Source: Branchiostoma floridae
Taxonomy: Eukaryota > Chordata > Leptocardii > Amphioxiformes > Branchiostomatidae
Length of the DNA: 64,000 nucleotides
Direction: 5' to 3'
Assembly (NCBI RefSeq): GCF_000003815.2
Contig: NC_049992.1
Span: 13,043,369-13,107,368, forward strand
The translations under genes were made by a program, and so were the position numbers. The notes beneath the pieces were generated by a model. It did no database searches. It was not told the DNA's origin and was given only the letters and a program-made list of their open reading frames with translations. Positions 1 to 64,000 of this stretch are shown one piece after another (the stretch's first letter is position 1; the number at the start of each line of letters is the position of its first letter).

Positions 1-1435
1 TGGAATGTGCAATGTATCTAAATTAAAAGCCCTAGACTCTAGAGTCAAGCTAGTGAAAAGTTGTTCTGTTGCCCAAACCTTGTTAACAACCGTACAGATT
101 AATTATTCATGCCTAATGGCAAACTGTGTCCTTCTGATCCCAGCTGCAGTCTACAAATGGAACAACCCTTTTAACTTTGGCGTAACCACTCCTGGGTTGC
201 TAAGCAACTCAGAGATTTAGTGCACTGACTTTGCTTGGCATATATACAGCTACAAGATGTAAATCCCTTTGAGTGCTTTCAAGGTCGCAAATAGAAAAAT
301 CTGCTCCAGAACTTGATCTCCCAGAGCCTTTAGCTATGGTACACAATAGAATATTATAGATCATGCTGTAACATGTGCTTCTTTCATGTTAGTGATGGGT
401 AAATACATGTAGAGCCAGACATGACTTTAGTGGACAGCCTTTTGAGGTACCAGAGTTGCACAGCTGGTGTGTTACGCCGAAGCCAGACTATATTTCATTT
501 GCTCCATCCATCTATTGTAAAGTTGTCAAGACTTTGGTGGAGGCCTGTGGTTCTGAGCTTTACAGTTTAGATTAAAAAACATATGACGGCCATTTTCTCT
601 CATGTAATTTTTCTTTAAGAATAAAGGAGCATATAATCCTGCTTACTCAACGTCTAATAAGTTCAATATCAAAACATGAAGTTGAATCAAGTAAAACATC
701 ATATTTCGATATTGCTTTAGGTCCAAAAAGGCTAAAAATGAGGTTATACATGGGAGTGCAGTTCAACAATCTGTCTTTTGGAGGGGATCATGTCATTTTA
801 AGCTGCTTTCAGTTTCACCTATGGGAGAGCATGTTTAAGAGCCAATCAGTTACTTGGAACCGTCTGAGTGGGGAACTGGGGGTGATCCATTATGCTTAGC
901 AAAATTCACACTTTCTTCCCCTCCTTTCGATGACAAATGTTACAGTATGACTATAAGACTTGAACGCTACCACAAACCTTGAAACCACATGCGACCGAGA
1001 AGGCAACGCCTTAAAAAGTTAATGTTGGGAATAAACTTTTTGAAAAGCTATTTTAATAGCAGTCAAACAAGTTGCCAACTTTAAGATAATGAATATAATT
1101 TGGTATGTTAATGATCAAGGCATGATGATAAGGCCCAAATCTGTCAAGCAGTTGGCACCTTATGATCACCTGTATTCAGGTGCGAATCAATTTTCACACT
1201 GTTGACATTGTCCATGAAATTACAAAATCGTGCCATGATCATTCCAAACAAGATATTTCGAGAACCATCGTTGTTTGTTGAGCTTGGGACGAATGACATC
1301 AATGTCAAATGTTGACAAGTGCACTACAGTACGATCCATGTTATTGGCAACGGAATACACACAGGGTCATTTCATTGTGTACATGACACAACTCATTAAC
1401 CCCCTCCCCCCTGACAAGCCTCCTTTAAATCTCAC
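1..1435 (-). other. Presumed first intron of the second FHA gene
   Basis: I see no coding exon here. The matching intron in the neighbouring paralog is 7.7 kb, so absence of exon 2 is expected. A near-perfect RFX-type palindrome, GTTGC-TAA-GCAAC, lies at 196-208. Confidence 0.5.
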
Positions 1436-1528
1436 CTGTATCGACAGATCGCAGTTTTCCCGCCCAACAGTCGTGACTTTGGGACCAAGGGCAACCACTC
1501 CGTCTTGACTCTTAAGAAATCCCTTCAT
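1436..1528 (-). CDS. First coding exon of a second FHA-domain gene (FHAD1 paralog), partial
   Basis: A 31-codon exon starts at the ATG whose A is base 1528 and ends at a GTGAG donor after 1436, in phase 0. An in-frame TGA lies upstream on the minus strand. The peptide begins MKGFLKSQDGVV and continues with TTVGRENCDLSIQ. This matches residue by residue the first exon of the FHAD1-like gene at 22 kb (MKGFLKTPNGVF...TVGKGQGCEITLK), including exon length class, exon phase and strand. The Gly-Arg pair at the end of the first FHA strands is the residue pair that contacts phosphothreonine in FHA domains. The rest of the gene must lie to the left of the window. It is a separate gene and not an alternative promoter, because it lies downstream of the FHAD1 stop codon. 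Confidence 0.8.
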
Positions 1529-2675
1529 CGTCCTCCAGAAATACCAAAGATTACTTCACGAATGTCCCGGTCTCTGATTCAAACTCCGACCGCCCGGGGT
1601 GAAAATGGCGTTCGCTCGAAGCTCGTCCAAAAACAGTCCGATTTCACGTCTCTCGTGTTAGGATCTGGCTTCAAAACAAATCCACTCCTTCAGGAATGTG
1701 TTGAGAAGTCCGGACAGCTTCTTTACCCGAGCTTACAGCGCTCCATGACGGTTTGAACGGAATGTTTGGCCGGTGTTTTCGGTAGACAGGATCACTTTTC
1801 ACCGAAGAGTGCTTTCTGATCATAGATATCCAATACGCATGCGTAATTGACGTTAGCAACCGGGTAAATTTACATACAGAGTCCTTAGCAACGGGATTGC
1901 TACTTCCGCTAGGGGGCGTGACGAAACGGATGGCTTTGAGACTTGAGACTTTTATTTCTGGGGTTTAGAATATACTAGTAGTCTTTACCAGGCACCATGG
2001 GTTTCTGAGAAAATGATAGAAATTGGGCAAATAAACAAAATAATCTGGCTGAGGAGATAAGCTGACAAGAGAACTACAATTTTACAACAACGCAAGTCGC
2101 AATTGTAATTCTATGGACAGCTAATACCAGGCCAAGGCACTGGGGTCTTTACGGCAACTAATTGAGAAAAGGAATGCACACTTTGGGATATTGATGCGAT
2201 TAAGTTTGAAAGTTGAGAATACTAATATACAGTGTCATTTATGTACATACTAAATTATATACCCCAAAGACATTGAACGCCTTGCTGCAAGGCAGGTAAA
2301 TAATTTTTGAAATCCAAACGACTTTCAGCAATCACTGAATGACTTATGATATTGAATCTGATTCCAGCAACATAACTAACGCACATCACGTCATTGTGAC
2401 GTCACGACATCTCAAATCGAAATGGAGCTTTCCGTATCCCCGACATTCTCTGCTAAACCAACAGTTTTCAAGCCTTGTAGAAACGCAACAAAGTAATTTT
2501 AGCACTTAAATGGCTTTCTACTCTCTGTCCTCGGGTTTTACTTTGAAATTCAAGTGAGAAATGTAACGCAGACTTTGAGATATTAACGCCATTACATTTG
2601 AAAGTTGAGAATAATACGTAAATACACAAAAGAACATAAAAGACACAAAGACATAGGATCCTGAAATGATATGTT
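1529..2675. other. Intergenic region and promoter side of the second FHA gene
   Basis: It holds the 5' flank of the minus-strand FHA exon. Two same-orientation half-sites, TTAGCAAC, lie at 1853-1860 and 1885-1892, both resembling the RGYAAC half of an RFX X-box. An imperfect direct repeat of about 45 bp lies at 2184-2230 and 2577-2625, sharing the core TTTGAAAGTTGAGAATA. No gene was seen. Confidence 0.4.
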
Positions 2676-3749
2676 TTTATTGAATCAAAGTTTCTAGAAC
2701 TTTTAAGCCATTCAGGTCATGTCAGTCTCATACATATAGTATATACAAAAATAGTCCAACATAGAATTATACAATCAAATGGATATAAACATGCCATTTA
2801 GTGTAAAACCAGAACTCAGAAAAGGTACTTCCAGATGCATATTTACATATAACTGCTGCCCAGTCTTTTATTGCACTTAACACGTTCATTTGGGTAATTT
2901 GATAAAATCTCATCCACTCAAATCTCGAGCACTCTCTGCTCAAGTCATAAACATTTCTGCATTCAGTTTTACTTGCATAAAATACTTTACTACATAATAC
3001 TTACATACATACAACAATGGGTATAGAATAAATGTTTTATCAACAACACAGTATCATAATCTTGATTAGATCAGTTTATGGCAAAATTAAATTAAAGTCT
3101 GATACATTCTACATTATGTTGTTCCTTTTTTGCATACTACATTGTAATAGGTTTGAATCATAGTCTATACATCTATTTCAATGTTCTAAAAATAATGGAC
3201 AGACTTCATCAACAGGAAACAACAGATAGATGGACCATATGAGTCTTGGTGGATTCTGCCATACATGTGTAGATATTAAGTGGTCTTTCTTCCAGTTATG
3301 GCTCTCAGTCATAAACTCATAATTGTTGTAACTGTCACAGATGTACAGAAAAATTGCCAATGGAATATTTTTATTGCTTATACCACAGCAAATATTACAA
3401 ATCAACACAAAACTTAGTTCCAAATCAACAGCTAAGTTAGATGTAGTGGGGACTCTTTGTGACTTCTAGGCCTGTTTTGGTTTCTTGATATATACTGGTA
3501 GTAGAACATACATAACGAATGCCTACTCAGAACATACAGAAACATTTGTTCAAACTCCAAATGGCTTCTTTCTTATTCTTCCTATTTTGTCTTTGTTCAA
3601 GGTTCCTAGGCCTGCATCTTAAAACATTCATAGGTCTCAAGAAGAATCAAGGCTTTACTAATGTAAATTTCTGTTCTCATTGCATTTTGATTTAAGCTTT
3701 CTACACAAAAATCAATATTGATTTCTACCAATCAATGTGCTCTTTAATC
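2676..3749 (-). terminator. FHAD1: FHAD1-like 3' UTR and poly(A) signal
   Basis: The stretch after the stop codon is AT-rich and without coding potential. An AATAAA hexamer on the minus strand reads as TTTATT at 2676-2681. Other hexamers of the same kind occur nearer the stop, for example about 3368, so the true 3' end is not certain. Confidence 0.5.
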
Positions 3750-6700
3750 TCATTTCCCTTTGTTCCCTTTGGCAGAGGGAGGAGGTCCAAGCTGATCCTT
3801 CAGCATCAGTGTCATCTCTTTCTTCGTGGCTTCGTCCAGTTTTCCCTTCTCTTTAACACGTTTCAGGATGTCCTGACACGCCACGCGCTCGTCCATTAAC
3901 CGCTGGAGGTTCGTCAGGACGTCGTTGTCTGATAGAAGGGAAGATGGCTTCTTTTTGTTGGCCTGTTGGAACAAGAGAATGTCTTATGAGACAAAAAAAA
4001 AAAGACTTGCTTGGTATCAAGTATGTAGAGATGAAGTGTAAATGCTTAAGTTAAGTATAAGTTGATATTCAATATTATTTTTTTGTAAGTGGGTTGACCT
4101 TCCGCTGGGGAATAAGTGACAACAATTTGGGAGAGATCTGCAGTCAGATTTGTATCCAGGAATTTTTCCATCGATTTGTATCCAGGAATTAATGAAGAAT
4201 TCAAGCAAGCAAGCATTCAAAGTAGTATCAGGAGGTAGGGCCAATGGCCTGTAGTGCCCCCTAGTGTTCAGTTTGGAAACTGCATATAAAATTACAGAAC
4301 AATCCTATAAAAAGTATAAAGATACAGTGTTCTAGCCAGTCCCCTAGATTTTGAATGGAAATCCTGTCTAAGGCATGACGATCCTAGGGGGTTCGGGAAT
4401 ATGCTCCCCAGGAAAATTTTGAAATCTAGACCATCTGAAAAGCTATTTCCTTTATTTTGAGGGGCAAATTTTGCTGGAAGACTTAGCTTGGTTCATTCAA
4501 TATCTTATATAACATGCCAATTTTTGTCCATCACAGAGGACAGACTGGGCAAAATTTTTGTCCATCCCCAGCGTCAAAATTTACGGAAGGAGGGATGTTG
4601 GCTAGAACCCTGTAACAGATACATTTTATTCCACAGTAACCCTCCCACCTTGGCAGGTGCCCCGTACACAGCCTGGATGATCTTGCTGCGGAGTCTCTCC
4701 ATACGAGAGGAGGTGGACTCCAGCTCCACCCGCAGCTGCTGCTCGGTGTGCTGGCTGGACAGGGCTAACGACTTGTTCTCATTCAGCTCCGACTGGAGCC
4801 TGGTGTGGACCTGCGGGGAAAACAGTTACATGTTCTACTTAGGCATTTCCAACAGTCAAACTGTCACAGTGTTGTGCTTGAGTTCAGTGTCAAGTAAATT
4901 CATATTGGATACCCAATGACTTGCATGTATTGAAATGGCCAATGGAGAAAACGATGAGTTTAGAAATAAAACCTAGAATGTGGTAAAAAAAAATGTCATT
5001 GTTTTTCTGTTGAACTGTATTGAAAAGAAAAGGCTGGTACTAAGTATTAAAAAACTTGTATAATACACATTGTTCATCACATTTCTCCACAGTTTGCTAT
5101 CACACAAGAGATGTATCTTTACCTCTTTGTCAGCTGCTCTCTGCATCCTCAGTCTCACCATGTCCACCCTGTACTTCTTCAACTGCTGCTCCTGCTCAGC
5201 TGCCTTCTCCTCAACTGTTTTCAATGTCTGTATGTGGGCACAAAAAAAAGAAATCAAAATTGAAAAATACAAATGTAGACATACGATGGAAATGAAAAGA
5301 AAGTAGCATATTTTAGGATCAATGCTTGTGGTTTTAATCCACAAGTAAGGGGTGAAGGTATTCACATTAACAACTCAGTAAGGGACCGTACGGCATTTAG
5401 CGAGGGGGGAGGGCCGGTCGCCAGGGGGGGAGGGCCAAGCAAAAAAATATTTTGCCAGGGGGAGGGCCTAGCAAAATTTTTTTTACTTGGGGGGAGGGCC
5501 AAGCAAAAAAAAAATAGCTTGGTCTGCCAGCAGAATATGTCCCTTAAAATCCAAGAAACGGCGTTTCAGAGGGTCAAGATTTCAAAATTTTTCTGGACCT
5601 CTGCAAGGGATCGCCCGAGGTTGGCGCTCGGGATACAGTGAAAATGCGAAAGGGAGGGGGCGGGGCTTATGCATGACGCCCTCGAAAACCTTCTTCACGC
5701 ACAGAAATGTTATTAAACTCTAGATTAGTCTGCCAGCAAAATTTACCCCTGTCTTATTGCCCTCAAAATGTAAGAAATGGCGTTTCAGAGCTCGAGAGTA
5801 AATATTTGCAAATTTCCCTGGATCCCTTTTGACGTGACCGGCCTCGCGCCTTTGATGACCGACATCATGATAATGTGTTTTGGGGGGATTTAATTTTGTA
5901 TTTCTAAATTGAAATGCTATTAAAGTTAGCTTTGTTTGTCAGCAAAATATCTCCTCAAACTGAAGGAAATAGCTTTTAAGAGGGTCAAGATTTCAAAATT
6001 CTCCCGGACCTACCTTGCGATTCTTCGTGCCTTTGGCGCCGAACATGGTGTTCGGAACGTCGTTCTCAAAAACTTGAAACCCTCGTATTTTTTTTCATAG
6101 AAATGTCATCTAACCAGCAAATTTTCCCATAAAAAAGCAATGCAGGAAATCGTGGCAAAAAAAGCGTGGCATTTCTAAAAGATCTCCTGCAAGTCTGCGG
6201 TCTCACCATGGTCTCACGCCCGCCGGCGGCTAGAGAGAGGCGACCGGTCTTACCCCGCCGTGGGAAAATCAGCGTCACGCGTCGGCGCCCCCCCCCTCCC
6301 CACTACAGTTTTGGAAGTCGAATAGTGCTGTCGTTTTGGTTTTCATTTTTCCCCCCGATTTACCGTAAGTTATTACCACCACAGAACCAAGAAAAAGTCC
6401 AAAATATATGTAAATTGAAAATACTTTCCGTCAAGCCGCTCAGGCCCGCGAGCTTGCAATACGTAAATTTAGGGAGCGGGGCGCGCGCCGCTTCGTGGCG
6501 CAAATCTACTAGAAATCCAGGTACAAATGCTTTTTAGGTGTTGTTTTAATATCAAAACAATGAAATAGCTTCTATAAAGCAAATATTTATGCCTCTATGA
6601 AGCAGATATTTATCCCTCTATTTAGCAGATATTTTGAGCCATTCTGTTTTCCTTTTTTTACTAGGGGTGAGAGATCTGCTTCTCGATGAAAATCATGAAA

Positions 6701-9700
6701 AAGTATGACGCAAAGCACATTTCCAAATGTGGGAGCGCAGTGTTTTATTGGCGTCTTGAATATTTTTTTCAAAGTTGATAGGAGGGGGGAGGGCCAAGCA
6801 AAAATATTTTGTCTTGGGGGGAGGGCCTAGCAAAAAAAATTTTACCTGGGGGGAGGGCCATGCAAAAATTTTTTGACCCGACCCTCTGGCGACCGGCCCT
6901 CCCCCCTCACTAAACGCCGTACGGTCCCTAAAGGGTCATGAAATTGACATCCTGTCATGAAACAGGAAAGCAGCAAGCTGCAATACCACTATCAACTGCT
7001 AGGCGGCGCTGCTGATCCATTGTGTAGGAAACCTTACACCTGTCTACATCTATGGTGAGTCAACAAGAACAACACATGACTAACACAGCGTGACTCACGT
7101 TCTTCAGGTTGATGATTTCTTTCTCCAAGGAGAAGCTTTCGTCAGCTGAAGACTTTTTCTTGTCTTCTCTCAGTCTGGAGAACTGTGGGTGAACAGAGAT
7201 TATGAGTCAGCTCTTACTTGGGTAACCTAATATACTACATCCAGAAATTGTCTTTGGGGGGAAAAGTTGAAGACAAAACAGCACAAATATAATATATGGT
7301 TTGAAATCCACCTAAAAATAGAAGATGTATATCAAACACAACTGACAGCAGAATATATGAAACCAATTTGTTAAGAGGACCCAACAAAACATTATTCTAG
7401 AAGAGCTACAAGAGCTCTTGACCCAATACCCCTTACCCCTAGGCCGTGGCAGAGGAGTATTCTCTCAAGTACACACAATGTATTGCAATACCTTGGTTGA
7501 CATGAGTTCTACTTCTGCCTCCCTCTCTCTGAGTTCCTTCTTAACCTTGTCCATCTCTTTCTTCAGCTTGGCAATATGTTCATCTTTCCTGGTCACCTCT
7601 CTCCTTAGGGACATGACAGTGCCTGCTGACATGTTGTAGTTCTTACTGGTCCTACAAGGGTGAGATAATATCATTTTTTAAAGGATGCAAAAAAATCTCA
7701 AACAAGACATGTCAACATCTGAAAACTGTATAATTAACAATCTAGCCCTTTGCACTCAAATGTGCCCATTACATTTATTTTTCCATTTCTGTCCATTTCT
7801 TTCCTAAAAATGATTTTTAACATGTTGAATAGTAACAGAAATATTCTGAAGAAAAAAAAAACACATTGACATTGTTTATTTTACCTTTCCAGGTCAGCTC
7901 GCAGCGAGGAGACCTCCTGGTTCCGTTCTATCAACTCTGACCTCATGGCTTCATAACTGTCATGGTACACTGAGGAGTCTGCCTGCATTGAGCCAAGCTG
8001 GCAAAGGGAAGACGACAAAACAATAAATACATTAAGACATACACACAAGATCAACATATAACAATTTAAGCATACCAATTTAAACCTTTGGGGCATATGT
8101 AACTGGTTATCTATATTGATATCACAATGTTATAACATTCCATCAAAGTGATAAAGGCATATTTCAAGCTATTACTTACTCACTCACTATCTGGTTTAAC
8201 GTCTGTTGTTCCCCATCCCATGGGGGTTAGACGTGCTATTATTTTTTAGAGGTATATGATTTTTTACCTGATGTCTAAGCCTGGCTAGTTCGTTGTTCTT
8301 GCGAGCCACCTCACTCTCCAGAATAAACAGTCTCTCAGCGATGAAGGATTCGCTGTCTCCGCTGCCCTGTGCCTGTAACAGGGCTCCTTCTAACTGTGCA
8401 ATCTCCTCCGTCAATGATAGAATGGTGTTGTCCTTGTCTCGTGAGTCCTCCTCCAGTAACTGCAGTCTGGACATGTTCTCTTCTAGCTCAGCTATGTACT
8501 GGTCCTAATTTGGAACCAAAAAGGAACATGATTAATCAAAGGGCCAAATTGCAATCCAAAGGATTGACTTTTGGGTGTCATAATTGACATTTTAGAGGAC
8601 AGTGTCAAATCTCGTACTTGAAATAGAAAAGGCCACTTATAACTTATTTACATTTATCAGTACTTACCTTCTCCTCAAGTGTCCTTGCCTTCAGCACCTC
8701 TCCATTGAATAACCTTGTACCAGTGTTCAGGGAACTGTGTGTTACAGACCCATTCAAAGTAAAACCACCATCTTCCTCTACTCCCATGGCTTTGTTACTG
8801 ACTTCCACAGAAGACTGTCCAAACCTCGGACTGGCTGGAGAAGCATCAAAACCATCCTCAAAGGGAACGTGGACATTTCTTGGGGAGTCATGGCCATTTT
8901 GCTGATTAACGTCTCCACCAGTGAAGTTCAAGGCATCCTGACTGACAGACACATGTCCATTCATTTCTTCTGTGAGTTCACCAAGGAAAGAGGCACCGGT
9001 ATCCCCCGAACCGAGGATGTCATGACTGTATCTTCTCCTGTCAGTGATGCCTATTTTCCTGCCCCCCACGGCAGTTTTAACCCTCGGAGGTGAGAACTTT
9101 TTCTGCATGGCGTCCTGAGCCCTGTCCCTAGCCAGGCCACTGTTCTCAGAGCCAGACAGACCTATTCTCTTGGCTGCCAGGTCTCCGTGTGACGTGGGCT
9201 CGTCTCTAGGAGAACTGTTTGGTGTGGAATTCAGACTCTCGTTGCTACTGAGGCTGCCATTGCGCGGAGAGCCGGAGGGTCCTGCAGGTCTGATGCCACC
9301 ATTTGTCATCCATTCAGCCGGTGCTGGGGGAATAAAGGGACAAGGAGAGGGGATTATTCTCTTAAATAACACCACATGTATTATTCATATGACAATCCGC
9401 AGTGGTTAATAAGTTCCTCTGTGGCCTTTAGATGTCTATACCTCTACAGGAGATGGCTTCTGCAGGTGTGAAAGCAATTGACCTGAACTGCCTGGAGATC
9501 TATAATCATGGCTGACAATTGTTGGCATGTCACTATACAAATGTCAATTGTTTGACATTTCAAGTCATAATGTATTCTGGCTTTATATTTTCAAGGTCCT
9601 TTCAGAATCTGTTTTTTCACTTCCCTCTCATATATGGCATTTTTGTTAGCTTTGTCTCTGCTTTTTTTCTTTTCCCTTTATCTCCTGTCTTTCATTATTC

Positions 9701-12700
9701 TTCTCTTTCTTCATCACATCTCTAGTCTCTTTAGTTTATGCATTCTTCTTTTACAAAAGATCCCGTGCCAAAAATCGAACATTCAGAAGAGAAATTGCCA
9801 TGTATCTGATGCCCTTGAATGATTAATTTTTCTTTCTTTCTTTTTACTTCCTCTCCTTTCTATCCCTTTATCTTTGCTCTCTCCCTCTCTCCTTTCCTTT
9901 CACCGCAGCTTTGCTACCTTCCTAAGTAACACCTTCCTACCCCATCCCTCCCATCATCCCTCACCTGTGGTAGGTTTGTGTCCCACATGGCTGACAGCAG
10001 GACTGTGGGAGCCACTGCCGATGCCTGAGGACTGAGTGGTGGAACTCTGTGGCCGTGCCCAGGCCTGGGTGCCTGGATGTAACATGTTTCTGTCTGGGGA
10101 CTGAACAAAGAAAAACAACAGTTACCGTATTAATATTTATACCATACAAACCAAGGCCCTTGATACAAACAAATAAACCCTTAAGTTTACAAATGTTTAA
10201 GTAGAAACACTGTTGGAGACTTAGATCTCCTCCTTCTTTCTATACAAGATGCATGCTCAATCTTTGAAAGTTTCTTGTAATGTTAGAGCAAAGAAGTTGT
10301 GATACAAGTACAGCATCATGTAGTAAACAGTCCTATTAAGTAATTAACATTTTGTACCTGTGGCCTGTATCTCTCCATCCGACTGCTGCCTTGGTTCCCC
10401 ACTACATAAGGCTGGCTGGACGTACTGCTCCTGCTACTGGGCCACGATTGGTTCAAGTCTGTTCTATACGGAGTAGAGTGTACGACGGGGCCTCCCAGGT
10501 TGGGCAGCATGTGCTGACTGGGCAGGCTCTGTCTGCTGACGCTGAGCGTATCCGACATGGTTCTCCCCACCCCCAGAGGCTCCACTGTCGTATACATCCC
10601 CGGTGGTACGGTCTCCGAGCCAGCGCCGGGCGGTGCCGGGCGTCTAGCGAAGGCTGGTGCCTGCAGCGGTGGTTTGGGAGGGGAGTTTGTGTCGGGATGT
10701 TGTTGAGGAGGAGAGCTGTGTCCGGGCCTCCTGCTCAGAATCCGCGGTGCAGATGGCTTGGGTTGGGTCTTGCCTGCCCAGGGTTGGGACGGTGTGGCTG
10801 ACGTGGAGATGGCAATGGGCAGATTGGAGGCAGGACGTTGGTACACTGGAGGGTAGTAAACCTGCAACACATTGAAGTATGCATTCTGTTACTCTGAGTC
10901 TACGTTGTTCTGCAATAAAATTTCAGTTCTGCAAGATACGTAAAAAATAAATGAAGAACTGATGTGGAACATTTGTCAATACATGTACTATGTGAAATAT
11001 GTCAAAGTTTGTGTTTTATCTCTTTTGAACACAAAGTTCGGAAGAAAAAAGAACTGACATGGCATTGAATAGCTCTGTAGGAATGGAGTCAACAATACCA
11101 TGGCTGTTAAGTATACAAAATAGAAGAGGCTAACAGCACTAAAGGAATGCAACCTTTTCAACATGTGAAGCATATCAGGAATCTCCCTACCCTGCCATGA
11201 ATAAGACTCTTCACATGAGCACAACCATATCCAGCCACTTCCCTGTACTGTAAGTGTTGTTTACCAATATACACCCATCACCTGTAGTTGTAGCGTTCTG
11301 TCACATTAATGACTTTCAATCTATTCTTACTGTACATATTGCTATGTCTTTAAATGCCACTTCATGGTCTCTCTGACAACCCCAACTGTACGTTCTGACA
11401 AGCAGTTCAAAATGCAACATACTAGAACTAAAGGTTAGTAAATCAAGAAGTTAATAACACTCAAAACTGAAATGAAGTCTTCTATTCATGGCCGACTCCC
11501 TGATATGTCAAACGTGTCTGCCAGAACGCTAAGTATAGCAACGACAGGCACTCACTGAGTGACTCAATACCAAAGTCTATTTGAACACAGTGCCAATTAC
11601 CACGAACAAAGACACGCTGGGGTTGCAGAGGCTTTGGATCAGGGCAAAACTATATAAGACAGGGCAGGTGGCAAAACAATATTAGCCTTACACAACACCT
11701 TAAAAGAATGTACGACACTCTAGATCTGTACTTCGAAAAACAAAATGCAAATGTCACCATAGTTCAGAAGAGCTACTTTACTGTATGACGTCTAACCCAG
11801 CTACTTTGCACAGGGACAACTTCCTCTTGAGCCACTTCCTCATAAAACACAGAAGACTCATTTAACCAATTGAAAGTACTGTTTCAGTTACCTTTAGGGA
11901 TGTAAAACCCAAGACATGTCAATCAATATGTGAAGATTCTGACCCAGCTTCTGTAGAGAGATACAAGCATACCCTAACAGTAGCGGATGAATTAAGAGCA
12001 CACTTTACTGTATTAAGTAATTTACAACAAAAGCTTTTCATACGGATCTCAATGTTGCTGACTACCTGATAGAAAAATGCACTCTGACAATACCTTACAT
12101 GTTTAAGTGCCTTCCGAATTCAAGTTTCCGCAGTGTCCCTCTTACCACTACACCCACAGGTATTACACCCAAGTTACACATGTTAGGGACACCTGTTATA
12201 ACACTGGTACAAGAGTCAAGTGGCTCTCACTGTCACCACATCCCGACCCAAGCCCACTGTTACTGTTTTATGTCTCCAAGCTGTTCAAATACCCACCACA
12301 GAATGAGTCAGAGTTACCACTGTGCTACGACAGTAACGAGTAACAATCTATTGATTTCTTTAAGTTGTAACATTTCACTGATCAGTAGTCAAAGCGTAGT
12401 AACTTAATCCTCAACATGTTGCCACCCACACACTCTGACTTGAAAGAGAGATATTTACAATACTCAACCCTTAAAATTTGTATTCTTTAAGACTAAGTTT
12501 TTCTCCCTTTGCCCCCTCTCAGAACAATTTATTGTTGTAACAGCCCATGCTTTAGCAGGTTTCGGCCCTTTACTTACTTAGCCCATGGACAATATCAGAC
12601 CCAGCTTTACCCAACACCCTGCTGGTCAACTTAGCCCCAAAACCTAATCCTGGCCAAGTTAATCAGGGTGTTGGGCCAAGTTGGGTCTGATCCCTTTTAC

Positions 12701-15700
12701 ATTGTAGCACAATCAGATGAACAAAACAATACGACTTACCAGACTGAGTATAGTGAAAATCCTTTACATGCTAAATCAGAGATGGAAAACCCTTACTTCT
12801 TGCCCACATCTCTAACAGAGTCAGAGATTTTAGAACTGTGATTGTAAACATGTCCTTGGAACATTTCACATCCAAACTTCTCAACAGACATCTACAAACA
12901 CCTGAAGACAGATCCGGGTCAGAGCTAATCCTTGAGACAGAATGATTTGCTGAAAGAAGTACTAGTAATCCTTCACAATAGTCATTGGATTGGTAAGAAA
13001 TATTTACCATAGAAACTGGAAGCCACGTTAACAATTCCACTTCAAAAATTTACCCCACTTTTAGTGACATTTGGTCATTAGTCTTGACAAAGAAGAAAAC
13101 TACTAGTACTTATCTTCTTGAAGTAGCAAAATCATACCTTTTCTTCACCTGACCACATCCAATGGTAGAGACAGATATATACTTTGCCAAGGTACATGCC
13201 AAGTGTAGTTGTGGTTGTATGAGACTAAATATTTGTTTGAAACTTTACCAAGTATACAGAGCTATGTGATCTTGATTGTGATAACATTCCACTAACGACA
13301 GAAACAGTTGAATTTCATTAGTAATAGAATATCGGTGTAAACTAGCAACCCTACCTTCAACTTCATATTCGTTTTAATGAACGACTTAATAATGACGTGT
13401 TACACATATAAGAAGTTTTAGTTTGATAAATGAGGGACAGGTATATTGTGCTTCATTTACATTCTTCACTAGTTTCAATTAATTCGTACAACATACATTT
13501 TTTATCCACAATTCTTAGACTGAAAAGTATAACACAAATTAACAGTCAACATAAATTTTATACATGTCTTTGAAACTATTGTTATAGATTAAACTGATAA
13601 TTAATTTAAAACAGACACATCAAACAGAACGTATGCAATGCCATGGTAACAACACACAAGCAATGGATCCCACCTAGTTAAGCTGTTACAGTACCTAATC
13701 TATTTGATACAAGAGGGGGGATATAGTTACAGAAAAAAGACAATGGATAATTGTTAAAAGAATGCCATCTACTGTCACTGATGCTTAACTATGGGTGGAT
13801 AAGTTTACCACACAAAAATTTAGCATCAAAGTTCATCAGCTTTCCTAACAGTTTTTGCACCACTATGAATTGGAAACTCTGCAAAGATTTTGACTGGCTT
13901 TGCAAGTTTCTTAGTCCTCCCTTGAAAAATTCTATACAAGAGAGTCTGTATGCTTCTTTTCCGTAGGACGTAGGCAACGTATTTTGATTTCCCATAAGTC
14001 ATAAGGAAAGCTCAGTCTTTTGCACATGATTCTTGGTGAAGAGACCAAATGTTGCATATTTGACTTTCTTGATTTTAACTTAATTCATAGGGGGTTCTAC
14101 TGAATTCAGCGTTAAGAGTTGTCTGGACCCTCCATACAGACCCTCCAATAAATCGTCATCAAAGTACCAAATAAAAGGGATGTTCAGACAGTTACCTCTA
14201 GTTCGTAGCCTTCTCCTTCTCCCGCGAACTTGATGACATCTCCTGGAGCCAGTCGGACTGCTCCGGTGGGAACGCGACAGTCGTTCACGTACGTCCCGCG
14301 CTGTGACTTCAGGTCCTGCAGCACGAAGCAGTGGTCACGCTCGTTCAGCTGGATAACAGCGTGGTGATCCTCCACATGGGGGTTCTGCAATGAGATGGGA
14401 AGCAGTTTGTTTTAACCAAAAATAGGGAAACCTTCTCAATTCTGCATGCACATAATATAAGTCACTTGAGTAGTATTCAATCGGATGTCACTGAAAAAAA
14501 CAGAGGGGCGAGTAGAACAGAAAGAAACAAACTCTTAGGATTCGAACCTGCGACAAACCCGGGCAGCCGAATCACAAATCCAACGTACAAAATGATGGCA
14601 CCCGTGCAGACTGTGGTCTTTTGCAGCTGCTTTTATAAAGCTTTTAAAATCCCATAAAAGAAAATTGTTCTTTGAGATACTTGATAGTCCAGCAACAAAC
14701 AAGAAAAGGCTATTTAAGGCATCAAGGCTTGATCCTAAGCGTCATAAGGGCACGTAACAAAATACAGTCCAAAAACATCCTGAGAAAGAAATGGAAATGT
14801 AATTCCCTGCTGTTTTGAATAAAAAGGCAATGTTTACAACTTTCATCCACATAGCTGCGTTCTTTTTGTGTCTTTCTCTACCGCCGTGTTCCATGTCATT
14901 CTTAAATACAGGCATCCCCCTTGTGTAAACACTGGGAAATGCAGGCAGACAAACGCTCCTGCATCACCGTGTGGGTTTAGTTTCCTATCAGGTGCCGACG
15001 TGTTGACCTAAGGACCTGATCGCATTCCTCCGCACGTTTCTTCTGATTGAAACAAAAGGGGCGAGTAGAAACAGTCTCCTGGCTCCACCCGCGCCAAACC
15101 ATTTGGCAAGACAGTTTGGCGGCACTTGGACCCCAGACCAGTGTTACATGTTACAGTTTTGCCAGGCTTGCTCTGGACGAATAAGGAACACCTGTTACCA
15201 TAGTAGAAAATCTGCATATTTCTTTTTCCCTTTAAGTTTATGTCCTGTTTATGTCCTATATTTTGCCCTTTAAGCTTATGTCCTGTTTCACAGTCAACAT
15301 ACTGTAGCCATCTCTATTAAGAAATTGCATTGTTTGCTCACAATGGCGCAAGTCTAATCATCTATTCAGCAAATAAAAATGATAAAGTAGATCCTGGCAT
15401 ATGGAAGTCCTTTTGGACTCCTGGCATTGTTACAGACATATATGTAGAGCTGTACCTATGAATATCCAACAATAAAAAAGGGACTGATCTCTGTCTAAAG
15501 AAAGTATTGTTAGGTACTTTGAGTTAAGGATCATTAAATGTTTCATCAATGGCTAACCAGGCCAAGTAATTATTGACATATGGTTAACTGACAGGGACTA
15601 TTGTATCTCTCGGAGCAGAGATAATTGTGAAGCAATGCTTGAGTGCTACTGCACACAATTTGCACCTTGAAAAACGCAAAAATATTGACTATGTGTCACG

Positions 15701-18700
15701 ACTGTTTTTCCACCAAAGCTAGCTTATTAAGAGATGCAAACAGCTACAACAAACTGGCCTGTGGCTTGTTGTTAGGCATCTGTTGTCTCAAAGTATGCAC
15801 TGAACAGGCATGTAGAGTTGTGTACCTATTATAGTAAAGAAATTTTAGGTACAGGTACACGGGTTTAGGTACAGGTACAGACCTTTAACTGTACCTAAAC
15901 GAGTTTGATCAATGATTTGTAAGTTATAAATGTAGCCACTGTCTTTTTCGGAGAGAAATTGTCATCTTTGTATGAGGAGTTAGATATTTGAACCTCAAAA
16001 GTTTTCTTAATTTTCAACTGCAAGATTATCACAATGGTCATCTTTGATTTGGAATGTTGCAAATCTTTTCACAAATCCTTGGTCACTCAGCTGTTGCAGT
16101 CACTAGTGAAAAAGGACTGTAAGAAAGGCCTTTGTTTCTTTCTAAGCCACTACATTGTAGATGGGAAGAACCCATGTACTGGGCTGAGAACAGGAGACCA
16201 CAATGTCTCCTGACTATGTTACAGGTGTTGTTTCACACAGAAGGACAGAGTTTCACCTGTGTAAAGGTCTGACCTTCACAAGAGGCACATTATCTCCGAC
16301 GGAACGTGCCCCAAACAACGACTCTCTTTCCACTGAACCATCATTATCACACCTGTTTACATAACATCGACTCTTGGTTGTCAAGGGTGATGCCAGAAAA
16401 ATAAATGGCACCGTTGACCCTTCCTTTCTAACCTTGTCACGGCACAAGCAAGTTTTACGCTCTAGAACGGTTGCATCGCACGCCAGCAGCGGATAATGGA
16501 CCGAGTTCTGGAATGTGTTCGGTCTCTTGCAGCCTTTGGTCTACACTTCAATTAGATATGATCAAATATCATTATGAGCTCTCATGTACACAAAGTGTTT
16601 TGTCCAGATGGTACAATCCAAAACAAGATTGGAGTGCAGAGGGCACAGATACTGATGGCTCATAACGTAAAACTACCGGTATACCATCAGTGGCTGTCCT
16701 GGGTCAGTTTTGAGAACTTAAAATGTGCAATCGAAGATATGCCATATTGTGAAAGAGGAAATGATGGTATCTCACTACTCCATTTTGTTTCATACATTTT
16801 AAATGATTATGATGGATAATTTTGGCTAATGCATTGTATAGCTCAATAATACCAAATTAAAAAGAATCCTCCTGAATTAAAAAAAAAACTACAAACTACA
16901 TCTTTTCCCCTTTCCATATACTTTTGTTGGGATTCTCCTGTTTGTATCCACTACTTATTTTAAGTGTTCCTAGAAAGGATCTGTGTTTTGTTGGGTGCTC
17001 CAACTTGTCCACTTTTGTAGCATTAAAAGGACTGACTTCCTATTTTGAGTGCTCACAAACTGGGCCAAACTCATTGAATAGGCACGTTTCAATCCACTTA
17101 ATAGTCTTATGCCTTCAACATCCCCTACAGCTAAGAAAACACAAAGTAGCAAAGAAGCTCAGTCACACACTCGACTAAGAATGGACACTCAAGCATTCCT
17201 ATGTAACTGACCTGGAAAAGTTATGTCTTGTATTCTCAAAATGATGGTCACCTATTTTCTTGAGTAGTTAATGTAAAAAATAAACGTATATGGCCTGGGT
17301 TCCATAGAGCGACTTGTAGATTGAACAATTTTCCTTTTTCCTTAAAGCTGACTGATAACTTAGTACTTCTAGACTTCTTACAATCACAATAGGGCCCTTG
17401 GTAACTGAAAGAGTTTCAGACACAAAGTAATAATAATGTACAAAATGTACAATCATACAAGATCTTACCTCATCATTGATTCAGAACCTTTGGTCTAAGG
17501 CAGGGGCTGGAAGTTGCTACGTACAAATCTTGAACAATCACAGATTAAAATAAAAGTGCTTTCAATGCAACTCAATATTGATCAACAAACCTGGCTGTGA
17601 TGACTGACCTGGTTTGATGAGAATTTTCTCGACTCTTTTGGAGTTTAACTAGACGGAGGAAAAACTGAACACCACACCCAAATTTGAGTGCAGGTAACTA
17701 CGTAGGTAGGCGAACTTTATCTTCTTTGCCTAAAATTAACGACTAATTAATACTACTAAACAAAAAGTCCAAAGAAGATGAAGCCATTTGTTACATACAA
17801 AATGACAAAACATTTAGGGTCAACAAGAAAAGGCGATTTGGAATTGATGGTGGTCTTTAAGGGACAACCAATTACATGCCAGTATCTACAACGCTGTGTA
17901 GACTCTCTCTTCATGTGGGACAAAATGTGAACACACAGTACATTAATGGGTAACAAGCTGAGTGACTTTTACAGCCTCCTTGGGGGGTACCGGAAGAAAA
18001 AGAACGTGTACTTGCTACGGCGTAAAAAACACGTATGGTGTCGGAAGTCATGCCAATGCCAACGGTCAAACCGCTGTTGCGCACTCACCGTGAAGGGGAG
18101 AAAGAAAACTTTTGTCCCACTTTCGTGTTATCGACTGGAGGGGATAAAACGGAGACAAATAAACTGTGCAAACAGACCAGCCCGAGTGTTTCTTCTGCTG
18201 GTTACTGTGTGTGTTGGTCTCCATGATAAATAACGACAGCCTGCAGGTCTGCTGGGAAAGGAGGAGACTGGCAGCCAGCAGAAGGATTTCTACCATGTCC
18301 GAGTAACATCTTTTCTTGTAGTGCAAACAAACTGAACATGGATGGACCTTTGCACCTTTTCTAATACTGAATCAGATGTACATGAACACGTACTTTGACT
18401 GTTTTAGTTGTTCACACTGTCAATAATTGTAGTTATGGCTAACATATCATATTACAGAGGATATCATTCCAAAAGTCCAAAGTAGAGTTTTGTTAAGGCA
18501 ATAGGACAAAAAATTTAATGCTAACATTTGCCAAGAATATAAAACTGTTACCATTTAACTACAATGTACATTGTAGTCTCTACCAGACTAAGTAGCTGGA
18601 GTCTATTAGGGAGAATAATTTGCCAGGGGAGTTACCCTCACTGTGTCTCTCTCTCCTGGCCAACTATTCACTCTATTTTTGCTGAATTCTACCATCCATA

Positions 18701-21700
18701 ACTCCTTACGAAGGACTGATGGCGGTATCAATCAGTATGTACCAAATATTTCATATAATCTACCTGACTCCATGTCTTTACAACTTAACACACGTTGGTG
18801 CTCACCTGCCCAGGTAACCACTCATCTGGCCTTAATCCCATAACACACCTGGTAAATATCCCTGCCCTTTCACTAGGTGATGAGTACAATTGAACAAGTA
18901 TTCATCTGACTTTCAGAAGCCTTCAGTCAATATATAATGCATGTCTCAATGTACATGAACATATACTGTCAAACCTGTAAAAGTGACCACCTCTACATAC
19001 AAACTACCTGGTCCATGTGGTCACTCTTTGGTGGTATCTTAGATAATTTTTCCCACCGATAAAGCATTAAGAACACAGTGACCAACTGTTCATATTTAGA
19101 CTTTAGCAGTCACCTGAGTGGTCTTCCAAGGCAGCTTGACTGTACAATAGAATTCTGATCTTTTTGGTTCAGTAACTACATAATTCAACATTGACTTATT
19201 TTTCCTTTATGATCATACCTGCTACAAAAACACACTGTGACTGTCCAAAGGATTAAACACAACTCAAAACAGTTTTCAAGCAAAAAGAAATCTAATTCTC
19301 CAAAAATTTCATGATTAAAGTTTTATTGCTAAAGCCTTGCCATTGCCTTACTAACTTTGCAAGAAAAGTATTTCATTTCATCCATATTGTGTTGATGGCA
19401 ATATCTCAAACATTTTGTTTCTGGGAATGAAATAAGAAAATATGCAGTATCTTGATGAAGTTTTTTTTACTTTCTTTTACCTGGTGCAAATTGATGACGG
19501 CAACTGATTTATCAAAGAATTATCACCTTTACAGCATTTCTTTATCTTTTATTCCTTTTATTAGATGGCAGAAATGACGTCACAGGACGACCTTGTCTGA
19601 GCTAAATCACTAAATTGACCCAGGTAACAGACAGATAACATTTTCTCCTGATTGTAGGCAGTGATTAATCATCTGGATTTGCTGACAGTTGACACATTCC
19701 TCAGCTGAAAGACAAGTCACCATGGAAGGAGGAACCATAGCATGCAGCATGTCTTTATTTATAGACATTAGTGTTACCACAATCTAATGAACACTGCAAA
19801 ATGTTGTAAGAAAATGACATAAGGACGAAGCTTGTAGAAAAAAATGACATAAGGACGAAGCTTGTAGAAAATAGTTATTATTAGGATATATCATTGTTTA
19901 TTTGTTGTCATTAACTTTATATCAAACTTAATGCATTTAGCCCCATTGGGGCATGAACATGCAATAAACATCATTGTCATTGTCATTGTCATAATCATAA
20001 GGAGAGACATTGTAAATTGTTAATCATCAAGTTTGTTTGAAGACTAATTTTAGTTTTGAGTGACTGTTCTGTCTACCGGTACAACCGGAAGAAATTATAT
20101 GTTGAAGAATTGTGGTTATTACTTATATTCAACAGTCTGTAATGATCTAGCCTCCTTTGCATGCTCTACTTGTAAATTTGAGGACTTATAATGTGCTCTT
20201 GATGAAGGCAGACAATGTGAGCCACAAGTTGATTGAAACCAATATGCCATTAAAAAAAACGCTAGCATATAATAAGCCCAAAAAAGCCCAACTGGTAGAG
20301 CTTGCTACATAATATATGCTACATGCACATGTAGTAATGATCCCTTATCAATACTTTTCTTCCATCCCTCCGGGTTGCAAATCTTTGCCCATATATACTA
20401 ATTGCTACAAACAACCCTTTGCTGTAGAGATGCATATCTGACAATAGTAAATACTTTAGCCTCTAGGGAAATATCAAACTGTCAAACCACCTTTCTCATA
20501 AAGTCTGGAAACAAACCATGGTAGACAAAGGATTTCCTAATACTAATAATGTATATCTTTATCAATTTTCTCCCTAGAACTACTGAAGTTATTGTTTGTA
20601 TTGGTAACAACCTGGTTAACCAGCAGGTTAACCAAGAAGATTGAAATATTGGTTAGCTCCTCTTTCCACACGATTTCTGAACAACAGCAAAATGACCAAA
20701 ATTGGATTTTAGTGACCCTTGGTTTCATAATTTGAATACTAGTATCATGCAAGGTGTAAAAGTATGATTTATAACACTACAAAACACAAAATTTGATCAG
20801 TCAAATCTTTGTCTGCTCAGTGGTTGCAGCCGCTTTAGTGGAATGTTTGGAAAGATCCTCTAGTGAAAGATCCTCTACATGTAGGAAGTCATATGGTAAA
20901 TCAAATATGATGAATCTTTCAGCAGTCAGGTGCGTCATTTGTGTCTAAGAAAAACAATGACATCAGCACATTGTAAAAGTTTAACTTGTTTGTGAAACTT
21001 TGAACAGGAAGTGTCATGAGGAAACGACTTTGAACCAAAAACAAAGTTTGACTTTGCACCTCCACACAGGACTGATCGAACACCTCCGTAAAATGTTCAT
21101 GGGGAAAAAAAGAGCAGTTTAAGTTCAAGTTCAACCAAACAGGAAGTTGTTGTTTACAGTGCATTTGATACAGTTGTCTTTGTTCATATTGTATTATCGA
21201 GCTTACTGTATCGCCTTGGGAAAATATAACAGGCGTACAACTTGGTGGGAAGGTGCGTAGGTGCATGCATTTACAGACGAGATTTCAAAACTTATACACA
21301 AGAAGACAAAAGATAGAAATATCACAAACATTACCTGAGGAACTGCTTCCTGTTTTTGGACAAACTTCGGACCTGGCACATCTTGCCTCAACTATGTGTC
21401 CAAGTCAACCAAGCTTTCAGGTTGTGTTTTGTAGACAGACTTAACTATTTCTACACTGTAAGTTCTAGACAAAACTGCTGACAAGCATTGTGGACACTGG
21501 TTGTGGATATGGTATCTGTTTTTCCAGCACAGTAGCAGTGTTGCTAATTTGTAGTATCATTGGAACATAATTACCACCTAGTATGTTGCATGGGGTTATA
21601 AGTATCCCCTACGGCCTACCTCATGTTGGGCCATCAAGTCGATTGACTCCATTAATACAATACATACAACAACCAATTTCTAGTACTATTCCTAAAACCC

Positions 21701-22204
21701 CCAGCAGAGATTATGATACTAGAGTGTGATTCGTACATTTTATCATCAGGATCAGGTAATGTTAGAACTGAAGTAGAATTTTCCCAGGCACTCCAGTAAG
21801 TATTTCTCTACAGTAGTTCTTTGTTGGCATTTTGCTTAGCCAAGAGGTTTGACGTTAATTCGAGGAATGTCAACATTTATCCAGAACGCTTGTGTTCTCA
21901 CAGCTCACCAATTCAAATGGTAAATATTGAAACTCACGATGATATCAAGAGGAAACATTGGTCCTATATCAAAAGGATAAGCTTATCATGAATTCAAAGT
22001 GTATGTAAACAAATAGAGGCAAAACACTGTAGGAATGCTCATTCTAAGTTATACTACGTACGTGTGAAGAAAACACTCTAGAAAACAACAGATACAAACC
22101 TTCAGTGTGATCTCACAGCCTTGCCCCTTCCCAACAGTCATGGGCTCCTTGGTAAGGGTGAAGACCCCGTTAGGAGTCTTCAAGAACCCCTTCATTGGAT
22201 TCAT
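3750..22204 (-). CDS. FHAD1: FHAD1-like protein: FHA domain plus coiled coil, 12 coding exons
   Basis: Coding exons on the minus strand: 22100-22204, 14196-14384, 10358-10861, 9965-10100, 8668-9323, 8268-8504, 7885-7997, 7492-7651, 7099-7182, 5123-5227, 4649-4810, 3750-3962. All joins keep phase and give about 887 aa. The start is the ATG at 22204, with an in-frame TGA upstream; a second Met is codon 4. Residues 1-98 form the FHA domain (exons 1-2; motif RGTYVND in exon 2). Residues 99-530 are Pro/Ser-rich and probably disordered. Residues 531-817 are a heptad-rich coiled coil, and the C-terminus is basic. The segment RLRSKIIQAVYG in exon 11 resembles the human FHAD1 segment FRSQVIKATYG. Human FHAD1 is about 1,412 aa, so this form is shorter or lacks exons. 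The molecular role is poorly known; the human gene is associated with testis and ciliated cells. Exon boundaries are read from the sequence; orthology is inferred. Confidence 0.88.
5382..6928. mobile_element. 1.55-kb non-autonomous DNA transposon with TAA target duplication
   Basis: It lies in the FHAD1 intron between 5227 and 7099. Terminal inverted repeats of about 40 bp begin GGGACCGTACGGC and continue into a G-rich tract (GGGGGGAGGGCCGG). The flanks are TAA at 5379-5381 and TAA at 6929-6931. Just inside each end are three or four tandem copies of a GGGGGGAGGGCC(A/T)AGCAAAAA-type unit, inverted between the ends. The interior carries at least three diverged copies of a segment with the core AATGGCGTTTCAGAG near 5560, 5785 and 5970. 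No transposase was seen. A 3-bp TAA duplication fits the PIF/Harbinger superfamily. Confidence 0.75.
10862..14195 (-). other. FHAD1 intron 2
   Basis: No coding exon was recognised. An imperfect fold-back lies at 12594-12691, with ends ATCAGACCCAGCTTTACCCA and its near complement; it is a possible small MITE. Confidence 0.5.
14525..14620 (-). repeat. Possible tRNA-derived (SINE-like) relic
   Basis: On the minus strand there is a perfect B-box-like GGTTCGAATCC followed by a short CCT stem arm. Upstream sequence does not fold into a convincing full cloverleaf and lacks a clear A box, so I do not call a functional tRNA. Confidence 0.25.
18966..19142. mobile_element. CAGTCAAACCTG-family MITE, copy 1
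   Basis: The left end is CTGTCAAACCTG and the right end is the inverted form (AGCTTGACTG). Flanking TA dinucleotides lie at 18964-18965 and 19143-19144. The interior has GTGACCAC/GTGGTCAC motifs shared with the other copies in this window. The TA duplication fits Tc1/mariner-type mobilisation. Confidence 0.65.
19811..19870. repeat. Perfect 30-bp tandem duplication
   Basis: Two identical, adjacent 30-bp units begin AAAATGACATAAGGACGAAG. Confidence 0.85.
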
Positions 22205-22800
22205 AACGTCTTGTATGGAACTGCTTCCGTGTCTTCAAGGTCCAAATTCCATAGCACCTGCACTGAACTCGAGACTTCCTAAGACCTTGGCGGTACAGTT
22301 GAGAGTGTCGTGAGACTCTTGAAAGCCCAACGGATTGAAAAATCGGTTAAAAAGGCGTCTTAGCCGGCCCTCAGAGGGTTTTGTCGAGTCTACCTGGCCG
22401 ATCCTTGCCTCTGCCAGCCACAATGCAAGGCGGGATCATGTGTCCCATGTTGGATACAACGCACACAATGGGGGAAAACTCCGATCAACAAGTTGACAGC
22501 GCAAAGGGCATGCGTCCCGCTACCATGGCAACACAGGTGACGGCCGCCCCGCTAGGCAGGTGCGCTGAGCAGCACACCTGTTAGGAGCGACGCTTTGCGA
22601 GAAATATACGCATTGCAGCTAGTCAGAACTTGCAAAGCTGTCATAGATTCGTAGGGACATACAAGTTACAGGTATACTAGGCATGCAAGTAACGTTACTT
22701 CTTGAATTAGGTACAACATAACAATACATAACGTTATATCTTCACTGAAAGGTGCTACTGACATCTCGGACCATCCCGGAGGACTGGCCATATAAACTTC
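22205..22800. promoter_or_regulatory. Bidirectional promoter between FHAD1-like and PARK7
   Basis: The two start codons are divergent and about 600 bp apart. GC and CpG content rise across 22380-22600. An RFX X-box match lies at 22519-22532. No TATA box is obvious on either side. Transcription start sites cannot be placed from the sequence alone. Confidence 0.6.
22519..22532. promoter_or_regulatory. RFX X-box match
   Basis: GCTACCATGGCAAC matches the X-box consensus RYYRCCATRGYAAC at every position. X-boxes bind RFX factors and mark promoters of ciliary genes. It lies about 315 bp upstream of the FHAD1 ATG and about 270 bp upstream of the PARK7 ATG. Confidence 0.55.
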
Positions 22801-25800
22801 ATGGCTGCAGCCCGCCAAAGTTGGAAGCTGCTATCCTCCGTCACAAAACGGGTGTTTTTCCCCGTAAAGCTGTCCCAAATAGCCTCGGCAGTTCCCTTCA
22901 TACATTCTATAGCTTCTCGTGACAAGTTTGAACGCCATTTTTCGACAGGTAAGCCAGAAATGCCCACAGAATCTATTAACTTTGTGGGGAGTATGAAGAA
23001 AACGCTTTTCTCGAGCCTTTTACGAGAGTTCAAAGGTCGGATCTGCCAAATGTATACGGGGATATTTATTACCTATAAAAAGTCTACATATATACACACT
23101 ATGCTATTTACTTATTGATGTATTTATAATTTTGCAATGATTTTCATGATTTTTGTATTGTTTTCAATAGTAATATCGAATCTATTTTGTCAACGTAAAT
23201 CCAACACCCCTACGTTTGGTGTGTTCCCTACCAGACAACATGGGTGACGAGGAGGTGACAGCGCTGGTGATTCTCGCCGAAGGTGCGGAGGAGATGGAGA
23301 CCGTAATCTCGGTCGACGTCATGCGCCGCGGAGGGGTGAGGGTCGCTCAGAAATTGTAGACAATCAAGGACTGAAAAGCACAATGTCATGTATTTGCTTT
23401 GCTCGTGACCTCAGAGAGCAAGCGCATCAAAACCCTTACGTTACAACATACCATGACTATGAGCTTTCATGTTGCCTATTCAGTTCTATTTTTGTTAGAT
23501 ACCAACAGTAAGTAGAATAGAAACAAGGGGATATGAAAAAAAAAATTCATTCAGGAGAACTAAGTATTATCCAATGCATCACAATGGCTTAACTCTTAGT
23601 CTTACTATCCAATTTGTTTTCGGATGCCCCTCTTCCATGATTATGAAGGGGGCGTGGTCATATAGGTCATCTGCGGGTATGACAGTCTGACTGTAACATT
23701 AGGAAGTTGAGTAGTTCACATTGATACAGAACATGCTGTCCAAAAGTCAATTCATATACATANNNNNNNNNNNNNNNNNNNNNNNNNNNNNNNNNNNNNN
23801 NNNNNNNNNNNNNNNNNNNNNNNNNNNNNNNNNNNNNNNNNNNNNNNNNNNNNNNNNNNNNNNNNNNNNNNNNNNNNNNNNNNNNNNNNNNNNNNNNNNN
23901 NNNNNNNNNNNNNNNNNNNNNNNNNNNNNNNNNNNNNNNNNNNNNNNNNNNNNNNNGCTCGCAAACATGTAAGCATCTTATGTAGCATTCACTTTCTTTG
24001 CAACAAGACATTGTGTATATACAATCTTACTAATGACATAATGAAACATGATTTCGGAAACGTCCATATCCAGTTGCTGAAATAACTGCTAGTTGGCATA
24101 TTTTATTACCTTGATGTCTAGCCATTGTTGATGTGTGATGAAACATGATTTAGCTCGAGGATATTTTATTACCTTGATGTCTAGCCATTGTTGATGTGTG
24201 ATGAAACATGATTTAGCTCGAGGATATTTTATTACCTTGATGTCTAGCCATTGTTGATGTGTGATGTATACTTAATGTTATTTATAACATGATGAAACAT
24301 GTTTTTGGATATGTTCCAAAATCATATCCAGTTGCTGGAATAACAGCTAGTTGGCATATTTTATTACCTTGATGTCTAGCCATTGTTGATCAGATGTGTG
24401 ATGAAACATGATTTAGCTAGAGGATGTTTTGTTGATATCATTCAGTACATGATGAATTTTTCACAAACATCACAGGTATGCCTGTTATGATTAAATGATA
24501 CTGTTGTATTCCCCAGGGTCCCTATGATGTGGTTGTATTACCTGGAGGACTAGGAGGGGCAAAGAACCTGGCTGCTGTAAGTTACAACTTGTCATATAAT
24601 ATACTTGTTGCATATTATCCAACTCTACTATAGCTGCCCAATGTCTTTTGACCTCTTCTTGAGGAGCTACTAGCAGACCATTGATTTAGAATTGAAATTT
24701 GCCATTGAATTGTACATCACATTTTGTAAACAGTATGACCACCATCTTGTTTCCCTGTGACCTCTGTAGTCCCCCAAGGTGAAGGAAGTGTTACAGGAGC
24801 AGGAAGGGAAGGGATCCCTGGTGGCTGCCGTGTGTGCAGGTGAACGCTTCTTCTTGCTCTCCTTTTTTTCTCAAATTCAGTTGTCCTAACGGGCAAGTAC
24901 ATGCCAAAACCAATTTTTCACTTGCCCAGAATTCGAATCACATTTTCTGTATCTGTATCAATATAGCCGGTATAACCGCCCTTCGGCGTGACCAAGGAGG
25001 TTATATTCTGAATATAACCTCCTTGGCGTGACACACCATTTTCCTAATGCATTTTCACTTCCAGCTATGGAATTCTTTTATTATTGGCTCTATTTTTCTG
25101 TATTGACCACTCAATGGTTGATGCCATTACTGTGAAAAGTAACATGTACATTTATATAAAGATGTCACTCATGGAAAAATCATATGTGCCCAATATGACA
25201 TGCGCTTGCCAGATAGGCGCTTTACTTGCCCTGGACAATCGGGCTAGTGGACTTGTCCAACCCTGTCTTCTTACACATGAAATAAGATGTGAAATAATCT
25301 TTGACAGCACTTTTTTTTAACCTTCTTAACTTTTTTATCTGTGGAGGGCATTGCAATGTCTTTTTTTTTTCAATTTCATACAAGTTGACAAGGTTGCCAA
25401 CCCTTTGCCTCCCCCAGGTCCCACAGCGTTGGTGAGCCATGGCATCGGGAAGGGCAAGACTGTCACCTCTCACCCCAGTGTGCAGAAGGTTATGGAAGAA
25501 GGTATCGTCCAAAGTTTTAGCTTCTAGAGTTAAATACATCTTTAAAAAATGGTTCTGAAGGGAGAAGACATCTTTGTTGTACTTTGTGTGACCCTCACTT
25601 TTTCTCTTTTGACCTCAATGAAAAGCAGAATTTCTGAATGAACAAACAAACATCATCATCATATTGTTCCGCATCAGTACTGCAGTACTTTGCTGGGGTG
25701 TTAGATTCAATATCCATGTACATGAGCATAGTAGATAATCATTTGTATAAAGGTGCAATGTTTAATAAAAGTACAAAGTCTTCCCACTCTAAAAGTGCAT

Positions 25801-26016
25801 GTAGGACTCCTCAGTAGTGTCTGTGTTTAATTTGACCTGTCCTGTTGTGTTCCAGCTGGCCACCCCTACACAGAAGCCCGTGTGTCCAGAGATGGCCACA
25901 TCATCACCAGCAGGGGGCCCGGAACCTGCTTTGAGTTTGCTCTGCAGATCGTAGAGACGCTCCGAGGCAAGGAAGTGGCTGACAAACTGGTCTCTCCCAT
26001 GCTGGTCAAACTGTAG
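22801..26016 (+). CDS. PARK7: PARK7 / DJ-1 with N-terminal mitochondrial-type presequence
   Basis: Exons: 22801-22948, 23235-23335, one exon mostly inside the assembly gap ending at 23968, then 24517-24576, 24770-24839, 25418-25501, 25856-26016. Exon 2 gives [20 protein letters not shown], matching the DJ-1 core start and keeping the active-site Glu of GAEEME (human Glu18). Exon 4 gives the DVVVLPGG strand. The join of exons 5 and 6 gives AAVCAGPTA, the nucleophile elbow (human Cys106). Exon 6 has TSHPS (human His126) and exon 7 has TSRGPGT. Exon 1 joins exon 2 in phase and adds 51 residues. They are rich in Arg/Lys and hydrophobics and end RHFST, a classic mitochondrial cleavage context. An in-frame TGA lies 45 nt upstream of this ATG. 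The expected protein is about 240 aa against 189 in human. DJ-1 family members act in oxidative-stress defence and as glyoxalase/deglycase-type enzymes. Confidence 0.95.
23763..23956. other. Assembly gap (194 N) hiding most of a PARK7 exon
   Basis: The first visible bases after the gap, 23957-23968, read GCT CGC AAA CAT and are followed by GTAAGC. They encode ARKH in phase 0, which fits the end of the DJ-1 exon (human ...LEDAKKE) just before the GPYDVVV exon. The missing exon, roughly 100 bp, therefore ends at 23968. It should carry the residues equivalent to human Cys46 and Cys53. Confidence 0.75.
24044..24425. repeat. Tandem and interspersed repeat array in a PARK7 intron
   Basis: Two near-identical 63-bp units start at 24137 and 24200, beginning GATGAAACATGATTTAGCTC. 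Diverged full copies of a longer unit, containing CATATCCAGTTGCTG and ATTACCTTGATGTCTAGCC, occur before (24048-24136) and after (24290-24420). A related copy sits in a DDB2 intron at 60739-60840. Confidence 0.8.
24992..25026. repeat. Near-perfect palindrome, 17-bp arms
   Basis: CCAAGGAGGTTATATTC is followed by one base and its exact reverse complement. It lies in a PARK7 intron and would form a tight hairpin; it may be the core of a small inverted-repeat element. Confidence 0.8.
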
Positions 26017-26414
26017 TTCTGTCCTCTATCGATCCTCCAGGGATCTAAAGCATTTGTTGTGTAGACATGGCTATCAAAGAAACTTGAAAATCTTGACACT
26101 GAAATGGTGAATTAGATATGTCATGTTGCTACTGTAATAACGGTTGAAACTGTAGGAAAAGTAAGAAATATTGTGGTTTAAAATTAAGTCTTTGCAATGC
26201 TGTGGTGAGTATTATTTTCTTATCACTGTAGAAACAATAATGCTTTCAAAAAGAGCTGTAAGCTATGTATGATGAAAAAAGCTGTGCTTTTAAATGGAAA
26301 ACATCAAGCATGCTACTAGTAGATTGCTTGTAAAATTCTCTTTGCAAATCCACTATTGTGTTCTTTAAATGAGTCGCGGAAGGTCAAGGTGTTCTTTGAT
26401 TCTGGGAGAAGTAA

Positions 26415-26482
26415 ATTAAAAGAATTGACAATGTGACTTACTATTCTTTTTGGTGTGTTCTTGTTGTGTTGTCTGTGATGTC
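26415..26482 (+). terminator. PARK7: Probable PARK7 poly(A) signal
   Basis: ATTAAA at 26415-26420 is followed by a GT-rich stretch at about 26450-26480, the usual arrangement of a cleavage signal and its downstream element. No AATAAA was seen in a better position. Confidence 0.4.
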
Positions 26483-28774
26483 TACTGTCACATACTATAA
26501 TGTAATTTTCCCAGTTGGAAGAAGTAGTTCTTAATCATGCAACTTGTGATAGCAAAATCCGATATAAAACTAAATACAGGTCATCATAGTTTTAGACATT
26601 GCAAGAGAAAACAAGATAATGAACATCAAGATTATTCAAGGCAGTCTTCGAAAATTAGAAAAAAGAGCACCTGAAAGGAGCCACAAACCTAGCCTCCTTC
26701 ACAGCCTTCTGCGAGCGTTGGCATTCATTGTTGGGGTGAGTGCTTTCAACATGTGGGCCAGTTTCTTATGCTGAGCAGTTCGTTCGTGTCTGTGCCGGCT
26801 ACACGTAAGAGAACTTAACCCTTGTTGAAAGTGGTAAATTTAGCCCCCCCCCCCCCCCCCCAAAAAAACACACCCAAATAATAATGCCAACACACATGGA
26901 AGGCCGGAAGAAGACTACCACAAACCCTGCTGCCACAAAACCAAAGACATTTTGATTTTGTTAACTTTTACTACCAAAACAATTTTGCATGGACAGATTG
27001 ATATGTTTACATGTAATTCACACAAACATTCTCTGAAGTGAACAACCAAAAATTCCTCCCTCATAAGAAGGGTTGCTTTATTTCCCCCCCTTTATTTCCT
27101 TTACATCCCTTTTTGGGAAACACATAAAAAGTATTCAAACATAAAAGTGAATTTTACAATGATAATGCTAGGCAAAGGCATCATGTCATGTCACTTAATG
27201 TCATGTGACTTAATCATCATTCAATACTGTAACAAACTGATGTTTTCGCTGCAGCTGAAAAGTTACTTTGTGTCTTTCAAATCTTCACCTTGAATTATGA
27301 TACAAGTTGCAAGAGTTGATGGCAACACATTTAAAAAGAAACACTGGTGGAAAATATTTGTTTACAACTTAACAGAACATCCCTTGTGCAGTCTTGGTGT
27401 TTTATATCTAGTCTGACAACTGAAGTAAAAAATCAGTTCAAAAATCAGTAAAATCAGTAAGAAACAAATTTGTGACAAATTGGCAGTTTGATAAGACGTT
27501 TCTGAACGTTTACATAACAGCAAAACACTTATCGTTTTCCCCCATGATTATAGAGTTAACAGCTTAAACATAACAAGACAATTTATTTCAATCTTAAAAT
27601 AAGGGACATACATAAGCTGGCGATTTTACTTCTGAATTACTTCTGAATATTTTAATTGCTCCACAGTTAGGATGACCCACAATTTTTATCCACATGCTGC
27701 AGTCACCACAGCATTTGTAACATTTTACACACATGGTCTCTATAAGCAGAGCTCACCTCACCTATCCCTTGACCTCTGAATGGGTTGTTGGAGCACCACG
27801 ACTGTTCCATCCACTATCCTAAATACAGTCAAACCTGTGACCACATCTATGTACGGGCCATTTTGGTTGTCCCTTTAAAGATGATTTCTTCACTGACAAA
27901 GAATCCTGCCCATAGTGACCACTGTCCACATAGACTTGACTTTACTGGCCCCCTGAGTGGTCTTCTTGGGTACGGTTTGACAGCATCAAGATTTAAAAAC
28001 TGGTAATAACCTGAGGTGGGCTATATTCATTCCAGCCAACGCGCTACATCTGGTAGATACATTCTAACAAAATATTACTCCATCACCCTTTTACAAATTA
28101 CAACATTTCTAGGGCTGCATCAGATATGACAGGCAGTGTACAATAATATAAGACATAACATTTATTAAGCAATCTAGAGTTTTTTTCTAAGTCACCTTAT
28201 TGAACATACTCGACTTGGTTGTAGTAATAGTTGTCATTGCATAGCTCTCAGCTCCAACATGTGACAAGCTAGCTCATAGTTTATCATCACATGAAAGACA
28301 AATACAGCTTTTCTCTTTCAAATGTTTGTATCTACATGTCATAAATAGTTTGTTCACATACAAATATAGACGTTTGTGAGTGAAGAATTCACCAGACTTC
28401 ACAATATTAAGGGTACAGGAATAATCACTGTGAGGGCAACTTGAGTCCATCGAATGACAATCTTGCCACATGTCTGTTGTCAACCTATCCAGCACAGCAT
28501 AACAATCTAAGGTTCAGTCCCAGTAGCTTCAAATCTTACATGTGGACTAAAAGGTGACTGCCAACTTCCATTGGTGTTTTATCGATGTTTGCTCCAAACC
28601 ATACTTAAGGATATTGCACTGTTAAAATTGCTTCAAAATTGTTCCAGTAACAATGGGTGCTTGCGAAGTCAGTATGATTGAGGCATGGTTTCAGTCTTGT
28701 TTTACTGGGGAAAGTGAATGAACGACTTGAGGTGTAGTGCCTGAGTAAATCCCTTTCTTTTTATGATCAATTTC
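26483..28774. other. Intergenic region between convergent PARK7 and SLC25A11
   Basis: No gene was recognised. It holds a poly-C run followed by poly-A at about 26844-26868 and a CAGTCAAACCTG-family MITE at 27826-27983. The rest is AT-rich unique-looking sequence. Confidence 0.6.
27826..27983. mobile_element. CAGTCAAACCTG-family MITE, copy 2
   Basis: It starts CAGTCAAACCTGTGACCAC after TA at 27824-27825 and ends in the inverted GGTTTGACAG. The right-hand TA is not preserved. Length and internal motifs match copy 1. Confidence 0.6.
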
Positions 28775-28994
28775 TTTATTGTTTAATGACATTATCAGTG
28801 AACGATACATCTACATAGAGCTGAACCTTACAAAGGGTTATGTTGGACAGTCTTTTACATCATTCTGTTCAAGGAGCTGAGAGATGCGAACTCTACTGCT
28901 ACAGCCAAGTCTTACGGTAAGCTGGGCACTATCTTGGTTGGCTCTAGCCCATAGACCAAGACATCCCAGGTAAAATCTTTGCAGAGCCCTCCCC
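28775..28994 (-). terminator. SLC25A11: SLC25A11 3' UTR with poly(A) signal
   Basis: AATAAA on the minus strand (TTTATT at 28775-28780) lies about 215 bp past the stop codon at 28995. Confidence 0.6.
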
Positions 28995-31900
28995 CTAGAG
29001 GCTGCTGCCTGTCCCCTCCTCCCCCATGATGACCTTTCTGTAGAGGCGGTTCATCTGTTCCAGGAAGATAAAGGTGATGACCGTGTGGGGGCCCAGACGG
29101 AAGTAGTATGGGGTGAACCCCTTCCACAGGCTGAACAGCCCCTCCTGTCTGATGACCTTGTACAGCACGTCCAGCGCTCCGCGATACTCAGCCTTCCCAT
29201 CCACTACCTTCATGTTCTGTATCCTGTACATAGCCGGCCAAGAATATGTTATCTCTTATGATAAGTAATAGGTCAAACATGCAAGTGTCAAGTATATGGT
29301 CTAAACTTACCCAGTAGCTGTGTTAACTTTTTTTTTCATTGTTTCCCTGTGATTTGGTTTTTTCAATGGATATCTAGCTACATTAATCTAAAACTTTTGC
29401 TGTGTATTGTGGACGTACAGTAATATGCTTTTAACTACACGCAGTGATGTTTGGAGTTGAAAGCAACTTTGCGAGGCTTGACATCTACAAAATAATTTTT
29501 CACATAAACTGGTGTATGTCCTCCATTGTAATCACTGTGGCAAATTTTAACAATTCAGAACATAAACACCAAATTACCCAAAATTTTCCCATTTCATGGT
29601 AGATTCTACCACAAAAAGACCTTTGATGGATCAATAAATGTTACACTCTTTTGTTCAATCAGATGCCTGATTTATATACAAAGTTTGGTGACTGACAGGT
29701 TGAGTACTGACCTGGTTTTCGCAATGTCCACTGGCATGGAGGCAGCAGTGGTGACCAGACCACTGATCATACTGGCAAAAAAGTGACACAGGATGTTGTC
29801 ACGAAACCAACCTAAGAAAACAAACAAATAATAACAAAAATAAGTGAGAAAGCATTGATGGACATTTCACATCCAGGTAATAAGATGCACTAGTACAAAC
29901 TTTTTCAAGCTACTGGATCAGTTTAATTGTTCAGATGTTTCAGATACCTCAGTCACTGAGGAAAGAGTGGATGCTGTCTGAAATGTCTGGCCATTTATAA
30001 AACTTACCAAGCTGCTTGAGTTACTTTTGAATTGTGCATTAAAAAGTAAGTGGGAAAAGTACCTATCTCAATCTTTTGATACAAGGTTGATAGCAAGTTT
30101 TATTTATCTATTTTTTACACAGAAAGTGGTTTTCAATATAGTTACAGGTAGTCCAAAGCTAAAGCCTAAAGTAAAGGTATTTCAAAAAACAAAGACACCT
30201 ACCTGTACCCAAGAGGAACTGCTTGGCTTGAGAGTAAGATGCCAGCTGAGCTGCATTCACCACAACAGCTCTGGACACCGTCGGGCCACAACCCTGGAAC
30301 ACAAGCAAAACTGATTAACACCAAGGTGTTTGTGCTATCTAAGACACTACATTTAGTAATTAAGAAAGTCAAACCTGTCAAACCTGGTCGCTCAAGGGAC
30401 TGAGCAAATTTGACCACTATGAACTATAACTTCAAGGCCACCCTAAATTTATTGGTTGTTTCACAGATTTTTTCAGAAAAAAATTCAACTGACAGGTAAA
30501 AACAAAATGCACAAGTAGTTATGAACATGAATAAGACTACAGTACAACTTGACTTTTTCAATACTAATCAAAGACTTCTGGTTTCATCATTTTAAGCAGC
30601 ACAAATATCTGCAAGCTGTATTTTACTACCTTTAGCTCTGGGACACAGCAAGGGACCTCACCTTTCCCTGTTTCATTCCTATTGCCCTATTGTTTTCATG
30701 ACAATCTATCTATTCTGTATTATAGGTACTCACTCTCCATAAAGTGAAGAGACCTTCTTCCCTAGTTATCCGAGCCAAGGCATTGAAAACACTGCTGTAG
30801 TTCCTTCTTTCAGCTACCGGTAATCTACAATTGGGGGTGAAAAGACATTCAACCATTTGAAAAACATATGACATGTTTGAGCTTGTGCAGTTTGTTGCTC
30901 ATCACATTAAGACTTGACATACCAAAACTGGTTCAGTGTGATATTTTTAAGCCATCAATAGAGTACAAAAGATAAGATGAAACATGTACAAAGCAGTAGG
31001 AAAAATACAAATGTAACACAAAGCCAGAAGGAAAATGACACTGTTTATGTTTATCAAGATGCTGACCAGAGTTATATTTTTATGTTGTATAAGAAATACA
31101 TGTACTATAAATTCATAATCAAACAAGAAAGCAAAGAAGGTCCTTGCCTTCCATCTGCTGTCATCCTTATAAGTGAGATCTCTGCAGGAGTTCCTACAAA
31201 TGCACCAATTGCACCTGCTGTCATACCTGTGGACAAGAAACAACAGGTCTAAGCTATAATCAAATACTGGATACAACTACTATAATGTATTGATGTATTG
31301 TCTAAGGCGGGTATTTTGTCTTCCAGCCTATTCAATCTAACCGCCTTATTGCAATGTCTCATATATATAGTATCATCATTCTCACAACACTTCAAAGTGT
31401 CTAAGCAGTGTACACACCTATCCCTGCTTTCATGAAGAAGTTAGGGGGCTGACCATTCTTGCTAAATTTCTCAAACAGAATGGTGTAGATACCCAGACGG
31501 GTGGTGGTGTAGGAGGCTTGTCGTAGAAGCCCTGCAGACAACCTGGAGAAAGAAAAAGCCTCACCAGTACTGTACCATATGATAATGTGCTATGAACGTG
31601 GTGTATAACATTTGAGGTAACAAAGCCAACACACTTGTTACAATTTCATTTATTTCTTGAACCTATCAAAGCAAACTTTTGTAGTAGGATCATCAGAAAA
31701 TGGCAACTGTTAGCAAAACTTGACTCCACAAACAAAGAAATCTTGCTACAAGCAGAAAAAGTCCTTCTTAACTTATGTATATATCTACTCATTAGATTTG
31801 TTATACTACTTATAGTTAAGAATAAGAATAAAGATGTCAGTTGCACTTACCCTGTATACATGCCAATAATGCCTTCAGATCTCAATATACTTGACACAGC

Positions 31901-34900
31901 ATGAAAACTGGTCTTATATTGTCTCTTCCCCCCTCCTTCACCTGGAAACAAAAGTAACAAGAATTTACAACAGATTTAAATGATATTATTCAGTTGTATA
32001 TCGGATCCATACCCTAATTAAGAATAAATGACACTTATTGAATAATCAAAGGATAGGTGAATTCAGACATCCCTACAATCAAATAAAACTCATCCAAATA
32101 TTTAAACATCAACAAAACCTTAGAATTACACTTACCACTTAGCTGCATTCTATTTTTCACCAGGTCGAGGGGTTGAACAAATAGAGTTGCACCCATGCTG
32201 CAAAATAGCAAAAACAATTTACAGTCAAACCTGTCTATAGCGGCCACTCAAGGGACTGGTCAAAATTGGCCACTATAGAGAGGTGGCCACTATAGAGAAT
32301 ATGCTAATTATTTGACCACAAGCAATAAGTTACACATGGTTTTAGTACCGACTGATCTTTATTCACACAATACAGTACTGTACATGTACTGCAATGATTT
32401 TTACACTATATGTATTAAGAAAATAAAAAGTTTGAAATGTTCTACAGTTGATATTGTCTGAAGAGACCGGCATAGGGTGACGATACGGCCGCTGTATATG
32501 GCCGAACGCGTGCCGAAACATAGATCAGCGGTCCGCGTGGCCGTAATCGGCAGTGTTTTTGTACCTGCGGGACCGGAAATTGTGTGGCCGTGGCCGCGTT
32601 GGACAGGTGGCCGCTAAGCCTATTTCTTAATCATTACGAATCCAAGGGACCGACAAAAAGTGGCCACTATAGGCAAGTGGCCGTTATGCAAAGGTGGCCG
32701 CTAATACAGGTTTGACTGTATACCTAAATTGCCAAGGCATGAACAATAATAGTGAAGAATCAAAGAGCTTAATTCTAAGTACTGCAAGTAATTCATACTT
32801 TTCTAAGTTAATGATCTTAGTCAGTGCATCTGCACTTTGTCCTACTTTGCTAATTTGTAACTTAAGTTTATGTGACCTGTGTTGACTGACTGAGCAGTAT
32901 TCTGTATTGTACCTTTATGAGTACTATTGTCATTTGTTCCTTTGTCATCTGTTCCTTTGCGCATAATAGCTACCATGCAAAAGTTAAAGGCAATCTAAAC
33001 AACAACTCTGTCTAGATAATTGAGTGGTCAAACAAGTAACTAGTTCTTTTCAATACTAGTGTATTCCTAATGCAAATACAAATTGTAAAGGTTGGGTTGT
33101 TAGAGCATGCAAATTGATGCCAAAAGGTGGGAATACACATCACTTTTTACAAAATTGTGAATGGTATCATTAATATACCTTTAACCCAGTACCTTAAACC
33201 AGCCCAACGCAGAACCAGAGGAAGTCACATGTTTAAATATCAGTTTATCACAGCTAGAAGAGACTGCTTCAAATTTTCTTTTTTCCCTCGCACGGTAGTT
33301 GAGTGGAACAGGCTGCCAGGGCACACTGCCCAGGCCCCGTCAGTCGAGGTCTTTAAGGCCGGTTTGGCTGCCTCGCCCTAATCCGCAAGCCACCCCCCCC
33401 CCCTCAGCGACACGCCAGTGGGGTTTTTCGAGGGTAACAAAGACGAAGATTTTTAATTGGCATTAGTGCAAAAAATTAACATTGTGACCTCTTTGTCTTG
33501 CATTATTTGTAACCAAAGTAAACATACATTCTAACATTCTAACAAGAAGTATGATACACAGACACATCACTCCACATCAAATCAATACGACACAGGTGTT
33601 GCATCATGCAAACTGTCAAAGGTTACTACAGGTCACTGATCAGCTAGATCAAGAGCAGGGATAGGTGATATTCTTATCTTTTCCTTTTTTCATCGCGTTA
33701 CTACTTATAATGGAACATTTTTCTTATGCCATGCCCATCTTTCTTACTATTTTGAATCTTTTCTTTTTCTTTGGTTTCAACATACAAACTTTCTTTCTGC
33801 ACTGTATACACCTGACAACTCCAATTTGCCCCCGATATACAAGTAGTTCATTCGTTTATGCATAGATTATAGCTGCAGGGCACAGACTTTGAATGAAGAT
33901 CAAATGGCCTGGGCTGCATTCACGGTGCACACCCCAGTTCTTCCGCCACCGGGGTCCGTGGTAGTGCGCGACAAAAAAGTGACGAAAGGCTTCCGAGGGT
34001 CTATGTTTGAGTTGAGATTTCTCATTATTTCCTGCGAAATGACATTAAACGGTTACATGGCTGAAAAGCGTAGGAAATGGTGTGTTTTTGGTGCAAATTG
34101 CGTTTTGGTCCGCGGCTTACTTTCGGGATATCCCTACGCCTGAATGTGATTAGGCTCGTGACCTAGATTGAGCTCTGAAGCGCTGTGTTAAGCCAAGTTG
34201 CAATGCCGCGCGTCTTGGATGATTAAAAAAACTGTAGTACTAGAATTTTCTTCATAATTGGCTGGATTACTCTTTAGACTTTCCTCTTTCTGGCAGTATC
34301 AGTCGTGCTTGCCGGAAAAATCTGCTTCATCTGTTTTATCCAATGCGAAAATGCCCGATTTTGTGCATCATTTTTGACATGAAAATAATGGTTTTTCCCT
34401 ATAATTTTTCAAAATTAAAGAAGTTGAAGGATCAAAACTCAGTTGGTCTTGTAGCTGAAGGAATATCTTCTCACCCCATAACTAGTTATTTTGCTTCAGG
34501 ATAATTCCCTGGAAGAGATGGTCGCTAGACTTCAGGGTGTGCCGCCTCCATTTGAAACCCCAAATAAACTGGGGTGTGCCCCCTTCAGTTGGAATCCCAA
34601 GAAAGCAGGGAGGTTTTACATGACAAGAGGCAAGACTTTTGAAACTTTGATTACAAAGTAATTATAAACATGTCCATTAATCCCACTGCTTGCATTTCTA
34701 GCTCAGTAGTCTGCATTTCCAAACGTTATGATTGTTTCCGAATAAGACGTTGAATCTTTTAGAGTGGAGAAGAAAATTGCACAAATATGATCATGAACAT
34801 AATTTGCTGACAGTCAATCTACAACAAGAGGGCGTGAACCAGTTCCCGCGCTCTGTCCTCTATTAGTATTAGCTCCCTCCTGGAGACCACACAAAATGAT

Positions 34901-35313
34901 TTGCCAAGCCAAGCTAGCTGAGGGGCGTGACGAGAAAACATCTCTCTTTTAACTTATGTCTAATTCATGAAATGCCAACAACTCGGTGTCATAACAAGAA
35001 ACATAAAATCCAAACACAGGATCTGGAAAGTGTCACAAAACGGAGATAATTTGGCTTTGATAAAAATCCCAGCCCCAAGTAAGCCTTGCGACAGCACAAA
35101 GAATTGCAAAACGCCGGTCGACAAGGACACGATCTGACCCGATTGTGCGTGCGTTTTCAAGCTTCGGGAAGCATTTAACTCTCGCAAACATATAAACAAG
35201 ACTTCAGTCAAAGATCTATGGGCTCAGAAGTAACCTACTTACCCCGCAAGCCCTCCGAAGAGGAACTTGATGTACTTGGGCATCGTCTTCTTCGCGTCTG
35301 TCTGGGCAGCCAT
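28995..35313 (-). CDS. SLC25A11: Mitochondrial 2-oxoglutarate/malate carrier
   Basis: Nine coding exons on the minus strand: 35243-35313, 32136-32197, 31851-31941, 31418-31542, 31148-31226, 30734-30824, 30203-30293, 29712-29811, 28995-29223. Their 939 nt give 312 aa; the human protein is 314 aa. The protein is an inner-membrane antiporter that exchanges 2-oxoglutarate for malate in the malate-aspartate shuttle. All three mitochondrial-carrier signatures are present: PLDLVKNR (exon 2), PAEISLIR (exon 5) and PVDIAKTR (exons 8-9). Other family landmarks are KFLFGGLAG at the N-terminus, RQASYTTTRLGIY (exon 4), RAVVVNAAQLASYSQ (exon 7) and WKGFTPYYFRLGPHTV near the C-terminus. Exon 5 ends in AAG|GCAAGG, so its intron is GC-AG type. 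Exon 1 is separated from exon 2 by a 3-kb intron holding a MITE and a LINE fragment. Confidence 0.97.
30366..30442. mobile_element. CAGTCAAACCTG-family MITE fragment
   Basis: It begins AGTCAAACCTGTCAAACCTG, runs into CGCTCAAGGGACTG as in the large copy at 32222, and is cut off at about 30442 with no right end. Confidence 0.5.
32222..32718. mobile_element. CAGTCAAACCTG-family element, 497-bp copy
   Basis: The left end is CAGTCAAACCTGTCTATAGC and the right end is inverted (AATACAGGTTTGACTG). TA dinucleotides flank it at 32220-32221 and 32719-32720. Both ends carry repeated GGCCACTATAG-type motifs in opposite orientation. The centre is GC-rich with many CGGCCG-like triplets. It lies in SLC25A11 intron 1 and has no coding capacity. 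Confidence 0.8.
33127..33381 (+). pseudogene. 5'-truncated non-LTR retrotransposon, RT-ORF C-terminus
   Basis: An open frame ending at 33381 encodes about 80 residues, including FYKIVNGIINIPL, RRTRGSHMFKYQ, FFPRTVVEWNRLP and SVEVFKAGL. The pattern FFPRT(I/V)xxWNxLP followed by a short helix is typical of the last residues of reverse-transcriptase ORFs in animal LINEs. No upstream RT core is present. A poly-C tract and short 3' tail follow at 33390-33460. Insertion is in SLC25A11 intron 1, opposite strand. Confidence 0.75.
33462..35242. other. Rest of SLC25A11 intron 1
   Basis: No exon was recognised. Sequence near 34520-34600 has two imperfect copies of a GGGTGTGCC(G/C)CC(T/C)-containing segment, which looks like repeat debris. 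Confidence 0.4.
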
Positions 35314-35759
35314 GTTGGGATAGTGAGGTGAAAGGTCACCCTCCTTTGACGTCATCAAAATAACACTCTTATTTAAAAAATTCACAAAATCGAAAATATA
35401 ATCGAGAATTTTAGCTTCTCTGGCATTTCATTATCTAGTTAGAGTAGTTGAATCCTAAAGCATATTTCTAACTACACAGGTTTAGTATTTTGGCTTCGCA
35501 AAACTGTGACCTCACGTGACTATAAGGTTAGGGATAGTACATTACTTACTATCTAATGAGCTTTAAAGTTCAAAGGTGTTCAAAGACATTCTTCAATTAT
35601 AGCTTTTCAACACATTTTAAGTTATTTCGTTGTATGTTCTTTCAAAACGATATAAAATTCAGTGCTTGAATGTCAATTCTGCATGAGTACCATAATATTT
35701 AAATAATCCTAAATTGAATAGTGGTTTATCCCTGGTAATTGAGATAAGAGTTCGCCATA
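35314..35759. promoter_or_regulatory. Upstream region of SLC25A11
   Basis: The short segment before the ATG is the probable 5' UTR/promoter. The CACGTGA at about 35513 is an E-box core. If 35760-35892 is a plus-strand exon, this is a bidirectional promoter. Confidence 0.35.
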
Positions 35760-35892
35760 CTGGTTGAGATTCAGCTGCAGGCGGACAGGGATGGTCGGAG
35801 TTCCCAGCTTCTTCGTGTGCGGTAAACTTGGCCAACTGTTAAAAGACTGGGTCTGACACCTTCACGACATCTATCTCTTGTCTAAGAGGAAG
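35760..35892 (+). other. Candidate non-coding first exon (possibly of SPSB1)
   Basis: A GC-richer block ends in GAGGAAG|GTAAGG, a strong donor. The first ATG inside it soon meets a stop, so it would be 5' UTR. SPSB1 genes in vertebrates have a distant non-coding first exon, and the SPSB1 coding exon here begins with a good acceptor at 50239. The link across 14 kb is inference only. Confidence 0.3.
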
Positions 35893-37801
35893 GTAAGGTC
35901 GAATTTCTGACCGAATTCGCCTTCGTTTTCCCGCTGTTTGGTTGCGGAAGATGCGGATGTGTCGTAGACAGCCCCCGAGTTGAATCTCCTTTCCCAAAAC
36001 AGGGGAATGTTTACACAAATTACATCATTTTAAAATGAAGAAAACTACTCAGTATGTAACATTCCAGAGATATTTTCACAAGTTTTAGTCACAGAGTTCG
36101 TCATGGATACGTTTGCAAGACTGCACTGAGTAAAATAATGTCTTTATTATCACTGCCAAAATCAGAATTTCCTGCAACATAATCTCATGAGTAGTGACCT
36201 CAGTATAAACCGAACTCCAGAAGGCCAAATAGTTCCCCCAATTCTGTCACATCAGCTAAAAAAATAACTAGGAAAAAAAGGGATGTCAAAACGCACGTGG
36301 CATTCCAGGCTGCAATACCACGGGTTGTCATTTGCTTTGAAGTAAGTTGCAACACTTCATTCCAAGTTTATATGAACGAGGAGCTCGAGGCTATAACCTA
36401 CTGGGTACAAACTTTGCCATAACTGAGAAAGTTTTAACATGTTTAAAAGGTAATCTTTAACCTTGGGACCAATAATCCTTTTTCTCAAAATAGAAGTTGA
36501 TGCTTTATACCTTGTCACAAACATTATTCAAAATACTGTATGTCATGATTGTCCAGTATTGTTTGTAAGGTGTGCCAAATCATTTATGGACAATGGACGC
36601 ATTGTTCTCCTTTACATTACCATTATGATTAAGAAGTTTACAATTACTCATACCACACCAGTTTGTTACTTTGTATTAAGTACATTATTTTACAGGCATT
36701 GAGGGAGTGACATTTCGACTACTTTGATCTTTGGAATGTTTTGTCTATCCTTCCAGACCATAAAGTTTATTCGATCAACTGCATCTTACTTCTCATAACA
36801 TGTCCATAGACTGATGGAGATAGTTGCAATTGTAACTGCATCATACCTGAGCTCTTCATTTGATTTTTTTGGACAGATGTGTCCTGTACCAATGTCTTAT
36901 TGTTTTAGACTGGCATTTTTTCGTTCTAAAGGTCATTGGGAGATGACAGATCTTTTTTACTGGACTATTCCCCAGTAGAACACCCCGTCTTCCTCACTAG
37001 GTGTGGCTCCCACAGTTAAGTCTTTTCAAACTAGGCTAGAGGCCTTCCCCCTTACTTTGCCCATTAATGGGATGTTTCTGGGTATTTATGACAAAGTCGG
37101 AAGATAACAACAGGAAAAATTGGTTTTCCGGTCTGTGAAACCAGACTCTGTAAGTCATTCATCTGTACTGCTATTGTCTACATCATCATTATTAATTTAT
37201 TGTTGTGCCACATATTAGCTGTTGCAGAGGTAGGCCACCATGTTAGAGACATGTATTTTGTTTCCTTAATAGTTATTAATTACTATAGATTCCAATTATC
37301 AATACTGTTGTAATGATGTAAGGAAGATTAAGAGGAGAGGACCCATGACGGAGCAATGTCATCCCCTTTTTAGTCAGTCATTTAAATTGTTTATTTTTTT
37401 TAGTTCATTTTTTTTGTTCTGTCCAGTTTTGCTGACATAATGTAGGTTGTTGATAGAGACATCTATGCCAGAGGCACTGATGTCAGCAATTTCATATCTG
37501 GCTTATATAGTTACACTTACAGGAAGGAAAAGAACCTAGTATCATTAGGCCCATGGTTGATCAACTTGATGTGGATAGCAATATGTTTCAACAGTTTGTT
37601 TGGATTACATACCCGGTAAACAATCTCATGGTAAAAGGTAAAGTGCCTTATGGCTGAAAGGTTAACTCAATAACTGCCTCATGACGTAACAATACTAACA
37701 TGCCAGGTTTGTACATAACAGTACAACTTGCTTATCCAGATTCCTGATTTATTGCGTACTTCGGCCCCAATATCATTGTTGTTGTTTTTTAGAATCTGTC
37801 A

Positions 37802-37838
37802 ACCCTAATGAATGATATTCAATGTCATTCATTAGGGT
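37802..37838. repeat. Inverted repeat, 14-bp arms
   Basis: ACCCTAATGAATGA and its exact complement are separated by 9 bases. No function is evident. Confidence 0.75.
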
Positions 37839-38241
37839 AAATAGCTTATTCTGAAAATAACCTATAACAAAAATGAGTATCTTTACCTCTGACATTTTAG
37901 TATTGATATACAGTATTTTTCAAAGAATGAATTCAGCTGTGTGCTTGTATGTTATATGTTATATTATTTGGTATAACTTGCATGAATGCAGTAAAGCCTA
38001 CCAAAATAAAGACTGAAGTTGGAAGCTTTATGTCCTCAATGTGTAATGGGGCCAGGATTTGTCTACAATAAGTAACATTGCACTGTTAATCTCGCACTAG
38101 CCAACTTTCCTACCATCTTATGACAATTTAGCAATTGAGAAACAACATGTTATATTACATATCATGGCTTATTTTAATAGGCAGCCAGTGTTCTCTTTAG
38201 CTCAGATACATGCTGGGATGATGGTGATCATGTATGATATA

Positions 38242-38412
38242 CTGTAAATGCAGAAATGTTCGCGGTGGATTAACTTAAAATTGCCGCGAACATTTTTCAA
38301 TTATGGAATTAGACAGCATTCTATGCTGTTACCGCGACTTGAATCCACCGCGAAAAGTCCCTTTTCCCGCTACCGCGAAATTAAATCCCCGCGAAATTAA
38401 ATGCATTTCCAG
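38242..38412. mobile_element. MITE with CTG(T/G)AAATGCA ends
   Basis: The left end is CTGTAAATGCAGAAATG; the right end inverted is CTGGAAATGCATTTAA. Flanking TA lies at 38240-38241 and 38413-38414. The interior is rich in CGCGG/CCGCG on both strands. Confidence 0.7.
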
Positions 38413-38414
38413 TA

Positions 38415-38530
38415 GTCAAACCTGTTCAAGTCACTACCTCTACATTAAGATCACCTGGCCCATCTGACAACCTGGTCACATAGACCAGATTTTATTGGTA
38501 CCCTGGGTGGTCATCTTGGGTAGGTTTGAC
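38415..38530. mobile_element. CAGTCAAACCTG-family MITE, copy 4
   Basis: It starts GTCAAACCTG directly after the TA that closes the previous element and ends GGTTTGAC before TA at 38531-38532. Internal motifs GTCACTACC and GGTGGTCATCTTGG match the other copies. Confidence 0.7.
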
Positions 38531-39823
38531 TAATTGGTGATTAGGTGTGTTTCAAGAGGGATTCTGATGGTCAGGTTGAAATAAACAGACCATCCATCAG
38601 GTTGTTCCAAATATAAAGCTTGCTAGCTTTGGTATATTTCATATTCACTCCAGTTGTTTCTTGGTAGAAACTTGTGGAGGTGAGCCAACCAGGATGGTAC
38701 ATGTGGATCATGTATATATTCTTTGCTGTTAGGTTTGTTGGTGGTGATATGGAAAAGCTGTTTAGTGTCTTTGCCCAAGAATAAAGACAAGGTATTTTCT
38801 ATGCTAGACTTAGACTGAATTCGTAACACCCATAATCTTCTTAGATGTCTGAACTGATCATATATTATTACAAACTTTTTTATCATCTGTAGATAATTGA
38901 AATGCTGACCTGGCTGAAGCATTGGGAAGGACACAATAATACCAAACACAATCTATGTCTGAGAACATACAGTGAACAATTTCAAAATTATTAAAGGGAA
39001 AAATATGTGAAATGTACTGTCTCAACCGAAAGAAACAAATCGTGTGTCCCAATGAAGATGACAAGTGAGTATTTACTGGTTGTGTAAAAAGAAATCTCCA
39101 GTACCCTAACTTCAAAATCTGTCTCTACCAATATTTTTGATTTATCATTGACACTTATGAATTGCATGTATCAAGACACGTAAGTAAGTTAGTCCAGATT
39201 ATCTAAGACTCCTGGGCATTTCAATGCACTTTGGTTACTTCTAAATGTATCTGTTTAACTGCCAAGTGTACAGTTGGGTCATTCAACCCCAGTGACGTTG
39301 AGTCATGTATGACATCTTTGTCAGATACCACACATACCTACAAGCCTTCCACGTACCAGGGTGGGATGTGTGGGTCGTGGTGGAATTTACCCAACGTCTA
39401 TTTCTGTATTGGTGTTATAGAGAGCTATTACATGGCTGAAAATTCATTTAAGGGTGTAGGTGTGCAGAAAAAAACATGATGCACGATTTAGACTGAAGCA
39501 GAATGTCAGCTGTTTCAAAAGTAGATCTTTGAAAAATTGTGATAACCAAAATTCTTTAGCAGTCTATCTTCAAAAAACAATAAAGGTTTTATTGTCATTT
39601 TTTACACTAATAAGTAAATTGCTATGTATGTGTACTAGTGAATGATATGTGTACTATTGTACAATGGTAATAATTCCCTAATACACAAAACCTTGGTGCA
39701 CACTCAGTCAAAATTAGGTGCACAGCTCCAATTTTTTGGTGCATATGCACCCAAACTTATTTTGAGCACCATAGTCAACTAAACTTTGTCAAACACTTTA
39801 GGTCACTTTGTTTCTCAGACTTT

Positions 39824-40180
39824 GGCCCATCTACACACAGCTTTTACCGATATCTGTGGAGATGTCGGGAGGGATCTAGAACATAGGGGGCCGGACACCC
39901 ATGGCGCTTGCAGTCATAAACATATAGTGCGATTTTCCAAATGGCGTTATATGCTAATGAGCCTTCCCGAATTCGGGGCGCATCTACACGCGCGCGAAGT
40001 TGTCGGGGACCCCTGCTAAGCTATCGGTAAGGTATCGTACGAATGGTCCGGACCTTTCGGGAGAAATTTTCCCGATATCGTAATGGCGATATAGTAGTTC
40101 CATCTAGACGATGAAAAAAAGCTGTCGGCGAGAGGTTGTAGGCTCGCTGATATCGGGAAAAGCTGTGTGTAGATCGTGCC
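39824..40180. mobile_element. 357-bp inverted-repeat element
   Basis: The ends are GGCCCATCTACACACAGC and, inverted, GGCACGATCTACACACAGC; both continue with CTTTTMCCGATATC. TTT flanks each side but the target duplication is not certain. The interior has repeated CCCGATATCG-like motifs. No ORF was seen. Confidence 0.65.
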
Positions 40181-41408
40181 TTTTACTGATTTACTTCTTT
40201 ACTGCTGCTTTACACTGGCCACGCTTTAAACGGCGTGTGATAAGTGTTGAAGGCGGGGCAAGTAGATACCTTTGAGCAATGAGTAATGTGAATCTAATCA
40301 CAGATCGAAGTAGAGTTTGGCATTCAGTTTGATGAATTGGTCAGCTCTCTCATGGTTGCAATCCATGATGGCATCCATCCTCAACTTTACATTACCCCTA
40401 GCAAGAAGGCACTGGATGCTCCACTTGTATGAATACTCATGATGAAAAGCAAGGCATCTGGGGAAATCAAGTGCTACTAGATGTTGTGCAGTATGGTAAG
40501 TTTGACCTATACAATCATTCTGTGGAACAGCTACAATATTAAGGTATATAAAGTACAAGAACTGTATTTTATTGCAAGGTGTCACAGTAGGACACATACT
40601 ATACATCTTGAAACGTTCACAGTGGTTCTATTTTCACAGTTCTGTTTGTGACCTCTCTACCACCAATTTATGACAAAGGGAATATGCAAAATGTGTTTAG
40701 TTACTGTACTAAAAAATTGCTTCAATCACAGTCTTATAACACTGCAAAAACCTCTTTTCCCATGCTACCATGAAGGTAAATGGATTGACAGTACTTGTGT
40801 TTTACAATATCTTGTGTCGATGTTCATCCACCTGTATGTGGCAGTGTTGTAATGGAGTCGAAATTACATTTACCGAACTGTTCAGTGTGTCTCTAGTGTG
40901 TCTCTCGGTGCATTGTGTCAATATCTATCATGGTTATAAATGACTTTCGTTCTGTAGGGTTACGCGATATTGAAATTCCACATGCTCTCTCCTGGTCGTG
41001 AGTGTCCTTCATTCGACACTGAAGCCATCAGTGACGTCAGTTCCATCAGCCTGGCTTAGTTTTACCAAGGACGTTATATGGTTTTACACATCAGAATGTT
41101 TGCTGACGTAGATTGCAATAAGACACACTGAATTTTGCTTTGATGTACGTAGATGTGTATTGGAGCCTATCAAATAAAAGCAAGGAAAACGTGACCGGCT
41201 TTGATACAATAATTACAGTATGCTACAGAATATTATAGTATCATCTCTAGTTTCCAGCTCCTTGCTTGCAGCTTCCTTGATTTGCATCAGGTGGTGACAT
41301 TTTAATTCCTTTTGCCTTTTTGGCTCTTTGGAATCACAGTTATATGTACGTTAGATGTTAGGAGTTCTTGCATATGGATGATGCATTGACTGTAAATTTG
41401 TTTTAAAT

Positions 41409-41761
41409 CACCAATTTAATTTCTTGGTTCACGAATTCGCTCGCTCCTATTTTTTGGAAAATAAAAAATAAAAATAAAAATTACCACTCAGCAATTTTTC
41501 ACCATTAATGAAACCATTCACCAACTCTCTGGTGTAGCAAATTGGCCTTTATATTATAAGCTCCTTAAAGTGTGGGTACAGGTGCTGTTACTGTACAATA
41601 ATAGTGTTTTTGTACTTTTTTCAAGCTGAAAACTTTTTTCCTTTATGTTTTGGATTAGCCGTTACCTTTACCCCAACCATTGTACAATTTTTATTTTTAT
41701 TTCGCCCTCTCGCTCCATATTTTTTATGAAAAAATCCGTGAACCAAGAAATTAAATTGGTG
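41409..41761. mobile_element. 353-bp element with perfect 25-bp terminal inverted repeats
   Basis: The arms at 41409-41433 and 41737-41761 are exact complements and begin CACCAATTTAATTTCTTGG. Just inside lie two direct copies of a CTCGCTCC(A)TATTTTTT segment. A target duplication could not be defined. Confidence 0.7.
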
Positions 41762-42508
41762 TGGCCTAATGACATTTTGATTGAGTTTTTGTAGTAGGAA
41801 ATAATTTTCCATTTTTCATTACCTGTTTATTAAAGTGAGAGACTTGTCACACCAAACCTTTTGACATATAGCTATCTTGATAAAAGCTCCTTGCCCTGAT
41901 TTATCATTAGTTAAGTAACAAATTAAAATGCTCTGTTCATCTTGCACTGTACTCCCATTGGATCAATTCTATCTATGGGAAGGTTAGTACACATATAGCT
42001 TTCGTAAGACTTTCATAACAAGGGAAACAAAGTACACAATGAAGACTTGAGATGGTCTGTTGACGGTCTCATGTTGAACCATTCGGCACCACAGCCTTAA
42101 AGCATTATAATCAATCACCCTGTGAATTAGGCATTATTTCACTCAGGTTAGTCATCTTTTAGTTAAGATGATGTTGTATATATTTGATCTCCATCTTATA
42201 AGTGTAACCATCACACACAACATCATTTTATTCTTAACCTATGAACTGTTTGCTGAGTGGAGATCCAAAGTCCATGTCACTAGAGGGCAATAAACAAATG
42301 AGAGATGCAATACTACTAGATACCAAATAACCTTGCCACCCTTATATAAACATCCATAATTGATCTAATGTATGTAATTTGTCCCCTAAAAGTAATGTGT
42401 ATCAAGTTTTCTTGGTTTGACCAAGAATGTTTTATCCTCCTTGGTTTGACATCATCTATTCTTCTCATTAGCTATGTCTCTGTATCTGTTGGAATCAAAT
42501 GTCCTTAA

Positions 42509-43019
42509 AGGGACATATTGTAAAATTATGGCGCCAAAATTTCAAATGTTCTGAACTCTAAAATCTCAAGTCAGATTGACATTTGTAACTTATTTCCAAC
42601 TTATCTGCGTCATTTTATCACATTTCTAGCGCTAATTAACAATGCAAAAGTAAGCCCCGAACAAATTCACTTACTTCCGGGTAGCCTACCCGGAAGTAAG
42701 TCGGTCCTAGATTTCCGAATCGACCGTTGCGGTCGCATATCTTCAGAACTTAGCGGGGACTTTCAACAAACTTCAGTAACGATTCGAGCGAACCACCGAA
42801 CGCGTTCTAGAGCGCGCCTTGGTTCGTCGGAGAGTTGGATAAAATGTCGGACAACTCCAGCGGCGGAGGGAAGTGCGCATATTTCAAGACGTCCTCACGC
42901 CACAGCAAAGCCGTATCAATACGTTGTAAATATTGCTGTGCAGTGTAATAAGGTAGACTCAACTCATAATGCAGACAAATGACCGAAAACAGTGACTTTA
43001 TTTTTTACATTATGTCCCT
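42509..43019. mobile_element. 511-bp TIR element flanked by TTAA
   Basis: The terminal inverted repeat is AGGGACATAWTGTAAAA. The flanks are TTAA at 42505-42508 and 43020-43023, which could be a piggyBac-type TTAA target, or a TA target with ends TTAAAGGGACAT; the sequence cannot separate these. A perfect 15-bp-arm hairpin (ACTTACTTCCGGGTA, 3-base loop) lies inside at 42669-42701. Confidence 0.65.
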
Positions 43020-44549
43020 TTAAGACTTGACTGATTATAGTGCTGCTAATTTTATGATGAAGTGAGGTTACTGTAGAAACTATTTACAGTTTATGTTTTG
43101 CTTTATGAAGTGATATTGGGCAGCCAAGCATTGATTTTGATGTTTCCTGTTTTATAACCATGTCACAACATGTTTTGATAACTTTTTGCATAATCATTCC
43201 CGGCAGGTAAATTTTTATTATGTATGAAAGTAATGGGATTTCCATGGCTACAAATTACATGCATCTTCATATCATAATATAGCTCATATATAGCTAATAT
43301 AAGCTAGATCCAAATAGAAATATGGAAAAAGACACATAGGCACTGCAACCCAAAATATGATTTGTTTTTATTTGATGGACTAAAAAGTGCTGTTTTTTCT
43401 TATGGTTATTGGGTCAGTGTTTCTAGCTTCTTTGTGATAACAACCCACGTATGAATATGTATGAATATCAAACTTTAAAGGAATCTAATTTTTATCATAC
43501 AACTCATCTGATGCTTCAAATTTTTTGAAAATTTTATTATGACAACTAGAAAAACAGAATAGTTCACAGCTTATAGCAATGGTCATATTCATTTTACAAC
43601 TTCAAGATTGTTAAAGAATCATAAGCAAAATCCTTTTAATTACAACAGGTATACAAAGGAATACCATGGTACATGGGAAATGATAGCAGGAGACACATCA
43701 GAGTAGAATAGGCAATGTAGATAATTATATATGTATGTTCTATCAGATCTGGACAGATTAAATACTACTATCACTAGTAAACCTATCCTGTGATTGACAG
43801 CTTGTTATTACACGTACACATGTACCTACCTCTGTATGCAAACCATCAAATTTGGGTATGTAGTTTCAATGCTGCATGATGTATACTGAAATGTATCAAA
43901 TCTGCCTACGGAAAATGTAATGACATATCTATTGTACTGTTTCAATCATTTTTCAGAATGAGCATGGGCATGATATTTACAAAGCAATTCAGTTGAAAAT
44001 TTTTTATATCAACTTAGAAGTTTAAAACAGTTTTGGTGGTTGTTGAGAGGGAATGTTGTTATCATTTTCCTTGACGGATGTGTGTACTTTGGTACAATGT
44101 AGTAAGAATACGCCAGGTTTATGTGTATTTTCACACTTGCTAGTGATTCACACACATTAGCAGCTTCGAGGGCTGCTTGTTAATTGCTGACTGAAGAGTT
44201 ATGAAGCACCTGAATTGTTTCATACCTTTCTGTTAACTGATGGAGGATTAAGAAGGAAGGTTGTGAAATGGTTGAATAGTAGAGTAATCAACTGATGATT
44301 AATGCTTGTGATTAGAACTAAGCTATGAAGGAGAGGGACAGTAGATTTTACAGTATCAGCACTTCATACAATATCATATGTTGTGTCCAGGTAAACAAGC
44401 TTCTTCCAGAGTAAGATTAAAACATGACCCTCTCATGTTTCATATTGGTCATTTACTTGCACCGATGATTTAGTTGTTGTTGTGATGACTTGCCTCTCTC
44501 CATGGAGGTTGAAAATCCTGCTCTCTCATTTCTAGAGGCCTGATCAATA

Positions 44550-44695
44550 TAGAATACAACACGGTGTATTCCGTATCACCCGAGGTACCAGCCCGACTGC
44601 AGGAAGGATCGCCCGACGGCCAAAAGGCCGGAGGGTTATCTGACCCGCGGGAGGGCTGGGACCAAGGGAGATGCGGAATGCACCATGTTGTATTT
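44550..44695. mobile_element. Fold-back inverted repeat
   Basis: ATACAACACGGTGTATTCCG near 44552 and its imperfect complement ending at 44693 enclose a GC-rich centre with GGCC/CCGG symmetry (GACGGCCAAAAGGCCG). It is probably a small element or one end of a larger one. Confidence 0.5.
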
Positions 44696-47040
44696 TATTT
44701 ATATTAACCCACCTGAGAAAACACATATTTCGATGCGAAATGCACCAGAAGTTGAGAAAATGTTGTGTCCTCAAACAAAAGATTATAACAACAGCAATTA
44801 TAACTTCCAAATCCGGTATTCGACTTCTCAACCATGCCGTAATCGAAAAAGTTCGATTTACTCGAAGGAAGCCTGTGTGATACAACTTTCAAACCTGTGT
44901 GATACAGAAGTTATCACACGGTCAGGAACACCCGTATTGAACTCTTTCGCATCACATGTACGACATAAAGTACCTTATATAACGTCCTTGGTCTGATTAG
45001 AGATTACTGCAGAGCAGACAGACTTTTGCAGACAGCTGCAGTTTTCCAACCCCCTCCTCTAAACAATTGTCTTTAGCACTTGTCTTGCTTGTACCTGCAT
45101 GTTCAGACAAAGCCTTGTTTTGTCTATTACTAGTATTAGTTTCCTTGTCTTGACAGACCTTATGCCTGCTTTGAGCTTTTTGGCACCTGACTTTGACTGT
45201 GATTTTGTTTTATATGTTTTGAAGGAATATTGTTATTTTCTTAATCAAGACATTTACCTTTTGTGTGCCCTAGATTTCCTTTGATCTGTGAAAGTATTAG
45301 TTTATGGTCTGAGTTGGATTGCATTCTTGGGGGCCAGTATGTTACTTTTGTCTTGTTCTTGGCAATCAGATGGTCCCGCCTAACAATAACAGTTAATTGA
45401 ACATCGGAGTTATAACCAATGAACAAAAGCAAAGACAACTGGTGTCAATCCCAGACAATCTAAACTGCCCGGCCTTTTCGTACCTTGGTCCATTCACACT
45501 GAGATTAATCATGTAATTTGTTAGCACTGATGTTGTCTTGCTATTATCACTTGGCACTGGGTTGTGGAGGTGTGAACTCTAGGGGTTGTACAGTTCATTC
45601 ATGGATAGACAGAGGGTGGTCCAGATGTATCTAAATAAAGTAGTCTCCTGCCCAGGCTTTTGTCTGGACAATGCCTTTCTTGTAAGGAAGAAGCCATTAG
45701 TAAAAAAAGGGGAGGACTTCTATGATTCATTCTTTTACATTTTCTGAAATAATCCAGCACATCATTTCTGTAGCACTTGAAAAGTACAAAAGGGTTATTT
45801 TATTATTACTGCAAAACAATTGTACTAGAAGTTAGTGAGGACAATCTATATATTTTTGCTATGCTATGATAACTGTCCTTATTTTAAAGAGTTTCATTGT
45901 AACATTCTGTATCATTGCTAAACAATGGCTATAAGCAACCTGCCTTAGCTTTCCTTCCCTGCCCTCGGATGGACTCTCCCAATTAGATCATGTGACCTAA
46001 TCTGCATGAGGGGCCCATTGTACCCTGACCAGGGCCCCCTTTTTGTTGTCCAACTGGCATTGTTGCCCTCTAGTGTGCCAGATGGCCTCAGACCTTGGTG
46101 GGAGTAGGGTGTGTTCAGGTGCATTTGTGGTGATCCAGGCCAGATTCTCACGAGACTAGGATGGTGGTAAGTGTTCTTATTTCTGAACATCCTCCCCAGC
46201 ACCAGCCATATCCTTGGTGCTGCCCTTGGCATGATATATGCAGGGTAGCTGATGTGGAAAAGAAGTCACCTATCTCTAGATACGTTTTCTTTTACGTCAA
46301 AGCTTCTCTTTCAAGGCCTTTATTTGCATAGGATTCTCTCTGCATGGTTCAGACCTTCAGTTGCATTGTGTGCAAATTATTTAGTCATCTCTGAAATTGA
46401 TTTTTAGTGGAAAGGCATACATTTTCCAGCTGCTAGCTATGGCTGTAGTGTTCGTGATGGCTAAATTTTCAGCAGCCTGTGTCTTAAAATCCTCACCCTC
46501 AGTGCCCCCCTCCCCCACTTGACAAAAGCTTTCTTGCCTACATAGCAAGATTTTGTGCAATTTGTGTAAAATAGGTCAAATTCGTGTTATGTAGCACACC
46601 TATTTCCAAATCCGTGTCATTTGACCCAGCCCTAATGATGTGAGAGCAGAACTGGTGAGGCACATCCACATCCCCATTTTTGGAGGGAAAACGTAGCCAG
46701 TCAGCCATTGGTAATCAAAACAGCCAGCCAAACAAAGGTCATGGTACATTCTTTCGTCTTTCTGCCCAAAAATCTACAAAAGATTTGTCCCACCTTGCAT
46801 ACTGGTGGTATATTTTCTCAGGCAGACACATGCGTCATGTCATAGGGGCACTATCAGGGAGTTTCTAACAGTCCCCAGTTTTGGAGGGAAAGAGTAGGTC
46901 AGATTTCCGGCCAAATTGTGTTCTCTTCACGTACATCCCTTTGATCAGACAGGGATTTTGACAGAGAAGGTTTTTCTACTGGATAATGTCATGTCTGTAG
47001 TGTCTGATTTTTGTCAAGGTTGATAATTTGTGACCAGTAA

Positions 47041-48805
47041 GGGACCTGACGATATTTACCGGGGGGGGAGGGCTGGTGCATAGGTGGGGGGGGCCAATGA
47101 AAAATTTTTTGAGCCGAGGGGGGGGCCATTGAAAAATTTTTTGAGCCGAGGGGGGGGCCATTGAAAAAAAATTGCCTTAGGGGCCTTGATAAATACAAGG
47201 AAAATGTGCCCCTGAAATGCAGGAAATGAAGTTTCAGATGGTCAAGATTTCAATTTTTCTCTGGACGTCCCTTGCGACGGCTTGCGCCTCCGGCGCACAC
47301 AACACTTCGGCACTCGTCGCCATCAAAAATTTCTTCCTCTGACAGAAAATTGTCATTACATTTAGCATAGTCTACCAGCGAAGTTTATCCCTCAAAATGC
47401 AGAAAATCGTGTCGCAGAGGTCCAAACTTCATCATTTGAATGACATTTCTCCAGTCCTACCTTGCGACGGCTCGTGCCATGCCCGGCGCTCGAAATCGTG
47501 GAAATACGTTGGGGCGTCGTCGCCCTCAAAACCATGTGAAGTTCTAATAGAAAGGCTTAAAGCTTAGTCTGCCAGCAAATTTTGCCCATCAAAATTTAGG
47601 AAAGATCGTTTCAGATAGTCAAGATTTCCAAATTTTGCCGGGGAAGCATGCCCCCCGGACCCCCAAGGATTACGTTGATATAGTTCACCCTGATCCCCAT
47701 GCTGAGAAATTTTCTGCAACTGCCTCTGTCGTGTGATTCCATGTTCGCACGAAGTTTAAGAAAACTATAGAAACTAAAATTGGTATAGATATCAATCCTG
47801 CGTGCATCTGTTCTTTGTATTTGGAATGGTTCACGGACGGCAACGGGATAAAACATTACGATGTTTACTTTCGTGACAGCGGGCTCTCTGCTGCATGTCG
47901 ACGTAATCATGGTGGCGCGAAATTTTTTTGGCAATTTTGTAGGTTGCAATTGGCCGAAATAACTCCCGTTTTGGAAAGATTGAAGCAGTCTTGAAGCGGT
48001 TTTCGAAACGATATCGCTAAAATGTACCCAAGGCTCTTCCATCTACAACATTAATTTGTTTTCTTTTGTGCAAATTTCGTACATGTGTAGTGGAAAAGAT
48101 CGTCTTGGATTACCGCCCCTCCCCGCCCGCTTTTCTCTTCGTTGATGTGGACGCATAAAATCCACATTTTTTTGCCTCACAGAATGCGGGAAATTTCGTT
48201 TTAGAGGGTCAAAATATCAAAATTTCCCGGGTAGCATGCCCCTAACCCCCGAGACCGGTCGGGCCTTCGGCCCTCCGATCCCTGGACGGCCTTTAACAGC
48301 TAGCCGTCGGTCCGGCGGAAACGCTCAGTTTCGTGATCTTGCGTATTAAACGTTACCAGAGACTTTTTTCACGTAGATCGGAGAAGTGATATCAGACAAG
48401 GTAAGTCTTATAACCGTTGCAGCGTGAGTGTAACAATATCAAGTGCTACATGTTTGTATATATGTCATCAAAATGAAAACTCGGCTGTTGTAAAACTTTG
48501 GGAGATAACATATGCCCCAGCAGGACTCCAACGTGCGTAATTTGTTGACGCGCGGGTCTTGACACCCCGGTCGTCGTCACGTTCAAACAACGCTACCGCT
48601 ATTGTTATTGCTATATTATTTAATGACAGACTGTGTGTAATGGAAAAGGCAAGGAAAAGTTGGGGGGGGGCCATTGAAAAATTTTTTGAGTCGAGGGGGG
48701 GGGCCATTGAAAAATTTTTTGAGCCGAGGGGGGGGCCATTGAAAAATTTTTTACCAGACCTATTTTGCACCAGCCCTCCCCCCCCAGTAAATAACGTCAG
48801 GTCCC
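47041..48805. mobile_element. 1.77-kb non-autonomous DNA transposon with TAA target duplication
   Basis: Terminal inverted repeats start GGGACCTGACG and continue ATTTACYGGGGGGGGAGGG. TAA flanks it at 47038-47040 and 48806-48808. Three tandem GGGGGGCCATTGAAAAATTT-type units lie inside each end, inverted. The interior has diverged repeats with the core CAGRAAATCGTTTCAGA near 47220, 47400, 47600 and 48200, also found in the element at 5382. The 143-codon minus-strand ORF at 47611-48042 matches no transposase I recognise. Confidence 0.75.
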
Positions 48806-50239
48806 TAAGTCCGGATGTTGTCCTGTTTTGTGTTGGGCAGACTGTTTCCGGGACGTCCCGTTTCCCTCCAGAATTTACATAAGGAGGGTAAATACACCCA
48901 AACTAGCCATTTGCTGTTAGGTGTGCGATTTGCCGTTACGGGTGTGGTTTGAAAAAGGTCTGTATGTATTTTCTGAAAGACTATCAAGACTATTCTTGGC
49001 TGAAAACGGCTGAATTAAGCAATTTTAGACAAAAAAACTAGCAGACTTTTGACTTGTGGGAGGGGGGCAAGTGATTCACTTACATGACACCATGCCTCAG
49101 GCCGTAGAACTTATTAGCAGAGTTGATTGCAAATTGTCTGGATGTTGTGATATCTTAGATCTTTGATTATTTGAAAATTCAGAAGTATTACTTTTTTATC
49201 TTTCATCACAGGAAATGATTTATTAATCATCTGAAATTAATTGGAGGAGGAATTTACATTGACTATTTCCTTCAAATTTTTATTCCAAGATTCTTTTTCA
49301 GTAAATATGTTGTTAAAAAAACGTTCAGCAATGTGATTATTGTTGTTCATTGGTAATGTAGGTGTTGGATGTCTTTTAATCATTGGCACACAATTTGTTT
49401 ACATTCTGGTGGTGTGTATTTGAAAGCTTCGTTTTCTTTTGTGCTGCAAACTTACAGTACAGAGTAGGCAAGTTGTGCTTTCATTCACCAGTAAAAGGAA
49501 GCTACAAAAGACATTTGTTATTTCTAGTGTTAATTCTGTTGTGAAAAGACTGTGAACTTGATTGCCTTACCTGTCTGTAGATTTTAGTACTTACATGTAT
49601 TTTCTTTGCTGATTTACCGTCAATATACTCGTATTCTTATGTAAAACTCTTGGTGACAGGTTTATACAGCATCTTTCATAAAAGTGTTCAAAATATATGA
49701 AATCTTCAGTAGGCAACTACATGTGTAGTCATAAGAAAGCATTTCTTGTACTGTACATGTTGCTTCTTACTAATCTTAGTATAATCGATTCTATTGCAAT
49801 TTGGTTCAGAGCAAATAACAATTTTCGGGTAGTTTTCATCCAGCTGGTCCAACACAGTCAACATCAGAACAAAGACTCTCCTAGCCAGTCATATCTTTGA
49901 TATGTGTCCCTGCTTCTCTTTTCCTTTGTGTGTGGGACACTGACCAATTTCCCTTGGGATGGAGCCCATGGCAAGTTGATTGTTTTTGTATAATGAACAG
50001 GTGAAAAGGAAGATGCAGATTCATGTCATCAAGATCCTGAATCAACAAAGATCAAACCAAAACTTTCCAAAATGCTGATTGCAAAACCTGATGGTGGTTT
50101 TGTTCTTTGCTTTATTGGACAATTTTAGCATCATATTTAGCAAGAACTGCTGGCCAAATGTGGTGTGGATACAGATTGACTTTTTGTCCATTCTACACAA
50201 ATGTAAACCATGCATATTTTTTTCTGTTTCCTTGTGCAG

Positions 50240-50392
50240 CAAACAAGAAGCAGTGGTGCAGCAGTTGCCCATAACACACGCCTCCGCAGCCTGCGGGAGT
50301 GCAACTGCCTGAGGTCCCGGATACGCCAACTGCGGGAGCAGACCCGCCGACAAGTTTCCAGGATTTCCAGCGCCAACAGACAAGTGCGGGCC
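50240..50392 (+). other. SPSB1: SPSB1 5' UTR portion of the first coding exon, open in frame
   Basis: The exon begins after a pyrimidine-rich tract and CAG at 50239. All 51 codons from 50240 to the family-conserved Met at 50393 are open in the SPSB1 frame and Arg-rich, so an upstream exon could in principle add an N-terminal extension. The conserved MGQKV start makes UTR the simpler reading. Confidence 0.6.
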
Positions 50393-53300
50393 ATGGGACA
50401 GAAGGTGTCTGGTGGGGTGAAGACGGCAGGGCCAGGGCGGGAGCCGTCACTAAAGGCTCTGAACTCGGACAGGGACTTGTTACACCCCGACATGCAGAAG
50501 CCTAGCCGACTAGATATGCTCCTTGATATGCCACAGGCGGACAGGGAAACACAAGTCAAACACGCGTGGAACAACGAAGATCGGTCACTGAACATTTTTG
50601 TGAAAGAAGACGACAAACTCACCTTCCACAGACACCCGGTTGCTCAGAGTACGGACTGTATTCGTGGTAAAGTTGGGTACACAAGAGGACTTCATGTATG
50701 GGAGATTCACTGGAGCACGAGACAACGGGGGACGCATGCTGTGGTAGGAGTAGCGACAGAGCATGCCGCCTTGCATTCGGTAGGGTACCAGTCTCTAGTG
50801 GGGAGCAACGCAGAGTCGTGGGGCTGGGACTTGGGAAGGAACAAGCTCTACCACGATAGTAAAAACAACCCCGGAATCACGTATCCTAGGACATTGAAAG
50901 CGGATGAGAACTTTGTGGTACCAGACAAGTTCCTTGTAGTTTTAGACATGGATGAGGGCACAATCAGTTTTGTAGTGGACGGACAGTTCTTGGGCATCGC
51001 CTTCCGTGGACTGAAGGGAAAGAAGTTGTACCCAATTGTCAGTGCAGTGTGGGGACATTGTGAGATCACCACCAAGTACATCGGAGGCTTGGATCGTAAG
51101 TATACCTAACAGAAACCTTTTATGTGTCTACTTTTTTTACAGATGTCCNNNNNNNNNNNNNNNNNNNNNNNNNNNNNNNNNNNNNNNNNNNNNNNNNNNN
51201 NNNNNNNNNNNNNNNNNNNNNNNNNNNNNNNNNNNNNNNNNNNNNNNNTTAACATGTGAAAACCATGGCATTGCAAAAATTTTAGGAACAAAATGACCTT
51301 AAAGAATACTGAGGTAGTGTACTGTAAATCCATACAGCTTCATGTTTTTGTCATACCCTGCTGATAACTCGTGCGCTGCTATGATATGAATTAGACAAAT
51401 GGTGAGAGATGTGCTTCGGTCTCATGGGAACAGGGGGCCCACTTCAGTTTGCCATGTATGTGAATTGTGAAACCCTCGCACGTGCTCGTGGTGATGCATA
51501 ATCTCAGACCCTTCAGAACCGCGTGGTATATTTGTAGGATTACTTAGATGATGAAGAATTCACATGCCTGGTGCTGTGACAGGGTGGATTGGAGGGCACA
51601 GCTGAAAGGACAGCTGGGAAAATAGCAGTAGGGGCAACAAAGGCCAAGCATTTCACCTAATGGTCCATTTGGACTTAAAAGAAAGTTGTCATTTTGTAGT
51701 CATGGCATCATTTTGAGATGTTATAACTTGCTTTCTTCAGAGAAAGCTCTTTGGCAGTATTTTTTTATCCTTGCCTTTTGCCTATGAAATTTATGATTCA
51801 ATACATTCTGTCATAACCTAATAGAAGAAAATTGAGTTCAAGCATGAATCTTTTAGTGTGAACTGTAAAGACTGCTTTCCATAGAGAAGAGCTTCAAGAA
51901 AGAAATCAAATACTTATAGGCTAGAAAGTAGAAACAGGCTAGAAAGTAGAAACAGTGTGACTTTCAGTTTATTGGTTTATATCTTCATAGTAAATTACCG
52001 GTTTGGAATCTTCATCTTTGTGCAGAAAACCAACTAAACCTATTGCGAGGGGAGTACTACACTCTACAGTGTAGTAGCCTGGTATCCAGCAGTATTATAG
52101 TTCCCTGGTCTCTTCAGTCTGCATTTGTGGAGAGGACAGAAGAGGCTTGGAGCTATGATACGGCTGGATACCAGGCTAACAATGTAGGCCAACAATTCTG
52201 TGGTTCCATGTAGTAGAGTGTGGACTGAACAGAAGACAGACAGCTGCAGTGACAGGTGGTGTCTTCTTGTAGCTGTAGGGGTTCAACTGATTACATGTAT
52301 TATTAGTTGTGATGCCCCATGTGGGTTCTCATCTCATCTTCTACTCAGCCTCTTATTATGCCTGGATTGGAAAAAGCTTTTTTTCTTCTTGAGTCACTAA
52401 GATTATTAAAAAACTAAGATATTGAAAAACTCTATCTAACATTTAAACGTATATAGATTTTGTCATGTTGATGGAGATAAACACATTATAAGAATGACAA
52501 GTCAAGGTTCACCTGTATATTTTAGTGGACACAGGTTAATGGTTACAGCAAGGGAATGGGTTACATCTTTTTATACAACATTCATGTCGGTCAAAGTGAT
52601 GAAAGTTTAAAATGAATTGCAGCTGCAAGTTCAAAAGTTCTCTTGGTAGATATTATAACAGTGAACATGCAATGCCCGAGTAATATTCTATGTAATCCCA
52701 GGCAGTCTGAATGGGAACGGGTTTTCTGCGCGTTAAAAATCTGTGCGCACGTTAAAAATCTGCGCGTTAAAAAACTAAGTTGTGCATTGAGAAATTCTTA
52801 GATGTAAAATCATATAATGGGGTCACATTTTTCATCCTGTTACCTGAATTTTTGGTTTGAAAAGCACCTAATTGTTAGGTCCCTTGGGAATAGGCTAATT
52901 TGCATATCCAAAAGATTTCAAAATCACTTGAATTAGACACAAATACATGGAAAAATTACTAGTGTGAGGCTTTATATCATAATATATAACTGCTTGGGGC
53001 TTTTTTTCCATTCTACAAGGTTCATTTCATCTTTTCTCAAGCAGATTGTTTCACATGCAAATATCAACCTTTGTTGCGCGTTAAAACTTAATGTTTAAAA
53101 ATCACTTTAAAACTCCTGGAAAGGGATATTTGTACTCTAGAATGCAACAATATGATACTTAATTTCATCTTGTGTTATCTTCTTCAAGCTTTTAAGTTTA
53201 AAACTGCAAAAAAATTTTCAAATCCCCAGGGAATCAGCTAATTTGCATATTTTAACACACAGGTTTTTAACGCGCAAGTTTTAACGCGCACAAAACCCCA

Positions 53301-53802
53301 ACCCGTCTGAATTATGCCTTGCATTATTCTTCATGGAAAGAATGAGATGTCCTTGGCCAAGGTCAGAGATATATGATAGCAATGGAACTGGAGCCTGTGT
53401 GATGAGAGTCTCCTGAGGCGGTCATGTTGATCTTGCAGCTGTCACCATAAATTGATAATGAACAGGAGTTCAGGATATCAATCTGAGAAATATGAAATAG
53501 ATATAGAATAATTTCATTTGACAAATTTTCTAAACTTGTGATGTATGAGGAAATTTATCAGGGTGTAGAGATTGTTGAAGGCACCAGAATTGATTATTTC
53601 TAGATTTAGAAACTATTTGTGTTGCTTGCGATGCACATATATTTACTAACAAGCTGTGTTCTGTTGTCCCACAGCGGAACCCCTGCCGTTGATGGACCTG
53701 TGCAGGCGGACCATTCGCCTGTCGCTGGGGAAGGACCGCCTGAAGGACGTGCCCAAACTCCCTCTCCCACAAGCTCTCAAGAACTACCTGCTGTACCAAT
53801 AA
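50393..53802 (+). CDS. SPSB1: SPRY domain and SOCS box protein (SPSB1/4 type)
   Basis: Two coding exons, 50393-51095 and 53675-53802, join in phase 1 and give 276 aa; human SPSB1 is 273 aa. The start [11 protein letters not shown] is the family N-terminus. Residues about 57-234 form the B30.2/SPRY domain, with [55 protein letters not shown] and [11 protein letters not shown]. Residues 235-276 are the SOCS box: the BC box [14 protein letters not shown] recruits elongin B/C and [14 protein letters not shown] includes the Cul5-box LPLP. The protein should act as substrate receptor of a Cullin-5 ubiquitin ligase; vertebrate SPSB1, 2 and 4 bind DINNN motifs, as in inducible nitric oxide synthase. 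The 2.6-kb intron contains a 100-N gap and two transposons. The sequence looks like the undivided ancestor of SPSB1/SPSB4 (and perhaps SPSB2). Confidence 0.95.
51149..51248. other. Assembly gap of 100 N
   Basis: The exact length of 100 suggests a gap of unknown size. It lies in the SPSB1 intron, and no exon is expected there because the flanking exons join in phase. Confidence 0.95.
51919..51954. repeat. 18-bp tandem duplication
   Basis: Two perfect copies of GGCTAGAAAGTAGAAACA. Confidence 0.8.
52077..52176. mobile_element. 100-bp MITE with GCCTGGTATCCAGC ends
   Basis: The left end is GCCTGGTATCCAGCAGTATTA; the right end inverted is GCCTGGTATCCAGCCGTATCA. TA flanks lie at 52075-52076 and 52177-52178. 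Sequence at 59082-59180 begins GCCTGGGTACCATCC and is a possible relative. Confidence 0.7.
52713..53304. mobile_element. 592-bp element with 8-bp target duplication GTCTGAAT
   Basis: GTCTGAAT occurs at 52705-52712 and again at 53305-53312. The ends are GGGAACGGGTTTTCTGCGCG and, inverted, GGGTTGGGGTTTTGTGCGCG. Each end is followed by repeated TGCGCGTTAAAA units and then by CTAATTTGCATAT. The 8-bp duplication fits hAT or Merlin; the GG start is less typical of hAT. No transposase was seen. Confidence 0.75.
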
Positions 53803-55871
53803 CAGTAGTGCAGTCTTCATCAATGCCAGAGGATGTGTAATGAATGAGGTCAATGTGCATTTGTCTCTACCACCCCTACTTTTCAAGTTGACGGGCACTT
53901 TGATTGGAGGAAACTAGTATTTTTGAGATCATAACATAAAGTAGGGGTGGTAGAGAAAATGCAATGTGAGAATGATTTCGAAATGTTAATGTCTGATCTA
54001 ATATATGCCAAGGTATTGCTTAAGAAGCACTGTAATTGTTACCAGCAGAAAATGGTCTCAAACGTATTAAATGTTAATTTCTTGGAAGACTAAATGCTTG
54101 GTACAGATTGATTTAATTGTGAGCATTTTCAATTTTCTTTTACATGTATTTGCATTTTCAGCATCATGATTTGTAAATGTGCTGATTGTAATATGTGGAG
54201 ACCTTATAGTCTATTTTTAATTCTTTTTCAAGACTTGGCCAAAAGCATAGTTAGCTCTTAGAGTGTCTGTGAGCTTGAGAATACACAGCAGACATCCTAA
54301 CACTGTTTGAACTCTTGTGAGGGAACAGTCACTTCAGAATACCTGCACAAGGTTCAAGAAAAGTATGTGCAGAAGTTTGATCTTACCTCACATGGAAGAA
54401 GCAATTAGCATGTAAGCACTTACAGTAACACTGATTAACCTAGTAAAAATGTAATGGCCATTTCTATAACTTTATTAAATCATCTGTACCATGTTGGCAT
54501 CTGAATTAATAAGACTCTGCACAACCCAAAGACAGTTGTTCCAAGAAGACAAGGTTATTATTGTTCTATAAGCTCAAAACATTATTTGAAGATTTTACTT
54601 TCTTAGTTTTGTCTTCCCTCTTAGAATTAAATATGTATCTAACGAAGTCATATTTTAAATTAAGTTATCGCTCGTTTTAGGAATGAGAGCTATGTAGATA
54701 AATGAAGTTGTGTATAATACCACTTCAGTAATGGACAGAGCATTGTATTGTTATTTTTCACCTCAAGAAACGTCCAAAGAAAGTATGGCAATATGCAAGA
54801 ATGATAATTTGAACCAGTGCTTTTGATGCAAACTATTTTAAATCTGCGCCATGTTGTAGCAATTGCTTTAAAAGCAGGAAGACACGATTATACTGTTACT
54901 ACAGATATTGCTGATGTTTTAGAGAAAATTTATAGTAGCGCTATCCAGCTTCCATGTAAACCCTGTCTTGTGTTCAACCTAGTTGAAGCTGCGACATATA
55001 GAAACCAACAACCAGTCACAAACAGTGCTTACTCAACCATCTAAAGCAACCAAGTTTTGGTCATGGTTTTTTTTTAACAGGCACACAATGTATTTTGATA
55101 ATTCCATCAGTAGTTAGGATAAAGAGTGTTCATTAACTATCTTCCTGCTGGTTTATACAGTAACCGGTACATTTGGTGCATGTATAGGCCTATTACTTCT
55201 ATAGGGAAATGGTTAATGCACAATTTTAGTAGCACTACGTAATGTTTTAGCAATTGTTGACAATTTAGAAAGTTGGCATTGTTGCTCATGTACATTGAGT
55301 GTCCTGTTTGTCCGACACCTTATCCAAAACTTTGTTGTTCCCGTCATGTATTATTTTTGGTGAGATAATACGCTGACTGTTGTGTACCTGAAGCCACACA
55401 AAGCCATGCTTTTTCTCACAGCAGTGCATGTCTTGACTCTTGCCAAGAATATGTCACATCACAGGAGATGGCTTCACCTAACCAAATTCACAGTATCAAA
55501 CCAGTCTGCTGTGAGCATACGTTTCTCCAACCCCTTGATAGGCGTTGTAAGTTTTAGGTAAAAGAAAATTATGTTGTCCACATGGCAGCGTCCACAAAGC
55601 AGAGATTTAGACCATTTATGGCTACTAATGTACAAAGTTCCTTTGGTCTGCTTGTATGTGAACTAAACTGAAGCGCTGCGCATTGTTGTAATTTCTACAT
55701 TTAACTGCAGCTGTGCCTGTGTACATAGAATGAAAGTTGACTATATTCTCTTAATCACAGATGCAGTTAGAATGTTTGGAATCCGTTCATTGATTTGTTG
55801 GTGTAGTCTAATGTAGTTTATAGTGCCGTCATCACAATTGTATTGAGTCATGGCCAGTAGTGCTGAATAAA
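53803..55871 (+). terminator. SPSB1: SPSB1 3' UTR and poly(A) signal
   Basis: A long AT-rich non-coding stretch ends at AATAAA, 55866-55871. An earlier weaker signal (ATTAAA at about 54474) may give a shorter form. The 75-codon ORF at 54817 is a chance frame inside this UTR. Confidence 0.5.
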
Positions 55872-57063
55872 AATGTCACTTTTATCATACCTTCTTGACT
55901 CCTGTACCTGTTAAGTCTGTATGAAGTCAGGACCATCTCATTTAACCAGCTGACTTAATGAGATCCAGCAGTATTACTGCAAATTTCAGGGGGAAAATGT
56001 GTGTTTGTGGTGTTTTTAGTTCACAGTTGAAACAGGGATATGTGGCCAGAAGACAAGATCATGCATTTTTTCAGTGAAGAGGTTACTGCAAAAAAACTAA
56101 ACATTAAACTGAAAATTTCAACCGTAACACTTAGGTCCAGGTAACATGTTTGGAACTTAAAACAGTAATAGTAAGGGTTAGCAACATAGTATTAATCTTT
56201 TTTTAATTGGGGAAAGGAATGTAATAATGTCTTGTACTGTCTTCAAGTATTGGTATATAAACAGTGCAGGTGGATTGATAGACATGTAAGACATAATTGT
56301 CATGAATGCAATAGATATCGAAATAATGTAAACCACAGAAACTAAATTAGTCACCTGTTGTATCCAAAGAGTAATTCACATGAGAACAAATTGGTTTTCT
56401 CTGACATTGATTAAAACTTTAATGGAAAAATGAACCAATGTCTTCTATGAAAGTGGTGCATTTGGTTACATATCAGTGCCAACATCAGTATGTACTAAAC
56501 AAAGACTGAAGTGCTTAAATAAAAGTATTGTCTAAAATATCTATTTCTATCAATATAAAATAACAGTAATGATCAATAAAACTGAGTAATATTACTCTGA
56601 GGTATGACAGCTTAATGGTCCCTCTTCTGTAAGACATCACCATGTACATGTACCGGTACATGTATGTCTTTTTTCTGAAATACCAGCACTGCCAACAAAT
56701 ATCGATTTCACAATGCTTACCTTGACAGAGGTATGAGTGAAAAACTGAAGTTAGTAGGATAAAAAATGGACTGTGACTTAAGGTTAAAATACTACATGTA
56801 CTTGTTTCAGAAATCTAGCTAAATGTCATGTTAGGACAGCATCACTCTTTGTACATGTACACATGTAACTTGTATTTCTCAGGTCTTGGTGCATGTAATT
56901 CACAAAGTATTTAGTTTATATTGCCAAATGTGTGCACCAAAAAGTGACTGATAAAAGATATGAAACCTTTTTAATGACCTTTCTATTTCTAAACTTGTAG
57001 TGGGCCAAACTTCCCAAAGTTGTACAACTAACTATACAGTTAAGAAACTGATGAGCATAAACA
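55872..57063. other. Intergenic region between convergent SPSB1 and DDB2
   Basis: AT-rich; no gene or clear repeat was seen. It should hold the DDB2 3' UTR (minus strand) next to 57063; TTTAAT at about 56972 could be its ATTAAA signal. Confidence 0.4.
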
Positions 57064-59438
57064 TCACTGGTCCTGAAGCTTCTTCTTGATCTTGGCGGCC
57101 ATCTTGCCTGCAGGTGGGCCTGGCCGTTGTCTCCTAGTGACGCCAGGTGTATCCAGGTGTGCTGCCACTTCCCCCTGCATCTTCTCCATCAGTTTCTCCT
57201 GCTTGTCCTGGAGAATCTCCTTACGCTGCCAGATAAGTATGTTGTAGCCTGAAGGGAGCAATGAATATCAATGTTCAACTCTGAATGGCTTAACCTATAT
57301 TTTGGTTCATCATAGGGTACAGACCAGGGCTGTCTCAAGGACCCGTCCCTCCATCCCAGGACGGAAAATTGCTTGTTGGAACAGAAAAAAAATTCCCCCA
57401 ATCCGTCGGAAAAATCTAAACTTCATTACCTGCAACTGTTGAAGACTGGCTTAAAATGATATACTTAACGAGGACAATCAACAACATCAAAAACAATGAA
57501 TGGCACAGAAAAAAATGAGAGGCTGGAGACAGCCCTGGTACAGACACTATACCAGCCATCATGTACAGTTGGGGCATCCTGACTAGACAGCTTTAAGTAA
57601 CGCTTGCAGCTACATGTGCAAAAGTTAGGTGCAATATTCAGTATGATATAAAATCAGCTGCTGTTGCACAGCTTGCTTGCAAAGTTGGCATGTTATGCCA
57701 ATCGGTAGTAACAGATACATATACAGGCAGACTACTTTAATCAACTCTAGTATATAAACATATTTCAAGTTACTCTTCAAATGTTGATAAATACAGCAGA
57801 CACATACCCATTGCTGAGACCAGTGACTCTCCACTTGGACTAAACTTGTTGAGCTGTAGAGGTAGTAGGGTGTACATGTGTTAAACAGACAAAAGATAGG
57901 CAAAAACTCTTATTCTAGAAGGGAATATATGTTGGCCAGCATCAGAAATCTTATCATCATTGAAATAACTACTTTTCTATAAGAACCTGATAAGGCCTTC
58001 AGTACACACAAGTCAGTCGTGGAAAAAGTAGTCAGTTGATAGTCATTTTGGCTGCAGGACCAAACTGTGAGTGCATCACAATGCTATAAGTCTAATTCTG
58101 TGCACTAGAAATGACCTACAGCTACAGCTACTTACCGACTTGATGCCCGGAGCCCCCTGGTCCTGTAGCTGACACACCGTCTCTCCTGTGTTGATGTTGA
58201 AGATGTCGATGGTGTTTGCCTCCCCAGGAACATGGTGGGGAGACTTGTTATCTGGATACCTGCCCACCACTGCCAGGTCATACATGGGGTGCCAGCAAGC
58301 CTGATGGGTACAAAACATCACAATTATAAAATAACCAAGTAGACACTTAAATAGGCAGACTCTTCATCAAAATTCACCTTATAATCAATTGCAGTCACTG
58401 ACATAATGTATATTTGCAACCAGCTTCTCTGCTGCACCTTGCACTTGAGTCAGAGACTTCTTATTGAAACATGTATAAACAGACCTAATCCTCTATTTGT
58501 ACAGGCACATCCTTAGTGGGCCTCGTATCTCTTAGATCCCAGGCTCCCAAGCTTTTTGAGCACATGTGACTTGCGATATTCCAGGAGTGTTTCGACACAA
58601 TGACCCCCTGAGTTGAGCAATATTGTCCAACATCCCAAAGTACTTTTCAAGAATATAAGTTATTACCTTGATAGGTGTGAGATGCTGGAAGAACCTATGA
58701 GGATGGTAGATGGCAGTGTCCAGTCTGCCCCAGTCTGGTCCGCTATACACTCGCAAGTCGTGGTGCTGGTCAGTGGTCAGCAGCTTGCAGTGGTCATTGG
58801 GGCTGAAGTAAGCTATAGAGACAACACAGTCAACAGTCTCAGCACAAATGCCACACATCTATCCAAAATATATACCTCTTGTTCATCATTCATCAAATAC
58901 TGCAGCCAACCATCATACCTTCACCTCGATATTGTACAGGTGAGAATAGTTGAAAGAAAATTGTTTGAAACAATACTTTGCATATTTTTGTATTAGCTTA
59001 ATGAAGACAGGCAGTTTAAAGGGGGAATCTTATAGACTGTGCCAAATTCCACCAGGCATTCTTATAGAGGGTGAAAACTGGTAGCCTGGGTACCATCCTA
59101 TTTCTACCGGGGCTCCTTACACTCACTTCCCTGTATTTTTTAGGGGTAGTGAGTGTAAGGAGCCCCGGTAGAATACGGATGGAATTAGAAAACTGGTGCA
59201 TGCACAGTCCAGAAAGATAATACCTACTTAGGGTGCCAGTTGACAGAAATATAGTGCTGTACATTAACGTTTATGTACATAATAAATCTTGGGAGATATA
59301 AGAAATGGAAGTTGAAGAGGGACCATTATCAAAGTTGACCATTTTTCTGACTTCTACCCACCTATCAAATATCATTACGATCCATCCAAGGCTTCTTGAG
59401 TTATGCTGTTTACAGACAGATAGAAACACGCACACACA

Positions 59439-59498
<60 letters not shown>

Positions 59499-62400
59499 CA
59501 AACACACCAAAAATGAAACCTTCTTTGTGAAGGTGTAACAACCCACCACTGTTGATAGGATGGTCATGCTCCAGCGTGTACAGTGCGCTGCCCTTCCCCT
59601 CCACCATACGGATGTCCCACAGTTTCACTGTCCTGTCTGTGGATGCAGTCACCAGCAACCAATCACAGCCGGTGTTGAACTCCACATGGGTCACCTTTGA
59701 CTTGTGTAGTCGATGCTGCCACAACTAGGAGTGAGAAACAAATTCAGTTGACTTATAGCTGCTATCAGTCTGTATCTGTATCTGTATCTATATAGCTGGT
59801 ATCTATAAGTCTTTATATCATTGTCATTAACGACTGGACACTTGAATCTGTGCAAAAAAAGTTTTTAAGTTTTCCAGTAAGTACAATTGACCATGTTTAA
59901 AGTATGAAAGAAGCACTCTCACAGGAAGACATTACCAAAAAAAAAAAGAGTCGACCAAGACCTGTATGTGATAGTTCAGTATCCTATGCAGGTAGAGTAT
60001 GCAGATAGAGTAGAAGACACTTTTTCTATCTATTGGTAGTAAAGAAAAGTAAAAGGTAATAGGTTCCTCACCTTTTCTCCCTCTGTGTCCATCATGACAA
60101 CATGACCCTGACTCTCTCCTGCCACCAGCATCTTGTGTGGAGTGTTCACATCCGCTGCACAGTACCAGTTACTGCAGGGTACAGTAGTTATGGGTTAGTA
60201 AGTTTTTCATCATCTATCTACTATTTTGTGACTATCATACTACATTTCTGGGGTTTCTTTCTGACATACCATTAATGACTGAGCACTGATTAATTGTAAA
60301 ACATCTTGCTTAATTTTCTGGTTGGGAAAGACAAAGTTCCTTCCTGTCTGTCAAAAACAAATTGGAACTTCATGACAGGAAACTGATTAAAAAGTTGTTC
60401 TCAAGGATAAGTGTCTGGCAGCCAGATTTAACAATGGAAATCAACAACAAGCAATCCTAAACAATGAATGGGACACAAAAAAGCGTGTGTCCTACCATAG
60501 TCTACCAATGAATTAGAATATGACCTGACATGTATACCTCCAACTGTGTGTGGATAGAAAGTTCCTGTTGTTTCTGCCGTTGAAGTCCAGCAGGTTGACA
60601 GTACCATCCAGCTGAGCTGTGTATACCTGGCTCTCATTCCAGGGGGAGAACTTCAGCGCAGACACATAGCCACCTGGACCAATCTACAAAAGGAAATAAA
60701 TATATAAATTATGGTTGACACCAAAAATTAGTTACTCATGCAACTGGTTATGATTTTGGAAAATCATATCCAGTTGCTTGAGTTACTACTTCTTGGCATA
60801 TCTTATTACCTGGATGTCTAACCTTCATTGATGTAAATTATGGTTTATGTTATAAGTTTATCAATATTCAACTTTTTCTCTAAGCAGGATTATCCAAGAG
60901 AGATGCATTGTAATAAAAGATAGAGATTATGTGAAAGGATTTGCTAGAGAGCAAAATATGTTGTGAAATGAGGACAGCTAGGAATAATATAGGGACAATG
61001 AAGCAACTGAGCATTGATAGGTCAGAAGTGTTTCAGACAGCTTATGTATATTTGACATGGGATAGAATGGCTATTAAAAACAGTTGGAAAAAAAACTGAA
61101 GAAAAAACTACACTAACCCCTTGAATGAAGCAGTCCATGCCAACTTTCTCGAAGTTCCACAAGATGATGTCACCACCCTTGGACCCAGCTGCTACCAAAG
61201 TGGGGTGGGAGGGGTGCCACTCTATGACGGTGACTCGTCTGTCAAACGGACTGGCTGTACGATACAAGCCCAGGGATCGCAAGGTCCGCAGGTACGGCTC
61301 GTGGGGTGATGCATACACCTGGGGATGGGAATGACACATGGACGGGTTTTATACGTTGGCTATCAATATCTGCACTTGATCAACAAGAGTGATTACCAAA
61401 CAATTGTTTACAAAAATAATCAAGAATTCTTTTTTAATCGTGGTTACCTTCCCATTGTTATTCAGTCCCATGGCAGCTCTGTTGAGAGAGAGAACGATGT
61501 TGCTGCTCGACTTCCTCCGAGTCACCTCAAACAACACATCCCCTTCCTCCAAATTCACATACTGCTGGGTCATTTTCTGTTCCTTACGACTTTTAGCCTC
61601 CTTCCCTTTCTTGTCTTGTCCTTTGGTCTTCCCTTTCCCTCCTGTCTTTTTGCCACCTGACGGAGACCCTGTGTTTGAAGATTTCTTTCCACTTGCCTTT
61701 GTTGATGACCTTGAAGAACTAGAACTTTTCTTCACCTTGACTTTTAGACATTCCATGACGGGAGTACCTGAACCTGCCTTCTTCCTTTGCGCAGGTGTTC
61801 CCTTACTTGTTGAAGCTGTTGGTTCAGTTGATTTTCTTTCTGCTAACATCTTTGGTGTCTTTGGACTTTTCTGGTATCTGAAAGCTGAGAGGCCTTTCTT
61901 TACTTCCTCCAGTTGTGAGGCTGGGTTGTCTTGGTCAGAATCTGAATCACCAGACAACTGTGATGCCTGTTTCTTTTCATGCATTTTCCCATTTTTCTTG
62001 TCAAGCAGTTTACCATTTTCTTCAGTCGTTGAATCTGTCCTTTTCTTACGTGAGATACCGGGGGTCACATCTGCTGTGCTTGTTTTCCTGTTTGTCACTG
62101 CACTTGTTTTCCTTCTTCCACTCTCACCTTCTGCAGAAAGCTTTGCAGATTTCTCTTCGACTTTCTTTGTCTTGGAAAGCTTCAACTCTTGTTTTGACAT
62201 TGAAGCACCCTGGCTGCATGTACTGTCTGGGTCGTCTCCATCGGAATCTGTTTCATCCTCAGACAGATTTGATTCCTGATCCTTTGCATGCTTTTTACCA
62301 TTCCTCTTTCCATGATTTTTGCCATTGACCACAGGCTTTGCTGAAGTTCCATTCTTCAGGTCCTTGCTACAAGTCTTCGTCCTTGCAGAGGCTGGACTGG

Positions 62401-62530
62401 TCCTACTGGATGATCTTTTCTTGGCTTTACGAGGCAGAAACTCAGGATTCTCAAAGTCATCTTCATCACTACTGGATGGAGTATCTGAGAGATGCTTCCT
62501 CTTGTTGGACTTCTTGGATGCCGGAGCCAT
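57064..62530 (-). CDS. DDB2: DNA damage-binding protein 2 with long basic N-terminal extension
   Basis: Nine coding exons on the minus strand: 61448-62530, 61118-61318, 60538-60683, 60072-60171, 59547-59724, 58667-58812, 58136-58300, 57808-57853, 57064-57248. They give about 749 aa; human DDB2 is 427. The start is MAPASKK at 62530; an in-frame ATG at 62548 is possible. Residues 1-320 are low-complexity Lys/Ser/Asp. From about 345 the DDB2 fold begins: [29 protein letters not shown], then WD repeats. Key human positions are kept: the Lys before VTHV (human 244), the Arg in KLWDIR (273, the DWD box that binds DDB1), and the F-Q-H finger (334-336) in FFQHLTPIK that inserts at UV lesions. DDB2 senses cyclobutane dimers and 6-4 photoproducts and acts as a CUL4-DDB1 ligase receptor in nucleotide excision repair. 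The C-terminus is longer and more basic than in human. Confidence 0.95.
57325..57537. mobile_element. 213-bp hAT-type MITE with 8-bp target duplication GTACAGAC
   Basis: GTACAGAC lies at 57317-57324 and 57538-57545. Perfect 12-bp terminal inverted repeats, CAGGGCTGTCTC, begin with CA as in hAT elements. Insertion is in the last DDB2 intron. Confidence 0.85.
59102..59173. repeat. Hairpin with perfect 25-bp arms
   Basis: Arms begin TTCTACCGGGGCTCCTTACA (59102-59126) and are exactly complemented at 59149-59173 with a 22-base loop. Outer flanks (CCATCC.../...GGATGG) extend the pairing imperfectly. It lies in a DDB2 intron and is a probable fold-back MITE. Confidence 0.75.
59426..59496. repeat. 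(CA)n microsatellite
   Basis: About 27 uninterrupted CA units lie at 59442-59496, preceded by an interrupted CA stretch. It sits in a DDB2 intron about 50 bp from the exon at 59547. Confidence 0.97.
60739..60840. repeat. Dispersed repeat shared with a PARK7 intron
   Basis: It contains CATATCCAGTTGCTTGAGTTA, TTGGCATAT and ATTACCTGGATGTCTAACC in the same order and spacing as the copies at 24048-24136 and 24290-24400. Confidence 0.7.
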
Positions 62531-62945
62531 ACTTACTGTTGTATACACTTAGTTTATCAGGATCATATCTGAAACATCAAATTATGATTCAATGTGAATA
62601 TGTTGTTGCAAGATTTTTTTGTTAATACAGCAATTCACAGCATCATCATCATGACCAAGGAAATTATATGAGTACCGTTATACACGTGGGTGCACAATGG
62701 GTAGGCTTAACTTATCTGGATGTCCTTGGCTATGTTCCTGGGACGAGGAATAATTTGCAAACGCTTGCTTGCGCCTTTAATACCCATACTGGTACTTCCC
62801 CCTCCCCCATATGCGAGCAAACATCACACAGCGCTAGCAGTCAGTACAGATCATGATGACTTTGCAGCCGAAAGGGATCCTACCGCTATCCACGAATAAC
62901 TCCACATACTTCTACGTTACACAAAGTCTTCTACACACACTTACC
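62531..62945 (-). other. DDB2: DDB2 5' UTR segment and first intron
   Basis: A TTTCAG acceptor (62569-62571) would start the coding exon at 62568. A GTAAGTGTG donor on the minus strand at 62944 would end a non-coding first exon at 62945. The 62531-62568 UTR holds a short out-of-frame-ended uORF (ATG ATC ... TAA). Confidence 0.5.
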
Positions 62946-63560
62946 TTTGTTCTTACGACGTCAACTGCGACAAAAGGCGACTGTGGTGGCTACTAGCTGG
63001 ACAAATGCACAACCCTTTGTAGTTACACAAGCTGATCTGCATTTGTTGTGTAAGGCGAATGTGGCGCGAAAACAGTCACGTGGGCGACATAAATACAACA
63101 TTTATGTGGGCGTGGCGCCTAAATACTACTTGTGACTGAGAACTTCTCTCATCTATCACAACAAAAAGTCTCCTTTATGTCAAGTTTTGGTGCAATAATC
63201 ATAGATTCCTTTGTTTAAGGAGCTAAGAAAGAAATGGTTTTCACTTTTACAGACAATAACTTCGTGGCTGACGTCGCATTCCGCAGATTCGATTATAATG
63301 TCGCCACTTCGGAGCTGTAGAATTTGAATATTGGTATCATATTATTCTCTAGTTGATACTTAAATGTATAAATAAACTATGTAAATGCTTCATTTTCACT
63401 TTTAATGTCTAATGAACTATAATGACGTTGAAATGCTAAAAATAGTGCGTCTCGAATAGGAGGCTGGAAACAGCGTGATATGTTCACCCACTTCATGTGG
63501 CGGGCCTTTGACCTCACGTAGCCCACATCGGCGGCAAGAAGGACTCAAGTTTCTGTGATC
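62946..63560. promoter_or_regulatory. Divergent DDB2 / TPI1 promoter region
   Basis: On the minus strand TTTTCGCGCC at about 63063-63072 is a good E2F site (TTTSGCGC), and a CACGTG E-box lies at 63077-63082. E2F control of DDB2 is known in mammals, and E-boxes of this type bind USF/MYC/HIF-class factors often found at glycolytic genes. The use of these sites here is inferred. Confidence 0.45.
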
Positions 63561-63570
63561 TAAAATAAAG
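63490..63570 (+). other. TPI1: Probable TPI1 non-coding first exon
   Basis: AAATAAAG|GTAAGAA at 63570/63571 is a strong donor. The matching acceptor TCTACAG ends at 63778, ten bases before the TPI1 ATG. The 5' limit of the exon is a guess. Confidence 0.5.
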
Positions 63571-63788
63571 GTAAGAATTTCAATATAGCGCTAGATGTCC
63601 ACGCATTTTTGTGCTCAGTTGTGAACTGCTGTCTTGTTAGACTGATATTTCATTTGGTGAACTCTTGTTTATTTTCCACATCTCTTTGTATATATAAACG
63701 AAAGTGTATTTTCAAGTAAGTGGGTCACCTTGGATTTTTTTCAACGTGTGAATATACTCTAAGTTTGCATATCTACAGAACGAAAACC

Positions 63789-63903
63789 ATGGCGGGAAAC
63801 AACCGAAAGTTTTTCGTGGGCGGGAACTGGAAGATGAACGGCAGTAAAGACTCCATCAACGAGATCTGCGGGTGGCTGACGGCCGGGGACAGGGGAGACA
63901 CCG
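63789..63903 (+). CDS. TPI1: Triosephosphate isomerase, first coding exon (partial)
   Basis: The ATG at 63789 opens MAGNNRKFFVGGNWKMNGSK, the canonical TPI N-terminus. The catalytic Asn and Lys of GGNWKMN (human Asn12/Lys14 counting Met) are present. The exon ends ACC G|GTAGGG in phase 1 after residue 38, the same place and phase as the first intron of vertebrate TPI genes (PADTE|VVCAPP). The remaining exons lie beyond the right edge. TPI interconverts dihydroxyacetone phosphate and glyceraldehyde 3-phosphate in glycolysis. Confidence 0.96.
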
Positions 63904-64000
63904 GTAGGGAGTGCGGGACAATGCGTGGAGATATGCACTGTGGGGAGGGGGGTGGCATTGACATTGTACTTGGTTTGCACGTGCATATCGCCGTTGAAAG

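Follow-up and report, generated by a model that had tools for sequence, protein, structure and literature searches.

A putative cleavable mitochondrial presequence encoded by a separate first exon of the sole DJ-1/PARK7 gene found in a lancelet genome

INTRODUCTION

Since human DJ-1 carries no import signal, how DJ-1 gets to mitochondria is an unsettled question. The cited passage of PMC3542337 gives the human protein no targeting signal, in agreement with the initial annotation of the DNA studied here, which had described human DJ-1 as leaderless. In the passages cited, mitochondrial localization is reported for Drosophila DJ-1 alpha and beta (PMC2268956, with reference to Park et al. 2005), and Arabidopsis AtDJ1B is predicted to go to mitochondria and/or chloroplasts and AtDJ1C to chloroplasts, both having N-terminal extensions (PMC3160306). 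Predicted mitochondrial location is given for 11 of 142 fungal Hsp31 proteins in the cited part of PMC4021431, and yeast Hsp31 paralogs go to mitochondria under glyoxal stress by a route that the passage cited calls poorly studied (PMC10431920). Plant aminoacyl-tRNA synthetases, in the account excerpted from PMC7600831, use an upstream AUG to add a mitochondrial leader of 39 to 56 residues and a stronger downstream AUG to make the cytosolic form.

Among the matches listed in open-licence PMC, titles and the beginnings of abstracts describe no leader on any animal DJ-1, and a search of the same kind of text found no paper on a lancelet DJ-1/PARK7 gene. PMC2654450, considered as an amphioxus DJ-1 paper, was set aside since its mention of amphioxus, in the part cited, is the title of a reference. 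A database gene model that includes a DJ-1 leader may exist. Here, we analyzed a 64,000-nucleotide stretch of the Branchiostoma floridae genome (called the window; assembly GCF_000003815.2, contig NC_049992.1, positions 13,043,369 to 13,107,368 of the forward strand) and describe a DJ-1 gene whose first exon encodes a leader resembling a mitochondrial presequence.

RESULTS

Gene structure and copy number

The DJ-1 gene lies on the plus strand, with six visible exons that join in phase at GT/AG splice sites (Table 1). Judged by profile and alignment scores, the core of this gene is a member of the DJ-1/PARK7 family: it matches TIGR01383 with 158.3 bits (cutoff, 131.25) and Pfam DJ-1_PfpI with 129.9 bits (cutoff, 26.6) and aligns with human DJ-1 at an E value of about 1e-54. 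This alignment starts at residue 53 to 58 of the model, which places residues 1 to 49 ahead of the conserved protein. Two hallmarks of DJ-1 are found in it, the Cys of CAGPTAL (within VAAVCAGPTAL) and the GAEEMET motif. Human C106 is the nucleophilic cysteine, and both motifs have functional roles in DJ-1. The core visible in the window sequence is one exon short of full length, and the missing exon, which would encode the human part between RRAG and GPYDVV, presumably lies in the 194-N assembly gap. The DJ-1 intron near this gap carries an exact 63-bp tandem repeat (2.7 copies, 24098-24266).

Table 1. Coordinates of DJ-1 gene features in the window (a slash marks a splice site or a predicted cleavage site)
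Feature	Position	Strand	Details
In-frame TGA 5' of exon 1 ATG	22759..22761	+	From sequence; 42 nt upstream; open frame from 22762
TATAAA	22791..22796	+	From sequence; 10 nt upstream of exon 1 ATG (22801)
Exon 1	22801..22948	+	148 nt; ATG and 49-residue presequence-like leader; phase 1 end; donor CAG/GTAAGC
Codons of R45-H-F-S-T49, R-3 type motif (R-x-F/S), leader end	22933..22947	+	From sequence
Exon 2	23235..23335	+	101 nt; completes D, then N, internal Met and DJ-1 N-terminal core
Internal Met ATG in exon 2	23240-23242	+	Context AAC ATG G
Assembly gap, 194 N	23763..23956	.	Presumed site of missing DJ-1 exon
DJ-1 core exon	24517..24576	+	Open, in phase; aligned to human DJ-1
DJ-1 core exon with Cys aligned to human C106 (VAAVCAG)	24770..24839	+	Open, in phase; from alignment
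DJ-1 core exon	25418..25501	+	Open, in phase; aligned to human DJ-1
DJ-1 last coding exon, stop TAG	25856..26016	+	Open, in phase; from alignment

The initial annotation had proposed that exon 1 is in frame with the DJ-1 core exon, that it has a single possible start, and that it encodes about 50 residues, rich in Arg/Lys and hydrophobics and ending in RHF-ST, with the features of a mitochondrial-type presequence. Each of these proposals was borne out by our analysis. Exons 1 and 2 form a single 83-residue open frame that is closed upstream by an in-frame TGA, and no ATG occurs in any frame between the exon 1 ATG and the exon 2 Met. The exon 1 donor is within the best 5 of 7,703 GT sites on both strands of the window, as scored with a weight matrix, which speaks for a real exon 1, whether coding or not.

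Searching the whole genome (513,431,437 bases in 431 contigs) with the DJ-1 protein gave five matches, all of them scored and all exons of this gene; no second DJ-1 gene, a possible source of a cytosolic form, was found by this search. A Pfam search of the genome, in which seven candidates were scored, pointed to one other place, C11:722644, which is PfpI-like by eye and was rejected as a second DJ-1. The Pfam search did not list the split DJ-1 gene described here and would miss another split gene; the protein search is therefore the stronger argument that DJ-1 is present once.

The exon 1 leader

The leader of 49 residues contains 4 Arg and 4 Lys with 2 acidic residues (D41 and E44), giving a net charge of +6, and ends in ERHFST. 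Neither acidic residue is among the first 40 positions, which have a net charge of +6. The hydrophobic moment is highest, at 0.505, in the segment that begins with residue 1, and a single-sequence AlphaFold2 model (pLDDT 74.5) places helices at residues 3-19 and 24-48. An MPP-type processing motif, RHF/ST, is present at residues 45-49, which we take to be of the R-3 type. By its sequence and predicted fold, the leader is presequence-like: N-terminal, net positive, with few or no acidic residues, and able to form an amphipathic helix.

DNA and protein searches of the genome for relatives of the leader return only exon 1 itself, and a genome DNA search for an mRNA-derived, processed copy with exons 1 and 2 already joined, which would have proved the junction, gave just the two exons. 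Four PDB sequence matches of the leader, all to ARX1 (E, 0.18 to 0.20), and a Pfam match to Cse1 (13.4 bits; cutoff, 22) were taken as chance. Foldseek with the leader model returned nothing at E values up to 10.

Presequence controls from the same genome

To set the leader beside presequences of the same genome, six human mitochondrial enzymes were used as probes in one genome search, which gave 11 matches. Four of the six, MDH2, HSP60, ATP5F1B, and IDH2, yielded presequences, all with an R-3 type motif like that of the DJ-1 leader: MDH2 ...LRNF/SSTTA, HSP60 ...ARRGY/AK, ATP5F1B ...SRRTY/AAEA, and IDH2 ...QHRNY/ASGK. These control exons are gene predictions from sequence alone; the MDH2 first exon was the sole filter candidate, and for ATP5F1B the highest of 4 candidates and for IDH2 the last of 5 were picked, both by phase and likeness and not blindly. 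Net charges of the control presequences range from 3 to 7 and moments from 0.32 to 0.75, and the DJ-1 leader falls inside both ranges.

MDH2, ATP5F1B, and IDH2 also resemble DJ-1 in that a separate first exon encodes all or most of the leader. Among these three split controls, only MDH2 has leader and motif both wholly on that exon; IDH2 has its leader there and a motif that straddles the first splice junction, and in ATP5F1B, which has most of its leader on exon 1, the motif begins exon 2. The HSP60 presequence shares an exon with the mature start. A presequence on its own exon is thus ordinary in this genome, and its presence on DJ-1 is the unusual part. The four controls differ from DJ-1 in being classical matrix proteins with a positive coding score and a purine at position -3. 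For SOD2, the mature exon was found (TRL-KHTLPDL), presumably not of the R-3 type if cut as in human, and none of three filter candidates was a start exon; the genome search with human citrate synthase was without a match.

Neighboring genes and repeats

Upstream of DJ-1, and divergent from it, is an FHA-domain gene (22204-22100 and 14384-14196, both minus strand; 57.8 bits for Pfam FHA with the exons joined), which we take to be FHAD1-like. Its ATG faces DJ-1 from about 600 bp away, and the two genes may therefore share a promoter. On the other side, DJ-1 is adjoined by a mitochondrial carrier gene at 29000-35430 on the minus strand (Mito_carr, 47.8 bits on one exon), presumably SLC25A11-like. 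Farther along are a SPRY-domain exon at 50207-51106 on the plus strand (72.4 bits), assumed here to be SPSB-like, and WD40-like exons at 58000-62550 on the minus strand, whose weak Pfam match is below the cutoff; the latter, which we assume to be DDB2-like, are near a 399-residue Lys/Ser-rich open frame. In humans, PARK7, SPSB1, and FHAD1 are all on 1p36, which hints at an old synteny of the DJ-1, SPSB-like, and FHAD1-like genes with this region. The window also contains arrays at 47086-47168 and 48662-48752 with nearly the same 32-33 bp unit (GGGGGGGGCCATTGAAAAATTTTTTGAGCCGA), and 32-bp units at 5426-5511 and 6784-6878 that are partly similar to it. Rfam gave no match at gathering scores.

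Alternative readings of exon 1

The alternative that survives best, although we consider it unlikely, is that exon 1 is a non-coding 5' leader, with RNA starting near 22820 from the TATAAA or at an alternative first exon, translation starting at the exon 2 Met as in human DJ-1, and the open frame being a coincidence. Given the usual spacing from TATA to start, a working box at this TATAAA would start RNA near 22820, after the exon 1 ATG. The hexamer occurs in 426 of 25,584 40-nt stretches of the window (1.7%) and within 60 nt of the ATG in none of the four control presequence genes. Further support comes from donor-like sites upstream of exon 1 (e.g., 22559 and 22536) and from the weak context of the first start codon (TTC ATG G, with T at -3); at -3, all four controls have a purine. 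The stretch between the two starts, free of ATG in any frame, points the same way, with 290 of 4,737 GC-matched stretches (6%) lacking ATG by chance.

Codon usage can be read in the same direction. Exon 1 scores -0.044 bit per codon, which is neutral, and only 2 of the 27 coding pieces of the window score lower; 1,056 non-coding open windows average -0.25, and 19% of them reach the score of exon 1. In the control comparison, where the codon training set leaves out a 360-codon piece used in the window scoring, exon 1 scores -0.015, compared with 0.11 to 0.45 for the four control presequences. The neutral codon usage, the TATAAA, and the T at -3 are compatible with exon 1 being a 5' leader and equally with a first ATG that is used less.

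Against a non-coding exon 1 stands the coincidence that it needs, namely, a frame that is open in the right phase (3-7%), has the charge and helix of a leader (2%), and carries an R-3 motif at its end (0.2%). These factors may be dependent, they come from overlapping, non-independent positions, and the motif among them was picked after being seen. Of 82,172 non-coding positions, 2,766 (3.4%) have an ATG-open frame of at least 40 codons in the needed phase upstream of them; this holds for 917 of 14,037 GC-matched positions (6.5%) and for 4 of 171 AG/GTR sites. Among the 2,766 chance open frames, 56 (2.0%) equal exon 1 in charge, acidic residues, and amphipathicity as measured by the moment, and 5 (0.2%) carry R-x-[FY]-[SA] within their final six positions. 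Dinucleotide shuffling of exon 1 left 9,901 of 60,000 sequences open, among which 2.1% match charge, acid, and moment jointly. Counting exon 1 and some overlapping frames, 16 of the 220 open 49-codon ATG frames in the window have a net charge of at least +4 and no acidic residue in the first 40; one of the 15 others, at 46232 on the minus strand, has equal charge and a higher moment than exon 1, which counts against the presequence reading. The divergent FHA-domain gene, starting near 22204, speaks against a TATA-directed start inside exon 1, since it suggests a shared promoter region, and in such regions TATA-directed starts are less usual.

That exon 1 is translated for another job, such as nuclear, membrane, or secretory targeting or as an uncleaved regulatory tail, seems improbable to us. 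By eye, the basic residues of the leader form separate clusters and residues 24-38 or so are fairly hydrophobic, as such roles might call for, but there is no extended, unbroken hydrophobic core like that of a signal peptide, and an R-3 motif at the end together with an amphipathic helix at the N terminus suits a presequence better. An assembly artefact, with exon 1 misplaced or part of another gene, is the least credible reading, because despite the 194-N gap within the gene and the 63-bp tandem repeat nearby, exon 1 occurs once in the genome by DNA and protein searches, is joined to exon 2 by gap-free sequence, and has the gap downstream of both.

DISCUSSION

We conclude, with a probability of roughly 0.75, that exon 1 of the one DJ-1/PARK7 gene detected by our genome searches encodes a cleavable mitochondrial matrix presequence. 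The exon structure, phase, single start, sequence properties, and lack of a second copy in the searches are results of this study, and we infer from the sequence that transcription begins upstream of the ATG and that import, cleavage, and perhaps two products follow. Import through TOM and TIM23, with processing by MPP and Icp55-type trimming, is an established pathway. The amphipathic, positively charged helix of the leader would lead the DJ-1 precursor through TOM and TIM23, and MPP, followed by the Icp55-type trimming implied by the R-3 site, would cut at RHF/ST and leave STDN before the conserved DJ-1 start. Since cleavage is thus predicted where exon 1 ends, the mature enzyme would be almost unmodified DJ-1 in the matrix.

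A cytosolic form may arise if some ribosomes scan past the first ATG, or if shorter transcripts are made, so that translation starts at the conserved DJ-1 Met. Two DJ-1 products are plausible because the context of the first ATG is weak and that of the exon 2 ATG is strong. A dual location of DJ-1, which the initial annotation had suggested from the internal Met, is plausible too. More tentatively, and with doubts that outweigh our confidence, one could picture the sole DJ-1 gene of a chordate giving constitutive matrix-imported DJ-1 by a true cleavable presequence and cytosolic DJ-1 by leaky scanning. A built-in mitochondrial form, genetically encoded, would then have existed in early chordates, and vertebrates would later have swapped it for a conditional translocation that needs no leader, as exon 1 lost its coding role. 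If the presequence is genuine, lancelet DJ-1 would be a natural experiment that points to a DJ-1 role inside the matrix, one start-codon mutation would allow matrix and cytosolic roles to be separated, and the history of exon 1 in vertebrate PARK7 would gain an account that can be tested.

The plant aminoacyl-tRNA synthetases, as described in the excerpt of PMC7600831, resemble lancelet DJ-1 in combining a weaker first start with a stronger second one; they are different enzymes, and the two forms are experimental there and inferred here. Within the family, Arabidopsis AtDJ1B and AtDJ1C, likened by description only, share an N-terminal extension with lancelet DJ-1 but have tandem DJ-1 domains (PMC3160306, passage cited). 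The fungal proteins belong to the Hsp31 branch and, unlike lancelet DJ-1, have no leader described in the passages cited (PMC4021431, PMC10431920). Drosophila DJ-1 alpha and beta, known here by description and not by N-terminal sequence, likewise have no leader in the cited parts of PMC2268956 and PMC3063780. Human DJ-1/PARK7 shares with the lancelet protein the family core, the aligned Cys region, and the N-terminal ALVILA strand, and differs from it in having no leader.
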